Source of the DNA: Cantharellus purpuraceus
Lineage: Eukaryota; Basidiomycota; Agaricomycetes; Cantharellales; Hydnaceae
Direction: 5' to 3'
DNA length: 64,000 nt
Assembly (NCBI GenBank): GCA_025174535.1
Contig: JALBUN010000045.1
Coordinates: forward strand, 3,410,001-3,474,000
The translations under genes were made by a program, and so were the position numbers. The notes beneath the pieces were generated by a model, which was not told the origin of the DNA, searched no databases, and worked only from the letters and a program-made list of their open reading frames with translations. Positions 1-64,000 of the stretch are shown here, one piece after another (positions within the stretch are counted from its first letter, which is position 1; every line of letters starts with the position of its first letter).

Positions 1-1250
1 TATATGCAGAAAAGTAATACGTTTCTTAGCAGCAAGAAATGAATAAGACTTCCAGAGTCTAGAGTTCACGGATGCTTAGGGGTCCAGATATTCCAAAAAG
101 AGGGGAATGCACTTAGAGGCTAAAGGAAGTAGGTGGATGAATCCAACCGTCCAACCAGTGGCACTCTGAAGCGGGTAACAGCAATGTGTGAAGTAGTCTA
201 GCAACTGCTTCACACGAGTTCAAGCTTCTAATGCTCTGCAAAGGCAGTACACACTAGTAACTTAAACAAGAGCACTAATGGCAGGACTATTGACAGACAA
301 TCTCACCCTGTAGATTTGTAGTCATGTGAGGCAGATACTACACTCACGCCCAAAGCAGGAATATCACTACTTTGAGTGCAATCAAGTACAGTTACACAAC
401 TGTAAAAGATCCTTGAACTGGTAATCAACAGTTACTGAGATAGAGGATGACACTGTATGTCACTCTAGTCACACTGGTGTGCAGAAGATGGGTAGAATAG
501 GTTGAATATGTTACTATTTCAGAGGCAGAATGACCTCCTTATATATTGTATTTACAGGGGCTGACTAATGGTTCTGGAATATTCTACCTATTAATAGATG
601 GAAACTACTGGAAGGTTGTGGAAGGTGGAAGAAAGGGGTAGAATATTCCAAGCCAATCACAGGTTCTGATCACTGGACTAACACTGATCAGGAGCTGAAT
701 AATGGTTCTGGAATGTTCTATCTAATAATAGAAGGAAACAGCTGGAATGTTATGGAAAGGAGTAGAATATTCCAAGGCAATCACCTGATCTAATCTCTGA
801 ACTAGGCACTGATCAGGCAAAAAGAAGGGTATCCACCCTGTTTTCTGCACTGGTTTGCACAGCCATGGATAGCCACATCTCAGGTGATGATCTCCACAGA
901 AAATAGTGCCCTGAGAGGCTGTGGTTGTCAAGTTACAGAATATTTATTGATCAGAGAGATCTGAGCTTGAATTCAGGCTGAATGCCTGGTCCAAAGGGGG
1001 AGAGCCAGCTGTGTGAAGGTTTGTGGGCACCTATGGGTCCACAACTGTAGCACAGCAGAATAAGAGCATTCTGGGCTGAGTTCTGCATGGAATATTCCTG
1101 ATAAAATATGGAAAAATAGAGAATATTTGAATAAGTCCATTCCAGGTACAAGCACCAAATATATGCTGATATTTAGGAATGGAAAGGGGTTAGTATAGCA
1201 CATTGGTGCTGCATAAATGAATTTGATAGGAAAAAGGTGGTTCCCATACA
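1..1250 (-). repeat. LTR of family H, copy 1, cut by the window edge
   Basis: This block matches 5254-6522 almost base for base (position 1 aligns with 5254). Read on the minus strand it begins TGTATGGGAACC at 1250, the same terminus as the complete copy at 5116-6522. The far end lies before the window. A TATA-like stretch (TATATAAGGAGG, minus strand) lies near 533-545, where an LTR promoter is expected. It abuts family A integrase sequence at 1251, so it looks like an insertion into that element. Whether it is a solo LTR or the end of a full element cannot be decided here. Confidence 0.8.
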
Positions 1251-4200
1251 GCCGGAATGCAGCATCAGTCTGCGGAGACTTGATATTGTTTCTGGGCATC
1301 GGAGATGGTCTCTCGGAGATGTTGGTATAGTTGATTGAGGTTGATTACAAATTGGCAGGCTTTGGTGGAGGCAAGTTCTTTCTCAGGGTGGACGGAGATG
1401 TTTGGATGGTAGCCTTTATTAGCAAAGAACAGAGAGACACCAGTAGTCACATTTGGCATGTTGTTGTATGCTATTGGAAGTAGGTCAGCCCAGTTGTCTT
1501 GTTGATAGTTACAATAGACTCGGAGATATTGTTCCAGGGACTGATTCATTCGTTCTGTTTGTCCATCTCCTTCAGGGTGGTATCCAGAGGTGAAATGAAG
1601 CTTCATGTTGAGAGCCTTTCCTAATGTGCGGAAGAAGGAGGACATGAACTCCGAGCCCCGATTGGACATGACATGCGATGGGACTCCATGTTTAGAGAAT
1701 ATGTGGAGAACGAACAACTTAGCTAGTGAGGCAGAGGTGATGGTGTCATGTGTTGGAATAAATAGTGACTGTTTAGTGAACCTGTTGACAATCACGAGTA
1801 TGGTGTCATATCCAAGCGATGGGGGGAGCTTCTCTATGAAATCCATGGAGATGGAGTTCCATGGTTGCTCTGGGATCGGAAGTTGCTTAAGTGTTCCGTA
1901 GGGTTTGTGCCTTTGCGATTTTGAGCGCATACATGTGATGCAGGAGTTACAGTAGTGTTGAATGTATTCCCACATTTTTGGCCATACATAGTCTCGTCGG
2001 ATTAATCCTTGTGTGCGATTTTGCCTGAAATGGCCGGAGATTGGGTGATCATGATAATACTGCAAAACTTGGAGTCGGAGGCCGTTGGCATCAGGGATGT
2101 ATATCTGGTCGTTGTGTCGGAGGTGTCCTTCAGGGTCAAGTGACCACTTTGGATTGGAAGAAGTGTTTAACTGCAACAGGATCAGATCGGAGAGATGAGC
2201 GGATGTTGGAGTGGAGTTGGTCAATGTCCATAATGGTGACAGCTCAGAGAGTGGGAGTCATGAGGGTGGATGCTTGTAGGGACGATGCCAGCTGCTCATT
2301 AGTGAACACAGGATGAAAGTTGTGTGGGTTTACAGTGGCATAGTTGCTATTTCCCTCTTTAGGGTAGACGTCCCAGCGTCTAGTTAACGCGTCGGGCTTT
2401 GCTCCAAGTTGACCAGGACGGAAACAGATAATGAGATTGAACTGAGATAGGTATTCGGACCATCGGACCTGTCTCTGGGTGAGTAGTTTCGTTGTGGAGA
2501 AGTATTCCAAGTTCTTGTGGTCCGTTATGACGTCCACCGGATCGGAGGGGCCTTCAAGGTAGTGTCTCCATATCCGGAAGGCTTCATATATGGCAAGGAG
2601 CTCTTTGTCATGGATGTCATAGTTCAGTTCAGGGGGCATAAATGTACGTGAGTGAAAAGCGATCGGGTGGACTTGTCCATCATCTGGAGAGATAATGGAC
2701 AGGATCGCAGCAAGTGCATAGTCGGAGGCATCGGTCTCTAATAGGATAGGAATGTCTGGAACCCAATGAGTCAGTATCAGAGCGGAAGTAAAGGCCTTCT
2801 TCAAGGTCTCAAAGCTCTGTCTACATTCATCAGTGAAATTCCATTGGGTACCCTTCCTAGTAAGTTGGGTGAGCGGAACGGTGATATTGGAGTAGCCATG
2901 AATGAAGCAGCGGTAGAAGTTGGCGAACCCTAGGAAGGACTGTACGTCCTTGACTTTCCGGGGTTCTGGCCATTCCTGTATGGCTTTGATTTTGTCATCA
3001 GACATGGTCAATCCTGCCAGGGAGAGGATATAGCCTAGGTATTCAACCGAGTTGGAGTGGAATTTGCATTTGTCAGCGTGGGCGAAGAGGCCATGCTTTC
3101 AGAGACATCGGAGTACCTCTCGGACATGTGTCCAATGTTCTTCTTCGTTGTCTGAATATACCAGAATGTCGTCTAAGTAAACGAGGACGGTCACATCGAG
3201 GAGGTCGGCGAAGGTATCATTCATGAACCTCTGGAAGGCGGCTGGTGCATTGGTTAGTCCGAAGGGCATGACACACCACTCGAAAGATCCATATCGTGTG
3301 CGGAAGGTCATTCTCCATTCGTCACCTTCTCGGATGCAGACTAGATGGTAGGCATGTCAGAGATCTATTTTGGAATAGATCTTAGCCTTTCGAGGACTCT
3401 CGAGTAGGTCCACAGTGCGGGGTATTGGGTATTGGTCTTTCTTGGTGATCTTGTTGAGTCCACAGAAGTCGACGCATAGATGGAGTGATCCGTCTTTTTT
3501 GCGGACAAATAGGACCGGAGCTCCATGAGGAGATAGGGATGGGCAGATGAAGCCTGTGGCCAAGTTCTCATCTATGAATGTTCAAAGAGCCAGTAGCTCT
3601 TTTTGGGATAGTGAGTAGATAGGACCAAGTGGAGGGGTGGAGTTGTCATCCAGTTCGATCTTGAGATCGTATGGTCAGTGTTCTGCTAAGGAGTCGGCTT
3701 TAGACTTGCTGAACATGTCGGCGAACTCATGATACTCCTTGGGAACCATAGAGAGGTCTGGTGGAGTTGATCGGGCAGAACAAGTGGCGAGTAATATCGG
3801 ATCGGAGAGGTGGACCTGGAATGTGTGAGAACCATCCAGTTTGCTTAGTCTGGCAAAGACCATGGCGTCCACCATTGATATAAACGGAGGGGTAGACGGA
3901 ATATCTATCAGAGCGGAGTCAGTGGAGGCGGAAGATAATTTCGCACCTATAGTTGCTGGTGACGTCAGGGATGGCACAGCCTGTGCTGGAGAACGGAATG
4001 TGATATGGCCCAATGCCCAGTCAATCAACGGATTGTAGTGGGTGAGCCAGTTATGTCTGAGAACCACAGAACAGCTGGAGTCAAGCGGAGTAACATAGAA
4101 TGTAAGGGTCTGGATTTCTCTGACAGAAAAATGGATAGACAGATCTATAGCTCATGAAATAACAGCATTAGTAGTGCCATCAAATAATCGGAGTGGTATC

Positions 4201-4431
4201 GGAGTTATGGTGTATGTATGGAGTTTATGTAAATCGGAGAAAGAGGAATCAAGGAAACAGTGAGTAGAACCAGAGTCAATTAACGCTTGAATAGCGGTAT
4301 CGGGAATGGAGTTGGAGTGGATGAGGAGGGTAAGGGAGTTGGAGTGGGAAAGAGTGGATGCGTTCAGGCGGACCTTGTTTGTTGTACAGGGAGTACCAAC
4401 GCAGCCCTCAGCCCGTATGGAGGCTATAGGA
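1251..4431 (-). pseudogene. Ty3/gypsy family A pol, decayed copy A1
   Basis: Minus-strand remains of a gypsy polyprotein, in the order protease linker, reverse transcriptase, RNase H, integrase. Readable pieces: post-protease/pre-RT 4067-3675, RT 3563-3357 and 3311-3099 (YLDD present), late RT plus RNase H 3011-2244 (ETDASDYA), integrase 2224-1265 (zinc-binding HHCC region, then the core ending in GYHPEGDGQTER). Stops and frameshifts separate the pieces, so it cannot make a full product. The integrase C-terminus and chromodomain are cut off by the LTR at 1250. It is closely related to the longer A2 copy at 21238-28313. Role when intact: copying element RNA into DNA and inserting it into the genome. 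Confidence 0.9.
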
Positions 4432-5078
4432 TGGCAAACTTACCCAGCAGGAATGCCAGCACCGCATGGACAACAACCTCTGTCTGTGCTGTGGAAAGCC
4501 TGGCCACCAAGCCAAGGATTGCAACAAGGCAACCTCATCTGCAGAAAAGGCAAAGGGCCGTGCTGCCAATGCCACAATGGACCAAAAAAAATAGTAAGCA
4601 GTCCATATGGGCTGAGGGCTGCATTGATACTCCCCATATGACAAACAAGGTCCACCTGAATGCATCCACTCTTTCCCACTCCAACTCTCTCACCCTCCTT
4701 GTCTACTCTGACTCCATTCCCAATACCACTATCCAAGCATTAATTGACTCTGGATCTACTCACTGTTTCCTTGATTCTGTTTTTTTCTGATTTACATAAA
4801 CTCCATACATACACCATAACTCCTATATTGCTCTGATTATTTGATGGCACCACTAATGCTGTTATTTCACAAGCTATAGATCTGTCTATCTGTTTTTCTG
4901 TCAGAGAAATCCAGAACCTTACATTCTATGTTACTCCACTTGACTCCAGCTGTTCTGTGGTTCTTGGACATAATTGGCTCACCTGCTACAATCTGTTGAT
5001 TGACTGGGCATTGGGCCATATCACATTCTGTTCTCCAGTGCAGGCTGTGTCATCTCTGACATCACCAGCAACTATAGG
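3947..5078. repeat. Large inverted repeat made by two opposed family A fragments
   Basis: The segment 3947-4431 (minus orientation) and about 4597-5078 (plus orientation) carry the same family A sequence from the end of gag to past the protease. This gives arms of about 480 bp around a spacer of about 165 bp. The arms differ by many transitions, so they are old or came from two different copies. It most likely arose by recombination or end joining between two opposed insertions. Confidence 0.75.
4432..5078 (+). pseudogene. Family A gag-end and protease fragment in reverse orientation
   Basis: Plus-strand piece of the same family A, joined head to head to A1 at about 4431/4432. It holds the nucleocapsid zinc knuckle (CCHC, CCGKPGHQAKDC, about 4489-4524), the gag stop region and the aspartic protease start (DSGSTHCF, about 4746-4770), and stops at 5078 inside the post-protease linker. 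The long open frame from 4287 crosses the inversion joint and mixes antisense with out-of-frame sequence, so I do not treat it as a gene. Right of 5078, about 37 bp of unassigned DNA precede the H LTR. Confidence 0.85.
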
Positions 5079-5115
5079 TTCTTCCGCCTCTGTTTTGGAA
5101 CCCGCAAAATTATGG

Positions 5116-6522
5116 TGTTAGGGCAAACTCTAAATCACCACAATTCCGTGAATGAACAGCTGAGAAGAATATCAAACCCTGCTGCAGCACAACTCCAGAA
5201 ACAATTTAATGTTTGTACTTTGGTTACAATCCTTTGTATTGGTCAATGCAGACTATATGCAGAAAAGTAATACGTTTCTTAGCAGCAAGAAATGAATAAG
5301 ACTTCCAGAGTCTAGAGTTCACGGATGCTTAGGGGTCCAGATATTCCAAAAAGAGGGGAATGCACTTAGAGGCTAAAGGAAGTAGGTGGATGAATCCAAC
5401 CGTCCAACCAGTGGCACTCTGAAGCGGGTAACAGCAATGTGTGAAGTAGTCTAGCAACTGCTTCACACGAGTTCAAGCTTCTAATGCTCTGCAAAGGCAG
5501 TACACACTAGTAACTTAAACAAGAGCACTAATGGCAGGACTATTGACAGACAATCTCACCCTGTAGATTTGTAGTCATGTGAGGCAGATACTACACTCAC
5601 GCCCAAAGCAGGAATATCACTACTTTGAGTGCAATCAAGTACAGTTACACAACTGTAAAAGATCCTTGAACTGGTAATCAACAGTTACTGAGATAGAGGA
5701 TGACACTGTATGTCACTCTAGTCACACTGGTGTGCAGAAGATGGGTAGAATATGATGATATGTTATTCTTTCAGAGGCAGAATGGCCTCCTTATATATTG
5801 TATTTACAGGGGCTGACTAATGGTTCTGGAATATTCTACCTATTAATAGATGGAAACTACTGAAAGGTTGTGGAAGGTGGAAGAAAGGGGTAGAATATTC
5901 CAAGCCAATCACAGGTTCTGATCACTGGACTAACACTGATCAGGAGCTGAATAATGGTTCTGGAAAGTTCTATCTAATAATAGAGGGAAACAGCTAGAAT
6001 GTTATGGAAAGGGGTAGAATATTCCAAGGCAATCACCTGATTTGATCACTCATCAGCTGATCTGATCCCTGAACTAGGCACTGATCAGGCAAAAAGAAGG
6101 GTATCCACCCTGTTTTCTGCACTGGTTTGCACAGCCATGGATAGCCACATCTCAGGTGATGATCTCCACAGAAAATAGTGCCCTGAGAGGCTGTGGTTGT
6201 CAAGTTACAGAATATTTATTGATCAGAGACATCTGAGTTTGAATTGAGGCCAAATGCCTGGTCCAAAAGGGGAGAGGCGGCTGCGCGAAGGTTTGTGGGC
6301 GCCTATGGGTCCACAACTGTAGCACAGCAGAAATAAATGATTCTGAGCCGAGTTCTGCATGGAATATTCCCGAAAAAATATGGAAAAATAGAGAATATTT
6401 GAATAAGTCCATTCCAGGTACAAGCATCAAATATATGCTGATATTTAGGAATGGAAAAGCAAAGAATAGCACATTGGTGCTGCATAAATGGAATTTGATA
6501 GGGAAAAGGTGGTTCCCATACA
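5116..6522 (-). repeat. 3' LTR of element F (family H), complete, about 1.4 kb
   Basis: On the minus strand it runs from TGTATGGGAACC at 6522 to ...CCCTAACA at 5116, the usual TG...CA termini. The start is fixed by the adjacent polypurine tract and by a diverged third copy at 30014 that starts with the same bases. The match to the left copy covers 5254-6522. A TATA-like TATATAAGG (minus) sits near 5790-5803, so U3 would be about 700 bp. Small open frames in it look like chance. Confidence 0.85.
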
Positions 6523-6540
6523 TTCATCCCCCCTTCAAAT
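6523..6540 (-). promoter_or_regulatory. Polypurine tract of element F
   Basis: On the minus strand, GAAGGGGGGATGAA lies directly upstream of the LTR start TGTATGGG. In LTR retrotransposons this position primes plus-strand DNA synthesis. It ties the LTR at 5116-6522 to the F coding region rather than to the A fragments on its other side. Confidence 0.75.
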
Positions 6541-6554
6541 ATTCTTTTCCTGAC

Positions 6555-7583
6555 CTAGTCACGCACATCTTTCCTCCCTTCCATCCTCTCATATCCTCCA
6601 GAGTTACCCGTGGCATAAGGATTTTTGAACACACGAGTTGTGAGTCGAGTCCGATGAGTCAATATAGGTTTAGGAACTCGAGGATCATAGGAGTGAGTTG
6701 AGTCTTTGTGATAGGGAGGAGGAGCTGGTGAGTTGGGAGGAGTGGTGATAGAAGACGTGGGAGCAGAGTATGAGCTAACATATCCACGTGAAAGGGAAAG
6801 GTACATCTCTCGAAGTTGGGTCGCTGAAGGTTGCCACAACACAAGTTGTTTCTTGTTGGCATCGTCACCATCACAATTGGCCTCGAAAGGGGACGACCCA
6901 TGGGGTCTTTTGAGACCATCAGGTTCAGCATGGGCTCTGAAAGCATGAACGACTGGGAGAGAGGGGAGAGAGGACTCGGATATAGTGGAGTTCACCTCAG
7001 TGGCTTGGGAGATTCCGTCATCAAATTCTGACACGTCATCCAAAGGATGGGAGTAGAGTGGTGAAGTTGGCCACCTCCAGGAGCAGCCTGGGATGCGTGT
7101 ACTATTGATTTTGGATTTGCAGATCCATGCAGAGAGCTGGCGAGACTGATTCTGCCAAGCATGGATCCATTCACGTATGACAGAGGGTTTCTCTGGGAGG
7201 AGGAAGAAGTTGAATGAGAGTTGGTTACGAGCTGGGAAAGGAGGGGGAATCATATCCATCTCCTGGAGTTTTTCAAGAGGGATCTCAGAAGGAAGAGGTT
7301 CGAGGGCTGACTCACCGTCCCATCCATGAGCAGCTGCGAGAATGTATTGAGTTTTCATCTTCAACGTCTCCCAGAAGCTGCTGGCAAGGTCATTGCGTAG
7401 TATGGCATACTCACTTGCCGGTGCTTCAAGATAGATGAAGTCAAAACGATTGGGTTGGTAGAAGTTGAAGTTGGAAGTGAATTGGAGTGTGTAGTTAGGT
7501 ACAGGAACTCCACCTTGTATATATGTATCGTTTTCTTTATGAACCACGAAGTCAATGACAGACACATCAGGGTAGTTAGCCAT
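6555..7583 (-). CDS. Accessory ORF of element F, unknown function, 342 aa
   Basis: An uninterrupted frame from MANYPDVS to VRD, lying between the chromodomain of F pol and the polypurine tract, in the place where some gypsy elements carry an env-like third gene. I recognise no domain. The N-terminal half is rich in aromatic residues; the C-terminal third is Ser/Pro rich with a PPNSPAPPPY stretch. I see no signal peptide or membrane segment, so an envelope role is not supported. The frame is intact although pol has lesions, which suggests a real product in a recently active element. The stop lies about 15 bp before the polypurine tract. A captured host gene is the alternative. Confidence 0.6.
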   Translation of the reverse strand: MANYPDVSVIDFVVHKENDTYIQGGVPVPNYTLQFTSNFNFYQPNRFDFIYLEAPASEYAILRNDLASSFWETLKMKTQYILAAAHGWDGESALEPLPSEIPLEKLQEMDMIPPPFPARNQLSFNFFLLPEKPSVIREWIHAWQNQSRQLSAWICKSKINSTRIPGCSWRWPTSPLYSHPLDDVSEFDDGISQATEVNSTISESSLPSLPVVHAFRAHAEPDGLKRPHGSSPFEANCDGDDANKKQLVLWQPSATQLREMYLSLSRGYVSSYSAPTSSITTPPNSPAPPPYHKDSTHSYDPRVPKPILTHRTRLTTRVFKNPYATGNSGGYERMEGRKDVRD

Positions 7584-7780
7584 AGTGGAAAGAAGTAGAT
7601 AGGTGGAAAGACTAAAGATTTGCTGAGGTTTTTCAAAAGTTAGATGCAGTTGGGATTGAGTAAAATGAAGACATCATGATATTGGGTTTATAGAACAGTA
7701 GGGAAAGGATCTGGAATAGCTAGGAAGGTGAAGGAATAGGGTAGAAGGCCGAGATAAGAGAGTCATAGATAGAGGAAGCC

Positions 7781-10700
7781 TTAGTGGCGAGAGATACCCC
7801 GATCGCATCGATCCCAATCGCGAAGGAGGTCGGGAGCGTTGCGAAGGTTCTTTCGTGGGAGCCACTCGTCATATGATGAGTCGTATCCGATGAAACGCGT
7901 GAGGAGCTCCTGGACATGCCGGCCATTACGGGCCTTTCGCCATCGTTCACCGATGATGGACTCAACCTCGAATTCTGGGAGTAGCGTGAAATCAGCGTGT
8001 TCGAGATCTGAGAGGTCGTGAACCGAAGGAAGGGGGTGAGGAGGAGTAGAGCTCAAGGTGAGCGATGTTAAGGACAGGATGGAGCCCGTATGACGCGGGC
8101 ATGCGAAGGCGATAGGTAGCCGGCCCTAATTTTTGTATGATATCAAAGGGGCCATCGTATTTCATTTGGAGCTTCTTACCTAGGCCTTTCTGAGCATGCA
8201 ATAGACTGAGGGAATGGGGATTGATGAGAACGCGATCGCCAACGTCGAATTCTTGAGCCAGACGACCAGTGTTGAAATTCTTTTGCTGAGCAACCTGCGC
8301 AAATTGCAGGGCTTCTCTAGCCTGAGATCGGTAAGTAGCTAATTCACTTAGGAAGTCCATAGCTTTCGTACTTTCAACTTCATTGGCAGGGGACTTGATT
8401 AAATCAACGCGATCGACCGATCCAACTGGTCACGGGGCCGGCGGGCTGGAAGGCCGGTGAACGCCGTGAGTAGATGAATGAATGTAGGAAGATGGAGTAC
8501 GTGGATGGTAGCCATACAGTAGAAATGCCGGCGCAAATCCAGTCGCGGAGTGTGGGAGGTTATTGTAGGATAGAGCAAATGGAGAGAGGAGAGCCGCCCA
8601 GTTGTCGCACGTCGGGCTTACATAAGAACATAGCGCGGTTTCAAGCGTCTGGTTCAACACCTCAGTTTGACCATCTGCTTGAGGGTGATAGGCTGTAGTT
8701 AGAGCTCTTCTAGTATTTATTTGCTTGCATATCTCTTTCCAGAAGGTGCTGGTCCATCTGGGATCTCTGTTGGATATAATTTGTTTGGGAATTCCATATT
8801 TAGATAGCACATGTTCAAACAGTATCCAAGCAGTTCCCTCCTCATTAATAGTGCTTTGAGTAGGGACAAAGATGCCAAACTTTGTAAGTTTATCCACTAT
8901 CACCAGGATGGAATCGTACCCATTGCTCTCGGGTAATTCCATAATGAAATCCATGGTGATAACTTCAAAAGGATTTTCTGGAATAGGTATGGGCTGCAAC
9001 AGTCCAATAGGTGCGTGTCGCCTTGGTTTGGCTTTCTGGCAAATATCACAGCTTACAACAAACTTCTTGACATCTCTACTCATTCTAGGCCAATAGAAGG
9101 TAGAAGCCAGCTTGTTGTACGTTTTATGATAACCCGCATGAGCTCCTTCAGTGATTTCATCATGAATTTCACTTAGAAGATTAGATTGCTCAGCCTTGGG
9201 TACACATAGCCTGTAATTGCCATTCCAATCTTCAAAGTAAAGCAATCCATCCTCATTTTCAAAAAAGAGTGGATGCTTCAGACTGATCCAATTAGACTCC
9301 TGTCGTAATTCAGATCTGACCCTTTTGAAGTAAGGATCTTTGGCATATGCATCAACTATTTTCTGAATCTCTTCCTGAGCAAGGCTAGAGACTAGATTAT
9401 AGCTTTTGGCTGTCACGTATGGAATGGTGAAATCTTCTTCCAGGCTGGTATTGACTTGGATGGAAGAAGCATGCACGTTCAGTGGAATTCTCTGGTTCTC
9501 TTCTTCATATGCAGCCATTAACATTAAAGTTCTGGCTTCAAAGTGAGGAGAGATATCAGAATAAAAATCCACAAGTGGATCCTGTTCCGAGTCCAGGATA
9601 GTAGGAATGGAGTCATCAGAAGAAGGCCCATCTTGATATGGAACATTCCTTCTGAGTCTGGAAATAGGATCTACATTGGAGTGAACCCGTCCTGCTCGGT
9701 GTACGATTTTTAATTCAGGGTATGCAGCAAATACAGTTCCCCAAGTTAATAACCACCGATTAACATTTTGGTAGGTCCGACTCCAGATGAGGGCTGCATG
9801 GTCTGTAATGGCTACTACTTTCTCCCCTTCAATGTAGGGTTGAAATTTGATAAGACCGTCTCGTAATGCAAGCTCCTCCCTTTCTGTAGGAGAGTAATTC
9901 CTTTCAGCTGGTTTCAAGGTACGAGACCAGTAAGCAATGACTCGTTCTACTGAAACCATAGTGTTTTCAAAGTCTTTATCCCAAGTACCTGGCTTAGGGA
10001 GAGTTTCATCTTTTAACACAGGAATCACCAATTGTGGTACAGGTAATCCTTTGTCATAAGCTGATTTGATTTTCTCATACCCTTTGGTACCTTTGAGATC
10101 TCTGATTTTGAGAGGTTGAATCTGCTGAAGTATAGCAGCGATTCCGACATCACATGCATCAGAGTAGACTCTATATCCGAGACCAGGAATGGCATACGCT
10201 CTGACTGGCGCACTGACAAGGGCATTTTTAGCCAAATCAAAGGCTTCTTGTTGAGTATTGCCCCATTCCCAAGTTGAATTCTTTTTGAGCAATTCAAACA
10301 AGGGAGCTACAATCCATGCATAGAATGGTATATATGAGGAGAAGTATACCACCATTCCGAGGAAGATTTGTAGGTCATGCACAGTCTTTGGTTCTGCCAA
10401 TTCCAGTATAGCATCTATCTTCTCCTTGTGAGTTGATAGACCTAGCCGTGATACCTTTTGTCCTAACAGTAGCAATGACTGGTAGGCCAAATGGCACTTA
10501 GCAGGAGATAAGGTGATTCCAGACTTTTCTATAGCTCCGAACACTTTGTCTAGATGATCCAAGTGTTCTTTGAATGTCTTGGAATATATGACAATATCAT
10601 CAATATAGACCAGGGCAAACACCCATAGAAAAGGTGCTAGGACACCTTGCATCACTCTTTGAAAGACTGCAGGTCCATTCCGATACCCAAAGGGCATCCG

Positions 10701-13250
10701 TTTGAACTGATACAGTCCTCTATGAGTTCTGAATGCAGTTTTTTCTTTGGCACTGTCCGACATTTGCAGCTGTGTGAAACCCGCTAATGCATCCAAGGTG
10801 GATAACCAACGAGATCCAGTGAGTGCCTGCAAAATGGAATCTTGTCTTGGCAAGGGAAATTCATCCAGGACAGCAATCTCATTGAGTTTCCTATAGTCTA
10901 TACACATTCTTGGTTTCCCATTATGATAGGCTATAAGTGCTGGAAAACCCCAAGGACTTTTGGATGGTTCAATGACTCCAAGACTGAGCCAAGCATCCAT
11001 TTGCTTGTCAATGACTTCCCTTTTGGCAGGTGAGGCATTATAAGGAGGTAGTGAAATTTCTTTGGCCTCAGGCCTGAGATTGATTTCAACTTTTGCATCA
11101 TAATTGCCAAGTCTGCCATCAAGACCAAATGTGTCTTTATGTGCCAGAACTGTATCTTGGAGAGCCTTCCTATTGGCATCATTGAGCTCTGGTGAGAAGT
11201 CAATTTCATCCAACAGTTGGTTTTCAGGAACATCCTCAGGGGGAATTTCCTGAGCCTTAGGTCCTCCTTGTACCACCTCTCCATCTGATTCAAGAGAGGC
11301 AACAGTAGGTACTGCCCCAGTCTCAAAGTTCTGTTGAGCAAGAGCTTTTATGAGTCTGGCGTGAGAGAGACGAGTCTCTAATTGAGTCTGGTTCAAATTA
11401 GAAGTCCGATCCAGCCAATTGGAAGGATTCCTAGCATGACCCAGAAGTTGTCCTTGATGTATAGTAACTGGTTGTGATGAAAAATTGCTAACATGTAGGC
11501 ATGGGTTGTTCCGAGATACAATTGCATCTGAGATGCCATAGAAATCTTCAGGCCCATGATTGGAGTGAAGCACTTTTTCCACATAAACTTCATTACTATT
11601 CCCAGGGAAATAGATAGAAGCAGGAATTAGAGAAGCAGTTTCAGGAGGAATCGTGACGGGATGTAAGGCCCTAACACTTGAATCCAAAATGCATGCTCTA
11701 ATCCGTTTCCGAGATTTCTTAATACATCTATGAGCCTTGAACTTTGCAGTCAGAGATGCAAGGTCAGGAAGGGCTCTTATTTTAAAGGTGTGACCATTCT
11801 CATCCAATAAGGGTGAGCTCACTGAGTTCTCAATCTTGGCTTTCCGTCCAGTATTACCAAACATAAGATAGCTATCTGAGCCTTCTCTTATAAGCGAGAT
11901 TGAGTACTGATCAGCAAAATCATTCCCAAGAATGACAGGGGTAGTCATGCCTTTGACCACATAAGCTTCAACTTCAATCTGAACTGGTCCAGAGTCAGAG
12001 TCAAAGTAAATGGGCACCGTAACGTATCCAGAAATTTTGGATGTGCCAGTAACTTGTATCAAGTTAATTTTCTGACCTGTTTTGATCTTAGGAGGATTCT
12101 CCATAGAGCAGAGAGCTTTCTGAGAGATAAGGGTTATGTCTGAACCAGAATCAGCTACAAGGGTAGTTTGATTCTTTCCATATTCTCCCAGCCAAACATT
12201 AGTAGTGGTTGCAGAAGATCCAAGGAAGGCACAGCCTGCTGGTCTGGACATGAAACACTTGAGTTTAATCAAGGAGTTTGGAGCCCAACTAGTAAGCTTA
12301 GAATTCCTTAGGAAAGCAGCTGCATGTTTGGAATCTTTCATTAACCTTCTCCTCTCTTGACGAGATTTAGGAGTGAATGTCTCAGAAAAAGAGTTTTCCA
12401 GAGACAAAGGCTCAGAAGATTTTTCTCTATTAGGTATGGATCCCCCCAGTCGGGACATACTTTCCAGCAAGCTCATGGCTGGTTTAGCAAGTTGACAATG
12501 TGCCTCTGTATCCTGAGCAGATTCCTGTTGATCCGATGAAGGTTCTTCAGGGATATTCTCAGTCGCAACATTATTAACATGAGCATTGTCTGAACTTAAA
12601 TCCACTTCTGATTCATGAAGTGATTCAAGGTACATATCCTCATAGGCAAGGTCTGCATTAGCTTCTTCATTAGAAACCGTGTAACGTGTATGGGCAGAGC
12701 GTGATGCTGAACTGGCATGTTTGCACTCATTATCCCAATGCTTGTTACTGCCACAATGCCTGCAAGGTCTAGCTCCTTTGGATTCAGGTGTGGAATTTTT
12801 AGACACATTAGAATCATCCCGAGGGAATTTTGGAGGATTCAATTTGGATGACCATCCAACCAGATGAGCTCTAGCATCTCTAAAAGATCTGTTCAAGTCA
12901 AACCTAGGTTTGGTTTGATGCAAAGAATTTTCCAAATTTCTAATACGTCTTTCCAGGTTGTCTCCTGAAGAGAAAGGAGCATGCGACAATGATTCCTCGT
13001 GATACTTGATAGCAGTTTGGAATTCCACTGCAGATGAACACCTGTGAGCATCAATGACTGTATGCCAATATGGTGGAGCACCATTCATGATTTCCAATAT
13101 AAGCTCTGAGTCTGACAGCTTGCTGACCAGTCTCAATAGCTCTGACTTTCTAACGTAATACTCACTAGGAGTCTCATTAGTAAAGCCAGGCTCTCTGAAA
13201 GTAGCACGAGTTGCTCTAGCTTTCTGCCTATCCAACCAGGCTCTGTTCAT
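7781..13250 (-). pseudogene. Element F gag-pol polyprotein, nearly intact
   Basis: One 1606-codon frame (13250-8430) fuses gag and pol. Visible in order: a truncated gag, a zinc knuckle CRHCGSNKHWDNEC (about residues 162-175), aspartic protease (ADSGSDITLIS), reverse transcriptase with YIDD (FALVYIDDIVIYS), RNase H (YSDACDVGIAAIL, then ITDHAALIW) with a long insert, integrase zinc finger (YHKTYN..CDICQKAK) and integrase core. A single TGA at 8427-8429 interrupts it; the same frame continues to 7992 through the integrase C-terminal domain. A one-base shift in a C5 run near 8031-8035 separates this from the chromodomain (8056-7781, EFEVESIIGERW). The upstream ATG at 13250 is not the native start, since gag is cut. 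The integrase core reads ISNRDPRW where an Asp is usual. Confidence 0.9.
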
Positions 13251-13260
13251 ATAGTATGAA

Positions 13261-14719
13261 CCAATGACTCTGTCAGTTCAAGGACCAATGATTCATAGGG
13301 AAACTCGACGAGATTGGTGTGCTGGCAAGAGCCCACTCCCATCTCTTCCAGTTTCCCCCAGCCTCCAACACGCCTTTCCGTTTGGGGTGTAGACATGACC
13401 AGGAATGAGGTCAGACGCAACTTGTGAGTCTTCCGGTTTTAGACATGATCTTCAGCTGAGGATACTATCCACCTTTGTAGCCTGAACATCAACGATGTGA
13501 ATACGTTTTCGTACGTGTGAAGGATTGAATGTAAATGCCTCAGTGGGCATGTCGTTTCAGAGTTGTGAGACTTACGGCTCGTGCACAACACCTCTAGTCC
13601 TGCAGACATACCTCCCGACCAAATAGCCTGCAGCACGTACTCCTATGATAATTGTTCAGGCACTGAGGCTGATTATCTCAGACCTCTATAGAATGAAAAG
13701 ACTCACGACTTGCGTCCCAACATTCCTCCCAGTCACGTATCCGTGTCTCCACTCCACGAGAACAGAATGGGTGCCATCTTCATGTTTTCGCCGCCCGGAA
13801 AAGGACCGCAGAGAGTGCTCGTATCTGGAACATCCATGTTATATGGATTGTTAGTATGCTCTATCGTGGTTCATCTCTGGAGACGTGAAACTCACTGCTC
13901 CATCTCTGATCTTCACCGGTGCCAGTGTATGGGGAACACCGTGTCGGATCGTCTCCGCCATCGCCCTCGCCATCGTCCTTATTCGCATCGTCGCCTTTGG
14001 AGCAGAAAAAATGGCTGGGCTGGTGTGTGTTGCGACCGGAGGGGGTTTCTGTCGCCGATGACCATCAGAGGGTATATCTAGTAGCGCATAGCTTGACTCG
14101 GGTTAAGTGAAACGAGCGACAAGTGAAAAAGAAAAACACCCTCCGAAGCACTCACACTACTTCTCATGTGATATCAGTGGGGTGTTGCTGCAAACACGGC
14201 AGGATAGGCGTCTCTGGCCATGGGGACCGCAAGCGTCCCGGCGCTGAGGAGCCGTGATGTGAGCGTGAGGCGGCAGCCGTGGAGTTATATTCTTGCGCCG
14301 GAGGGTTTGCGGGCGGGACAGACGGTGCAGAGTCTTCGGAGTGGGGTTGGTTCCTGGGTATGTGGATACGAAGGGAAAGAGGGGGGAAGCCTCTGATGCT
14401 TCTGCAGCCGGAGCGGATGGCGGCGTGCGCACCGTTCTTTATCCCATCTTGCCGTTTATCTGATTCCTTATGTTGTTTATTTCAGACGTGGTTTCGCAAT
14501 CAACAATCATACCAGGAGATGCCGGTTCAATTCCAAGAAAAGACTTTCTATAAAAAAAACTTCAAACGCGACAATATTTATTCACGGCGACATGCCATGT
14601 CCGGCCATCACTTCATCACGTGACTCACATCCCTTTGTCCTGCGCTCCCCTTGTTCTGCCAGACCATATAAACCCCCTCAAGAATGGCCATGAGCTCCAT
14701 TGTCAAATATCCATTCCTC
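13261..14719. other. Non-repetitive DNA without a recognised gene
   Basis: GC content rises here relative to the transposons, and I see no match to any repeat elsewhere in the window. Several short open frames exist (for example 13710-14081 plus, 123 codons, and 14279-14623 plus) but none has a recognisable domain or convincing splice pattern. It probably is host intergenic DNA, possibly with an unrecognised small multi-exon gene. The left edge is the truncation point of element F. Confidence 0.5.
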
Positions 14720-16628
14720 TCAGTATCCGTGCCATATCCTCGAAACAGCCTCTTCGTATGCGCTGCCGAACTCGTCCGAGATACTCATAACCTCCATGTT
14801 CGCGTGAGCCCATCTGCTCGCTTCGCGCCTTGACATGGCAATACCCTTGTGTCTCCTCGGGTTTTCCATGTGGCGAATCAGGCTGTCTTCGCGCACGAAT
14901 TCGGCTCTGGGTCTTCCTTTGTCTATGCATGTCTCCCGTGGACAAATCCCCAGATATCTTTCCGCAGCCAATTTCCTTGCCGTGGAATTGATGATCGTTG
15001 CCTGTGACATGGGCAATGTCTTTGCTCGAATACGGAGGAGCTCCTTCATTGCGTGGCAGGTGAACCAGTGTCTTGCCGCATTCCTGCTGCTCACCGATTC
15101 CAGACTCCGCCGGCATGCCTTGCCGTCAGGATCTACATAGCTGCATTTGCGGCCTGTGGTGAGGATAATATCTGACGGTGTACTGAAATGCGGAGTAGGA
15201 GGCGCTGGGATTGAAGGCGGAAGGATGGAGTGCGACGGGGTTGTAGTCCATGCCGCAGCCGTGGGGCGGGATTTGGGGATCCCCGCGGATGATCCGTCCA
15301 GCTGCTCTAAAGCAACTGTACCGGCATGTGGCACAGATATGGATTGCCACGTTGTGTCACTGTCGTGACTCATGTTGTTTAAGCTGCTGGGGTCAGCTCC
15401 GTATGGTCTGTCAAACCCGATCCGTCAAATTTGCGTCCATGACTATACAATGCACTTACTGGTTCAGAACCCCAGCGAAGATGCCTGATGTCTCATATCC
15501 CTGGTTTACAACAGCCATCTGCCCTGCTAAATACCCGAGTGCATCATGGTCGCTCGAAAGAAGCGGTATCTCATGATCATCATGATCATGAGGCATTGCA
15601 CTTCCCGTGACAGACAGACTGGGATGCATCGGTAGCGCAGAGAGGTGACCCGAGTAATCCTCGGATAGAGACATATTACTGGCAATTCACAACGTCAGCA
15701 TAGCCGAGTATGTAAACACACGAGGGATTGCTCACTAGTACCAATTATCCTCGGCGGATTGTGGATGTGCAGGCCTTCCCTCCCAGTAGGGCTCCATAGG
15801 TATCGCATTACTCCCCAACCCTGTATCGGAAGTAGGAATCGTCGACAGGGAAATTGAGGGAGTAGCCCGCGGAACTCGCGGGAGGAAGGGCGTAGCCATG
15901 AGCTGGCTTGGGTCTTGTGGTTGGTTTAAGCTTTCAGACTCTTCACCAGCCGTGACTTCGAATGGCACTCCTGCACTTGCCCATATTGTTTCTAGACATT
16001 GTTGACACTCAGGATTTGAGCATGTAGAATATAATGCCTCTTGCGACACGTCAGATCGCTGTGGGAAAGCTGTGTACTGAAGATGAGGAGGCTGTTCATA
16101 TTAGACACGGTACTAGGGTTTTGACTCACTTGAGAAGTCAAATGGTTCGAGTTGGTGTGATTGGGAGTAGGGGTAGTCATAGTCATTGAAGCTGACGCAA
16201 CTGCCATCTAGACCGGCCATGGAAGTTGAAGGGGCTGCATCGGGAGGGTTGGAATACGAGGGCCACGTTGGATAATGAAAGTCCATAGAGCTGCCGTGCG
16301 ATTGAGAGAAGGGGTTGTCATCGAAGCTGACCCAACTGCCATCTAGCCCGACCATGGAAGTTAGAGGGGCCACGTCGGGAGGGTTGGCATACAAGGGCCA
16401 CGTTGGATAATCAAAGTCCACAGAGCTGTCGTGCGATTGGAAGAAGGGGGTGTCATCAAAGCTGATGGAACTGCCATCTAGACCGGCCATGGAAGTTGGA
16501 GGGGCCGCGTCGGGAGGGTTGGCATACGAGGGCCACGTTGGATAATCCAAGTTCGTAGAGCTGCCAGACACGTCAAACGTGCTCCAGGGCGCGTCGGACT
16601 CTTCAAAGTTAGCAGTGAATCGAGACAT
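14720..16628 (-). CDS. Four-exon host gene with tandem repeats and Cys/His clusters, 572 aa
   Basis: Predicted exons 16628-16130, 16069-15736, 15678-15460 and 15386-14720 join in frame (1719 nt, 572 codons plus TGA). The introns are 60, 57 and 73 bp with GT...AG ends. The start at 16628 is the ATG of MSRFTANFEES, about 90 bp below a TATA box. Exon 1 holds three tandem copies of a unit of about 44 residues starting YPTWPSYANPPDA and containing SMAGLDGS. The last exon has Cys/His arrangements resembling degenerate C2H2 fingers: CSYVDPDGKAC followed by H-x3-C-H, then CPRETC with a downstream H-x6-H. A DNA-binding or transcription-regulating role is an inference from these clusters; I recognise no named family. 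Confidence 0.75.
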
Positions 16629-16716
16629 GATAAAACCACTAAGCGTTGGGAATAGCTCAGACAAGAAGAGGTGAAGGGGAGAAATCACTTGGTGAAAGTC
16701 AGCCAAATTCCCTCTC

Positions 16717-16727
16717 CTTATATAACC
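16717..16727 (-). promoter_or_regulatory. TATA box of the four-exon gene
   Basis: Minus-strand TTATATAAGGAG lies about 90-95 bp upstream of the proposed ATG at 16628, a usual distance for a fungal core promoter plus short leader. It supports the chosen start. Confidence 0.5.
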
Positions 16728-16772
16728 CCTTGGCTTTAGGTGCCACGAGGTGCCACACCATGACGAATACAA

Positions 16773-18230
16773 AGCCTGGGTGCCCCCCCGAAATAGGGAA
16801 AGTGACTTTGACCCCCTTCTGATGTCTGAACCAGGCTGTTAGCTCGTAACGATAACGATGGTTCTCTCGTGAGTACATTCAATGCTTTGAGCCACTCTTC
16901 ATGAACAAACGGTGCGTTCTTTTTTTTTTGTTCCTGTGGGAATTCACAACGTCATGAATTCGCATGGAGCGTTCCTGAGCTAGCAAACTCGTGCCTGTAT
17001 TCTTTTCCTATGAAATGGCCGCTCAATATTGATAGGTGAGGGTTCTTTGGTTCTTTTAGTTGTGGGTTGAATATTCCGCGATTGAATGGTTCTTATGCAG
17101 TCTAGTGTGGATATCACGATCACACCGACCCCTAGTCTCTATTAGAGCATGGGCTGAGAGTAGAGCAACCCGTTTTTAGTTAGCGTTGAGATCTATGTAA
17201 AGAACAATGTGGACTCATTCGACTCCGATAGACTCATGCACTTATGGGGTATAGGCCTCACAAACCAACGGCCCGCCTAGACCCTGGGTGATGTCCTGTT
17301 TGGCCACACTGACGTTCATGCCGCAGACACAACGACCCACCACCGTGCTTGTCCTGTTTCGGAACTGGCGGTCAACAGTAACACGGTTCAGGCAGCGACG
17401 AGATTGACTATTGTACTATCGAATACGTAGGGAGGGGATACGATGCGAATGGGCTGTGTTAGTAGGATCATTTATTTCACTACCAATATTATGTAGCTCC
17501 AAAGCCCGTCTGCTGGTCGATTACCGGCAGCTATGCTCGTACCTTCCTCTGAAGGCGCGTCCCACTTCAGTTTCCGTTAACTGGCTTAAATATTGTTAAG
17601 AAAGATAGCAACAAGGTAGCCATGATATCTGCAACGATATGCGGGACCGCTGAGTGTAGTAAGCTATCCGTTAGTCAGAGCGAAATACATGACAAACAGA
17701 GCTCTTTCACTGTTTACTGTGTTGAAGGGGAACTGATGTTCGAGCTAGTGCCATTCTTTTGCTATAAGTCAATGACCCAAGGCTAGCTCTTCCTCATGTG
17801 GGTGCTTCTATTTGGCTTGGGCGACAAGGAGCGACATTGTTTGGTGGTAACAAGGTCCAGGCGACGGAGCAAGGCAGTAAGATATAGGTTGGATGATGAA
17901 CGTGGCGTGTGATAAGACCTGAAGTCTACAGACTACCAGAGAGGATGTTGAGGATTAAGAAAGATTTGTCACTTGATTATGTTATCGTACCAATAACATT
18001 ATGTAGCTACAATGTTCATCCACGTAGTGATGAACACTTGGGCGGTGACTACGCTCATCCTTAAAATATATTCCGTTTCAGTTTCTCAGGTGGTCCCACT
18101 TCGCTACTCTGGGGTGTAATAATATTGAACCACCCCCCAGAACATTTCACACCCCACTTGAAGGGGTACGATCAACTGTGTTTCAAGAGGAATTGCTTGA
18201 TATCTTCAGAATGATTATGCCACAAGAATT
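16773..18230. other. Intergenic DNA with no recognised gene
   Basis: No open frame above about 62 codons, no repeat shared with other parts of the window, and a short T11 run near 16920. I see nothing that supports a gene. The stretch probably is host spacer upstream of the four-exon gene; its right edge is where family A reverse transcriptase similarity starts. Confidence 0.5.
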
Positions 18231-19752
18231 TCATGTCCATCAGCTTGTTAACCCTACTAACATCAAGGAGATTGGCAAAGGTGTTGTTCATGAACTGCTG
18301 GAAGGCACCCAGAGTGTTGGTTAGTCTGAAAGGCATGAGACACACCATTCAAAAGATCCATATCAAGTGCAGAAGGTTTTCCATTTGTTGCCTTCTTGGA
18401 TACAGACTAGATGATAGGCATGTTGGAGATCTATTTTAGAATAGATCTCAGCTTTGCGCAGACTCTCAAGCAGGTCTGCAGGACAGGGTATTGGGTACTG
18501 GTCTTTTTTGGTGATTTTGTTGAGTCCACAGAAATTGACACATAAGTGGAGTGATCTGTCTTTCTTGCAGACAAATAGGACCAGGGCCCCATGGGGGGAT
18601 AGGGATGGGCAGATGAAGCCCGTGGCCAACTTCTCATCTATGATGCTTGTTCAGAAGGATGCTGTTATACAATATTCTGATGTATACAAGATGTTACATC
18701 AGAATATATGAGATATACATCAGAATTTAATAATGATCATAAAAATAGGGAGTTACAATCTGGATATCTTAAATTTTTATAAATATAAATATATATTTCA
18801 TATTTTAATAAACTTTAAAAGATAAGATGTTTGTTATGGATGAACATAATTATTTATATGAATATAACAGTAATATATATACTAATATTATTGGTATAAT
18901 AGAGAATATTTAGATATACAAATGCCAGGTAAGGATTCAAGGTACATTAGATTATTTGACCAGTATAGTATAAGAAAGAATGAGTGAAAGAAATTAAGTG
19001 TAGCAGGAGTAGAATATTCCCTTGAAGCAGTTGCCACCGGTAAATTAAAAAAGAAAAGAATTATTTTTGAGAATCATGTCAAAATATCAAAATATGTTTT
19101 AAATCTAAGTAAATTATATAAATTTGAGAATCATGTATGAAATATCAAAATATGTTTTAATATAAGTATATTATATAAAATTTGAGGAAATGGGTTGTAT
19201 ATTCATATTTGATGTATTTCTAAACAAGCATCTATAAATGTTCAGAGAGCCAGTAACTCTTTTTGGGATAGAGAGTAGATAGGGCCAAGCAGAGGGGCAG
19301 AGTTGTCATCCAACTCAATCTTGAGGTCATATGGTCAGTGTTCCATTAGAGAGTCAGCTTTGGACTTGCTGAACACATTGGCAAACTCATGATACTCCTT
19401 AGGAACCATAGATAGGTCCAGCAGAGCGGGTCAAGCAGAGTGGGCAGTGAGAAGAATTGGATTGGAGAGGTGAACCTGGAACATTTGCGATCCATCCAGT
19501 TTGCTCAGTTGGACAAACACCATAGCATCCACCATCAATATAGATGGAGGGGTAGACAGAGTGTCTATTGGAGTGGAGTCAGTGGAGGCAGAAGATGATT
19601 TCACACCTATAGTTGCTGGTGACATCAGGGATGACACAGCCTGCACTGGAGAATGGAATGTGATATGGCCCAATGCCCAGTCAATCAATGGATTGTAGCA
19701 GGTGAGTCAATTATGTCCAAGAACCACAGAACAGCTGGAGTCAAGCAAAGTA
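18231..19752 (-). pseudogene. Family A protease-RT fragment split by a MITE
   Basis: Minus-strand gypsy A sequence: the pre-RT and post-protease linker (19752-19233) and the N-terminal RT (18641-about 18231), separated only by MITE D1. Removing D1 and one 3-bp duplication rejoins the sequence ending in a stretch equivalent to A1 around 3571-3590. Frames at 19688-19431 and 18629-18363 are open but broken by TGA codons. Compared with A2 this copy shows many C-to-T and G-to-A changes. The right edge abuts element G. Confidence 0.85.
18642..19232 (+). mobile_element. MITE D1, diverged 591-bp copy
   Basis: AT-rich non-coding element with terminal inverted repeats, here GATGCTTGTTCAGAA at the left and the matching TTTCTAAACAAGCATC at the right. 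The 3-bp direct duplication TAT flanks it (18639-18641 and 19233-19235), inside family A RT. Internal sequence matches the three 565-bp copies (33105, 35969, 41871) but with many transitions and small indels, so this is the oldest copy. It has no coding capacity, so it would need a transposase from elsewhere. Confidence 0.85.
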
Positions 19753-21237
19753 ATGAAGCTTGGCCAGCTGTTTAGAGAGCAGTGGCCCCAGCAAGAGCTC
19801 AATGTGGCTGTCAATTTAAATCAACAGTCATGACATGCGCTGAACAGTTATCAGTGCATACAAGCGGCAGGCCTTTCAGGAGACACCTGCCATGAGCAAC
19901 AAGATACCCAATGGATACCTCAAGAAGATGTTCCCCATAACAGGGAACAATCAGTGCCATTGACCCTAGAAGGTCAAGGCATACTGGATCAATTGGAGAC
20001 AATTGATCCTATTGACAGCATTACTTGCATGGTGCGAGTAGCCATAGTCAACAATAGAGACACAGACCCAGAAAAGTCTGTACTTGCCAAGGCGGGCATT
20101 AAAGTATCGCCTCCTGAGCAATATGCAGGAGGTGCAGATCTCAAAGAGTTTGAGATCTTTGTAGCAGGTATGCTATGATGGCTGAAGATGAATAATCTCC
20201 TAGGGCCATCAAGTACAAAGTTTCAGCTATTGTACTTAGGCACTCACCTTAAATGTTATGATATGATTGGAGTTTGCCTTGCTGGGGGGGTAGAATTCAA
20301 ATAGTGGTCAAGGGAGTGATGGGAACAGGATGTATGCATAATTGAATTGGAGATATGATTCAGGAGTATCTTCGTACAAGTTTTGAAAGCAGCAGGAGCA
20401 GATGACTTGGATATGAGTAAATGCTCAATAGAAAAATAGCCAGTGGTTGTATAACTTCATAATTCAGGATTCAGATATAGTATGCAATATTCTGATAGAA
20501 TATGCAAAAGCTAGTAGAAATACATGTTCATTCTGGAGTTATTCCAAATACTAATAGTTTAAACACACAGACGGAATGGGTGAGAGATAATTACTCTAAA
20601 TTGTTCAAGGGCAATACAAGCATAATTGATACATGGTAAGGGGCCTCATGTATATAAAAGTCCCTTGTAAATGCTCTAGGCCAATGATAGAATATGTGAT
20701 GGAGGAATGATGTGGGGGATTGTCCATGATGTGAAAATGATGAAATAAAATGTAAGAAAATGTCCAGGCAGTTCTAGAACTCACAGGGGCTTCTCCTATT
20801 CCCTATACCATCCCTATAATTGTCCCCACTTGTCCCCTTCTCCCCTCTGATCCCCCTAAGCCTTCTTTGTGCTCCTGTCCTCCCATCCCCTTTGTCCCTC
20901 TTCTCCCATGATTCTGGCTCAGTTGCTCATGGAGTAGGTCCAAAGTGAGTTAATGGACTCACTCCCCAATAACATTAAAGGCGAGGCCCAGGAATGGTTC
21001 TACAGGAATGTAGAACATTACAATAGGGCAGTCTAAGACTGGACCCTGGAAACTGCAAACCAAGGATTGCAATGTAGATTTCTACACACTCTGACACATC
21101 ACCATGTGTCGAATAAATTTGACTCTGTAATACAGGGTCAAAGGACCATTCACAAATTAATGAATGACCTAGATAAGTATGCAGGTTGCATGATAATGCT
21201 GCCGGACACGTACATGTACAGGAAGAGGTTTGTAACT
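19753..21237 (+). pseudogene. Element G gag, first part, interrupted by solo LTR I1
   Basis: Plus-strand gag of a gypsy family unlike A or F. Frame 19753-20253 runs with only a few stop codons through an acidic N-terminal region to LKEFEIFVAGML and WLKMNNLLGPSS. After removing LTR I1 and its duplication the protein continues in frame as GTHL-KGEAQEWFYRNVEHYN and RFLHTLTHHHVSNKF, up to RKRFVT at 21237, where A2 is inserted. These are the usual conserved blocks of a basidiomycete gypsy gag. Stops are mostly TGA at expected CGA arginine codons. The DNA carries many perfect short hairpins, for example 19986-20009 (10-bp arms) and 20136-20158 (10-bp arms, 3-base loop). Confidence 0.8.
20254..20974 (-). 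repeat. Solo LTR I1
   Basis: TGTTATGA...AATAACA, 721 bp, flanked by the 5-bp duplication TTAAA (20249-20253 and 20975-20979). Its reverse complement resembles LTR I2 at 58538-59303 over most of its length, for instance around the CAGGGGCTTCTCC stretch near 20800. It sits inside the gag frame of G and its removal restores that frame. A TATATAAAAGTCCC stretch near 20651 could be a promoter on the plus strand. Confidence 0.8.
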
Positions 21238-21765
21238 TGTTATGACTATATTCATTAACGCCCAGATCCCCGTCCGATCCCCTCAGATCCCCACACATAT
21301 GAAATCTATACTCCATTTGGAAACCGCTACGTCTCCATTTTCCTGTCCGATTGTCACCGCCGATTCCGCCCATCCATCTCCAGTTCCAATTGATGCATCA
21401 GCATCACCATAGGAACCTGGACATCCATCCCCATCGGACTCGGACATACTCATGTAAGGCCGTCGGCCTTGGAGACCCATCACCGGAGTAATTATTATTA
21501 GATTTTGAATATGTATTTAAGTTGCCCGACTGGGGACTTCATTCCCCAGTTGGAATATTGAATCATGCCTAGCTCCTGAGTCCAATCCTAACTCTCTAAG
21601 TTGTACTCCATCTCCAAAATCTCGGACACCGGTATTAGTGAGGGCGCAGCACATAAGCTGAAGCCAAGTCCGTTCTGACCCCCACGACGTACTCCGACTC
21701 CGACCCAACCTCCGACCCAACCTCCGATCCAATCTCCGACCCCAAATCAGACCTAGTGCATAACA
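21238..21765 (+). repeat. 5' LTR of A2
   Basis: 528 bp from TGTTATGACTATATTC to GTGCATAACA, the same ends as the solo LTR at 45848-46362. Directly after it lies GTATATTCGAACTGCC; A3 has the same start (30820), and element J has a similar one. The minus strand of the LTR keeps an open frame starting MMGLQG, which in A2's 3' LTR is the start of the antisense gene. Confidence 0.88.
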
Positions 21766-21779
21766 GTATATTCGAACTG

Positions 21780-22928
21780 CCATACTCACTCCTACCAATG
21801 CCACAATCCACCGCCAATTCCGAATGCACATGAATCATTGAGGTACCCGCCCCCGCATTGACACCATCCCCAAGGTTGTCAAGGAACCGACGGACCACAT
21901 AGAGGCCATCAATGAAGAAGACAACACCCCACCCTCTCCAAATCTGGCACAAGCCATCTCCCTGCTCGCTAGCAGCATCCGTAACCCACAAGCCCCTAAG
22001 TCCCGGACCAAGGTCCGAGAACCCGACCCATTCAATGGCTCCAATCCACGCAAACTCCAGCCATTCTTGGTGCAATGCCGGTTGAATTTCCACGACCGCC
22101 CCAACGCATTCACATCTGATTGGGTGAAGGTCACCTTTGCCATGTCCTACCGCACTGGACTACTTCGAATCAGTGCTCATGGACGACTCTGATGACCCGA
22201 TATGGTCAGAGGACTACTCCAACTTCATCTCCGAACTTCGGACCAATTTTGGTCCTTATAACCCCAAGGCCGATGCTGAGAACAAACTCAATCGACTTTG
22301 GATGAAGGAGAATCACAAAATTGCAAAATACATTGTGAGTTTCCAGCAGCTAGCTCCGAAAGTCCAATGGGGCGACGCCGCACTCCAACGCCAATTTTAC
22401 GTTGGACTCCCATCCCGCATCAAGGACAAGATATCACGCGTCGGTAAGCCAGATACTTTGGCTACCCTCCGCAAGCTCGCCCAATCCATCGACGCCCGTT
22501 ATTGGGAACGTCAATCTGAGGTCTCCTGCAAAAATTCAGCCAACAACAAATCGGACAAATCATCAGACAAGACACCAAAGTCCAACAAGGGGTCCGATAA
22601 GCGGGCCACCGCCAACTCAGGCCAGAAGTCAAACACTGGTAATGCTGCCGCTTCCGGTTCCAGTCAGAACAACTCCAGCACCAGCAATAACTCCGGAGCT
22701 TGCAAGAGTACTCTGGACCTCTCCACCAAGCTGGGGAAGGATGGGAAACTTACCCAACAGGAACGCCAGCGCCGCATGGACAACAACCTCTGTCTGTTCT
22801 GTGGAAAGCCTGGTCACCAAGCCAAGGATTGCAACAAGGCAACCTCATCCGCAGCAAAGGCAAAGGGCCGTGCCGCCAACGCCATGACAGACAAGTCCGA
22901 CGCTAAAGTGATGGACCAAAACAAATAG
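21780..22928 (+). pseudogene. A2 gag (capsid and nucleocapsid), frameshifted
   Basis: The Gag frame can be followed from about 21830 through an acidic N-terminal segment, DPFNGSNPRKLQPFL, the capsid region, a Ser/Asn/Lys-rich linker and the CCHC zinc knuckle CLFCGKPGHQAKDC (about 22790-22835), ending at the TAG at 22926-22928. Compared with A3 (31190-31230), 11 bp are missing near 22148, which throws the N-terminal part out of frame. Downstream of that the frame 22137-22928 is open. Gag would form the virus-like particle in which reverse transcription takes place. Confidence 0.85.
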
Positions 22929-22997
22929 TAAGCAGTCCTATAGCCTCCGTACGGGCTGAGGGCTGCATTGGTACTCCCTGTATGACAAACAAGGTCT

Positions 22998-25900
22998 GCC
23001 TGAACACATCCGCTCTTTTCCACTCCGACTCCCTTACCCTCCTCATCCACTCCGACTCCATTCCCGATACCACTATTCAAGCATTAATTGACTCTGGTTC
23101 TACTCACTGTTTCCTCAATTCCTCTTTTTCTGATTTACATAAACCCATACATACACCATAACTCCGATACCACTCTGATTATTTGATGGCACTACTAATG
23201 CTGTTATTTCATGAGCTATAGATCTGTCTATCCGTTTTTCTGTTGGAGAAATCCAGACCCTTACATTCTATGTTACTCCACTTGACTCCAGCTGTTCTGT
23301 GGTTCTTGGACATAACTGGCTCACCCGCTACAATCTTTTGATTGACTGGGCATTGGGCCATATCACATTCCGTTCTCCAGCACAGGCTGTGTCATCCCCA
23401 ACATCACCAGCAACTATAGGTGCGAAATCATCTTCTGCCTCCACTGACTCCGCTCCAATAGATACTCCGTCTACCCCTCTGTTTATATCAATGGTGGACG
23501 CTATGGTCTTCGCCAGACTAAGCAAACTGGATGGTTCTCACACATTCCAGGTCCACCTCTCCGATCCGATATTCCTTGCCGCTCGTTCTGTCCGATCCAC
23601 TCCACCGGACCTCTCTATGGTTCCCAAGGAGTATCATGAGTTCGCCGACATGTTCAGCAAGTCTAAAGCTGACTCCCTAGCAGAACACTGACCATATGAT
23701 CTCAAGATCGAACTGCATGACAACTCCACCCCTCCGCTTGGCCCTATCTACTCGCTATCCCAAAAAGAGCTACTGGCTCTCCGAACATTCATAGACGAGA
23801 ACTTGGCCACAGGCTTCATCTGCCCATCCCTATCTCCTCATGGAGCTCCGGTCCTATTTGTCCGCAAAAAAGACGGATCACTCTGTCTATGCATTGACTT
23901 CCGTGGGCTCAACAAGATCACCAAGAAAGACCGATACCCGATACCCTGCAACGCGGACCTACTCGAGAGTCCTCGAAAGGCTAAGATCTATTCCAAAATA
24001 GATCTCCGACATGCCTACCATCTAGTCCACATCTGAGAAGGCGACAAATGGAAAACGACCTTCCGCACACGATATGGATCTTTCGAGTGGTGCGTCATGC
24101 CCTTTGGACTAACCAATGCTCCGGCTGCCTTCCAGAGGTTCATGAATGATACCTTCGCCGACCTCCTCGATGTGACCGTCCTCGTTTACTTAGACGACAT
24201 TCTGGTATATTCAGACAACGAAGAAGAACATTGGACACATGTCCGAGAGGTACTCCGATGTCTCTGAAAGCATGGCCTCTTCGCCCGCGCTGACAAATGC
24301 AAATTCCACTCTGACTGGGTTGAATACCTAGGCTATATCCTCTCCCCGGCAGGATTGACAATGTCCGATGACAAAATCAAAGCCATACAGGAATGGCCAG
24401 AACCCCGGAAAGTCAAGGATGTACAGTCCTTCCTCAGGTTCGCCAACTTCTACTGCCGCTTTATTCACATCTACTCCAATATCACTGTTCCGCTCACCCC
24501 ACTCACTAGGAAGGGTATCCAATGGAATTTCACTGACGAATGTAGACAGAGTTTTGAGACCTTTAAAAAGGCCTTTACTTCTGCTCCGATACTGACTCAT
24601 TGGGTTCCAGATGTTCTCATCCTATTAGAGACCGCCGCCTCTGACTATACACTTGCCGCGATCCTGTCCATCATCTCTCCAGACGACGGACAAGTCCACC
24701 CGATCGCTTTTCACTCGCATACATTTACGCCCCCCGAACTGAACTATGTCATCCATGACAAAGAGCTCCTTGCCATATATGAAGCCTTCCGGATATGGAG
24801 ACACTACCTTGAGGGTCCCTCCGATCCGGTGGACGTCATAACTGACCACAAGAACTTGGAATACTTCTCCACAATGAAACTGCTCACCCAGAGACAAGTC
24901 CGATGGTCCGAATACCTATCTCAGTTCAATCTCATTATCTGTTTCCGTCCAGGTCGACTCAGAGCAAAGCCCAACATGTTAACTAGACGCTGGGACGTCT
25001 ACCCTAAAGAGGGGAGTAGCGACTATGCCACTGTAAACCCACACAACTTTTGTCCTGTGTTTACTAACGAGCAGCTGGCATCATCCCTACGAGCATCCAC
25101 CCTCATGACTCCCACCCTCTGAGCTGTCACCATTATGGACATCGACCAACTCCACTCCGACATCCGCTCATCACTCCAATCTGATCCTGTTGCGGTTAAA
25201 CACTTGGACAACCCTTCCGATCCGAAATGGTCACTTGACACCGAAGGGCACCTCTGACACAACGGCCGGATATACGTCCCCGACGCCAATGGCCTCTGAC
25301 TCCGAATTTTGCAGTATTATCATGATCACCCGATCTCCGGCCACTTCAGGCAAAATTGCACACAAGGATTAATCCAACAAGACTACGTATGGCCAAAAAT
25401 GCGGGAATACATTCAACACTACTGTAACTCCTGTACCACGTGTATGCGCTCAAAATCGCAAAGGCACAAACCCTACAGAACACTTAAGCAACTTCTGATC
25501 CCAGAGCAACCATGGAACTCCATCTCCATGGATTTCATAGAGAAGCTCCCCCCATTGCTTGGATATGACACCATACTCGTGGTTGTCGACAGGTTCACCA
25601 AACAGTCCCTATTCATTCCGATGCATGACACCATCACCTCCGCCTCACTAGCTAAATTGTTCGTTCTCCACGTATTCTCTAAACACGGAGTCCCATCACA
25701 TGTCACGTCCAATCGGGGCTTGGAGTTCGTATCCTCCTTCTTCCACACATTAGGAAAGGCTCTCGACATGAAGCTTCATTTCACCTCTGGATACCACCCT
25801 GAAGGAGACGGACAAACAGAACGAATGAATCAGTCCCTGGAACAATATCTCCGAATTTATTGTAACTATCAACAAGACAACTGGGCTGATCTACTTCTGA

Positions 25901-26609
25901 TTGCAGAGTTTGCCTACAACAACGCTCCGAATGCAACTACTGGCATCTCTCTGTTCTTTGCTAATAAAGGCTACCATCCGAACATCTCTGTTCACCCTGA
26001 AAAAGAACTTGCCTCCACCAAAGCCCGCCAATTTGTAATTGACCTTGATCAACTACACCAACATCTCCGAGAGACCATCTCCAATGCCCTCAGAAACAAT
26101 ATCAAGTCTCCGCAGACCGACGCCGCATTCCAGCTCCGGACCTGCAAATCGGAGACAAAGTATTTGTTAAGGCCAAACACTTCCGGACCACCCGTCCATC
26201 GAAGAAACTCTCCGAGAAATACTTAGGTCCTTATGAGGTCATTGCTCATGCGGGCAGCAGGTCTTTCACCCTCCACCTCCCGGACCACTTCCGAGCAGTT
26301 CATCCGGTCTTCCATATATCAATGCTCAAACCCGCTACTACGAACGAGATCTCCAGTCGCATGCAACCCCCACCTCCCCCGATCATCATTGAAGGAGACA
26401 ACGAATACAAGATATCTGAGATCCTGGACTTGAAGATCAACCGTCGATACAAGTGCAAGCTCCAGTACTTAGTCAAATGGACTGGATACGAAGGCACCAA
26501 TGAAGAATCCTCATGGATCTCCACGTCTGAACTTGATCACGCATCTGAATTTGTCTCCGATTTTCACTCCGCTTATCCAGACAAACCTGGCCCCCTTACG
26601 AATCTTTAA
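22998..26609 (+). pseudogene. A2 pol: protease, RT, RNase H, integrase, chromodomain
   Basis: Protease DSGSTHCF near 23090, linker 23299-23691, RT from about 23700 with YLDD (about 24187-24198), RNase H from about 24600, integrase zinc domain (YYHDHPISGH...CNSCTTC, 25309-25440), integrase core 25500-25900, and a C-terminal chromodomain 26322-26609 (YKCKLQYLVKWTGYEG). In-frame TGA stops lie at about 23690, 24034, 24265, 25120, 25257 and 25298, each where a CGA arginine is expected (A3 keeps CGA at the last two equivalents). RNase H reads ETAASD instead of ETDASD, so a catalytic Asp is lost. An indel near 26090 shifts the integrase tail. The chromodomain would direct integration to marked chromatin. 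Confidence 0.92.
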
Positions 26610-26711
26610 GTTCAATTACTAATGCTAATGCTATTATTTTGCATCGTCATTTTATTACAAGTCAAGGGAAATTGCATGCCTGCCCAAAAGCTCTGAAGGA
26701 ATCACTCCGCC

Positions 26712-28019
26712 TCATTCTTCTCCGTTCTGAAATTTATAATCATTTTCATTCTTATTTAATACATCGCGTTTCCTTTTTCCCTTTCCCTTTACCTCAGGCT
26801 CTGTCTCCAACGCCATCTCTGACTCCTCATCACTCTCTACATCCGACACCCAATCCTTCTCATCTCCCATGTCTGAATCCTCGTCCAATGGGGCCATGAA
26901 CTTCCGCAACTGACGTAACTTGGCTGTCCGATGACCCTCCAGAACCTCCTTCCGTTTCATCGTCCTCACCAAGTCTACTAACAACCCCTCCATCCACCAA
27001 AGGTGCTCCGACTGCAGGTTAACCAGCTGGATAAGCTGGCCCACAGTGCTATTGGGCGCTGAAACATGCCCCGTACCTGCACCGGTCGTTGCCCCTTCCG
27101 ATCCGACGCCGCTACCCCCAGCTGCCACAGCACTCATCTCCATCCACCTCTTTTTGGTTGGACGACCCTCTGATTCCTTCTCTGCCCCTCCTTGTACCAC
27201 TAGTCGGGGCTTGACACTCCGACTCTGGGGATCGAACTTCCCATCGATCCTACACCCTCCTTTCCGACCCCGACAACGATCGCAGGACCAAAGTCGGCAA
27301 GTTGGGCCAGTAGGCCACACGCACTCCACACCCGCATCATGACATAAGTCGCAAGTTACACCGGGTCCACCAAATGGCTCCGTTGGAGCCAGAGCCTTGG
27401 GTGGTCCACCCCTTCTCGCTGCAGCCTCTAAATGTTCCCTCTCCTCCTCCTTGTCCTGCTGTTCTGCCGCCGCCTTCTCCATCTTGCGCTTGTGAAGCTG
27501 GATCGCCAACCTCGCAACACGCAGCTCCTTCTTACAGGTCGCCAACACGTGACTCTCCGCCTTGCACCATATGACCCTCTGGTCCGCCTCTTGCTTCTCC
27601 GTATCAGCACTCGGGTAGGCCTTCAATGAAAAGACTGTGACATCGAGATTCTTCTTGGTGGTAGCAGCATAGAGCTCCACTCTTTTGCGAGCCTCGACCG
27701 CAGCTACCCAAGCCATCTCCTCGTAGGAATTCAAAGTGGGATCCGGCTCCGCATCCGTCCCAACATCCACGCCCACCTCGGGCTCCGCATTCACACCGAG
27801 ATCCCCATCCGATCCACTCAGATCCCCACACATATAAAATCTATACTCTATTTGGAAACTGTCACATCTCCATTTATCTGTCCAATTGTCACCACTGAAT
27901 CTTGCCCATCCATGTCCGGTTCCGATTGATGCATCAGCATCACCATAGGAACCTGGACATCCGTCCCCATCGGACTTGGACATACTCATGTAAGGCCATT
28001 GGCCTTGGAGACCCATCAC
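26712..28019 (-). CDS. Antisense gene in A2 with a Zn2Cys6 cluster, 435 aa
   Basis: An unbroken minus-strand frame that starts inside the 3' LTR (ATG at 28019) and runs to 26712, between chromodomain and LTR. Residues 1-75 are LTR-encoded. A coiled-coil-like Glu/Lys/Arg-rich segment (about 145-200) is followed by cysteines at 223, 226, 233, 246, 249 and 256, spaced C-x2-C-x6-C-x12-C-x2-C-x6-C. This is the spacing of Gal4-type fungal zinc clusters, so DNA binding is likely. The C-terminus is acidic (EDSDMGDEKDW, ESDEESEM) and ends with a basic KGKGKRKRD stretch like a nuclear signal. It is open although sense-strand gag and pol are broken. It could regulate the element or be a captured host regulator. 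Confidence 0.7.
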   Translation of the reverse strand: MMGLQGQWPYMSMSKSDGDGCPGSYGDADASIGTGHGWARFSGDNWTDKWRCDSFQIEYRFYMCGDLSGSDGDLGVNAEPEVGVDVGTDAEPDPTLNSYEEMAWVAAVEARKRVELYAATTKKNLDVTVFSLKAYPSADTEKQEADQRVIWCKAESHVLATCKKELRVARLAIQLHKRKMEKAAAEQQDKEEEREHLEAAARRGGPPKALAPTEPFGGPGVTCDLCHDAGVECVWPTGPTCRLWSCDRCRGRKGGCRIDGKFDPQSRSVKPRLVVQGGAEKESEGRPTKKRWMEMSAVAAGGSGVGSEGATTGAGTGHVSAPNSTVGQLIQLVNLQSEHLWWMEGLLVDLVRTMKRKEVLEGHRTAKLRQLRKFMAPLDEDSDMGDEKDWVSDVESDEESEMALETEPEVKGKGKRKRDVLNKNENDYKFQNGEE

Positions 28020-28313
28020 CGGAGTAATTATTATTAGATTTCAAATATGTATTTAAGCTGCCCGACTGGGGACCTCATTCCCCAGTTGGAATATTGAATC
28101 ACGCCTAGTTCCTAAGTCTGATCCTAACTCTCTAAGTCATACTCTGTCTCCAAAATCTTGGACACCAGTATTAGTGAGGGCGCAGCACATAAGCTGAAGC
28201 CAAGTCTGTTCTGACCCTCATGACATACCCCGACTCCCTCTCCAACTCCAACCAAACCTCTGACCTGACCTCCAACCCAATCTCCAACCTCCAATTGGAC
28301 CTAGTGTGTAACA
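27793..28313 (+). repeat. 3' LTR of A2, first bases replaced
   Basis: Matches the 5' LTR from the CAGATCCCC stretch (about base 30 of the LTR) to the end GTGTGTAACA at 28313. The expected TGTTATGACTATATTC start is missing; instead the sequence passes without a break into the antisense gene. Many transitions distinguish it from the 5' LTR, so the insertion is not recent. Confidence 0.8.
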
Positions 28314-30013
28314 GAACCTTTGAGACAAGAAGTTCTCAAGAAGGGCTTAAATGCTGAGTTTAGCAGTATTGAGCAGTTGTATGAAACTGCTTGAATGATA
28401 GAGGAAGCAATGTGATATCACAATGGTATGCAATGCCCAGAGAACATGACTAACACGTCCCCCTCAACCCATAGACCAGTGGTCAATAGAACTACTGGTA
28501 TGATGAATATGGGGAGTTGACCCATGCCCCATGGACACTTGTATACAGCTCCCAACACACACTCATGACAAGTGAGTGTGTCAAGGTTGGAACCCTGTAA
28601 TGGAAGCTCTGGGTCTAATTCCAACAATTACCTTTTCAAGGGTAATTATCAATCAAAACCACCAGCACACGTGAGTGGTGATTGATCAAACAATGTTACT
28701 AGTAATGTTGTGTGCTACAAATGTGGCCAGACAGGTCACATGTGACCCAGCTGCCCCAAACTAATGGGCAACATAAGGTCAGCTGCAGTCTGAAAGGATG
28801 TGTCCTCACACATAGTGGAGGATAAGGTAGATGGATTCTCCCTGATAGAGGGAGAACATGAAGAAGCAATGGATGATCCCAAGGACCATCTAGATGAAAA
28901 AATATCAGCTATAGAAGTGGCTGACAAATGGGATGAAGAGGTCACCCCATACAAATAGGACAACCACAATGACACCCCCAAAAAGGAGGCTATGCCAATG
29001 TATCGCTCTAATGCAATACAAATTCAACCCAATGATCAAATTCCACTGAAACACACCTATGCAATGTGTTTCTGTAGTGCAACAAGATTCCCAAGAAGCA
29101 GGGAATCATGACAGCTGCATATAGCTGCTGTCAGTGTTGACAGATCAGCTGAACCTATGTATAATCATAGGAGCTGACAGAAGTCAACAGCATGACCAGA
29201 TAGACCATGCATAGAAAATAAAACAATCTCTGGGTATTGGGAGATTGGTGGAACACTAGCCCACTGTCTATTAGACAGTGGAAGCAAGGGGATAATGAGA
29301 TCCCCTGAATTCACACGTGTGACAGGTATGAAAACCTTTGCACTAGAGCAACCCATTGCACTGCAATTAGCATGCATTGGGAGCAGGAGTACCATAATTA
29401 TGGTATGCATACTACCATAAAGTTTGGTAGTTGGGACATTGAAGAATATTTCAATGTCACCAATGTTGAGTATTACAATGTAATACTCAGTACCCTATTC
29501 CTATGAAAGCTAGGAATATGCCTGGACTTTAATGGCCCAAGCCAAATCATGATAGGAACTGAAGAAGTCCCCACCAATGAAGAGCATAATACTGATGCTC
29601 TTCGTACCCCATCATGGGGTATAAACTCAATGCAAAGAAGGAGTATTGGTGTGAATAAATGATGCCAAGGGGGTAACTCTAAACACAAGCTACCCACAAT
29701 GCAGTCCTTCCCAAAAGAAGGACTAGACTCAGTAAAGGCCCCCCCAATGGAGGATCCAAATAAGAGCACAACATGAATAGCTTCATTGCATGAAGGATCA
29801 ACTGCTTACATGGCTGGTCAGATCCCTCAGTTGAGGGATCAATGGAAAGAAAAGTATGCTGACCTATTCGGCAGCATACCCTTAGAACTTCCCCCATTTA
29901 GGGAAGTTACCCACGAGATTAATCTCATGGATCCTGACAAGCGAATACATTATCACTTGCCTAAGTGTCCAGAGCACTACTGAGCAGAACTTTCAGAGAA
30001 AGGTCTGCAATAC
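28314..30013 (+). pseudogene. Element G gag end, protease and start of RT
   Basis: Continues the G frame interrupted by A2: EPLRQEVLKKGLNAEF, then a zinc knuckle CYKCGQTGHM-x-PSC (about 28708-28752, with TGA inside), a protease motif LLDSGSKGIM (about 29268-29297), and the segment ahead of RT (PPFREVTHEINLMDPDKR, then LPKCPEHY, to 29985). It ends at 30013 where an H LTR fragment starts. Many stops are TGA at arginine positions. The stretch is saturated with perfect inverted repeats of 8-9 bp arms (see findings), which do not occur at this density in A, F or J. Confidence 0.8.
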
Positions 30014-30390
30014 TGTATGGGAACTGGTTTTCCCTTAAAAGATCTTGTTTAAAGTCCCAAAACTGTACAATTTCGCTTCATGGCCTTAAAATATCAGCAT
30101 ATATGTGCTGCTTTCTCTTGATTCAGGGCCATTCAAATATTCTCTATTTTTTCATATTTTTTTCGGGAATTTTCCATGCAGAAATGAGTCTACAAACTTA
30201 TTGTTCTGCTGGGTGAAGTTTTGGGACCCACATGGGCCTGCAAACCTTCGCAGATGTCAGCAGCCCCAAAGTCAGCCGGAGTCACCCGGACAACTGACTC
30301 ATTTTCACATGACTCATTTCAATCTCCAACTCAATCTGGTCACCACTGCCAGTAAATGCTCAATATCTTCACAACCACTGCACCTCCTGA
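30014..30390 (+). repeat. Diverged LTR H fragment, 5' part
   Basis: Begins TGTATGGGAACTGG, the H LTR start, and follows the reverse complement of 1250-1020 with blocks such as AAATATCAGCATATAT and TTCAAATATTCTCTATTTT. It is cut at 30390 by the truncated A3 LTR. It is much more diverged than the two copies at the window start, so it belongs to an older subfamily. Confidence 0.7.
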
Positions 30391-30819
30391 CGATTCCGCC
30401 CATCCGTCTCCGGTTCCGATTGATGCATCGGCATCACCATAGGAACCCGGACGTCTGTCCCCATTGGACTCGGACATACTCATGCAAGGCCGTTGGCCTC
30501 AGAGACCCATCACCGGAGTAATTATTATTAGATTTCAAATATGTATTTAAGTTGCCCGACTGGGGACTTCATTCCCCAGTTGGAATATTGAATCACGCCT
30601 AGTTCCTAAGTCCGATCCTAACTCTCTAAGTCATACTCCGTCTCCAAAATCTCAGACACCAGTATTAGTGAGGGTGCAGCACATAAGCTGAAGCCAAGTC
30701 CGTCCCAACCCCCACGACGTGCTCTGACTCTGACCCAACCTCCGACCCAACTTCCGACCCAAACTCCAACCCAAACTCCAACCCAATCTCCGACCCCCAA
30801 TCGGACCTAGTGCGTAACA
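30391..30819 (+). repeat. 5' LTR of A3, lacking its first part
   Basis: Starts within the LTR at CGATTCCGCCCATCC and ends GTGCGTAACA at 30819, followed by the family A internal start GTATATTCAAACTGCC. About 100 bp of the LTR 5' end are missing, cut at the junction with the H fragment. Confidence 0.85.
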
Positions 30820-30849
30820 GTATATTCAAACTGCCACACTCACTCCTAC

Positions 30850-31985
30850 CAATGCCATGATCCACTGCCAATTTCAAACGTGCACGAACCGTCAAGGTGC
30901 CCCCTCCCAGCATCAACACCATCCCCGAGGTCATCGAAGAACCGACAGACCACATAGAGGCCATCAATGAAGAAGACAACACCCCGCCCTCTCCAAATCT
31001 GGCACAAGCCATCTCCCTGCTTGCCAGCAGCATCCATAACCCACAAGCCCCTAAGTCCCGGACCAAGGTCTGAGAACCCAACCCCTTCAATGGCTCCAAT
31101 CCGTGAAAGCTCCAGCCATTCTTGGTGCAATGCCAGTTGAATTTCCATGACCGCCCCAACACATTCACATCTGATTGGGTGAAGGTCACCTTTGCCATGT
31201 CCTATCTCAAGGGCACCGCACTGGACTACTTTGAGCCAGCATGCATGGATGACTCCGATGACCTGATATGGTCAGAGGACTACTCCAACTTCATCTCCGA
31301 ACTTCGGACCAATTTTGGTCTTTACAACCCCGAGGCCGATGCCGAGAACGAACTCAATTGACTTCAGATGAAGGAAAATCACAAAATTGCAAAATACATT
31401 GTGAGTTTCCAGCAGCTAGCTCTGAAAGTCCAATGGGGCGATGCCACACTCCAACGCCAATTTTACGTTGGACTCCCATCCCGCATCAAGGACAAGATAT
31501 CACGCATCAGTAAGCTGGATACTTTGGCTACCCTCCGCAAGCTCACCCAATCCATCGATGCCCGTTATTGGGAACGTCAATCCGAGGTCTCCCGTGAAAA
31601 CTCGGCTAACAACAAATCATCGGACAAGACCCCAAAGTCCAACAAGGGGTCCGATAAGCGGGCCACCGCCAACTCAGGCCAGAAGTCAAACACTGGTAAC
31701 GCTGCCGCTTCCGGTTCCGGTCAGAACAATTCTGGCACCAGCAATAACTCCGGAGCTTGCAAGGGTACTCCAGACCTCTCCACCAAGCTGGGGAAGGACA
31801 GAAAACTCACCCAGCAGGAACGCCAGTGCCACATGGACAACAACCTCTGTCTGTTCTGTGGAAAGCCTGGTCACCAAGCCAAGGATTGCAACAAGGCAAC
31901 CTTGTCTGCAGCAAAGGCAAAGGGCCATGCCACCAACGCCATGATGGACAAGTCCGACGCTAAAGTGATGGACCAAAACAAATAG
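30850..31985 (+). pseudogene. A3 gag
   Basis: Same gag as A2 but without the 11-bp deletion: frame 31122-31361 continues to 31368-31985 with single TGA codons at about 31070, 31107 and 31361, all at likely CGA sites. It has a zinc knuckle CLFCGKPGHQAKDC near 31850-31895 and a TAG at 31983-31985. It gives a cleaner view of the family A capsid than A2. Confidence 0.85.
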
Positions 31986-31989
31986 TAAG

Positions 31990-32895
31990 CAGTCCTATAG
32001 CCTCCATACGGGCTGAGGGCTGCATTGGTACTCCCCGTACGACAAACGAGGTCCGCCTGAACGCATCCACTCTTTCCCACTCCGACTCCCTTACCCTCCT
32101 CGTCCACTCTGACTCCATTCCCGATACCGCTATTCAAGCATTAATTGACTCTGGTTCTACTCACTGTTTCCTCAATTCCTCTTTCTCTGATTTACATAAA
32201 CTCCATACATACACCATAACTCCGATACCACTCTGATTATTTGATGGCACTACTAATGCTGTTATTTCAAAAGCTATAGATCTGTCTATCTGTTTTTCTG
32301 TTGGAGAAATCCAGACCCTTACGTTACTCCACTTGACTCCAGCTGTTCTGTGGTTCTTGGACATAACTGGCTCACCCGCTACAATCTTTTGATTGACTGG
32401 GCATTGGGCCATATCACATTCCGTTCTCCAGCACAGGCTGTGTCATCCCCGACATCACCAGCAACTATAAACACTTGGACGACCCTCCCGATTTGAAATG
32501 GTCACTTGACCCCGAGGGACACCTCCGACACAACAACCGGATATACGTCCCCGATGCCAATGACCTCCGACTCCGAGTTTTGCAGTATTATCATGATCAC
32601 CCGATCTCCGGCCATTTTGGGCAAAATTGCACACAAGGATTAATCCAACGAGACTACGTATGGCCAAAAATGCGGGAATACATTCAACACTACTGTAACT
32701 CCTGCACCATGTGTATGCGCTCAAAATCACAAAGGCACAAACCCTACGGAACGCTTAAGCAACTTCTGATCCCAGAGCAACCATGGAACTCCATCTCCAT
32801 GGATTTCATAGAGAAGCTCCCCCCATCGCTTGGATATGACACCATACTCGTGATTGTTGACAGGTTCACTAAACAGTCACTATTCATTGCGACGC
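31990..32895 (+). pseudogene. A3 protease joined to integrase by a deletion
   Basis: The protease region (DSGSTHCF near 32145) runs to the linker at about 32468 and is joined directly to integrase sequence (AACACTTGGAC...). RT and RNase H, about 2.7 kb in A2, are gone. The integrase frame 32475-32906 keeps the zinc-binding domain and the start of the core (MDFIEKLPPS), then is interrupted at 32895 by B1. Confidence 0.85.
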
Positions 32896-33104
32896 TGACG
32901 AGCTAGGACGCATCAAGGACGTATATTGAACCACTCTGACAGTCCAACTCCGCCAGCGTCTTTTCGTATCAACTTTTAAATAGCACTGCAACTCCCTCTC
33001 CACCTCAGTCTCTAATTCTAGCCATTGATTGTCACTCGTGTTTCATCGCCATCGATCATTATCAGCCTTCTATTCACACCAATCCTTTCATCATCATTCA
33101 CATG

Positions 33105-33669
33105 GACGCTTGTTCGGAATCATGTCAGTATACAATATTCTGATGTATAGGAGATATACATCAGGATTTCAATGATACATAAAGCCAGGGAGTTACAATT
33201 TGGATATCTTAAAAGATTTCGGATGTGTGAAATTTTCATAAATATAAACATATATTCTATATTTTAATAAACTTTAAAAGATAAGATATTTGGTTGAGAT
33301 GAACATAATTATTTACATGGATATAATAGGAATGTATATATGAATATAATTGGTATTATATAGGGTATTTAGATATACAAATACCAGGTGGGGATTAAAG
33401 ATAGTTCAAATTATGTTACAAGTATTGTATAAGAAAGAATCAATGATATTTGGATGTTCCTTCAAGAGAGTTGCCACCACTAAATGGGGAAAAAACAATT
33501 ATTTTTGAGAATTATGCCAAAATATCACAATATGTTTTAATCTAGTATATTGTGTAAAATTTGAGAATCATGTTGAAATATGAAAATAAGTTTGAATTGA
33601 AGTGTATTGTATAAAATTTGAGGAAAATAGGTTGTACATACGTATTTGTTGTATTTCTGAATAAGCGTC
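33105..33669 (+). mobile_element. MITE D2, 565 bp
   Basis: Ends GACGCTTGTTCGGAA and TTTCTGAATAAGCGTC; 3-bp duplication ATG on both sides (33102-33104, 33670-33672). It has the same length and near identical sequence to D3 and D4. It is inserted exactly at the start codon of the B1 ORF, so the duplicated ATG leaves the ORF with its own start codon after the MITE. Confidence 0.9.
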
Positions 33670-33672
33670 ATG

Positions 33673-34447
33673 GCTTCCCATTCTATTCCCCTCTCCAACA
33701 TCGCTTCTAATAATACGTCACACTGGTCTCTGGACACAGAGGACTATCAAAAATATGCCGAGCTCCACAGGCATGTTAAGCCACCTCCACATGTCAAAAT
33801 ACTTCCAAAACTCTTTCAACGTCCAAGATCCCCACCATGTCTCTCTTATGCCATTGGTGATTGTCAGGGTTCAAATAAGTCATATTCTATTTTTAGTATT
33901 TTCTCTTGACACCCCTATCAGCGCAGCCTGTCAGGGTGCGTCTCCCCTATTTCATTGCCCCTATCACTTCCCCTATCTTTCCTCCCCTATCTTGGTTCTC
34001 CTATCCGTCTCCATCATTTAGTATAAAGACTCGCCTTGGTGCAGTGTGATCCCCTCAGCTTGATCTCTGAGGATATCCGCTGTACCAGGTAAGTCCCATG
34101 TATTTATCAGAAACAGCTGTATAGACTGAGGATATCCGCTGTACCAGCTGGCATTATTTCTTATCGGCTCTCGCTTATTGAGTATCTTGTTGTTGTGGCC
34201 TCGTCATCAGCGTCGCCCTCACAGTGATCCTATATTCTTTCACAATTCCATTGAACCATATACATTCCTTGGCATTTTGCCTCTATATCATAACACGGAT
34301 AGAAGAGTCAAACGTGAGGTAGAATTTCAGTCGCCATCACCGACCTATCCTCCCACTTCAATCCGACTCAGGTTACATCGTATCAGGCAAAGGGACTGAA
34401 TACCCTTGGAACAGGATACCATATGGAGACGGATCACTAAGACAATA
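33673..34447 (+). pseudogene. B1 copy of the LTR-encoded ORF, interrupted by E1
   Basis: Homologue of the 144-codon ORF of B2. The N-terminal part starts at the ATG at 33670 (MASHSIPLSN), is cut by solo LTR E1 at 33861, and resumes after 34228 with PIFFHNSIEPYTF-equivalent codons up to a C-terminal SICCGC. Apart from E1 it differs from B2 by a few substitutions. See the entry at 37482-37916 for the family. Confidence 0.65.
33862..34223 (+). repeat. Solo LTR E1, 362 bp
   Basis: TGTCAGGG...CCCTCACA with GTGAT duplicated on both sides (33857-33861, 34224-34228). It has the same length as the right LTR of E2. It contains two copies of a 22-bp unit with GGATATCCGCTGTACCAG; the stretch between them is absent in E2's left LTR and in E4. 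A TAGTATAAAGAC stretch near 34019-34030 is a probable TATA box. Confidence 0.9.
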
Positions 34448-34949
34448 AGGAGTATTTGTTGTGGATGCTGACTGAAGTCCTCATGTGACTCAGGGTTGAT
34501 TTACCTTTGGAGCTGTAGGGAAGATGGTATTGGTGGATGTTTCTATTGTTCTTTTATATGACTCACCCCTGTTTTATCTTTTAATTCATTCATACACGAC
34601 TTACTCATCCTTGTTCTATTTTTGGTTCTTTTATTACTCATCACCCCCTATTCTTACAAAGATGACCCCTATCTGTCGCTTCATTTCTCCATGATTTCCC
34701 CATTAGTAGTTCAACTTCACACGCTTTGTCAGCAGGCTTGATCAGCATTTCTTGCATCATATTGCATCATTTGCTCCTCATATTGTGTCATTGTGCCCTG
34801 GGGATTTGTATATAAAAGGGCACTAGTTTTCACCTTTGGAAGGAATCAACAAGTTTTCAGCCAATGCTCTAAAGTCAAAGTCCATGCTCTAAGTCTATGC
34901 TCTACGCTCTACATCACAATCCATCATCTCTACACTGAGGTAAAACACC

Positions 34950-35252
34950 TGTGAGGGCGACGCTGATGACGAGGCCACAACAACAAGATACTCAATAAGT
35001 GAGAGCTGATAAGAAATAATGCCAGCTGGTACAGCAGATATCCTCAGAGATCAAGCTGAGGGGATCACACTGCACCAAGGCGAGTCTTTATACTAAATGA
35101 TGGAGATGGATAGGAGAACCAAGATAGGGGAGGAAGGATAGGGGAAGTGATAGGGGCAATGAAATAGGGGAGACGCACCCTGACAGGCTGCACTGATAGG
35201 GGTGTCAAGAGAAAATACTAAAAATAGAATATGACTTATTTGAACCCTGACA
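34950..35252 (-). repeat. 3' LTR of E2, 303 bp, with a 59-bp deletion
   Basis: Identical in plan to the 5' LTR but lacks 59 bp: one of the two 22-bp direct repeats and the spacer between them. The 5' and 3' LTRs of one element are identical at insertion, so the loss occurred afterwards or this end was converted by a short-form copy. Confidence 0.88.
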
Positions 35253-35266
35253 TCACCTCCCTCTTA
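35253..35266 (-). promoter_or_regulatory. Polypurine tract of E2
   Basis: On the minus strand AAGAGGGAGGTGA directly precedes the 3' LTR start TGTCAGGG. It confirms the direction of E2 and which LTR is the 3' one. Confidence 0.75.
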
Positions 35267-35305
35267 ATGCATGTCGTCTCGATATGCACTATCGTCCCAT
35301 CCATC

Positions 35306-35735
35306 TCAAGAGAGACACACCCTGAAGCACTCTGCAAGGTCCCTTCTCACTCTCTGCCAAAGTAGAGCCCATGACGAGTGTTGATGGTGACTCTTCTCTG
35401 CCTTGGGGTAAAGTGGGATGGTGAACTCTCTGGGGGATATGGGATCGTTTGTGCTGAAAACTGCTCCAAGTATCATCTCCCTAGGTGACTTTACTGGCGA
35501 GCCCTTGGAAGGCGTATGGTATGTCATAGTTGCCGATGAATAGAGGGTCCCTGATGTAGTATGTCTGGCGTCTTGATGGATTACGATGCCAGAAGGGGAA
35601 ATGAACTTGTGGAGGTGGAGATGGGAGGTTATAATCCTCTACAGCACGTGCAGTATCCCTTGAGTCAACTGACCAAGTGATTGATGGGTAGGAACAGAGT
35701 GAGCATAGAGGGATGGATTCAGACTGGTAAGGCAT
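35306..35735 (-). pseudogene. 3' accessory ORF of E2, frameshifted
   Basis: Frame 35735-35481 (84 codons, MPYQSESIPL...) passes by one frameshift into 35527-35306, giving about 145 residues between chromodomain and polypurine tract. It is homologous to the ORF in LTR B: shared SIPL, then WS[LV]D, PPP-x-V, I-x-DP-x-F, N-x3-PY-x-F-x-G, and near the C-terminus W-x-R followed by a cysteine pair region. No known domain recognised; no membrane segment seen. The position matches the third ORF of F, but I see no sequence similarity to that one. Confidence 0.6.
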
Positions 35736-35968
35736 GGTGGGTTGGATAGTGAACGATGATGGTTTTACTGAGGAAGGAGAAGTGGATTCACTGGCTTATA
35801 TACAGTTAGTGGAATTTTGGCATGGATGAATTTGGTGAGCGCTAAGCTTCACTGTGCCTATTCTGCGGCTCTGAAATGTGTCCAATACCACGTGTTGGGT
35901 TCCTGCCAGCTGTCCAATCAAAGAGGACCTGTTTGGGAGGTTCTGTGAAGTTCTCAAAGCGTCTGAAG

Positions 35969-36533
35969 GACGCTTGTTCAGAAATACAACAAATACATAT
36001 ATACAACCTATTTTCCTCAAATTTTATACAATACACTTCAATTCAAACTTATTTTCATATTTCAACATGATTCTCAAATTTTACACAATATACTAGATTA
36101 AAACATATTGTGATATTTTGGCATAATTCTCAAAAATAATTGTTTTTTCCCCATTTAGTGGTGGCAACTCTCTTGAGGGAACATCCAAATATCATTGATT
36201 CTTTCTTATACAATACTTGTAACATAATTTGAACTATCTTTAATCCCCACCTGGTATTTGTATATCTAAATACCCTATATAATACCAATTATATTAATAC
36301 AGACATTCCTATTATATCCATGTAAATGATTATGTTCATCTCAACCAAATATCTTATCTTTTAAAGTTTATTAAAATATAGAATATATGTTTATATTTAT
36401 GAAAATTTCACACATCCAAAATCTTTTAAGATATCCAAATTGTAACTCCCTGGCTTTATGTATCATTGAAATTCTGATGTATATCTCCTATACATCAGAA
36501 TATTGTATACTGACATGATTCCGAACAAGCGTC
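35969..36533 (-). mobile_element. MITE D3, 565 bp, inverted
   Basis: Same element as D2 and D4 in the opposite orientation; ends GACGCTTGTTCAGAA and TTCCGAACAAGCGTC, duplication AAG on both sides (35966-35968, 36534-36536). It lies in the C-terminal tail of the E2 chromodomain protein. Removing it and one AAG joins WLFP to RRFENFTEPP in frame. Confidence 0.9.
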
Positions 36534-37039
36534 AAGGGAAGAGCCACATAGGTGGCTGCCGAAATACGCCTTGGGGCTTCAGGATTTCCCGATGGAAGTC
36601 TGCAATGCACCTTCTAGCCCCACTGGCATCCTTAGCTGGGATCCAGAGGTCGTCAGCAGCTCCATAGCCCTTCCAACGCACCAGGTATTCCAGTCTTCCT
36701 CGGAAAACTCTGCTGTCAAGGATCTTCTCAACTTCATATTCCTGTACTCCATCTCGAATGACTGGAGGTGGTGGAGGAGATGACTGGCATTCAGGGATGG
36801 GATCCTTTTCATAAGGACGGAGTAAGACAACAGAGAACACTGGATGAGTGTGGCCAAAGATTGGGGGAAGTCGTAGGCCATAGGCATTTTGTGAGACCAC
36901 CTTATTCACATACGGTCCTAACCATTTGTGATCAAGTTTCTTGGTTGGACGGGTGGTGGTGATATTTTGTGCATTGAGCCAGACCTTGTCACCAAGTTTG
37001 TATACTGGGGCTGCTTGCCGATGGGCATCATAGAATCGT
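36534..37039 (-). pseudogene. E2 integrase C-terminal domain and chromodomain
   Basis: Minus-strand frame reading YKLGDKVWLNAQNI (GPY-type integrase tail, ...HKWLGPYV), then PVFSVVLLRPY and a chromodomain YEVEKILDSR...LEYLVRWKGYG. Beyond D3 the tail continues to about 35842 (RRFENFTEPPKQV) and stops. The integrase core that should precede it is absent; the sequence abuts an inverted B fragment at 37040. Confidence 0.85.
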
Positions 37040-37275
37040 TGTCGGTTCGCTTAAGGAATAGATCCTATAAGCCTGCGCGCAACGGTCCTAGCAAGCAGAC
37101 GGTGTGTAACGCAGTTGTTCAGCACTCCAAAGATCAATCAGGGCGAGGGGTACGTAACAGGGAAGTGGGATAGTGCTCTGTGGTTGGATGAGGATGGGAG
37201 CAAAAGGTCGGTCCCGATGGCTGATCGTGCTCTGTGACTGGATGACAATGCGGAGCCCGGTTGGGAGGTACGCGA
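37040..37275 (-). repeat. Inverted 236-bp end of an LTR B
   Basis: Reverse complement of 38456-38691, starting TGTCGGTTCGC. It abuts the start of B2 at 37276, giving a 236-bp perfect-looking inverted repeat around B2. It is best read as the remains of a second, opposed B LTR rather than a terminal inverted repeat of a DNA transposon, because B1 and B3 lack it. Confidence 0.8.
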
Positions 37276-38691
37276 TGACGAGCCAGGACGCATCGAGGAC
37301 GCATATCGAACCACTCTGACAGTCCAACTCCGCCAGCGTCTTTTCGTATCAACTTTTAAATAGCGCCGCAACTCCCTATCCACCTCAGTCTCTAATTCGA
37401 GCCATCGATCGTCACTCGTGTTTCATCGCCATCGATCATTATCAGCCTTCTATTCACACCAATCCTTTCATCATCATTCACATGGCTTCCCATTCTATTC
37501 CCCTCTCCAACATCACTTCTAATAATACGTCACACTGGTCTCTGGACACAGAGGACTATCAAAAATATGCCGAGCTCCACGGGCATGTTAAGCCACCTCC
37601 ACGTGTCAAAATACTTCCAAAACTCTTTCAACGTCCAAGATCCCCACCATGTCTCTCTTATGCCATTGGCGATCCCATATTCTTTCACAATTCCATTGAA
37701 CCATATACATTCCTCGACATTTCACCTCTATATCGTAACACGGATAGAAGAGTCGAATGTGAGGTAGAATTTCAGTCGCCATCGCTGACCTATCCTCCCA
37801 CTTCAATCCGACTCAGGTTACATCGTGTCAGGCAAAGGGACCGAATACTCTTGGAACGGGATACCATATGGAGACGGATCACTAAGACAATAAGGAGTAT
37901 TTGTTGTGGATGCTGACGGAAGTCCTCATGTGACTCAGGGTCAATTAACCTTCGGAGCCGTAAGGAAGATGGTATTGGTGGATGTTTCTATTGTTCTTTT
38001 ATATGACTCACCCCTGTTTCATCTTTTAATTCATTCATACACGACTTACTCATCCTTGTTCTATTTTTGGTTCTTTTATTACTCATCACCCCCTATTCTT
38101 ACAAAGATTACCCCTATCTGTCGTTTCATTTCTCCATGATTACCCCCTTTAGTAGTTCAACTTCACACGCTTCGTCAGCTGGCTTGATCAGCATTTCTTG
38201 CATCATATCGCATCATTTGCTCCTCATATTGTGTCGTTGTGCCCTGGGGATTTGTATATAAAAGGGTGCTAGTTTTCGCCTTTGGAATCAATCAACAAGT
38301 TTTCAGCCAAAGCTCTAAAGTCAAAGTCCACGCTCTAAGTCTACACTCTACGCTCTACATCACAATCCATCATCTCTACACTGAGGTAAAACACCTTGGT
38401 TCAACGATCAGATTTCCCTCCGCCACCGAGAGGTTGAGTCTCCTGAAACCAGCTTTCACGTACCTCCCAACCGGGCTCCGCATTGTCATCCAGTCACAGA
38501 GCACGATCAGCCATCGGGACCGACCTTTTGCTCCCATCCTCATCCAACCACAGAGCACTATCCCACTTCCCTGTTACGTACCCCTCGCCCTGATTGATCT
38601 TTGGAGTGCTGAACAACTGCGTTACACACCGTCTGCTTGCTAGGACCGTTGCGCACAGGCTTATAGGATCTATTCCTTTAGCGAACCGACA
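37276..38691 (+). repeat. LTR B2, 1416 bp, complete
   Basis: TGACGAGCCAGG...GCGAACCGACA. It has a leader ORF in the 5' third, a TATA box TATATAAAAGGG near 38257, and about 430 bp after it (R-U5). It is the reference copy for B1 and B3. No matching duplication flanks it together with the inverted piece (ATCGT left, CCGGC right). Confidence 0.8.
37482..37916 (+). CDS. ORF encoded inside LTR B (U3), 144 aa
   Basis: Intact frame from MASHSIPLSN to RSICCGC. Homologous frames exist in B1 (33673-34447, interrupted by E1) and B3 (42974-43407, one frameshift), and a diverged homologue is the 3' accessory ORF of E2. Shared blocks: SIPL, WSLD, PPP-x-V, GDPIFF, EPYTFL, and a C-terminal TIWRRI with CCGC. 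It lies upstream of the LTR TATA box, so any transcript must come from another start, for example the opposite LTR, as with U3-encoded genes of some retroviruses. I do not recognise the fold. It is basic overall with no membrane segment. Confidence 0.65.
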   Translation: MASHSIPLSNITSNNTSHWSLDTEDYQKYAELHGHVKPPPRVKILPKLFQRPRSPPCLSYAIGDPIFFHNSIEPYTFLDISPLYRNTDRRVECEVEFQSPSLTYPPTSIRLRLHRVRQRDRILLERDTIWRRITKTIRSICCGC

Positions 38692-39230
38692 CCGGCAGCT
38701 GGAACAACATTCTCCACCTGCTTAATGAATTCCTCCAAGGTGGAGAGTGGTGAGGTCCTGTCAATGACTGCCTGTGTCTCATTGTGCGCCCATACTTCAG
38801 CAGAACCTCCTGTCATAAAAGAGAGGGCATAGAGGATCTTGGTCTGCTCATCTGGGAAAGATGTAGGCTGGACTGCAATGGCAAGCCTGATAGAGCAAAT
38901 GAAACCTTCCATCTCTGCACGATCTCCATTGAATTTGGCTGGTTCAGCTGCCCTTATTGGGCGAACGGATGATGATGTAGGAGAAGGTGTGGGAAATGAG
39001 GTGGTCTGAGAGATGGTCTGTGCTGCAGCGATGGCGACAGCAGTGGCAGCATCTGCTAGGTTGTTCTGGACATTGGTGAACTGGCTTTGGAGGTGCTGGT
39101 TCTGGAGTTGCAGCTGCTGGAGCTGCTGCGCCTGGGTGTTGAACAACGCTTGCAGAAAGCCACCACTTTCACCTAGAGTCCCAATAGGCTTCAGGGAGCT
39201 GATCGGTCATGGTATCGGTGAAGTAGTTAA
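38692..39230 (-). pseudogene. E2 gag, N-terminal part
   Basis: Minus-strand frame with a glutamine-rich coiled-coil-like start (NTQAQQLQQLQLQNQ), an Ala-rich segment, then EPAKFNGDRAEMEGFICSI and ILYALSFMTGGSAEVWA, which are typical gypsy gag features, ending PLSTLEEFIKQVENV at the B2 junction. The reading frame is open to the upstream GTLGESGGF, but the initial ATG frame differs, so the start is uncertain. The capsid end and zinc knuckle are lost. Confidence 0.8.
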
Positions 39231-39277
39231 TAGGAAAAGTGTTATGAGGTGTGGGTCGTCTTATGAGCTTGATCTTC

Positions 39278-39639
39278 TGTGAGGGCGACGCTGATGACGA
39301 GGCCACAACAACAAGATACTCAATAAGTGAGAGCCGATAAGAAATAATGCCAGCTGGTACAGCGGATATCCTCAGTCTATACAGCTGTTTCTGATAAATA
39401 CATGGGACTTACCTGGTACAGCGGATATCCTCAGAGATCAAGCTGAGGGGATCACACTGCACCAAGGTGAGTCTTTATACTAAATGATGGAGATGAATAG
39501 GAGAACCAAGATAGGGGAGGAAGGATAGGGGAAGTGATAGGGGCAATGAAATAGGGGAGACGCACCCTGACAGGCTGCGCTGATAGGGGTGTCAAGAGAA
39601 AATACTAAAAATAGAATATGACTTATTTGAACCCTGACA
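39278..39639 (-). repeat. 5' LTR of E2, 362 bp
   Basis: Reverse complement of the E1 type; TGTCAGGGTTCAAATAAG at 39639 down to CCCTCACA at 39278. It keeps both copies of the 22-bp direct repeat. The sequence following it on the minus strand is GAAGATCAAGCTCATAAG. Confidence 0.9.
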
Positions 39640-39950
39640 ACACCTTGGTTCAACAATCAGATTTCCCTCCACCACCGAGAGGTTGCTTCTCCTGAAACCA
39701 GCTTTCACATACCTCCCAACCGGGCTCTGCATTGTCATCCAGTCACAGAGCACGATCAGCCATCGGGACTGACCTTTTGCTCCCATCCCCATCCAACCAC
39801 AGAGCACTATTCCACTTTCCTATTACTCAGTGCCATCCCTACCCCTGATTGATCTTTGGAGTGCTGAACAACTGCGTTACACACCGTCTGTTTGCTAGGA
39901 CCATTGCATGCAGGCTTATAGGATCTATTCCATAAGCAAACTGACAACGC

Positions 39951-40910
39951 ATGACACCATCACCTCTGCCTCACTAGCTAAGTTGTTCGTTCTCCACATA
40001 TTCTCTAAACACGGAGTCCCATCGCATGTCACGTCCAATCGGGGCTCGGAGTTCGTGTCCTCCTTCTTCCGCACATTAGGAAAGGCTCTTGACATGAAAC
40101 TTCATTTCACCTCCAGATACCACCCTGAAGGAGACGGACAAACAGAACGAATGAATCAGTCCCTGGAACAATATCTCCAAATCTATTGTAACTATCAACA
40201 AGACAACTGGGCTGACCTACTTCCAATAGCAGAGTTTGCATACAACAACATGCCAAACACGACTACTGGTGTCTCTCCGTTCTTTGCTAATAAAAGGCTA
40301 CCATCCAAACATCTCCATCCACCCTGAGAAAGAACTTGCCTCCACCAAAGCCTGCCAATTTGTAATTGACCTCGATCAACTACACCAACATCTCCGAGAG
40401 ACCATCTCTGATGCCCAGAAACAATATCAAGTCTCCGCAGACCGACGCCGCATTCCAGCTCTGGACCTGCAAATCAGAGACAAAGTATTTGTTGAGGCCG
40501 AACACTTCCGGACCACCCATCCATCGAAGAAACTCTCCGAGAAATACTTAGGTCCTTATGAGGTCATTGCTTGCGCGGGCAGCAGGTCCTTTACCCTCTA
40601 ACTTCTGGACCACTTCCAAGCAGTTCATCCAGTCTTTCATATATCAATGCTCAAACCCACTACCACAAACAAGATCTCCGGTCACATGCAACCTCCACCT
40701 CCCCTGATCATCATCGAAGGAGACAATGAATATGAGATCTCTGAGATCCTGGACTTGAAGATCAACCGTCAATACAAGTGCAAGCTCCAGTACTTAGTCA
40801 AATGGACTGGATATGAAGGCACCGATGAAGAATCCTCATGGATCTCCACATCCAAACTCGATCATGCATACGAATCCGTCTCCAACTTTCACTCTACTTA
40901 TCCAGACAAA
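39951..40910 (+). pseudogene. A3 integrase core end and chromodomain
   Basis: Resumes the A3 integrase after B1: THDTITSASLAKLFVLHIF, then TSNRGSEFVSSFF and GDGQTERMNQSLEQY, the C-terminal tail and the chromodomain (40647-40910, YLVKWTGYEG). A one-base insertion near 40292 and a stop near 40601 break it. The DDE middle position is Asn, as in the other A copies. Confidence 0.88.
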
Positions 40911-40911
40911 C

Positions 40912-40997
40912 CTGACAACGTACTCCGACTCCAACCCAACTTCCAACCCGACCTCTGACCCAATCTCCAACCCCCAATCGGACCTAGTGTGTAACAA
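40912..40997 (+). repeat. A3 LTR tail, about 86 bp
   Basis: Only the last part of an A LTR, from CGTACTCCGACTCC to GTGTGTAACA, joined straight to the chromodomain end. The antisense gene and most of the 3' LTR seen in A2 are deleted. Confidence 0.8.
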
Positions 40998-41348
40998 AGG
41001 TATGGCTGGCATCACCAGCCATATATTCCTTTCGAAGCTGATCAATCTCAGCTTTGATTTCTGATAGGGCAAACTCTTTGAGTTTGCCCAGTTGCTTAGC
41101 ACCCTTGGGGATGCTAGCCAGGAGGAGACCATGATCGTGGTCATATCCCTCCCAGATTGGGTCAGTGTCATCCCAATCCTGACCCTTGAACCCTTGAGGG
41201 TCAACCCAAGTCAATTTGCTCAGGAGATTGTCCTCTTTGGTGAGATTGATCATTTCCTGTGACAATGAAGCCATGGGCTGTGATGGCATAATGGCAGGCA
41301 ATGATTTGCCTGCTGTAGCACACGATAGTGATGCTACTGGGGCCAAGT

Positions 41349-41631
41349 TGTCAGGGTTCATATGACTCAGTTTCTATTTTTAGTCCCTTTCTTATCGCCT
41401 CTATCAGCACAGCCTGCTAGGGTGTGCTCTCCTATCTCTCCCCTATTGTTCCCCTATCTTGGTTCCCCTATTCCTTGCATCATTCAGTATAAAGATTTTG
41501 CCTGGTGTAGCACGGTTTCCTCAGCTTGATCTCTGAGGATATCCGCTGTACCAGCTGGCATTATCTCTTATCGGCTCTCACTTATTGAGTATCTTGTTGT
41601 TGTGGCCCCATCATTCAGCGCAGCCCTCACA
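41349..41631 (+). repeat. Solo LTR E4, 283 bp
   Basis: TGTCAGGG...GCCCTCACA with CAAGT duplicated (41344-41348, 41632-41636). It is the short form without the second 22-bp repeat, plus about 20 bp of other deletions. Its removal joins KLTTVHL to APVASLS in frame. Confidence 0.9.
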
Positions 41632-41870
41632 CAAGTGCACTGTTGTGAGCTTGGTCTTGAATGTAAGAGGTCCTCTATCAGCAGCCTCCTTCAGTGTTTT
41701 TAACTCATCTCTGAGATGAGTTACTTTGGACTTCTCATTGTTGAGAAGTCCTTCAAGTTCTTGGACCTGTGCAAACAGGTCCGAGTTATCCTTGTACATC
41801 TTATTGTAGTCTTCATGATAAGGTGTTGTGACATCATCTTCAGTGTTGCATGTAAGTCACAGCCATGTGA

Positions 41871-42435
41871 GACGCTTGTTCAGAATCATGTCAGTATACA
41901 ATATTCTGATGTATAGGAGATATACATCAGGATTTCAATGATACATAAAGCCAGGGAGTTACAATTTGGATATCTTAAAAGATTTTGGATGTGTGAAATT
42001 TTCATAAATATAAACATATATTCTATATTTTAATAAACTTTAAAAGATGAGATATTTGGTTGAGATGAATATAATCATTTACATGGATATAATAGGAATG
42101 TCTGTATTAATATAATTGGTATTATATAGGGTATTTAGATATACAAATACCAGGTGGGGATTAAAGATAGTTCAAATTATGTTACAAGTATTGTATAAGA
42201 AAGAATCAATGATATTTGGATGTTCCCTCAAAAGAGTTACCACCACTAAATGGGGAGAAAACAGTTATTTTTGAGAATTATGCCAAAATATCAAAATATA
42301 TTTTAATCTAGTATATTGTGTAAAATTTGAGAGTCATGTTGAAATATGAAAATAAGTTTGAATTGAAGTGTATTATGTAAAATTTGAGGAAAATAGGTTG
42401 TACATACGTATTTGTTGTATTTCTGAACAAGCGTC
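41871..42435 (+). mobile_element. MITE D4, 565 bp
   Basis: Ends GACGCTTGTTCAGAA and TTTCTGAACAAGCGTC; duplication TGA on both sides (41868-41870, 42436-42438). Same length and orientation as D2. It sits within the hairpin-rich reading frame, which continues across it after excision. Confidence 0.9.
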
Positions 42436-42794
42436 TGACTCTTGATGCTCTTTCCACTAAAGCAGTGGAAAGATATAGTTGGCCTCCATTTTGGGCCTCA
42501 ATTAAGTGCAACACATATGCATCGCACTTGTTGCACCTGTGAGGGTGATGGATGGCAGTGCCACCATGCCATCCACCAATTTTCCAGGTCATCTCATCTT
42601 GATGACCTCTGATCATATCTGCAGCACTTGTTGCCAGTGCTGCCACTGTGGAAGTTTGTTCAACTTAATGCAATGAATTATTGCTTACCCCTTTCATGCT
42701 ACTATGAGTAGCACAATAGTGAACTGCTCCCTAGAGGAGCAGTTTTTTCTACCATCAAGCTGCCTGTTGTTGTGGTAGCTCTATCCTTAGATGC

Positions 42795-44078
42795 TGATGA
42801 GCCAGGATGCATCGAGGATGTATATCGAACCACTCTGATAGTCCAACTCTGCCAGTGTCTTTTGTATCAAGGTTTTAAATAGTGCTGCAACTCCCTTTCC
42901 ACCTCAGTCTCTATTTCAGGCCATCAATCATTATCAGCCTTCTATTCACACCAATCCTTTCATCATTATTCACATGGCTTCCAATTCTATTCCTCTCTCC
43001 AACATCTCTTCTAATAATATGTCACACTGGTCTCTGGACATGGAGGACTATCAAAAATACACTGAGCTCCACAGGCATGTTAAGCCACCTCCATGTGTCA
43101 AAATACTTCCAAAACTCTTTCAACATCCAAGTCCCCACCATGTCTCTCTTATGCCATTGATGATCCTATATTCTTTCACAATTCCATTGAACCATATACA
43201 TTCCTTGGCATTTTGCCTCTATATCATAACATGGATAGAAGAGTCAAACGTGAGGTAGAATTTCAGTCGCCATCGCTGACCTATCCTCCCACTTCAATCC
43301 GACTCAGGTTACATCGTGTCAGGCAAAGGGACCGAATACCCTTGGAACGGGATACCATATGGAGACGGATCACTCAGACAATAAGGAGTATTTGTTGTGG
43401 ATGCTGACTGAAGTCCTCATGTGACTCAGGGTTGATTTACCTTTGGAGCTGTAGGGAAGATGGTATTGGTGGATGTTTCTATTGTTCTTTTATATGACTC
43501 ACCCCTGTTTCATCTTTTAATTCATTCATACATGACTTACTCATCCTTTGTCTATTTTGGTTCTTTTATTACTCATCACCCCCTATTCTTACAAAGATGA
43601 CCCCTATCTGTCACTTCATTTCTTCATGATTTCCCCATTAGTAGTTCAACTTCACATGCTTTGTCAGCAGGCTTGATCAGCATTTCTTGCATCATATCAC
43701 ATCATTTGCTCCTCATATTGTGTTGTTGTGCCCTGGGGATTTGTATCACCTGAAACCAGCTTTCAGGTACCTCTCAACCGGGCTCCCCATCATCCTCCAG
43801 TCACAGAGCATGATCAACCATCTCACCAGAAAGTCCCAGAGCATGATCTACCATTTTGACCATACTTTTCACTCCCCATTATCCTCCAGTCACAGAGCAC
43901 TATAAATCAGCTTGACAGCACCCTCCTCATTCACCCTCACCAGACACAGAGCACTATTACACTTACCCATTACTCAGTGCTACCCCTTGACCTGACTGTT
44001 TTTTTGGCATGCTGAACAACTGTTTGCTAGGACCGTTGTGTGCAGGCTTATAGGATCTATTCCATAAGCAAACTGACA
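42795..44078 (+). repeat. LTR B3, rearranged copy
   Basis: TGATGAGCCAGG...AAGCAAACTGACA. Compared with B2 it lacks the segment holding the TATA box (join near 43747) and has an extra block near 43830-43930. The flanks do not match (ATGC left, TCAT right), and the flanking G pieces have opposite orientations, so the copy probably marks a recombination joint. CpG sites are often TpG or CpA here. Confidence 0.75.
42974..43407 (+). pseudogene. B3 copy of the LTR-encoded ORF
   Basis: Homologue of the B2 ORF: frame 42974 onward (MASNSIPLSN) shifts near 43125-43140 after a small deletion and continues in the frame ending at 43407 with SICCGC. Most differences to B2 are C/T or G/A. Confidence 0.65.
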
Positions 44079-44535
44079 TCATGCTTCAGTCACTGGAGTG
44101 TATGATTGGAGGAATCACTCCTCCAAAGAACATACTGAATTAGAGCTTGTGCTCTGGTTTAGATGATCAGGAGGCATTGCCCCTGATCATGCTGCTATAT
44201 TAGAGGAGTTTGCTAAATGCATCACCTCTGGAGCAGCATTTAACTAGCCCACCAGAGTTGGTAAGTGAAAGCAGGAGACTCAGGGAGTCTCTCAAGCAGC
44301 TCATAAAGCTGCTAAATGCTCTCTTGCTGAGCATTTAGGTCATGATCCACTTAATTGTAAACTCAATTGGGATGCTGCAGTAGCAATTGCATCCTCCTCA
44401 TCCATTCAAGTGGATGAGGATACTGCAACCACATCAGGGATGACTGAGAGCCATCCCCCTCTGGAGCCATATGAACAAGATGACCATATGGACACCGACT
44501 CATTGGAACAGCTTCATAAGGAGCTGTATGATTAA
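44079..44535 (+). pseudogene. G-type polyprotein C-terminus, hairpin-rich
   Basis: Plus-strand frame of about 150 codons with three internal stops (TGA, TAG, TGA), including HTELELVLWF, SLAEHLGHDPLNCKLNW and an acidic end DTDSLEQLHKELYD, stop TAA at 44533-44535. The polypurine tract and LTR follow directly, so it is the 3' end of a polyprotein. Its orientation is opposite to the gag piece at 40998-42794. It is dense in perfect hairpins, for example 44106-44126. Confidence 0.6.
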
Positions 44536-44563
44536 AAAGTACTGAATGAGATTGTGTCTCATT

Positions 44564-44579
44564 CAAAAAAAGGGGAGGG
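44564..44579 (+). promoter_or_regulatory. Polypurine tract of element G
   Basis: AAAAAAAGGGGAGGG lies directly before TGTAAGTACC, the start of LTR G. It fixes the 3' end of the element. Confidence 0.7.
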
Positions 44580-45249
44580 TGTAAGTACCCAAGGTACTTA
44601 CTTACTATAACATATAAGTACAATTAATATATGCAGCATTCCCTTAAGGAATGCTGTCCTCTTGGTAGATATATGTGTCCATAGGGTGCATATGTATAGT
44701 TATTATGTAAGCCAGTGGGCCCAGTACACATGTGGGTCCACTTATAGTAGAGAGAACTTAGTAACTACCACACTGTACAGCACATTGCCCAACCAATACA
44801 CTTGGTTGAGTTCTGTGCAATGGTGTGAACTAAGATACCCAATAACAATTTCCTACCAACAGTGGGTATGGTTCCACTCTTGGGACCTGAATACTTGATA
44901 TCTGTCAGGGTTCATATGACTCAGTTTCTATTTTTAGTACCTTTCTTATTGCCCCTATCAGCACAGCCTGTTAGGGTGCACTCTCCTATCTCTCCCCTAT
45001 TGTTCCCTATCTTGCTTCCCCTATTCCTTGCATCATCTGGTATAAAGATTTTGCCTGGTGCAGCACGGTTTCCTCAGCTTGATCTCTGAGGATATCTGCT
45101 GTACTAGGTGAGTCCCATGTATTTATCAGTGACAAGTGTATAGACTGAGGATATCCGCTGTGCCAGCTGGCATTATCTCTTATCGGCTCTCACTTATTGA
45201 GTGTCTTGTTATTGTGGCCTTGTCATTCAGCATAGCCCTCACAATATCA
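44580..45249 (+). repeat. LTR of element G, interrupted by E3
   Basis: Starts TGTAAGTACCCAAGGTACTTAC after the polypurine tract and, once E3 (44903-45243) and one ATATC are removed, most likely ends ...TTGATATCA at 45249. It contains further perfect hairpins (TAAGTACC/GGTACTTA at the start; CAGCATTCC/GGAATGCTG near 44633-44655). It is inserted into the AT-rich unknown ORF to its right. Confidence 0.6.
44903..45243 (+). repeat. Solo LTR E3, 341 bp
   Basis: TGTCAGGG...GCCCTCACA with ATATC duplicated (44898-44902, 45244-45248). Long form, with both copies of the 22-bp repeat. It lies at the very end of LTR G. Confidence 0.9.
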
Positions 45250-46581
45250 CCTGTTATATCATTCCATATAAGTGGCCTTATAGGAATAAGTTTGGCATAA
45301 TTCCTAAGAAACTTATTGTACACATCAGTATCCCAAATACTAACAGTAGCCTTGGAATGTCTTCCAATGGATATATGGAATCTAGCACAAAAATCCATAC
45401 CTTCAATAGAATTAACTTTCTGCCTATTATCACAATAAGATATATACTTCTCGCTGTTCCTAATCCCGTTTCCCTTGAAGCTAACAAAAATCTCTCTTAG
45501 TTTATCCTCATCATCTGTCTTATCAATATCAGTATCTACACTAACAATGTTACCATCATCTGAATCAGGTTTCTTCTCATGGTTGTTAAGGTATATAACA
45601 ATCATCTTGTTATGTCCTAACAAGTTCTTATTTGCATCATAAGAATTAAATGGTAGCAATGCTGGCATCCCCTTCTCAGCATTAGGATTAGGAAGAGCAT
45701 TATCCAGAATTGCTTCCACAGGATTTTGAGTAACCTTCCAGAACTTGTAATGTTTATCATTGTCCTTAATACCCTCTAATGTTGCTCCTATTATCTCATT
45801 CTCCTTTGAATACCATGAGCAAAACAAGTTCTTTTCCTTTACAATAATGTTATGACTATATTCATTAACGCCCAGATCACCGTCTGATCCACTCAGATCC
45901 CCACGCATATGAAATCTATACTCCATTTGGAAACTGCCACATCTCCATTTACCTGTCTGATTGTCACTGCCAATTCCACCCATCCATCTCCAGTTCCAAT
46001 TGATGCTTCAGCATCACCATAGGAACCCAGACATCAATCCCTGTCGGACTCGGACATACTCATGTAAGGCCATCAGCCTTGGAGACCCATCACCAGAGTA
46101 ATTATTATTAGATTTCAAATATGTATTTAAGTTGCCCGACTGGGGACTTCATTCCCCAGTTCGAATATTGAATCACGCCTAGTTCCTAAGTCCAATCCTA
46201 ACTCTCTAAGTTGTACTCCATCTCCAAAACCTCGGACACCAGTATTAGTGAGGGTGCAGCACATAAGCTGAAGCCAAGTCTGTTCTGACCCCCATGACGT
46301 ACCCGACTCCTTCTCCGACTCCAACCCAATCTCCGACCCCCAATCAGACCTAGTGCATAACAAATAACCAACTTGAACCCCATTCTGGAGTAGTTATTAA
46401 TTCCTAGTGAAATACTACTACTTTCTAATGTGGGGGATTCACCTTTTGCTTTGTTAAGAGAATAGCCAAGGCTTAGCAAGGAACCTACAGCTGAGGCTAC
46501 ATTAGCCATGGCTATTATACTGGTCAGTATGTTCATAGCTGCCATTGTTAGAATACAAGATATTAAAATGTTGGATATCAT
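45249..46581 (-). pseudogene. Unrecognised AT-rich ORF, interrupted by a solo LTR, C-terminus cut
   Basis: Minus-strand frame starting MISNILISCILTMAAM. The first about 40 residues are hydrophobic like a signal or membrane segment. After removal of the A LTR (45848-46362) and one AATAA, GFKLVI joins KEKNLFCSWYSKE in frame and the protein runs on without stops to about 45250, where LTR G cuts it (roughly 270 residues). The middle is Asp/Asn/Lys rich (DTDIDKTDDED). Codon use is strongly A/T-ending, unlike the host genes at 14.7-16.6 kb or the P450. I do not recognise a family. Options are a fast-evolving secreted host protein, a gene from a virus or plasmid, or cargo of an unknown element. Confidence 0.55.
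45848..46362 (+). repeat. Solo LTR of family A, 515 bp
   Basis: TGTTATGACTATATTC...GTGCATAACA with AATAA duplicated (45843-45847, 46363-46367). It is the only complete A LTR with a perfect duplication, so it defines the family termini. Confidence 0.92.
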
Positions 46582-46602
46582 TTTTAAGAAATATTTGAAA
46601 GA

Positions 46603-46990
46603 CTATTCACTGAACTTAGTTGATATCTCCAACTTGAGGTTGGGAATAATAATGTCATAAGGAGTCATAGTGATTTTTCCATCCTTCCAGGTTACTACAA
46701 CTATTCTTTCTATACCATGATAAAAAGTTGTTTCTCCTTCTATTACCACATCATAAGTACTACCCTTGACAAGCTTCCCTGTTATTTCCTGGCCACTTGC
46801 TTTGAAATAAAGGAAATTTCTGTATTCCCCCTATCTGTTGTGCTATACCTGTTGATCTTGACAACCATCAGCCCCGGTATCTTATTCCAAAGAAAATGTA
46901 AACTAATCCCATACCCATAATTATATACCTGAAACAATCCTGGGCATAATAGATTGTAATCATAGAACTATTTCCAGTCATGTGCCCCCT
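46603..46990 (-). pseudogene. Second AT-rich unknown ORF, upstream of 46581
   Basis: Minus-strand frame ending at the TAG at 46605-46603 (KLEISTKFSE) and readable upward through KLVKGSTYDVVIEGE, NKIPGLMVVKINRYS and YNYGYGISLHFLW, with one apparent single-base shift near 46810. The start is not found. It lies 22 bp upstream of the MISNILIS ORF in the same direction and has the same base composition, so the two may form one transcription unit. It has alternating hydrophobic/polar residues, as in beta-rich proteins. Family unknown. Confidence 0.45.
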
Positions 46991-49900
46991 TGACTACCTC
47001 CTGTGCATGTATCTGACAAACCAACACAGATCATGGCTGTTTCACACTTGTCCTACCATTATATATACTATGTGAAGAATGATGAGAAGAACAACATATC
47101 CAAATTTCAGCCCAAGAGCATGGTTCTCACATGAAGCTTTCATGCCCTGGTATATAGAATGGGGTGAGTCTTTATTCCAACTTCATCTCTGTTATCTTTC
47201 ATAGGGTTCCACTCAGCCATTCTGGCGTCTTTCTTTTTGATTAAATCACTTTTTTCCTACTTCCTTCGCCCAACGCTAATTCTCTGTTGTACCAGTGATC
47301 CTCCTTCACATCAAATGTGAATCTTCTCCAGATGGCACATGGTGCCTCGCGCACGTCGATCAGGTTCTGGTGAACACGGCGCGTATGCGCATAAGTTATA
47401 AGCCAGTGCACGAAATGCGGCATGCCACACTTGACTCACAACAGAGACACCCGTCTGTTTATCTATAATGTCATACCCAGCGTCTGTATCCCACAATATG
47501 TTGGGAAATGATATTCTCCCAATTGCACGAGTCATCTATACTCCGTTCATTGCAGCGCGGCACTGCACCGCACGACGCAACACATCATCCCCAACACCCA
47601 CCATACCACGCCAGGGACTACGGTACCTGACCCACTACACACCAGGAAAGCCCGGTCACAAATACTTGCCCCCTCCAAGCCCTCACTACCCATCCATTTT
47701 TGTCATTCATCCTACTCTGCACACACCCTATTATCGATCGCCTTGCCGCTTGACTTTCACGCACCCTTTTCTTATCATCGGCATCATTTTCATCATCATA
47801 CTCTTCGCACTCATTTCACGTTCAACTCTCATTCTTCGCATGTCACTCATCTCAATGACTTCACTTTACACTCCATAATACTCTCGATATGTTTACAAAG
47901 GTGTTCAAGAATGCTGCAATTGCTATCAAATGGATGAGACGATCGCGCGTCTTCTCCTGCATCGGTTGTATTTCAAAGTCGTCCCCCCCCCCCCTGTGGC
48001 ACTGCGTGTCTTGCGTGTTAGATCTTGGTTTAGGTACGGTAGGACGTCCCATGCTTCGCTACATGAGAAACCAGAGGAGGGCGACAGCGAAGGAGATGTG
48101 GGATTCTGGTGCGCACGTCTTAGTGAGCTTACCACTTCATTATCACTTTCTCGTCACTCAAACATCGAGATATGATTCCAGGTCACGGGAACATATGTGC
48201 AAAGAGACTTTTCGTCGTGACCGGTTTCCGTAAATTCGAAAATGCAGCCTAACATTGGTAAGAATACGACCGCTCGCGTGCAGACCCGCTGAATCCTGGA
48301 TGAATCTCAATGGAAGTGGTAGTCAAAGGGTCTCGTACATTATTACGCCCTGCAGGTGGACGGAGGATGCGGTGCTGGAAATGAAAGGTTGGAATCCTGA
48401 TGAGGATGGTATGGAGGCGGGATTAGATCGATGGGACCGTGAGATCGCAGTTGTGTGATGGCTGCAAAAATGCTGACTTACAGCCTGCCTCATATCAACC
48501 TAGAAGTCACCTCTCCGACATGGAACGCACTATCGGCATCCATTTCAGCTCCCCGACCTCCAACAACCGCCCACACGCCCACCATTGGAAACTCAACCAC
48601 GCCGATGATACCAAACTCCTCGGTACTTGAGTGCGTGCGTGCGTGCGTGATTTTCATGGCATCCATCCGGGTGAATGTATTGTTTGGAAGCAATGCAATT
48701 CACCTGAATGACCGCAAGCCACGTAGGTAGTCATAGCCATTATATCCTAACCTCTTGCACTGTATTTGGGCATGCCCCAGTCCACTTGTGTATGTATGCC
48801 CGTGTGCAGCTGCACCTGTGGTTCGCAGTGTGAGCGTCAGAGTGTAGCTGGAGCTGACGTGGCAACTGGAGGAGTCTTCCCTCCAATCTCAGAATCTTCG
48901 TCCTGGGATTGTCTGGTCCCTGCTCCGTCATTATCTTAGTTGGTCCTCGATTGTACAGTATCGAACTATATCTGTCTTCGTCACATTCGGTTAGGAGTGG
49001 CTGGTATGTTGGATGTTTCAGGTGCGTGCGTGATCTAGAATGGTTCCCATGCTCTCTAGGACAAACACAACGACTCACTCAGTCTCAACCTTCAGATATA
49101 CAATGGGAAATAATGGGAATGGTAAGATTCACAATGATATGCACACAGCCAGAACGCAGAGGACTCGCCAGTTGTAACATCCAGTTCGCGGAAGCTCTCT
49201 TGCTTATTCAGCATGATGATCCGATCAATTCCGGGCGGCTACATTCACGTGGAGTTTCCGTCGAACATTGATAGAGGTGAATTTAGGTATTGGCATGCGT
49301 GTGTCACAGTTGTCTGTGATGCTTAATGGGACACACTACGTGTGACTCGTATTCCAGCCATCCAGACAACATGAACTAAGTTGCGCCCTCAGCTCATAAT
49401 AGCTTCTGCCGCCTCCATGAATCGTTTTTCAATTCGGCAGTGCTGATATATCACAAGATTCAGAACGTCCATACAAAGGCTAAATTTGCGACGCGAACGC
49501 CGACGACTATTACTAGGAACCAAGGGATCGCACCTGAGCTCGGCGACCCTCGCGCGTGCGCTCATACAGCTACTGTTGTATGTTGGTATGTCTAATGCTA
49601 GGCTCATAGACTGTGTTTTCTCTCCAGTCCGCCATGTCACTTTAGCCTCTTGCTGAGAAATTAGTGTGCCTCCAACTCTCCGTCCTTTATGGTCAAATCT
49701 CAGACATCCGGGTTGCCGATAGTCCTAATCTTTTTCAGACGCCTTAATGCATCTCTCCGTGATGCCGTTGCTATGTTCTGCGACTTTACTGGCGCCATCA
49801 TCCATGAAGAGTGATCAGAGGCTAGTGGACGAGACATCATATAGGTGCACACGTGTATTCTTTTATAGACACTGAAACTGGTGAAATATTGTATTCCACC

Positions 49901-50430
49901 TGTCCCAAGTTTAATCTAGCGTCCATGGCACCTCACTTCGTATGTTCCCTTATATCTGACATGCCATGTATACTGAATCAGACTTCAATTCATAGATGCT
50001 CATGCTATTGTCAACATAGTGCCAAAGAACTTGACTACAGACAATGAATATAGTTCTGATATTTGCAACATCACTCTGTGAAATTCAGTTTACCCTCACT
50101 GCTATTGGTAAGAATGTCCTGTTTGCGAGTGTTCGACATAGTAGCCGAGATCACGCGGTGGAGACAGTTCCCTTCACTGCGATACTTGCGTAGCACAGAC
50201 TTGCTGGGTCACATGTGCTGCACACGCCCTCTGACGAATCATCATCACTATGACCATGAGGTCAAGTATTTTCAGCGTCATGGCTGTAGGCCAAGTGGTT
50301 CGTCGCTGTGGATACCAGGATGTTAGAACAAACAGTACTCCTAGAAATTCAGTATATATATGAGCCCCTTGTAGTGTTCTACCCATCGCATACTCGTATT
50401 CTAGCCCACTTGGTATACCTCTCCATCGAC
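46991..50430. other. Mostly unique DNA, no gene assigned
   Basis: Base composition becomes host-like. A TATATATACTATG stretch near 47060 and several short frames (47468-47878, 47889-48233 plus; 48255-48458 plus) are visible, but none has a recognisable domain. There is a C13 run near 47985 and a GCGT tetranucleotide run near 48634-48650. A stretch at 47873-47945 resembles 52314-52385. One or more unrecognised multi-exon genes may lie here. Confidence 0.4.
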
Positions 50431-52124
50431 ATGGCAGCTCAGACAGAACAGGCGGCAATTCAAGCAGCGTCAGATATGTGCGTCGCCTCTCACTATATGC
50501 GTGGTACTTTTTGAGTTTATTATCTGGCATCAGTATGACCGTGAATTACACCTTGATAGGTGCCCTTGGTGAGCCTAAGGCTCATGTGCGCAACCTATCT
50601 AACAGCTTCCCTGCTTAAAAAAGCTCTCCTTTCCTACGACATCTTTCTGGGAATCTCACATGAGATTCGATATGTCTGGAATAAACCGTTTAAACTGGGG
50701 ACAGCCCTGTATTTTCTGGCGCGATACTCCATGCTATTGTTTCTCTCGCTACAAACATTTGGGCAATATTTCAACTTTACATCACTTGAGGTCTGTTCCT
50801 GTTGATGACTTTTGTTTATGCACATAGATGACACAGGGCGTAGTAAGTTCAAGGGCAACCATTGTAACGCAGAAATTCATACAAATTAGAACATGTGATG
50901 GGTTTGTTCAATTTCTGGATGTTCTTTTCATCCCCCCACTCATTGGTATTCAAGGTGATGTGAGCTTTCCTTTGCAGCAATGGATCATTAACGACACTAA
51001 TTATGCAGGGCTTCTACTGGCGCGGGCATATGCGGTTAGCAATCAGAAGAGGGCGGTATTGGTTGTTCTTGGAGTTCTCGGAGGTTGCGCCATCATATCA
51101 TCACTGGTTGGTACATGCCTGCATTTATGCGGACTTGCGTGACAGACACCTATTATATGCAGTAGCAGTCTTGGATAGGTGTGACATCACCAGTGCACAA
51201 CTCCACACTATCACCGGGTACGTACAGCATAGTCTCAAATGACCTGTGCTCAAAAGATTCACCAGAGGTAAGACAAGTAAAAATGATATTTACTATGACA
51301 TGGTCCATTCCCTTCTTTTAGTTAATGACGTCGACTCGATCGCAGTCATTTTGTTTGACACAGTAGCAGTTGCTGTGACACTCGCTGGCACACTCGGAAC
51401 GTGGAGAATTTATAAACAATCCACATGGAACAAGCTATCGCTGACACGTTTACTGGCCCAGCAAAGTAAGCTAGGACCTCAGTTACGGTAGAATTCTGAC
51501 AGATAGACACAAATATTAGGTGTGATGAGATTCGGGTATTTCATCCACTACCACCGTCAACGAATCATGGATTGATTGTTATCAGATTTGTATTGACCCT
51601 CACTCTTGCTGACACGATCTTGCGATTGGTATGTGGATGTATCATTATCTATGCCATTTCTAACCGGATGCACTAGACCTTGAGAGTACGTCACACATTG
51701 GTATCTGCTGCTGTGCCACTCCAACTTTTACTTTAGCCTACACTTTCACCTGTGCTCGGACCTATTCAGGAGAGGTGAGTCGGAATACGGAATTTTAGAC
51801 TTCTACTAAAATATATGCTGCCTGTCAGCCATCATCATCTGCCGGTTCCACCTCGACCTCCAAAGGAGACATGTGCACCCCAACAGCACCACTTCCCTGG
51901 GGATCCCTACTATCTCTCTTGGCAGTTTCCATGCGGCCACGCAAAGCATTCACGACACTGTGATGGCAGAATTTGGGGATTCACCCGTCAATGAAGGTGT
52001 TGGAACAGAAGCATCAAGGGATGCGGTCGGGTCCACAGAGTCGGATACGCCGGCAGAGACATCAGATAATGATATTGAGCTTGAAGAGATCCAGTTCCGG
52101 CCACAGGCAGCTCAGGAGGCGTAG
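50431..52124 (+). CDS. DUF6533-type integral membrane protein, multi-exon
   Basis: Start ATG proposed at 50431 (MAAQTEQAAIQ). After a first intron comes the DUF6533-like block ALLSYDIFLGISHEIRYVW and LGTALYFLARYSMLLFLSLQTF (about 50590-50770), followed by exons with AGLLLARAYAVSNQKRAVL and a hydrophobic segment LVVLGVLGGCAIISSLVG (51000-51140), then VILFDTVAVAVTLAGTLGTW (51335-51480), and a cytosolic tail with ICRFHLDLQ and an acidic end (SDNDIELEEIQF) to the TAG at 52122-52124. Such proteins of about 300-350 residues with several membrane helices form large families in mushrooms; their function is not known. Exact splice sites were not resolved, and some exons are in different frames, so decay cannot be excluded. 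Confidence 0.7.
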
Positions 52125-52850
52125 TGGCGGACTATCTGCCCGTGTTCGGCTGGCTGATAGGACGAGTATACATCGTTTCGCACTATTACCCTGTCACTTG
52201 GAGGGCCGTGTGGGGGGTGTTTGAACATCTATTCACGTTAGTCACTGGAACGGTCTCCGAAAGGCCTATATGCAGTGTAGTTATGTTAATATTGGACAAG
52301 TCGGATCGAATTCCATAATATTCTCAATATGTACTCTGAGAATGCTGAAATTGTCGTCAGATGGATGAGACGTCCACGAAATATTGCGCGACGCGATCAA
52401 ATATACCAAGTCCTACACAAAGCTTGTCCTGGAAACTAGCAGCAGCGTGCAACTTGGAAAGCAGCATGACACTGATGCATTGATGAGTGACAGTTTTGTT
52501 AGACGACCTCGAGCGGATCTCAGGGGTGTTGTTTCGAATACTTGTGCGGCGTAACTATTTTCGAAACCTTATTAAACAGGTCCAATCATATTTCATTATA
52601 TCATGAAGTTCTTCAGTCGTTCATTCTACAATAATCAAGTTATACTCCCTTTAGAAGGTTCCTTAAGGTACAAAATATAGCTCCGACACTTCCAGGGGAT
52701 TATACATATGAGCGCTTCGGGAAAGACCCCGGAGCGGTCAAAGTGCAAAAGAAACAATACGACTACATCTACCACGTTACACCTTACTGCTACTCACATC
52801 ACGGAGGTCACGGTGAGCGGCAGCTGAACCCGACCAGGTTCTCCTTTGAC
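52125..52850. other. Intergenic stretch between the membrane protein gene and the P450 pair
   Basis: No recognised gene. A segment 52314-52385 resembles 47873-47945 (both contain ATGGATGAGACG after an AATGCTG block). The plus-strand frame 52743-53096 is the antisense shadow of the P450 pseudogene and is not called. Confidence 0.45.
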
Positions 52851-52869
52851 CCTAAAATAATCAGAAAGT

Positions 52870-54595
52870 CGTCAGACTTGGATAGAGACCGGAGGTTCGG
52901 TAATTCATACATAGGAGTCAGGATTTCCTGGAGCAGGAGAGAACTCAAAGTGTTCGATAAATTCTGTGAGAATAGCATTTCAAGGATTCTGAAGGGACTG
53001 TCAGGCAGGACTGAGCATAACGTGGGGAACGTACGTGAAGCGCCACCTAGGGAACAGATCACAGCTTTAGTCCTTCTCATGAGACTCGGGAAATAGACAC
53101 GCACCCGATGCAGCTGCGTATCCCGCTACCGAATGTCGCTCTACAATGGAAAAATACTTCCTTAGGTCGTTGATGCAAAGACCTGTCAATCCTGGACGCA
53201 CAGATTGGACAATACCCCCAGACCCGTCTTCTGGTGGGTCTCTATTTTTTCTAGGAAACGCTCTGGCCGCCAGACATCCGCATCCTCTCCCCATACCGAC
53301 TTCAGCCTATTTGTGACTGCTCAGCAATGACTGTAAAAAGTGAAATATTTGTATGAACCTATTGTACGCTGCAAGGGACAGAATCACTGCCTGCCCTTTG
53401 CTGATGGGGATGTTAGTTATGACCTCTCCCATATTCGTCTTCAGAGGCGTTGAAAGGGGTAATACAGTTTAGCGAGAGGCCACATGTTGAAGCATTGTGA
53501 GAATCAGGTGGTATCGGAGTGTTTCCTAACCCGCAAGTAATCACCCGGGGAACCTACTGGGTACAGACACATGGCAGAGAGCTCACCTTCATAACAGCAA
53601 GAAGCCATTTCATGGAGTCCAGGTTAGCAATCGTGAGCTCACCATTTCCCCGCTTTGAAGCATGCGCACTGGTTGCTCTTATCTCCTCTTAGACATGGGT
53701 CTGGATGTCCGGGTGTTTCGAAAGCTCATATAAAGCGCATGCTGAAGAAGCAGTCGTCTCTTGCCCTGTGATCATCAATGTCCTATATATCCATGCAAAT
53801 GTCAAGGTCCCTGTCCACGTGTTGCAGACCAAGTACAGCAATTGTGCCATCAACTCGGCTTTGCTAAGTCTCACATTCAGATCTTCAGACATGTTGGCCT
53901 TGACTGGTAAATGGAGTGTCAGGTCCCGTTTGCTAGCACAGATTAAGTTGTAACTACCACTCGCCAAGAATGCTCATTACATCCGTTCCACTTGCATTTC
54001 CTTCTCAACAGGTTGTGAGTGTGTCTGTTGGACAATCTTCTTGGTGACACGACCTGCCACGGTCGTGTACCTTTGAAAGCTTCTCAGCTGTGGTGTCGGG
54101 AGTAGTTGGATGCTTGTCGCCAACCCAAGAGGAAGGTAACCCCAAAGAGTTTCAAAAGCGATCGAAAAGTCGGATCGTTTGAAAAATGAATCGGCACTAG
54201 AATCATGGGCGTATTCAGCAACAATGCAGAACAACGGAACGTAGTAATTACGAGAGGTTTTGATACACGGTAGACAGTTCATTGCGTTTCTCGTCTATGG
54301 CTCCAAAGTCATGATTAAAGGTGGCTGTTATACTCAATATTCGTAAATTTCAAGAGGGCATTCAGCAAGTGGAGTTACCGTGGCCCAGGGCATCCAAAGT
54401 GGCACGAGCAAGCCACGACTGAATGTCAAGAACAAGGGATGTGCCGCCATTCTGCGCCATTGACTCTTCCCATTTAGTTACAATCAGGTGATACACAACG
54501 ATCATTAGCAGTGAGACGCAAGAAGACAAAGTGAATGAACCCTTTGCGAGGTGTGCTGAAAGAGTGGTAAAAACATCCGCAAAGCGCATTTTCAC
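52870..54595 (-). pseudogene. Cytochrome P450 pseudogene, N-terminally truncated
   Basis: Minus-strand exons parallel those of the neighbouring plus-strand P450: RMFLPLFQHTSQR (54590-54545), KWEESMAQNGG...ARATLDALGHG (about 54480-54365), SFFKRSDFSIAFETLWGYL (54220-54000), SEDLNVRLSKAELMAQL, I-helix ITGQETTASSACALYEL (about 53760-53705), DSMKWLLAVMK, a weak ETLR exon, ISKGQAVILSLAAYNR (53400-53345), VWGEDADVWRPERF (53310-53265), and heme motif FGSGIRSCIG (about 53150-53115). An in-frame TAA (53691-53689) follows QTHV, and the last exon is frameshifted. The first 100 or so residues are missing at the joint near 54600. Confidence 0.85.
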
Positions 54596-54603
54596 CGTCG
54601 CCT

Positions 54604-56876
54604 TCGGGAACATTACATCGCATATCTCCCAGGGCCTCCCCGAGGCTCATGGCTCGCTGGTAATACTCTTTCTCTCCTTCCATCCCCCCTACCCACTCGT
54701 TAGGCAGGGAATATTCCAGCATTCGCCCGAACAAAGGAAGTCGATGATGCTGACTTTGCATGGACACGAGAGTTTGGGAGCGCCATGCGCATCAAGGGAA
54801 TATTTGGCGTTAAGTGTATCTGAAATCTTCCCGTTGCAAGCATCATGTTGAACTCGGATGCCGATTTCAGAGGGACCTGTTGTTCACTGCCGACCCTAAG
54901 GTCCCGACGTCACGATTCTACCGAATGAAAGGCTAACAAGACGCAGGCATTACAATATGTTCTCAATACACCTGGTTATCAATTTCAAAAACCTTCCGTG
55001 ACTCGAGCAGGCATTGCACTCACGACTGGAAAAGGGATCGTTTGGGCTGAAGGTTGCCTTTTGCTCTAGACGTAATTCACGGGTCTCACCTTCTAGCTTC
55101 CACCTTTGCAGGGATGCAACACTCGCGTCAAAGAAAAATAATGAACCCTGCTTTCTCGTACAGCGCACTGAGGGATTTTCTTCCTGTCTTTCACCACACT
55201 GCGCAAAAGGTGATCTGTGGTTTCTCCCGTGGCTAGCACAACGCTTGACCCATTTTTAGACCGTAATTAAGCTGAAGGAGCACATAAATCAAAGTGGACA
55301 CCTTTCTGCTATTGTCAATATCCCCGCTTGGCTTGCTCGAACTACTTTGGACGCTCTCGGAACCGGTGTGTGTTTTATCACACACTAGGGAATGTGTACT
55401 AGGTGCTGATCGCGTCGATTCGTAGCGGCATTTGATTATCAGTTCCAAGCAATCGACGAAGGTTCCAGCAATAAACTCTCCAGTGCCTATGAAAATCTAT
55501 TGTTTATTGACATAAAATACCACGCTCCTCGTATGCTCACGTTGAATTTGCAGCGCGGATGCATTCCTGAATCGCTCAGATATGGGACTTGCCGTCGAGG
55601 CTATAATGGGAATGCTTCCTCAATGGCTGCTCGCTCTTGCGCAACGCATTCCATCTAAGCGGTTGGTGAGGCTACAGAATTATATGAAAGTGACCCGTGA
55701 AGTTGCGCAAGCCCTTCTAGATCGCCAGGTGACTTCCCATGCACAAGGTAAAGCCGGTTCCAAGGACGTCATGAGTATCCTCAGTAAGTTGGGCTCAGTT
55801 TGTGGTCATGCACTCACCTGTTGTACTCACCGGCGTTTCAGTTAGAGCGAACCTATCCGAGGATCCAAAGACAAAGCTCGATAACGAAGAAATCCTGTCT
55901 CAGCTCACGTGATAATTTTTTCATACTTATAGTGTGAGCTTCTATTGATTTCTCTCAATCAGTACGTTATTCCTTGCTGGACATGAAACGACCGCTTCGA
56001 CACTCTGTTGGGTATTGTTAGAACTGTCCAGACACCCTGATGTTCAGAGTAAGGTCCGTGACGAGATTCAGGCGACTCGTGCACAGGCAGCGAAACGAGG
56101 GGATGGTGAATTGAGTGTGGCAGATCTGGATTCTATGAAGTATCTTGTTGCGGTAATGAAGGTAACATCCTCCTGTTTGTCCTCATTGGTGTCATATCAA
56201 CCAGAATGTCTATCTGTTTTACAGGAAACGCTTAGATATCATCCCATTGTTCACGCAATTACACGGGAAGCCGCTCGCGATGATGCAATTCCGTTGGAAA
56301 TACCGCAAAAGACAAAGACGGGGAAGACCATCACCAGCATTCCCGTGAGCAAGGGACAGCGAATCTTCCTATCCATCGCTGCGTATAACAGGTGAGTTAT
56401 TGTTTTCTCGTGTTCCGATTTGATAGTCCTAAAGTGCACCGTTACAAGGCTCAAATCTGTATGGGGAGATGATGCAGATGAATGGAGACCTGAGCGCTTC
56501 CTTGAAGCGGTCGAGGCTAACCAGAAGACCAACCTGGGGGTCGTCTCGAACATGTGCGAGGATCTCTTTGTTTTGTGAGTGTGTAAAACGATACTAAAAT
56601 GTAGCAGTGCAACATTTAGCAGCGGTCTACGCAATTGCATCGGGTAAGTCCCACTAAATGTCTGCTGCAAGTCCGATGCTGATTTCATGTAGATGGAGAT
56701 TCGCGTGCGTGTGATCCATCATCTGCGCATGATCTCTCCTTATACCTCTATGAACCGACAGATTAATTGAGATGCAAGCGATCCTGGTCGAGCTGCTCGA
56801 GAACCTTGAATTTTCACCAGCTCTGGGAAATATCAAGATCATCAGGGGAGCCACAGGAATCATGACCCCCATGTGA
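54604..56876 (+). CDS. Cytochrome P450 monooxygenase, lacking its membrane anchor exon
   Basis: About 14 small exons, introns about 45-65 bp. Readable: HYIAYLPGPPRGSWLA (ends 54659), GNIPAFARTKEVDDADFAW (54708-54808), DLLFTADPK (54871-54900), ALQYVLNTPGYQF (54947-55052), RQRKIMNPAFSYSALRDF (55112-55209), ARTTLDALGTG (about 55260-55369), exon 55554-55785, I-helix LAGHET (about 55993), ETLRYHP with the ExxR motif (about 56225), WGDDADEWRPERF (about 56460), heme loop FSSGLRNCIG (about 56610-56640), and LIEMQAILVELL to the TGA at 56874. All catalytic motifs are present. The N-terminal hydrophobic anchor that should precede YIAYLPGPP is not found; the opposed pseudogene lies there. It would oxidise a small molecule with a reductase partner. 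It may itself be inactive without the anchor. Confidence 0.85.
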
Positions 56877-57737
56877 GCCAAGATTTCATCACACCTTTGC
56901 TCAAGATTGACTTGTTTCACCTATTTGATTTCCATTGTACGCTCCGTCTAATTTCTATATCTTTTATACACTTCAGGGGATAGTCATATGTGATGGTGGA
57001 GGTCAATACGGGTTCAGATGCCTTTGCAAAGACCATTGAGTATTGGCACGCGATCTGATAGATTAGTACACATTCACCTCGAACTCCCCTTGGTTCGGAA
57101 ACTCCGTCAGATCGTCAAGTAAACAAAGTGCTGGCGGTAAACACGCTGTCTGAAGGAGCGCACGCAACTACAGCCATCTTTATGGCATCTATGTTCGCTC
57201 AAGCGGATCGAAGCAATCTGCTACTGTTTGAATGGCTTTCCTAATATCCTGTATCCCTTAAATTCTGTAGTAGTTGGGAGTGACCTGGGATACCTCGTGG
57301 TCAACAGGAGCGATGTGTGTGGCGCGCGAGAGAAGTTGACGTACAAACCAGAACATGATGACATGTTTGCTGTAGCCGATGCTCCGTCGTTTGAACACCT
57401 GCACTCTAAAATGGCTTTATCTATTACAGTACTTAATCATTACACTCCATAGTTTAGTGAGATGAAATAGACCAGGTTACAACAAGTACTATGGGGGCCA
57501 AATGCAATAGCAGCCTTCAAGTGCTGGATTTGGAATTTGAAAAGATACCTACAACAGTTACATTGTGTTTTGAAAGATCAAACCCTCAGACATGCAATCA
57601 AACTATCACCAGAATTAATCAGCAAGATCCAACCCATTATACTTGGCCCACTCTCTGAAATTACTAAACAGCCAGTTCTCTGTTGTTGACCAGTCTCTTC
57701 TTTGCCATGTTTGGCCAACACAATCCATGGTCAAGTT
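56877..57737. other. Intergenic, no gene recognised
   Basis: The short frame 57228-57452 has no recognisable feature. The last 260 bp may include 3' sequence of the UstYa-like gene, but I could not read further exons. Confidence 0.4.
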
Positions 57738-58109
57738 TCACATCATGAAGTCACCCTCTTCAGGTGCCATGTCCACATTGCAGAGGAATATTTGTTGCAT
57801 GCACATCAGACAATAGACAAAATGGTGATCTGGGTGTTCAAGATGGTGAGGTTTGTCAAGGGCCAACTGCAGATTATATATGCAGTGAAGAGAGTGGTAT
57901 GCTCCAGATATAAAGTGGAATTGATAGGGACCCAAGTGATCAAAGCCAATTCTGAATTGCTTCTTATAGAGTGTCTCCCAGTTTGGATAACTGTCATTAT
58001 CAGAAAGGCTGAAGTGGGATGACTCGCTGAGTGTCATTTCAATGGTAGAAATTTTGCCAAGGGGCATCTTGATGGGATGGTCATTGAAAAGGTGTTGGGA
58101 TATATGAAG
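57738..58109 (-). pseudogene. UstYa-like (DUF3328) fragment
   Basis: Minus-strand frame MPLGKISTIEMTL...EEGDFMM. It has the first His/Cys block of the UstYa family (YHSLHC, the H-x2-H-C type) followed about 30 residues later by HHFVYCLMCMQQIFLCNVD, which resembles the second block with its conserved Cys and Asp. UstYa-type proteins act in fungal cyclic peptide and related pathways, often next to P450 genes. The usual N-terminal membrane helix is not seen: upstream a TGA closes the frame. The second block has Tyr where the family usually has His. It is therefore probably a fragment, or a gene whose other exons I could not read. Confidence 0.55.
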
Positions 58110-58495
58110 TTCTAAACTACTTCAAATAAGGACTATTATTTAGTAGTTCAAAGGTATTTCAAATGTTCTAATGAATGTACTTATATTTTGCATTTTTGTG
58201 TATTTGAGCCCACAAGTATACACGATGGGTCGGTTGCTGATATAATAGGTCATGTGACCTCAAAGAGCACTCGCACGTGAGCAAATGATGTGCATATTAC
58301 ATAAGCAGCAGAGTTCATGCACTTCAGCCAAAAGTGGCTACAGAAGGTTCTGACACCTTCCTGGACCTTCCACAAGGTTCTTCAGCCTTCTCTTTCCTTC
58401 TAGGGGCTTCCCTAAGCCTCAGGAATATTATCTAATTAGTTACATAAGCTAGATAGCCCATGTATATAAAAAGGGCTGCAACAGCAGTGCAATAA

Positions 58496-59590
58496 TGTTA
58501 TGACTATATTCATTAACACCCAGATCCCCATCCGATCTGTTGTTCCAGCTGCCAGACGTCTAGCTGCCGGACTTCTGGGGAGAAGGGAGAGGAGAGGGGG
58601 ATTACAGGGGACAGGGGAGGAACAGGAGCATATAGGAGGCTCAGGAGGTTTTGAGGGACAAAGGGGGTAAAGGAGGACGGTTACAGGAATGGAATAGGGA
58701 ACAGGAGAAGCCCCTGTGAGTTCCAGAACTTCCTGGACATTATTTTCACTTTTATTTTCATCATTTCATCATCATGGACACTTCCCCCCATCATCATCTC
58801 ATCATCCATCTCATCATTGACTCAGGACATTTATGAATGACTTCACTCATTCATAGGACTTAGTATCATATATAAACCACATCTGTAATGCACTTGAATA
58901 TATAGAGTAATTATCTCTCACTTATTCTGTCTGTGTGTCTGAATCTATTTGTATCTGGAATATCTCCAGAACGAACGCGTATTTCTATTAGATTTTGCAT
59001 ATTCTATTAGAATATTGCATATCCCACTCGAATCTCGAATTACGAAGCCATACAATCACTGGCTACTTTTTTATTAAGCATTTACTCTCATTCGAGTCAT
59101 CTGCTCCTCATCCCTGCTTAAATTGTCAATATCTAGACGAAGATCACACCAAATCCCATCAAACTTCGTAGGAAGATACTACTCAAGTATATCTTCAATT
59201 CGACTACGCATACATTGTGTTCCCACCACTGCTCCACCTTCTATTTGACTTCTGCTCATCACTACACCCCAGCAAAGCAATTATTTACATTATTCAAATA
59301 ACATGATCCACTCAGATCCCCGTGCATATGAAATCTATACTCCATTTGGAAACTGTCACATCTCCATTTACCTGTCTGATTGTCACTGCTGATTCCACCC
59401 ATCCATCTCCAGTTCCGATTGATGCTTCAGCATCACCATAGGAACCCAGACATCTGTCCCGGTCGGACTTGGACATACTCATGTAAGGCCATCAGCCTCA
59501 GAGACCCATCACCAGAGTAATTATTATTAGAATTCAAATATGTATTTAAGTTGCCCGACTGGGGACTTCATTCCCCAGTTTGAATATTGA
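58496..59590 (+). repeat. Family A LTR, 3'-truncated, holding LTR I2
   Basis: Starts TGTTATGACTATATTC at 58496 and, after the I2 insertion, continues to GAATATTGA at 59590, where it is cut and joined to element J RNase H. The last about 200 bp of the LTR are missing. Just left of it a TATATAAAAAGGGC box lies at 58462-58475 in unassigned DNA. Confidence 0.85.
58538..59303 (+). repeat. Solo LTR I2, 766 bp
   Basis: TGTTGTTCCAGC...TTCAAATAACA, flanked by CGATC (58533-58537) and TGATC (59304-59308), a 5-bp duplication with one C-to-T change. It resembles the reverse complement of I1 (20254-20974). A TATATAAACC box lies near 58872. Confidence 0.82.
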
Positions 59591-61260
59591 AAGCTTCAAA
59601 GATTGCAAGTAGTTCTTTATCATGGACATTGTAGTTGAGTTCCACCAGAGTGAAAGTCCGGGAGTGGAAAGCTATTGGGTGGACCTCATTATCTGTTGGA
59701 GAGACAGTTGATAGGATGGCCGCTAGTGCATAGTCGGAGGCGTCGGTTTCTACAATGATCGGGGATCCAGGGTTCCATTGGGATAAGACCGGAGCTGTGA
59801 TGAAAGCTCTCTTTAACGTTTCAAAGGATGTCCAACAGGACTTTGCTGGAGTCCATAGTAAGTCCATTTGGAGACAATATATATCCAAGGTACTCGACTG
59901 TGCTCTCGTGGAAAGAACATTTGTTGGCTTGAGCATACAGCTTGTGCTTCCAGAGTCGGAGAAGGACTTCACGGACATGGTTGCTGTGTTCGTCGGAGTT
60001 GTCAGAGTATATCAGGATATTGTCCAAGTACACGAGGACACATATATCCAGGAGGTTGGAGAAGATGTTGTTCATAAGACGCTGGAATGCTGCCGGAGCG
60101 TTGGTAAGTCCAAAGGGCATAATGCACCACTCGAACAAGCCATAGCGAGTGCGAAACATGGTCTTCCATTCGTCACCTTCATGAATCCGGACAAGGTGGT
60201 AAGCATGCCAGAGATTGATTTTGGTGAAGAATCGAGCCTTTCGAGGACTGTCGAGCAAATCGGAGATGCGAGGAAGTGGATAATGGTCTTTTTTGGTGAT
60301 TTTATTGAGACCCCTGAAATCGACGCAAAGTCGGAGGGATCTGTCTTTTTTCCAAATGAAAAGGACTGGAGCACCGCCCAGAGATCAGGTTGGCTGGATG
60401 AAACCATAAGATAGGTGCTCATCGATGAATTCTCGAAGAGCCTGGAGTTCACTCTGGGACAAGGAGTAGATCAGACTGAAAGGAGGAGATGTTCCATCTT
60501 CCATTTCAATCTTCAAATCGTATGGCTTGTGAGCGGGTAGTGTGTCGGCATGGGTTTTGCTAAAGACGTCCATGAATTTGTGATATTCAGTTGGAACATT
60601 TTTCATGTCAACCAGAGGGTCCTCGGAGTTCTTTGGAACTGTTGAGGAGATGAACAACTTGAATGTTTGCATGTCGGCTCAGGAAGAGTCACAGGCAAAG
60701 GCTGCTGCGTTGATGAAAGCTATTTTCGGAGCAACAGGCAGAGACAGAGTTACGGAGTTGAGTGGAGCTAATGCTACTAACTCGGGTGGTGCCAAGGATT
60801 TAGTCTCTATCAGAGTTTGGAACGAGATACTGCCCAATACCCAGTCAATCAATGGATTGTAGCGGGTGAGCCAGTTGTGTCCCAGAACTGCCAAGCAACT
60901 AACATCCAATGGAGTTACATAGAAAGTAACGGAGTGGGTTTCTCCCATAGGAAAACAGAGTGGCAATTCGATTGTGGAATTGATAACAGAGTTAGAGGAT
61001 CTGTCGAAAAGCTGTAACGGAATCGGAGTGATGTCTTTAGACTGGAGATGATGTCCGGAGACAAACGAAGTGTTGAGGAAACAGTGAGTGGAACTGGAGT
61101 CCACTAAGGTTGGGATTGGAGTTAAGGGAATGAGATCGGAGGTAAGTTGGAGTGTCAAGGAGTTAGGATCAGAAAGAGCAGATGCATTGAGACGTAGCTC
61201 TGCAAAAACACCGATGAGTTCAATGCAACCCTTGTTCGGTGCTGGAGTCGGAGGGTTGCT
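59591..61260 (-). pseudogene. Element J protease, RT and partial RNase H
   Basis: Protease with DSSSTHCF (about 61105-61080, where DSG is usual), linker [18 protein letters not shown]-terminal frames 60672-60385 and 60452-60072, RT core 60258-59821 and RNase H ETDASDYALAAIL (about 59760-59720), cut at 59591. The RT catalytic box reads YLDN instead of YLDD, so it would be inactive. Frames shift twice between the RT pieces. Confidence 0.85.
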
Positions 61261-61261
61261 T

Positions 61262-62405
61262 ATTATTTTTTTGGCTCCATAGCCTTGGCTTCGGAGCTCT
61301 TGTTGGACTTGTTGTCCATCGAGGCAGCATGGGCTTTCGTGGCTGCAGAGGTGGTCTTTGGACAATCCTTGGCATCGTGACCTATTTGTCCACAGAAGAG
61401 GCAGAGATTCTGCTCGATACAACATTGTCGTTCCTGTAGAGTAAGTTTACCGTCTTTACCAAGCTTGGTAGAGAGGTCGGGGGTCTGCTTTGGAGTTCCG
61501 GAGGTAGAGGCTGTGGGGGTGGATCTGGGGTTTCCGGATTTACCGGAGTTGGGCTGCTTCTTGTTGTTGCTGCCCTGGGTGTTAGAGGATGAGGTGGACT
61601 TGCCCTTGTCGTTGGACTTGTCCTGGTTCTTGCCTGAGGCGGTCTCACGAGCTACCTCAGAGCATCATTCCCAGTACCGAGCATTGATGGACTGTGCTAG
61701 AGTCTGGAGTTTGGCTAGGGTGATGGGTTTGCCTACTCTGGTGACCTCGTCCTTAATCCAGGACAGGAGGCCATTGTATAACTGGCGTCGGAGTGCAGCA
61801 TTTCCCCATTGGACATGAGCAGCTAGTTGATTGAAATCAACTAGATACTTAGTGATCCTCTGGTTATCACGCATTCGGAGATTCTCAAGTTCAGCCTCGG
61901 CTTCGGCCTCTGGGTCATGAGGTCCAAAGTTGGTTTTCAACTCAGACATGAACTCGGAGTAGTCGTCTAGCCAAGAGGCTTTGGAATCAGAGGTTAGGGT
62001 GGGTTTGAACCAGTCGAGTGCAGTTCCCTTCAAATAGAATAGAGCATAAGTAACTTTAGCACTATCATTGGAGAACGCATCAGGATGGTCACAGAAATTG
62101 AGGGTACATTGTGTGAAGAAAGGCTGGAGTTTGCAGGAATTGGATCCGTCGAAGGTATCTGGTTCTCAGACCTTGGTCCGAGCAGAAGACTTCTTCGGAG
62201 ATGATATGGAGTTAGCCAACATACTGAGGGCTTCTGCAAGGTTAGGGATTGGGACGGATGATGGATTGGCTGGAGGAGTGCCTTCCTGGAAGTTAGCCTT
62301 GAGCTCCTGGTCGGATGATGGTGCTTCTCCAGGGACTTCCTCAATGTTAGTGGGTGGTACTCCCGCTTGGATGGAGGTCTGGGTGCTTCGGGGTGGCATG
62401 TCAAT
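61262..62405 (-). pseudogene. Element J gag
   Basis: Minus-strand frame from about 62423 (MNLHPQIDMPPR) through DTFDGSNSCKLQPFF, LKGTALDWFKP and LRMRDNQRITKYLVDF, a Ser/Thr/Asn-rich linker and the zinc knuckle CLFCGQIGHDAKDC (about 61395-61350), to the stop near 61265. TGA stops near 62167 and 61664 interrupt it, one after SARTKV and one after ARYWE. Otherwise the frame is well kept and clearly homologous to A gag. Confidence 0.85.
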
Positions 62406-62429
62406 TTGAGGGTGTAAGTTCATATATAC

Positions 62430-62740
62430 TGTTAAGTGCTGAAAACTCGGAGTTTAAAGGAGTAGCTGGTGTTTGGATACTAGTGAGGAAGGGGATGGGA
62501 CTTTACTGTTCCAGTTCAACCGGAGACGGATGGGGACAAATAACTATTGAGTTGGATCGAGTGGACTTGGCTTCAACTTATGTGTTGCGCCCCCTCGAAT
62601 CGTCGGTCCAATATTTCAGAGTTCGGAGCACGGAGTTGGATCAAAGATCTGGAGTTCGACTTGTCAAGAAGATACTTGTCAAGAAGCTAGTAACCCAGAA
62701 GCTGATGGGGAATCTTAGTCAATTACGAACTACTGTAACA
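62430..62740 (-). repeat. 5' LTR of element J, about 311 bp
   Basis: On the minus strand TGTTACAGTAG at 62740 down to CACTTAACA at 62430. It is defined by comparison with A LTR ends and by the conserved internal start that follows; no second copy is present, so the boundaries are provisional. Confidence 0.55.
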
Positions 62741-63124
62741 TACAAGACGTAGCCTGTATAAGTATGTAGAGAAGTGAATGGTAAAACTAAAAGCAATAAG
62801 ACAATAAGACTAATATGGAATACAACATGGAAAGGAGTTCGGAGTTCAGACTCATGTCCGAACTAATACTAAACAATTAGAAAGTATAACGGTTATTGTA
62901 ACCCATAAGAAGAAGACTACTAATGAGGAGAACAATGGCGGGGTCCGGAGTTGATGGAGGTGGAGTTGACAGAGGTGGAGTTGACGGAGGTGGAGATGGA
63001 ATCTGGAGATTGGAACTCGGTGTTACAGGATGTAACAGGAGTTTGGGGTAGACTTGTAATTTCCTTTGTGACTTTGTAATGAAATGATCATGCAAAATAA
63101 TATAATTAGCATCAGTAATGGAAC
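62741..63124. other. Family A 3' region with a short tandem repeat
   Basis: Non-coding DNA between the J LTR and the chromodomain of A5. It begins like the A2 sequence downstream of its chromodomain (TTTAAGTTC..ATTATTTTGCAT..) and contains about three copies of a GGTGGAGTTGAC-like 12-15 bp unit at 62957-63000. The antisense gene of A2 is not present. Confidence 0.6.
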
Positions 63125-64000
63125 TTAAAGATTCATAAGAGGGCCAGGTTTGTCTGGATAAGCAGAGTGAAAATCAGAGATGGATTTGGATGCATGATTG
63201 AGTTTGGACATGGAGATCCATGAGGACTCTTCATTGGTGCCTTTATATCCAGTCCACTTGACTAGGTACTGGAGCTTGCACTTGTATCGATGATCAATCT
63301 TCAAGTCCAGGATCTCAGATATCTCATATTCATTATCTCCTTTGATGATGATTGGAGGAGGTGGAAGTTGGGTGTGACTGGAGATCTCATTTGTAGTAGC
63401 AGGTTTGAGCATTGATATATGAAAGACCAGATGAACTGCTCAGAAGTGGTCTGGGAGGCAGAGGGTGAAGGACCTGCTGCCAGCGCGAGCGATGACCTCA
63501 TAAGGACCTAAGTATTTCTTGGAGAGTTTCTTCAATGAATGGGTGGTCTGGAAGTGTTTGACCTTAATGAATACTTGGTCTCCAATCTGTAGGTCTGGAG
63601 CTGGAATGCGGCATTGGTCCGCAGAGACTTGGTATTGTTTCTGAGCATCAGAGATGGTTTCTCAGGGGTGTTGGTGTAGTTGATCGAGGCCGGTTACGAA
63701 TTGGTGGGCTTTAGTGGAGGTGAGTTCCTTCTTGGAGTGGACGGAGATGTTCGGATGGTAGCCTTTATTAGCAAAGAATGGAGAGATGCTGGTAGTCATG
63801 TTTGGAGCATTGTTGTAGGCAAACTCTGCGATCAGAAGTAGATCAGCCCAGTTGTCCTGTTGATAGTTACAATAGACTTGGAGATATTGTTCCAGAGACT
63901 GATTCATTCGTTCTGTTTGTCTGTCTCTTTCAGGATGGTATCCAGAGGTGAAATGAAGCTTCATGTCAAGAGCCTTTCCTAATGTGCGGAAGAAGGAGGA
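63125..64000 (-). pseudogene. Family A integrase and chromodomain, copy A5, cut by the window edge
   Basis: Minus-strand chromodomain 63412-63125 (YKCKLQYLVKWTGYKG), integrase tail and core 63964-63662 (GYHPERDRQTERMNQSLEQY). The core and tail are in different frames because of small changes near 63480 and 63660. The remaining upstream pol lies beyond the window. Confidence 0.88.

What the first reader, a model, noticed from the sequence alone, without database searches (positions are those of the whole stretch)
28314..30013. Element G coding DNA is saturated with short perfect inverted repeats
In 1.7 kb I find at least ten perfect inverted repeats with 8-9 bp arms and loops of 0-10 bases: 28557-28581, 29261-29281, 29390-29405, 29468-29488, 29579-29603, 29605-29621, 29703-29724, 29821-29840, 29854-29879, 29886-29908, plus many with 6-7 bp arms. 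For equal base composition about 0.3 with arms of 8 or more and loops up to 12 is expected. The gag, zinc knuckle, protease and pre-RT motifs are still readable. Families A, F and J next to it show nothing comparable. Either the element's RNA is selected to fold into a chain of hairpins, or a template-switching repair process has been turning near-palindromes into perfect ones. I know of no description of such a retroelement.
Basis: seen in the sequence. Interest (0 to 1): 0.9.

Follow-up and report, generated by a model that had tools for sequence, protein, structure and literature searches.

The report
Hairpin-saturated fungal Ty3 retrotransposon family
A broken family of fungal jumping genes carries short perfect hairpins along the parts of its sequence that were examined, protein-coding parts included, far more than chance gives, and the pattern looks copied in rather than selected for RNA folding.

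Summary
The 1.7 kb contain 14 non-overlapping perfect inverted repeats (arm at least 8, loop at most 12), against 0.3 in dinucleotide shuffles; all ten listed repeats are real. The fragment is a truncated piece of a longer Ty3-type LTR retrotransposon family with dozens of decayed copies, hairpin-dense wherever sampled (4.4-7.9 per kb in 14 loci). Four sister-element loci (44-48% RT identity) are at background. The excess survives shuffles that keep protein and codon usage (30 against 1.9). Window stretches at 19.8-21.2 and 41.0-44.9 kb hold further pieces of the family. The hairpins predate the copies; apparent covariation among copies is mostly independent CpG decay. The stems are short-range (loops 0-12, sharp cut-off), mostly Watson-Crick perfect, discrete and strand-symmetric, unlike MS2, Qbeta, 23S rRNA and a toy model of folding selection. 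I favour long-running fold-back template switching (quasipalindrome correction) during cDNA synthesis of the master lineage (0.45) over selection for discrete hairpin units (0.3). No switching event was caught and no arm polarity found. The hits listed by eight library searches name no such retroelement.

The parts
28314..30013 (+). Truncated fragment of hairpin-saturated Ty3-type family G: gag tail, CCHC knuckle, protease, pre-RT; cut on its 5' side by an unrelated LTR
   Evidence: longer matches in the genome are 84-92% identical
28557..28581 (.). perfect inverted repeat, arm 9, loop 7
   Evidence: site hairpin in 7 of 21 copies, window included
28713..28757 (+). CCHC zinc-knuckle reading frame with one stop inside; motif recognised from recall
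28836..28856 (.). perfect inverted repeat, arm 8, loop 5
   Evidence: 12 of 21 copies
29048..29072 (.). perfect inverted repeat, arm 8, loop 9
   Evidence: 5 of 21 copies
29261..29281 (.). perfect inverted repeat, arm 10, loop 1; lies over the protease LLDSGS codons
   Evidence: 20 of 21 copies
29390..29405 (.). perfect palindrome, arm 8, loop 0
   Evidence: 16 of 21 copies
29435..29458 (.). perfect inverted repeat, arm 9, loop 6
   Evidence: 6 of 21 copies
29467..29489 (.). perfect inverted repeat, arm 11, loop 1
   Evidence: 14 of 21 copies
29496..29518 (.). perfect inverted repeat, arm 8, loop 7
   Evidence: 3 of 21 copies
29579..29603 (.). perfect inverted repeat, arm 9, loop 7
   Evidence: 8 of 21 copies
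29605..29621 (.). perfect inverted repeat, arm 8, loop 1
   Evidence: 6 of 21 copies
29703..29724 (.). perfect inverted repeat, arm 8, loop 6
   Evidence: 16 of 21 copies
29821..29840 (.). perfect inverted repeat, arm 9, loop 2
   Evidence: 13 of 21 copies
29854..29879 (.). perfect inverted repeat, arm 8, loop 10
   Evidence: 9 of 21 copies
29886..29908 (.). perfect inverted repeat, arm 8, loop 7
   Evidence: 15 of 21 copies
19757..21236 (+). Second fragment of family G (leader and N-terminal gag part); homologous at 19757-20256 and 20972-21236; hairpins at 19986, 20136, 20211 and 20997
   Evidence: 4 repeats of arm 8 or more in 1487 bp (19750-21236) against 0.28
40997..41872 (-). Fragment of the family's 3' region downstream of pol (in two pieces, 40997-41350 and 41555-41872); minus-strand frame looks coiled-coil-like by eye
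   Evidence: 3 repeats of arm 8 or more in each piece against 0.16
42436..42795 (-). Fragment of the family's 3' region; 42583-42789 matches the 3' end of the longer copy L029/L037
   Evidence: 5 repeats of arm 8 or more against 0.08
43746..44579 (+). Last internal stretch before the 3' LTR, hairpin-rich; most of its part 44084-44578 lies at 40 listed places in the genome, window included
44580..44851 (+). Start of the family's own LTR, 93% identical over 273 bp to the start of L029's element

Best explanation
This is a decayed Ty3-type LTR retrotransposon family. Its master lineage became saturated with short perfect hairpins before the burst that made today's copies. The likeliest cause is repeated local fold-back template switching (quasipalindrome correction) during cDNA synthesis. 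The growing strand slips off, pairs with a short complementary stretch within about 12 bases, copies itself for a few bases and returns. A near-palindrome thereby becomes a perfect one. Events that the proteins tolerate stay and accumulate over many cycles. Shown here: the hairpins are real, limited to this family in the DNA sampled, perfect, local, discrete, strand-symmetric, compatible with coding, and shared by the copies. Inferred: that copying made them, and that the family's own reverse transcriptase is the agent.
For: Density (arm 8 or more) is 4.4-7.9 per kb in the family DNA of 14 fetched loci and 4.5 in the window's, against 0-0.72 in the rest of the 18 loci scanned and 0.42 in the rest of the window. 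Four sister-element loci are at background: 0-1 repeats against 0.7-1.05. The excess is confined to loops 0-12 with a sharp drop: at arm 7 or more, 26 stems with loops 9-12 and 5 with loops 13-16. Stems of exactly 5 bp show no excess, direct and mirror repeats none. Complementarity is at the random value, 0.22-0.27, from two bases outside the stems on. Perfect to one-G.U stems of 8 or more in L029: 39:10, against 8:10 in MS2 plus Qbeta (Fisher p 0.014); three other copies give 26:5, 25:8 and 17:9. Folding excess is equal on both strands (plus-minus difference -0.51+-0.60, 0.05+-0.75, 0.10+-0.76 in three copies) while MS2, Qbeta and 23S give -2.2+-1.0, -1.2+-1.0 and -2.1+-0.8. No loop motif stands out. 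Template switching is reported to make perfect stems in yeast genes and RNA genes (PMC8604942, abstract and passages; PMC8794818, passages).
Against: No switching event was caught. Of 18 flagged rows (some the same site in two tiles) in which a stem is broken by 3 or more pairs in most other copies, nearly all show CpG-type changes and the last belongs to an unrelated repeat (judged by eye; 13 of 17 tiles had enough copies). No polarity: amino-acid conservation is 0.575 in 5' arms and 0.597 in 3' arms (p 0.58); RNase H alone leans one way (0.707 against 0.558) and gag the other (0.494 against 0.654). Arms are barely less conserved than the rest (0.586 against 0.626, p 0.41), so wholesale rewriting of arms is unlikely and small, filtered corrections are needed. 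Sister elements presumably use a similar enzyme but lack the pattern. Loops are mildly A-richer than the rest (0.367 against 0.339; 0.396 against 0.341 at arm 7 or more). MS2 and Qbeta also carry extra short perfect hairpins, so selection can make a weaker version of the pattern. Strand symmetry is also what unstructured sister loci show.
Confidence: 0.45

Rival explanations
1. Selection for many discrete short hairpins as units. The single-stranded genome (RNA, cDNA or both) was selected to carry hairpins every few tens of bases, for packaging by Gag, or to keep sense and antisense strands from annealing and feeding the fungal RNA interference machinery.
For: Coding shuffles show strong use of synonymous freedom (30 against 1.88). 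The register that wastes third positions is under-used (16 of 80; p 0.029 against shuffles). Amino acids in arms are nearly as conserved as elsewhere. MS2 and Qbeta, which live as single strands, show a weaker form: 55 stems of 6 or more with loops to 12 against 18 expected in 7.8 kb, where the family has 152 against 25 in 7.8 kb. One pair between L029 and L046 looks compensatory outside CpG.
Against: No common loop motif (62 trimers tested, best p 0.006). Few stems with one G.U pair, no strand preference, no stem extension past a mismatch, no covariation beyond chance among the copies tested. A retrotransposon master lineage has a small population in which to hold so many weakly selected stems (argument from general knowledge).
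Confidence: 0.3
2. Generic selection for stable RNA folding, as in RNA viruses with genome-scale ordered RNA structure.
For: Folding energy is 29-35% beyond shuffles in two family stretches, both strands, and z reaches -15.8.
Against: A toy model on random coding sequence with a similar folding gain leaves 0.6-1.2 repeats of arm 8 or more per kb, many stems with loops of 15-50, and, if the plus strand is selected, a 4 kcal strand difference. L029 has about 7 per kb, few loops beyond 12 and no strand difference.
Confidence: 0.1
3. A host DNA process (replication template switching or repair) turns near-palindromes into perfect ones in the genome.
For: Template switching is described for genomic DNA (PMC7954356, search listing only; PMC8604942, abstract and passages).
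Against: Hairpins are shared by copies at scattered sites, so they precede insertion. Sister elements and flanks lack them. Copies show decay.
Confidence: 0.05
4. Composition or CpG-decay artefact.
For: The family is strongly CpG-depleted (observed/expected 0.14 in L029, 0.10 in the window fragment), and CpG decay mimics covariation.
Against: At arm 8, dinucleotide and codon-preserving shuffles give 46 and 16 times fewer repeats. Where CpGs of both arms decayed, pairs end complementary in 94 and broken in 120 cells, and decay of one CpG broke 52 more.
Confidence: 0.02

Closest known systems
Ty3/gypsy LTR retrotransposons (Metaviridae), fungal
   Same: Gag capsid, protease, RT, RNase H and integrase zinc-binding matches in the usual order, with LTRs.
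   Different: Saturation with short perfect hairpins; four sister-element loci in the same genome lack it.
Quasipalindrome correction / template-switch mutations in yeast and RNA genes (PMC8604942, PMC8794818)
   Same: Makes perfect arms, in the yeast passages read 8-16 bp, also inside coding DNA.
   Different: Reported as single events in DNA replication; here 136 stem-loops of arm 6 or more (24 expected) in one 7.8-kb stretch of a reverse-transcribed element, with no event observed.
ssRNA phage genomes MS2 and Qbeta
   Same: Coding RNA enriched in local perfect hairpins.
   Different: About four times less dense at arm 7 or more (25 against 102), more G.U per perfect stem, leaning to the plus strand.
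Genome-scale ordered RNA structure of some plus-strand RNA viruses (recalled; only search listings seen)
   Same: Folding energy far below shuffles along the genome.
   Different: Not known to me to consist of short perfect hairpins; none of the five papers listed is about such a retrotransposon by title or abstract start.

Membership tests
Ty3/gypsy LTR retrotransposon | RNase H of retroelement type | tested here: met
   PF17919 E 2e-14 and PF17917 E 6e-12, over cut-off
Ty3/gypsy LTR retrotransposon | Retroviral-type aspartic protease | tested here: met
   RVP_2 21.9 bits against cut-off 20.3; LLDSGS frame
Ty3/gypsy LTR retrotransposon | Reverse transcriptase | tested here: met
   RVT_1 E 3.6e-6 on a 119-aa piece, 27.3 bits against cut-off 29.6, so just below it; the piece also matches places that score over the cut-off, at about 35%
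Ty3/gypsy LTR retrotransposon | Integrase downstream of RT (Ty3 order) | tested here: met
   Integrase_H2C2 E 4.7e-8 downstream of RNase H; catalytic core recognised by eye only
Ty3/gypsy LTR retrotransposon | Ty3-type capsid | tested here: inconclusive
   Ty3_capsid E 1.4e-4, below its cut-off
Ty3/gypsy LTR retrotransposon | LTR at both ends of one copy | tested here: inconclusive
   Same LTR start before the leader in L029 and after the 3' region in the window and L051; not shown on one copy
Chromovirus clade | Integrase C-terminal chromodomain | tested here: not met
   80-aa candidate piece of one copy has no Pfam match at E 0.01
RNA selected for plus-strand folding (GORS-like) | Folding energy below shuffles along the genome | tested here: met
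RNA selected for plus-strand folding (GORS-like) | Plus strand folds better than minus strand | tested here: not met
   with MS2, Qbeta and 23S as comparison
RNA selected for plus-strand folding (GORS-like) | Compensatory covariation | tested here: not met
   only decayed copies of one family could be tested; one compensatory-looking pair in L046
Quasipalindrome correction | Perfect short-spacer inverted repeats in excess | tested here: met
Quasipalindrome correction | Clustered changes in one arm that perfect a stem | tested here: inconclusive
   18 flagged rows, nearly all CpG-type
Quasipalindrome correction | Consistent template arm (polarity) | tested here: not met
   0.575 against 0.597, p 0.58; polarity is not required if both strands switch
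Quasipalindrome correction | Loop inversions | not tested
   No inversion search was run

The most novel reading that the evidence does not exclude
A reverse transcriptase with a habit of local fold-back copying has written perfect hairpins over its element, coding sequence included. That would be a mutational drive that shapes an element's structure without selection for structure.
Probability: 0.4. Interest if true: 0.9.

Novelty: new variant of a known kind. Interest (0 to 1): 0.8.

Why it matters
If copying made the hairpins, structure in coding RNA can arise from polymerase behaviour alone, and a family like this is a natural record of that bias at high dose. If selection made them, it is an extreme case of hairpin-coded genes outside RNA viruses. 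Either way folding energy alone is a poor guide to RNA selection, and apparent covariation in CpG-decaying repeats can be plain decay.

Tried and rejected
Chance and composition: rejected by dinucleotide and codon-preserving shuffles. Covariation as evidence for structure: first seen, then traced to CpG decay (94 complementary against 120 not; 5 non-CpG double changes in 8230 cells, 2.2 expected; stems present in under 30% of copies were left out, and L039-L046 were not in that alignment). At CpG-type columns one search counts 84 double changes against 47 expected from a simple product, which does not allow for CpG pairs decaying in both arms; I rely there. A comparison of L046 with L029 shows one pair that looks compensatory outside CpG. 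The G.U against A.C test: no G.U excess in the family overall (at the loosest setting even 8 G.U to 18 A.C, 7 to 4 before removal of sites seen in two tiles, and arm 9 or more, 1081 to 626, lean the other way), but MS2 and Qbeta showed none either (5:5 and 5:4), so I count it as uninformative. Nominal loops of 0-2 as an argument against RNA: dropped, since the phages show them too. The idea that window region 41-44.9 kb is a second, unrelated hairpin family (after): rejected, it is the 3' part of the same family. Relatives outside the genome: only proteins. Three for gag at 60-65% identity, five for the integrase end, 209 for RNase H, of which 120 were listed and used. Viral contigs gave none; genome contigs gave one 17-residue match that I did not pursue. 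Rfam: no match at E 1 in 27500-31000. Papers: the lists (several of them capped, 20 of up to 1,601) show no retroelement of this kind; only PMC8604942 (abstract, section list and passages) and PMC8794818 (passages) were opened, the rest seen as listings. One script timed out without output and was rerun in a faster form; part used an unsupported BLAST setting, repaired; one search ran on loci that one search had not delivered and gave nothing.

Full report
WHAT IS THERE. Region 28314-30013 has 14 non-overlapping perfect inverted repeats with arms of at least 8 and loops of at most 12, against 0.305 in shuffles. The reading frames of gag end, zinc knuckle, protease and pre-RT are visible (motifs from recall) but interrupted by stops.

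THE ELEMENT. The fragment has 49 matching places in the genome, some of them pieces of one copy (40 of 211 candidates were scored, so a lower bound). Twenty-one copies, the window's included, were aligned. Longer copies show that the window piece is cut off: on the 5' side by an LTR of another family, on the 3' side at about 30013. In L029 the element starts at 2417 with an LTR and runs through leader, gag, protease, RT, RNase H and integrase. Its 3' part is known from other copies: the stretches that lie at 42.4-42.8, 41.0-41.9 and 43.7-44.6 kb of the window follow, then the LTR again at 44580. A first impression that the 41-44.9 kb stretch was a separate hairpin element was wrong.

HOW FAR IT GOES. 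Of 18 loci scanned (L029-L046), 14 hold family DNA, with 4.4-7.9 repeats of arm 8 or more per kb; their other DNA and the four sister loci have 0-0.72. The window has 4.5 in its family DNA and 0.42 elsewhere (the reference copy carries foreign inserts, which blurs these figures a little). The four sister-element loci (44-48% RT identity; L039 and L040 are clearly one family by their proteins) have 0-1 repeats in 3-4 kb, as expected by chance. Four other stretches of the window have 1, 0, 1 and 2 in 3.8-6 kb against 0.95-1.15. The trait is thus confined to one family in what I sampled; the genome as a whole could not be scanned. In L029, 12 open pieces keep 30 repeats against 1.88 in 200 shuffles that hold protein and codon usage.

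THE SHAPE OF THE SIGNAL. In one 7.8-kb stretch of a natural copy there are 136 stem-loops of arm 6 or more (24 expected), covering 38% of the bases, loops included. Arms of exactly 5 are at chance (52 against 54), 6 and longer in excess. The excess ends at loop 12. There is no excess of direct or mirror repeats. Complementarity two or more bases outside the stems is 0.22-0.27, the chance value. Loops show no motif. The folding excess is the same on both strands.

CONTROLS. MS2 and Qbeta show a milder excess of the same kind (55 against 18 at arm 6 or more); 16S and 23S rRNA show little (15 against 11). This weakens two arguments that I first held, G.U against A.C and very short loops, and I dropped both. 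Perfect against one-G.U stems still separates L029 (39:10) from the phages (8:10), p 0.014; other copies give 26:5, 25:8 and 17:9. The plus-strand advantage of the structured RNAs (-2.2+-1.0, -1.2+-1.0, -2.1+-0.8) is absent in the family and in two sister loci (0.19+-0.78, 0.36+-0.78). Each figure alone is modest, and the family copies are not independent. In a toy model, random coding sequence was pushed to a comparable folding gain (about -10 kcal per 150 nt; the family has about -12). It gave 0.6 (plus strand) and 1.2 (both strands) repeats of arm 8 or more per kb, and many long-range stems. Selection for folding energy alone therefore does not readily produce this pattern; selection for discrete hairpins could.

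HISTORY. The 21 copies share the hairpin sites. They differ by 0.400 at CpG-type columns and 0.043 elsewhere. Stem columns decay freely: G.U and A.C arise about alike (1485 and 1599 cells at arm 8 or more), and where both arms of a CpG decayed the result is complementary in 94 cells and not in 120. Non-CpG double changes number 5 in 8230 cells, 2.2 expected. So the master lineage already had the hairpins, and I see nothing that maintains them in the genomic copies.

PROTEIN. Using 120 RNase H relatives, five integrase and three gag relatives, residues in arms match relatives at 0.586 (149 codons), elsewhere at 0.626 (261 codons), p 0.41; 5' and 3' arms at 0.575 and 0.597 (superseding, where sites without relatives were counted in n). 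By piece the arms lean in opposite directions. The hairpins were thus fitted into working proteins mostly at little cost. Full rewriting of an arm would have cost more; small corrections filtered by protein function would not (inference).

MECHANISM. I rank quasipalindrome correction during cDNA synthesis first (0.45), discrete-hairpin selection second (0.3), generic folding selection third (0.1). The first explains perfect Watson-Crick arms, short loops with a limit, abrupt ends, strand symmetry, lack of motif and family restriction. It does not explain why sisters lack it unless the enzyme differs, and no event was caught. The published parallel is single events in yeast genes and RNA genes (PMC8604942, PMC8794818). 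The agent, timing and rate are inference.

NOVELTY. As an element it is an ordinary Ty3-type retrotransposon; a chromodomain was looked for and not found by Pfam. As a sequence it is unlike anything in the titles and abstract starts that eight searches listed. I call it a new variant of a known kind.

Noticed in passing
window 21361-21766, 27904-28314, 30398-30820, 45973-46362, 59391-59591: An unrelated LTR family sits in chain around the fragment, with three LTRs and repeated internal sequence between 21361 and 32469; its LTR carries its own hairpin (ACTGGGGAC..CATTCCCCAGT).
   Followed up: partly
window 33105-33669, 35969-36533, 41871-42435; L029 about 8406-8970: A 565-bp repeat, 97-98% alike among the window copies, also inserted in L029's element; it has an inverted repeat (CTGATGTATA...) near one end and may be a young MITE-type transposon.
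   Followed up: no
150 listed RVT_1 places of the genome: Stops inside the RT frames are nearly all TGA, as CpG decay of CGA codons would give (inference).
   Followed up: no
L029 9685-9871: Several adjacent hairpins share the arm GAACTACC/GGTAGTTC or a close variant, as if a hairpin unit had been duplicated in tandem.
   Followed up: no
P0003: A metagenome protein seems to join the family's gag N-terminal part directly to its last 3' stretch (by eye), so internally deleted relatives may exist elsewhere.
   Followed up: no
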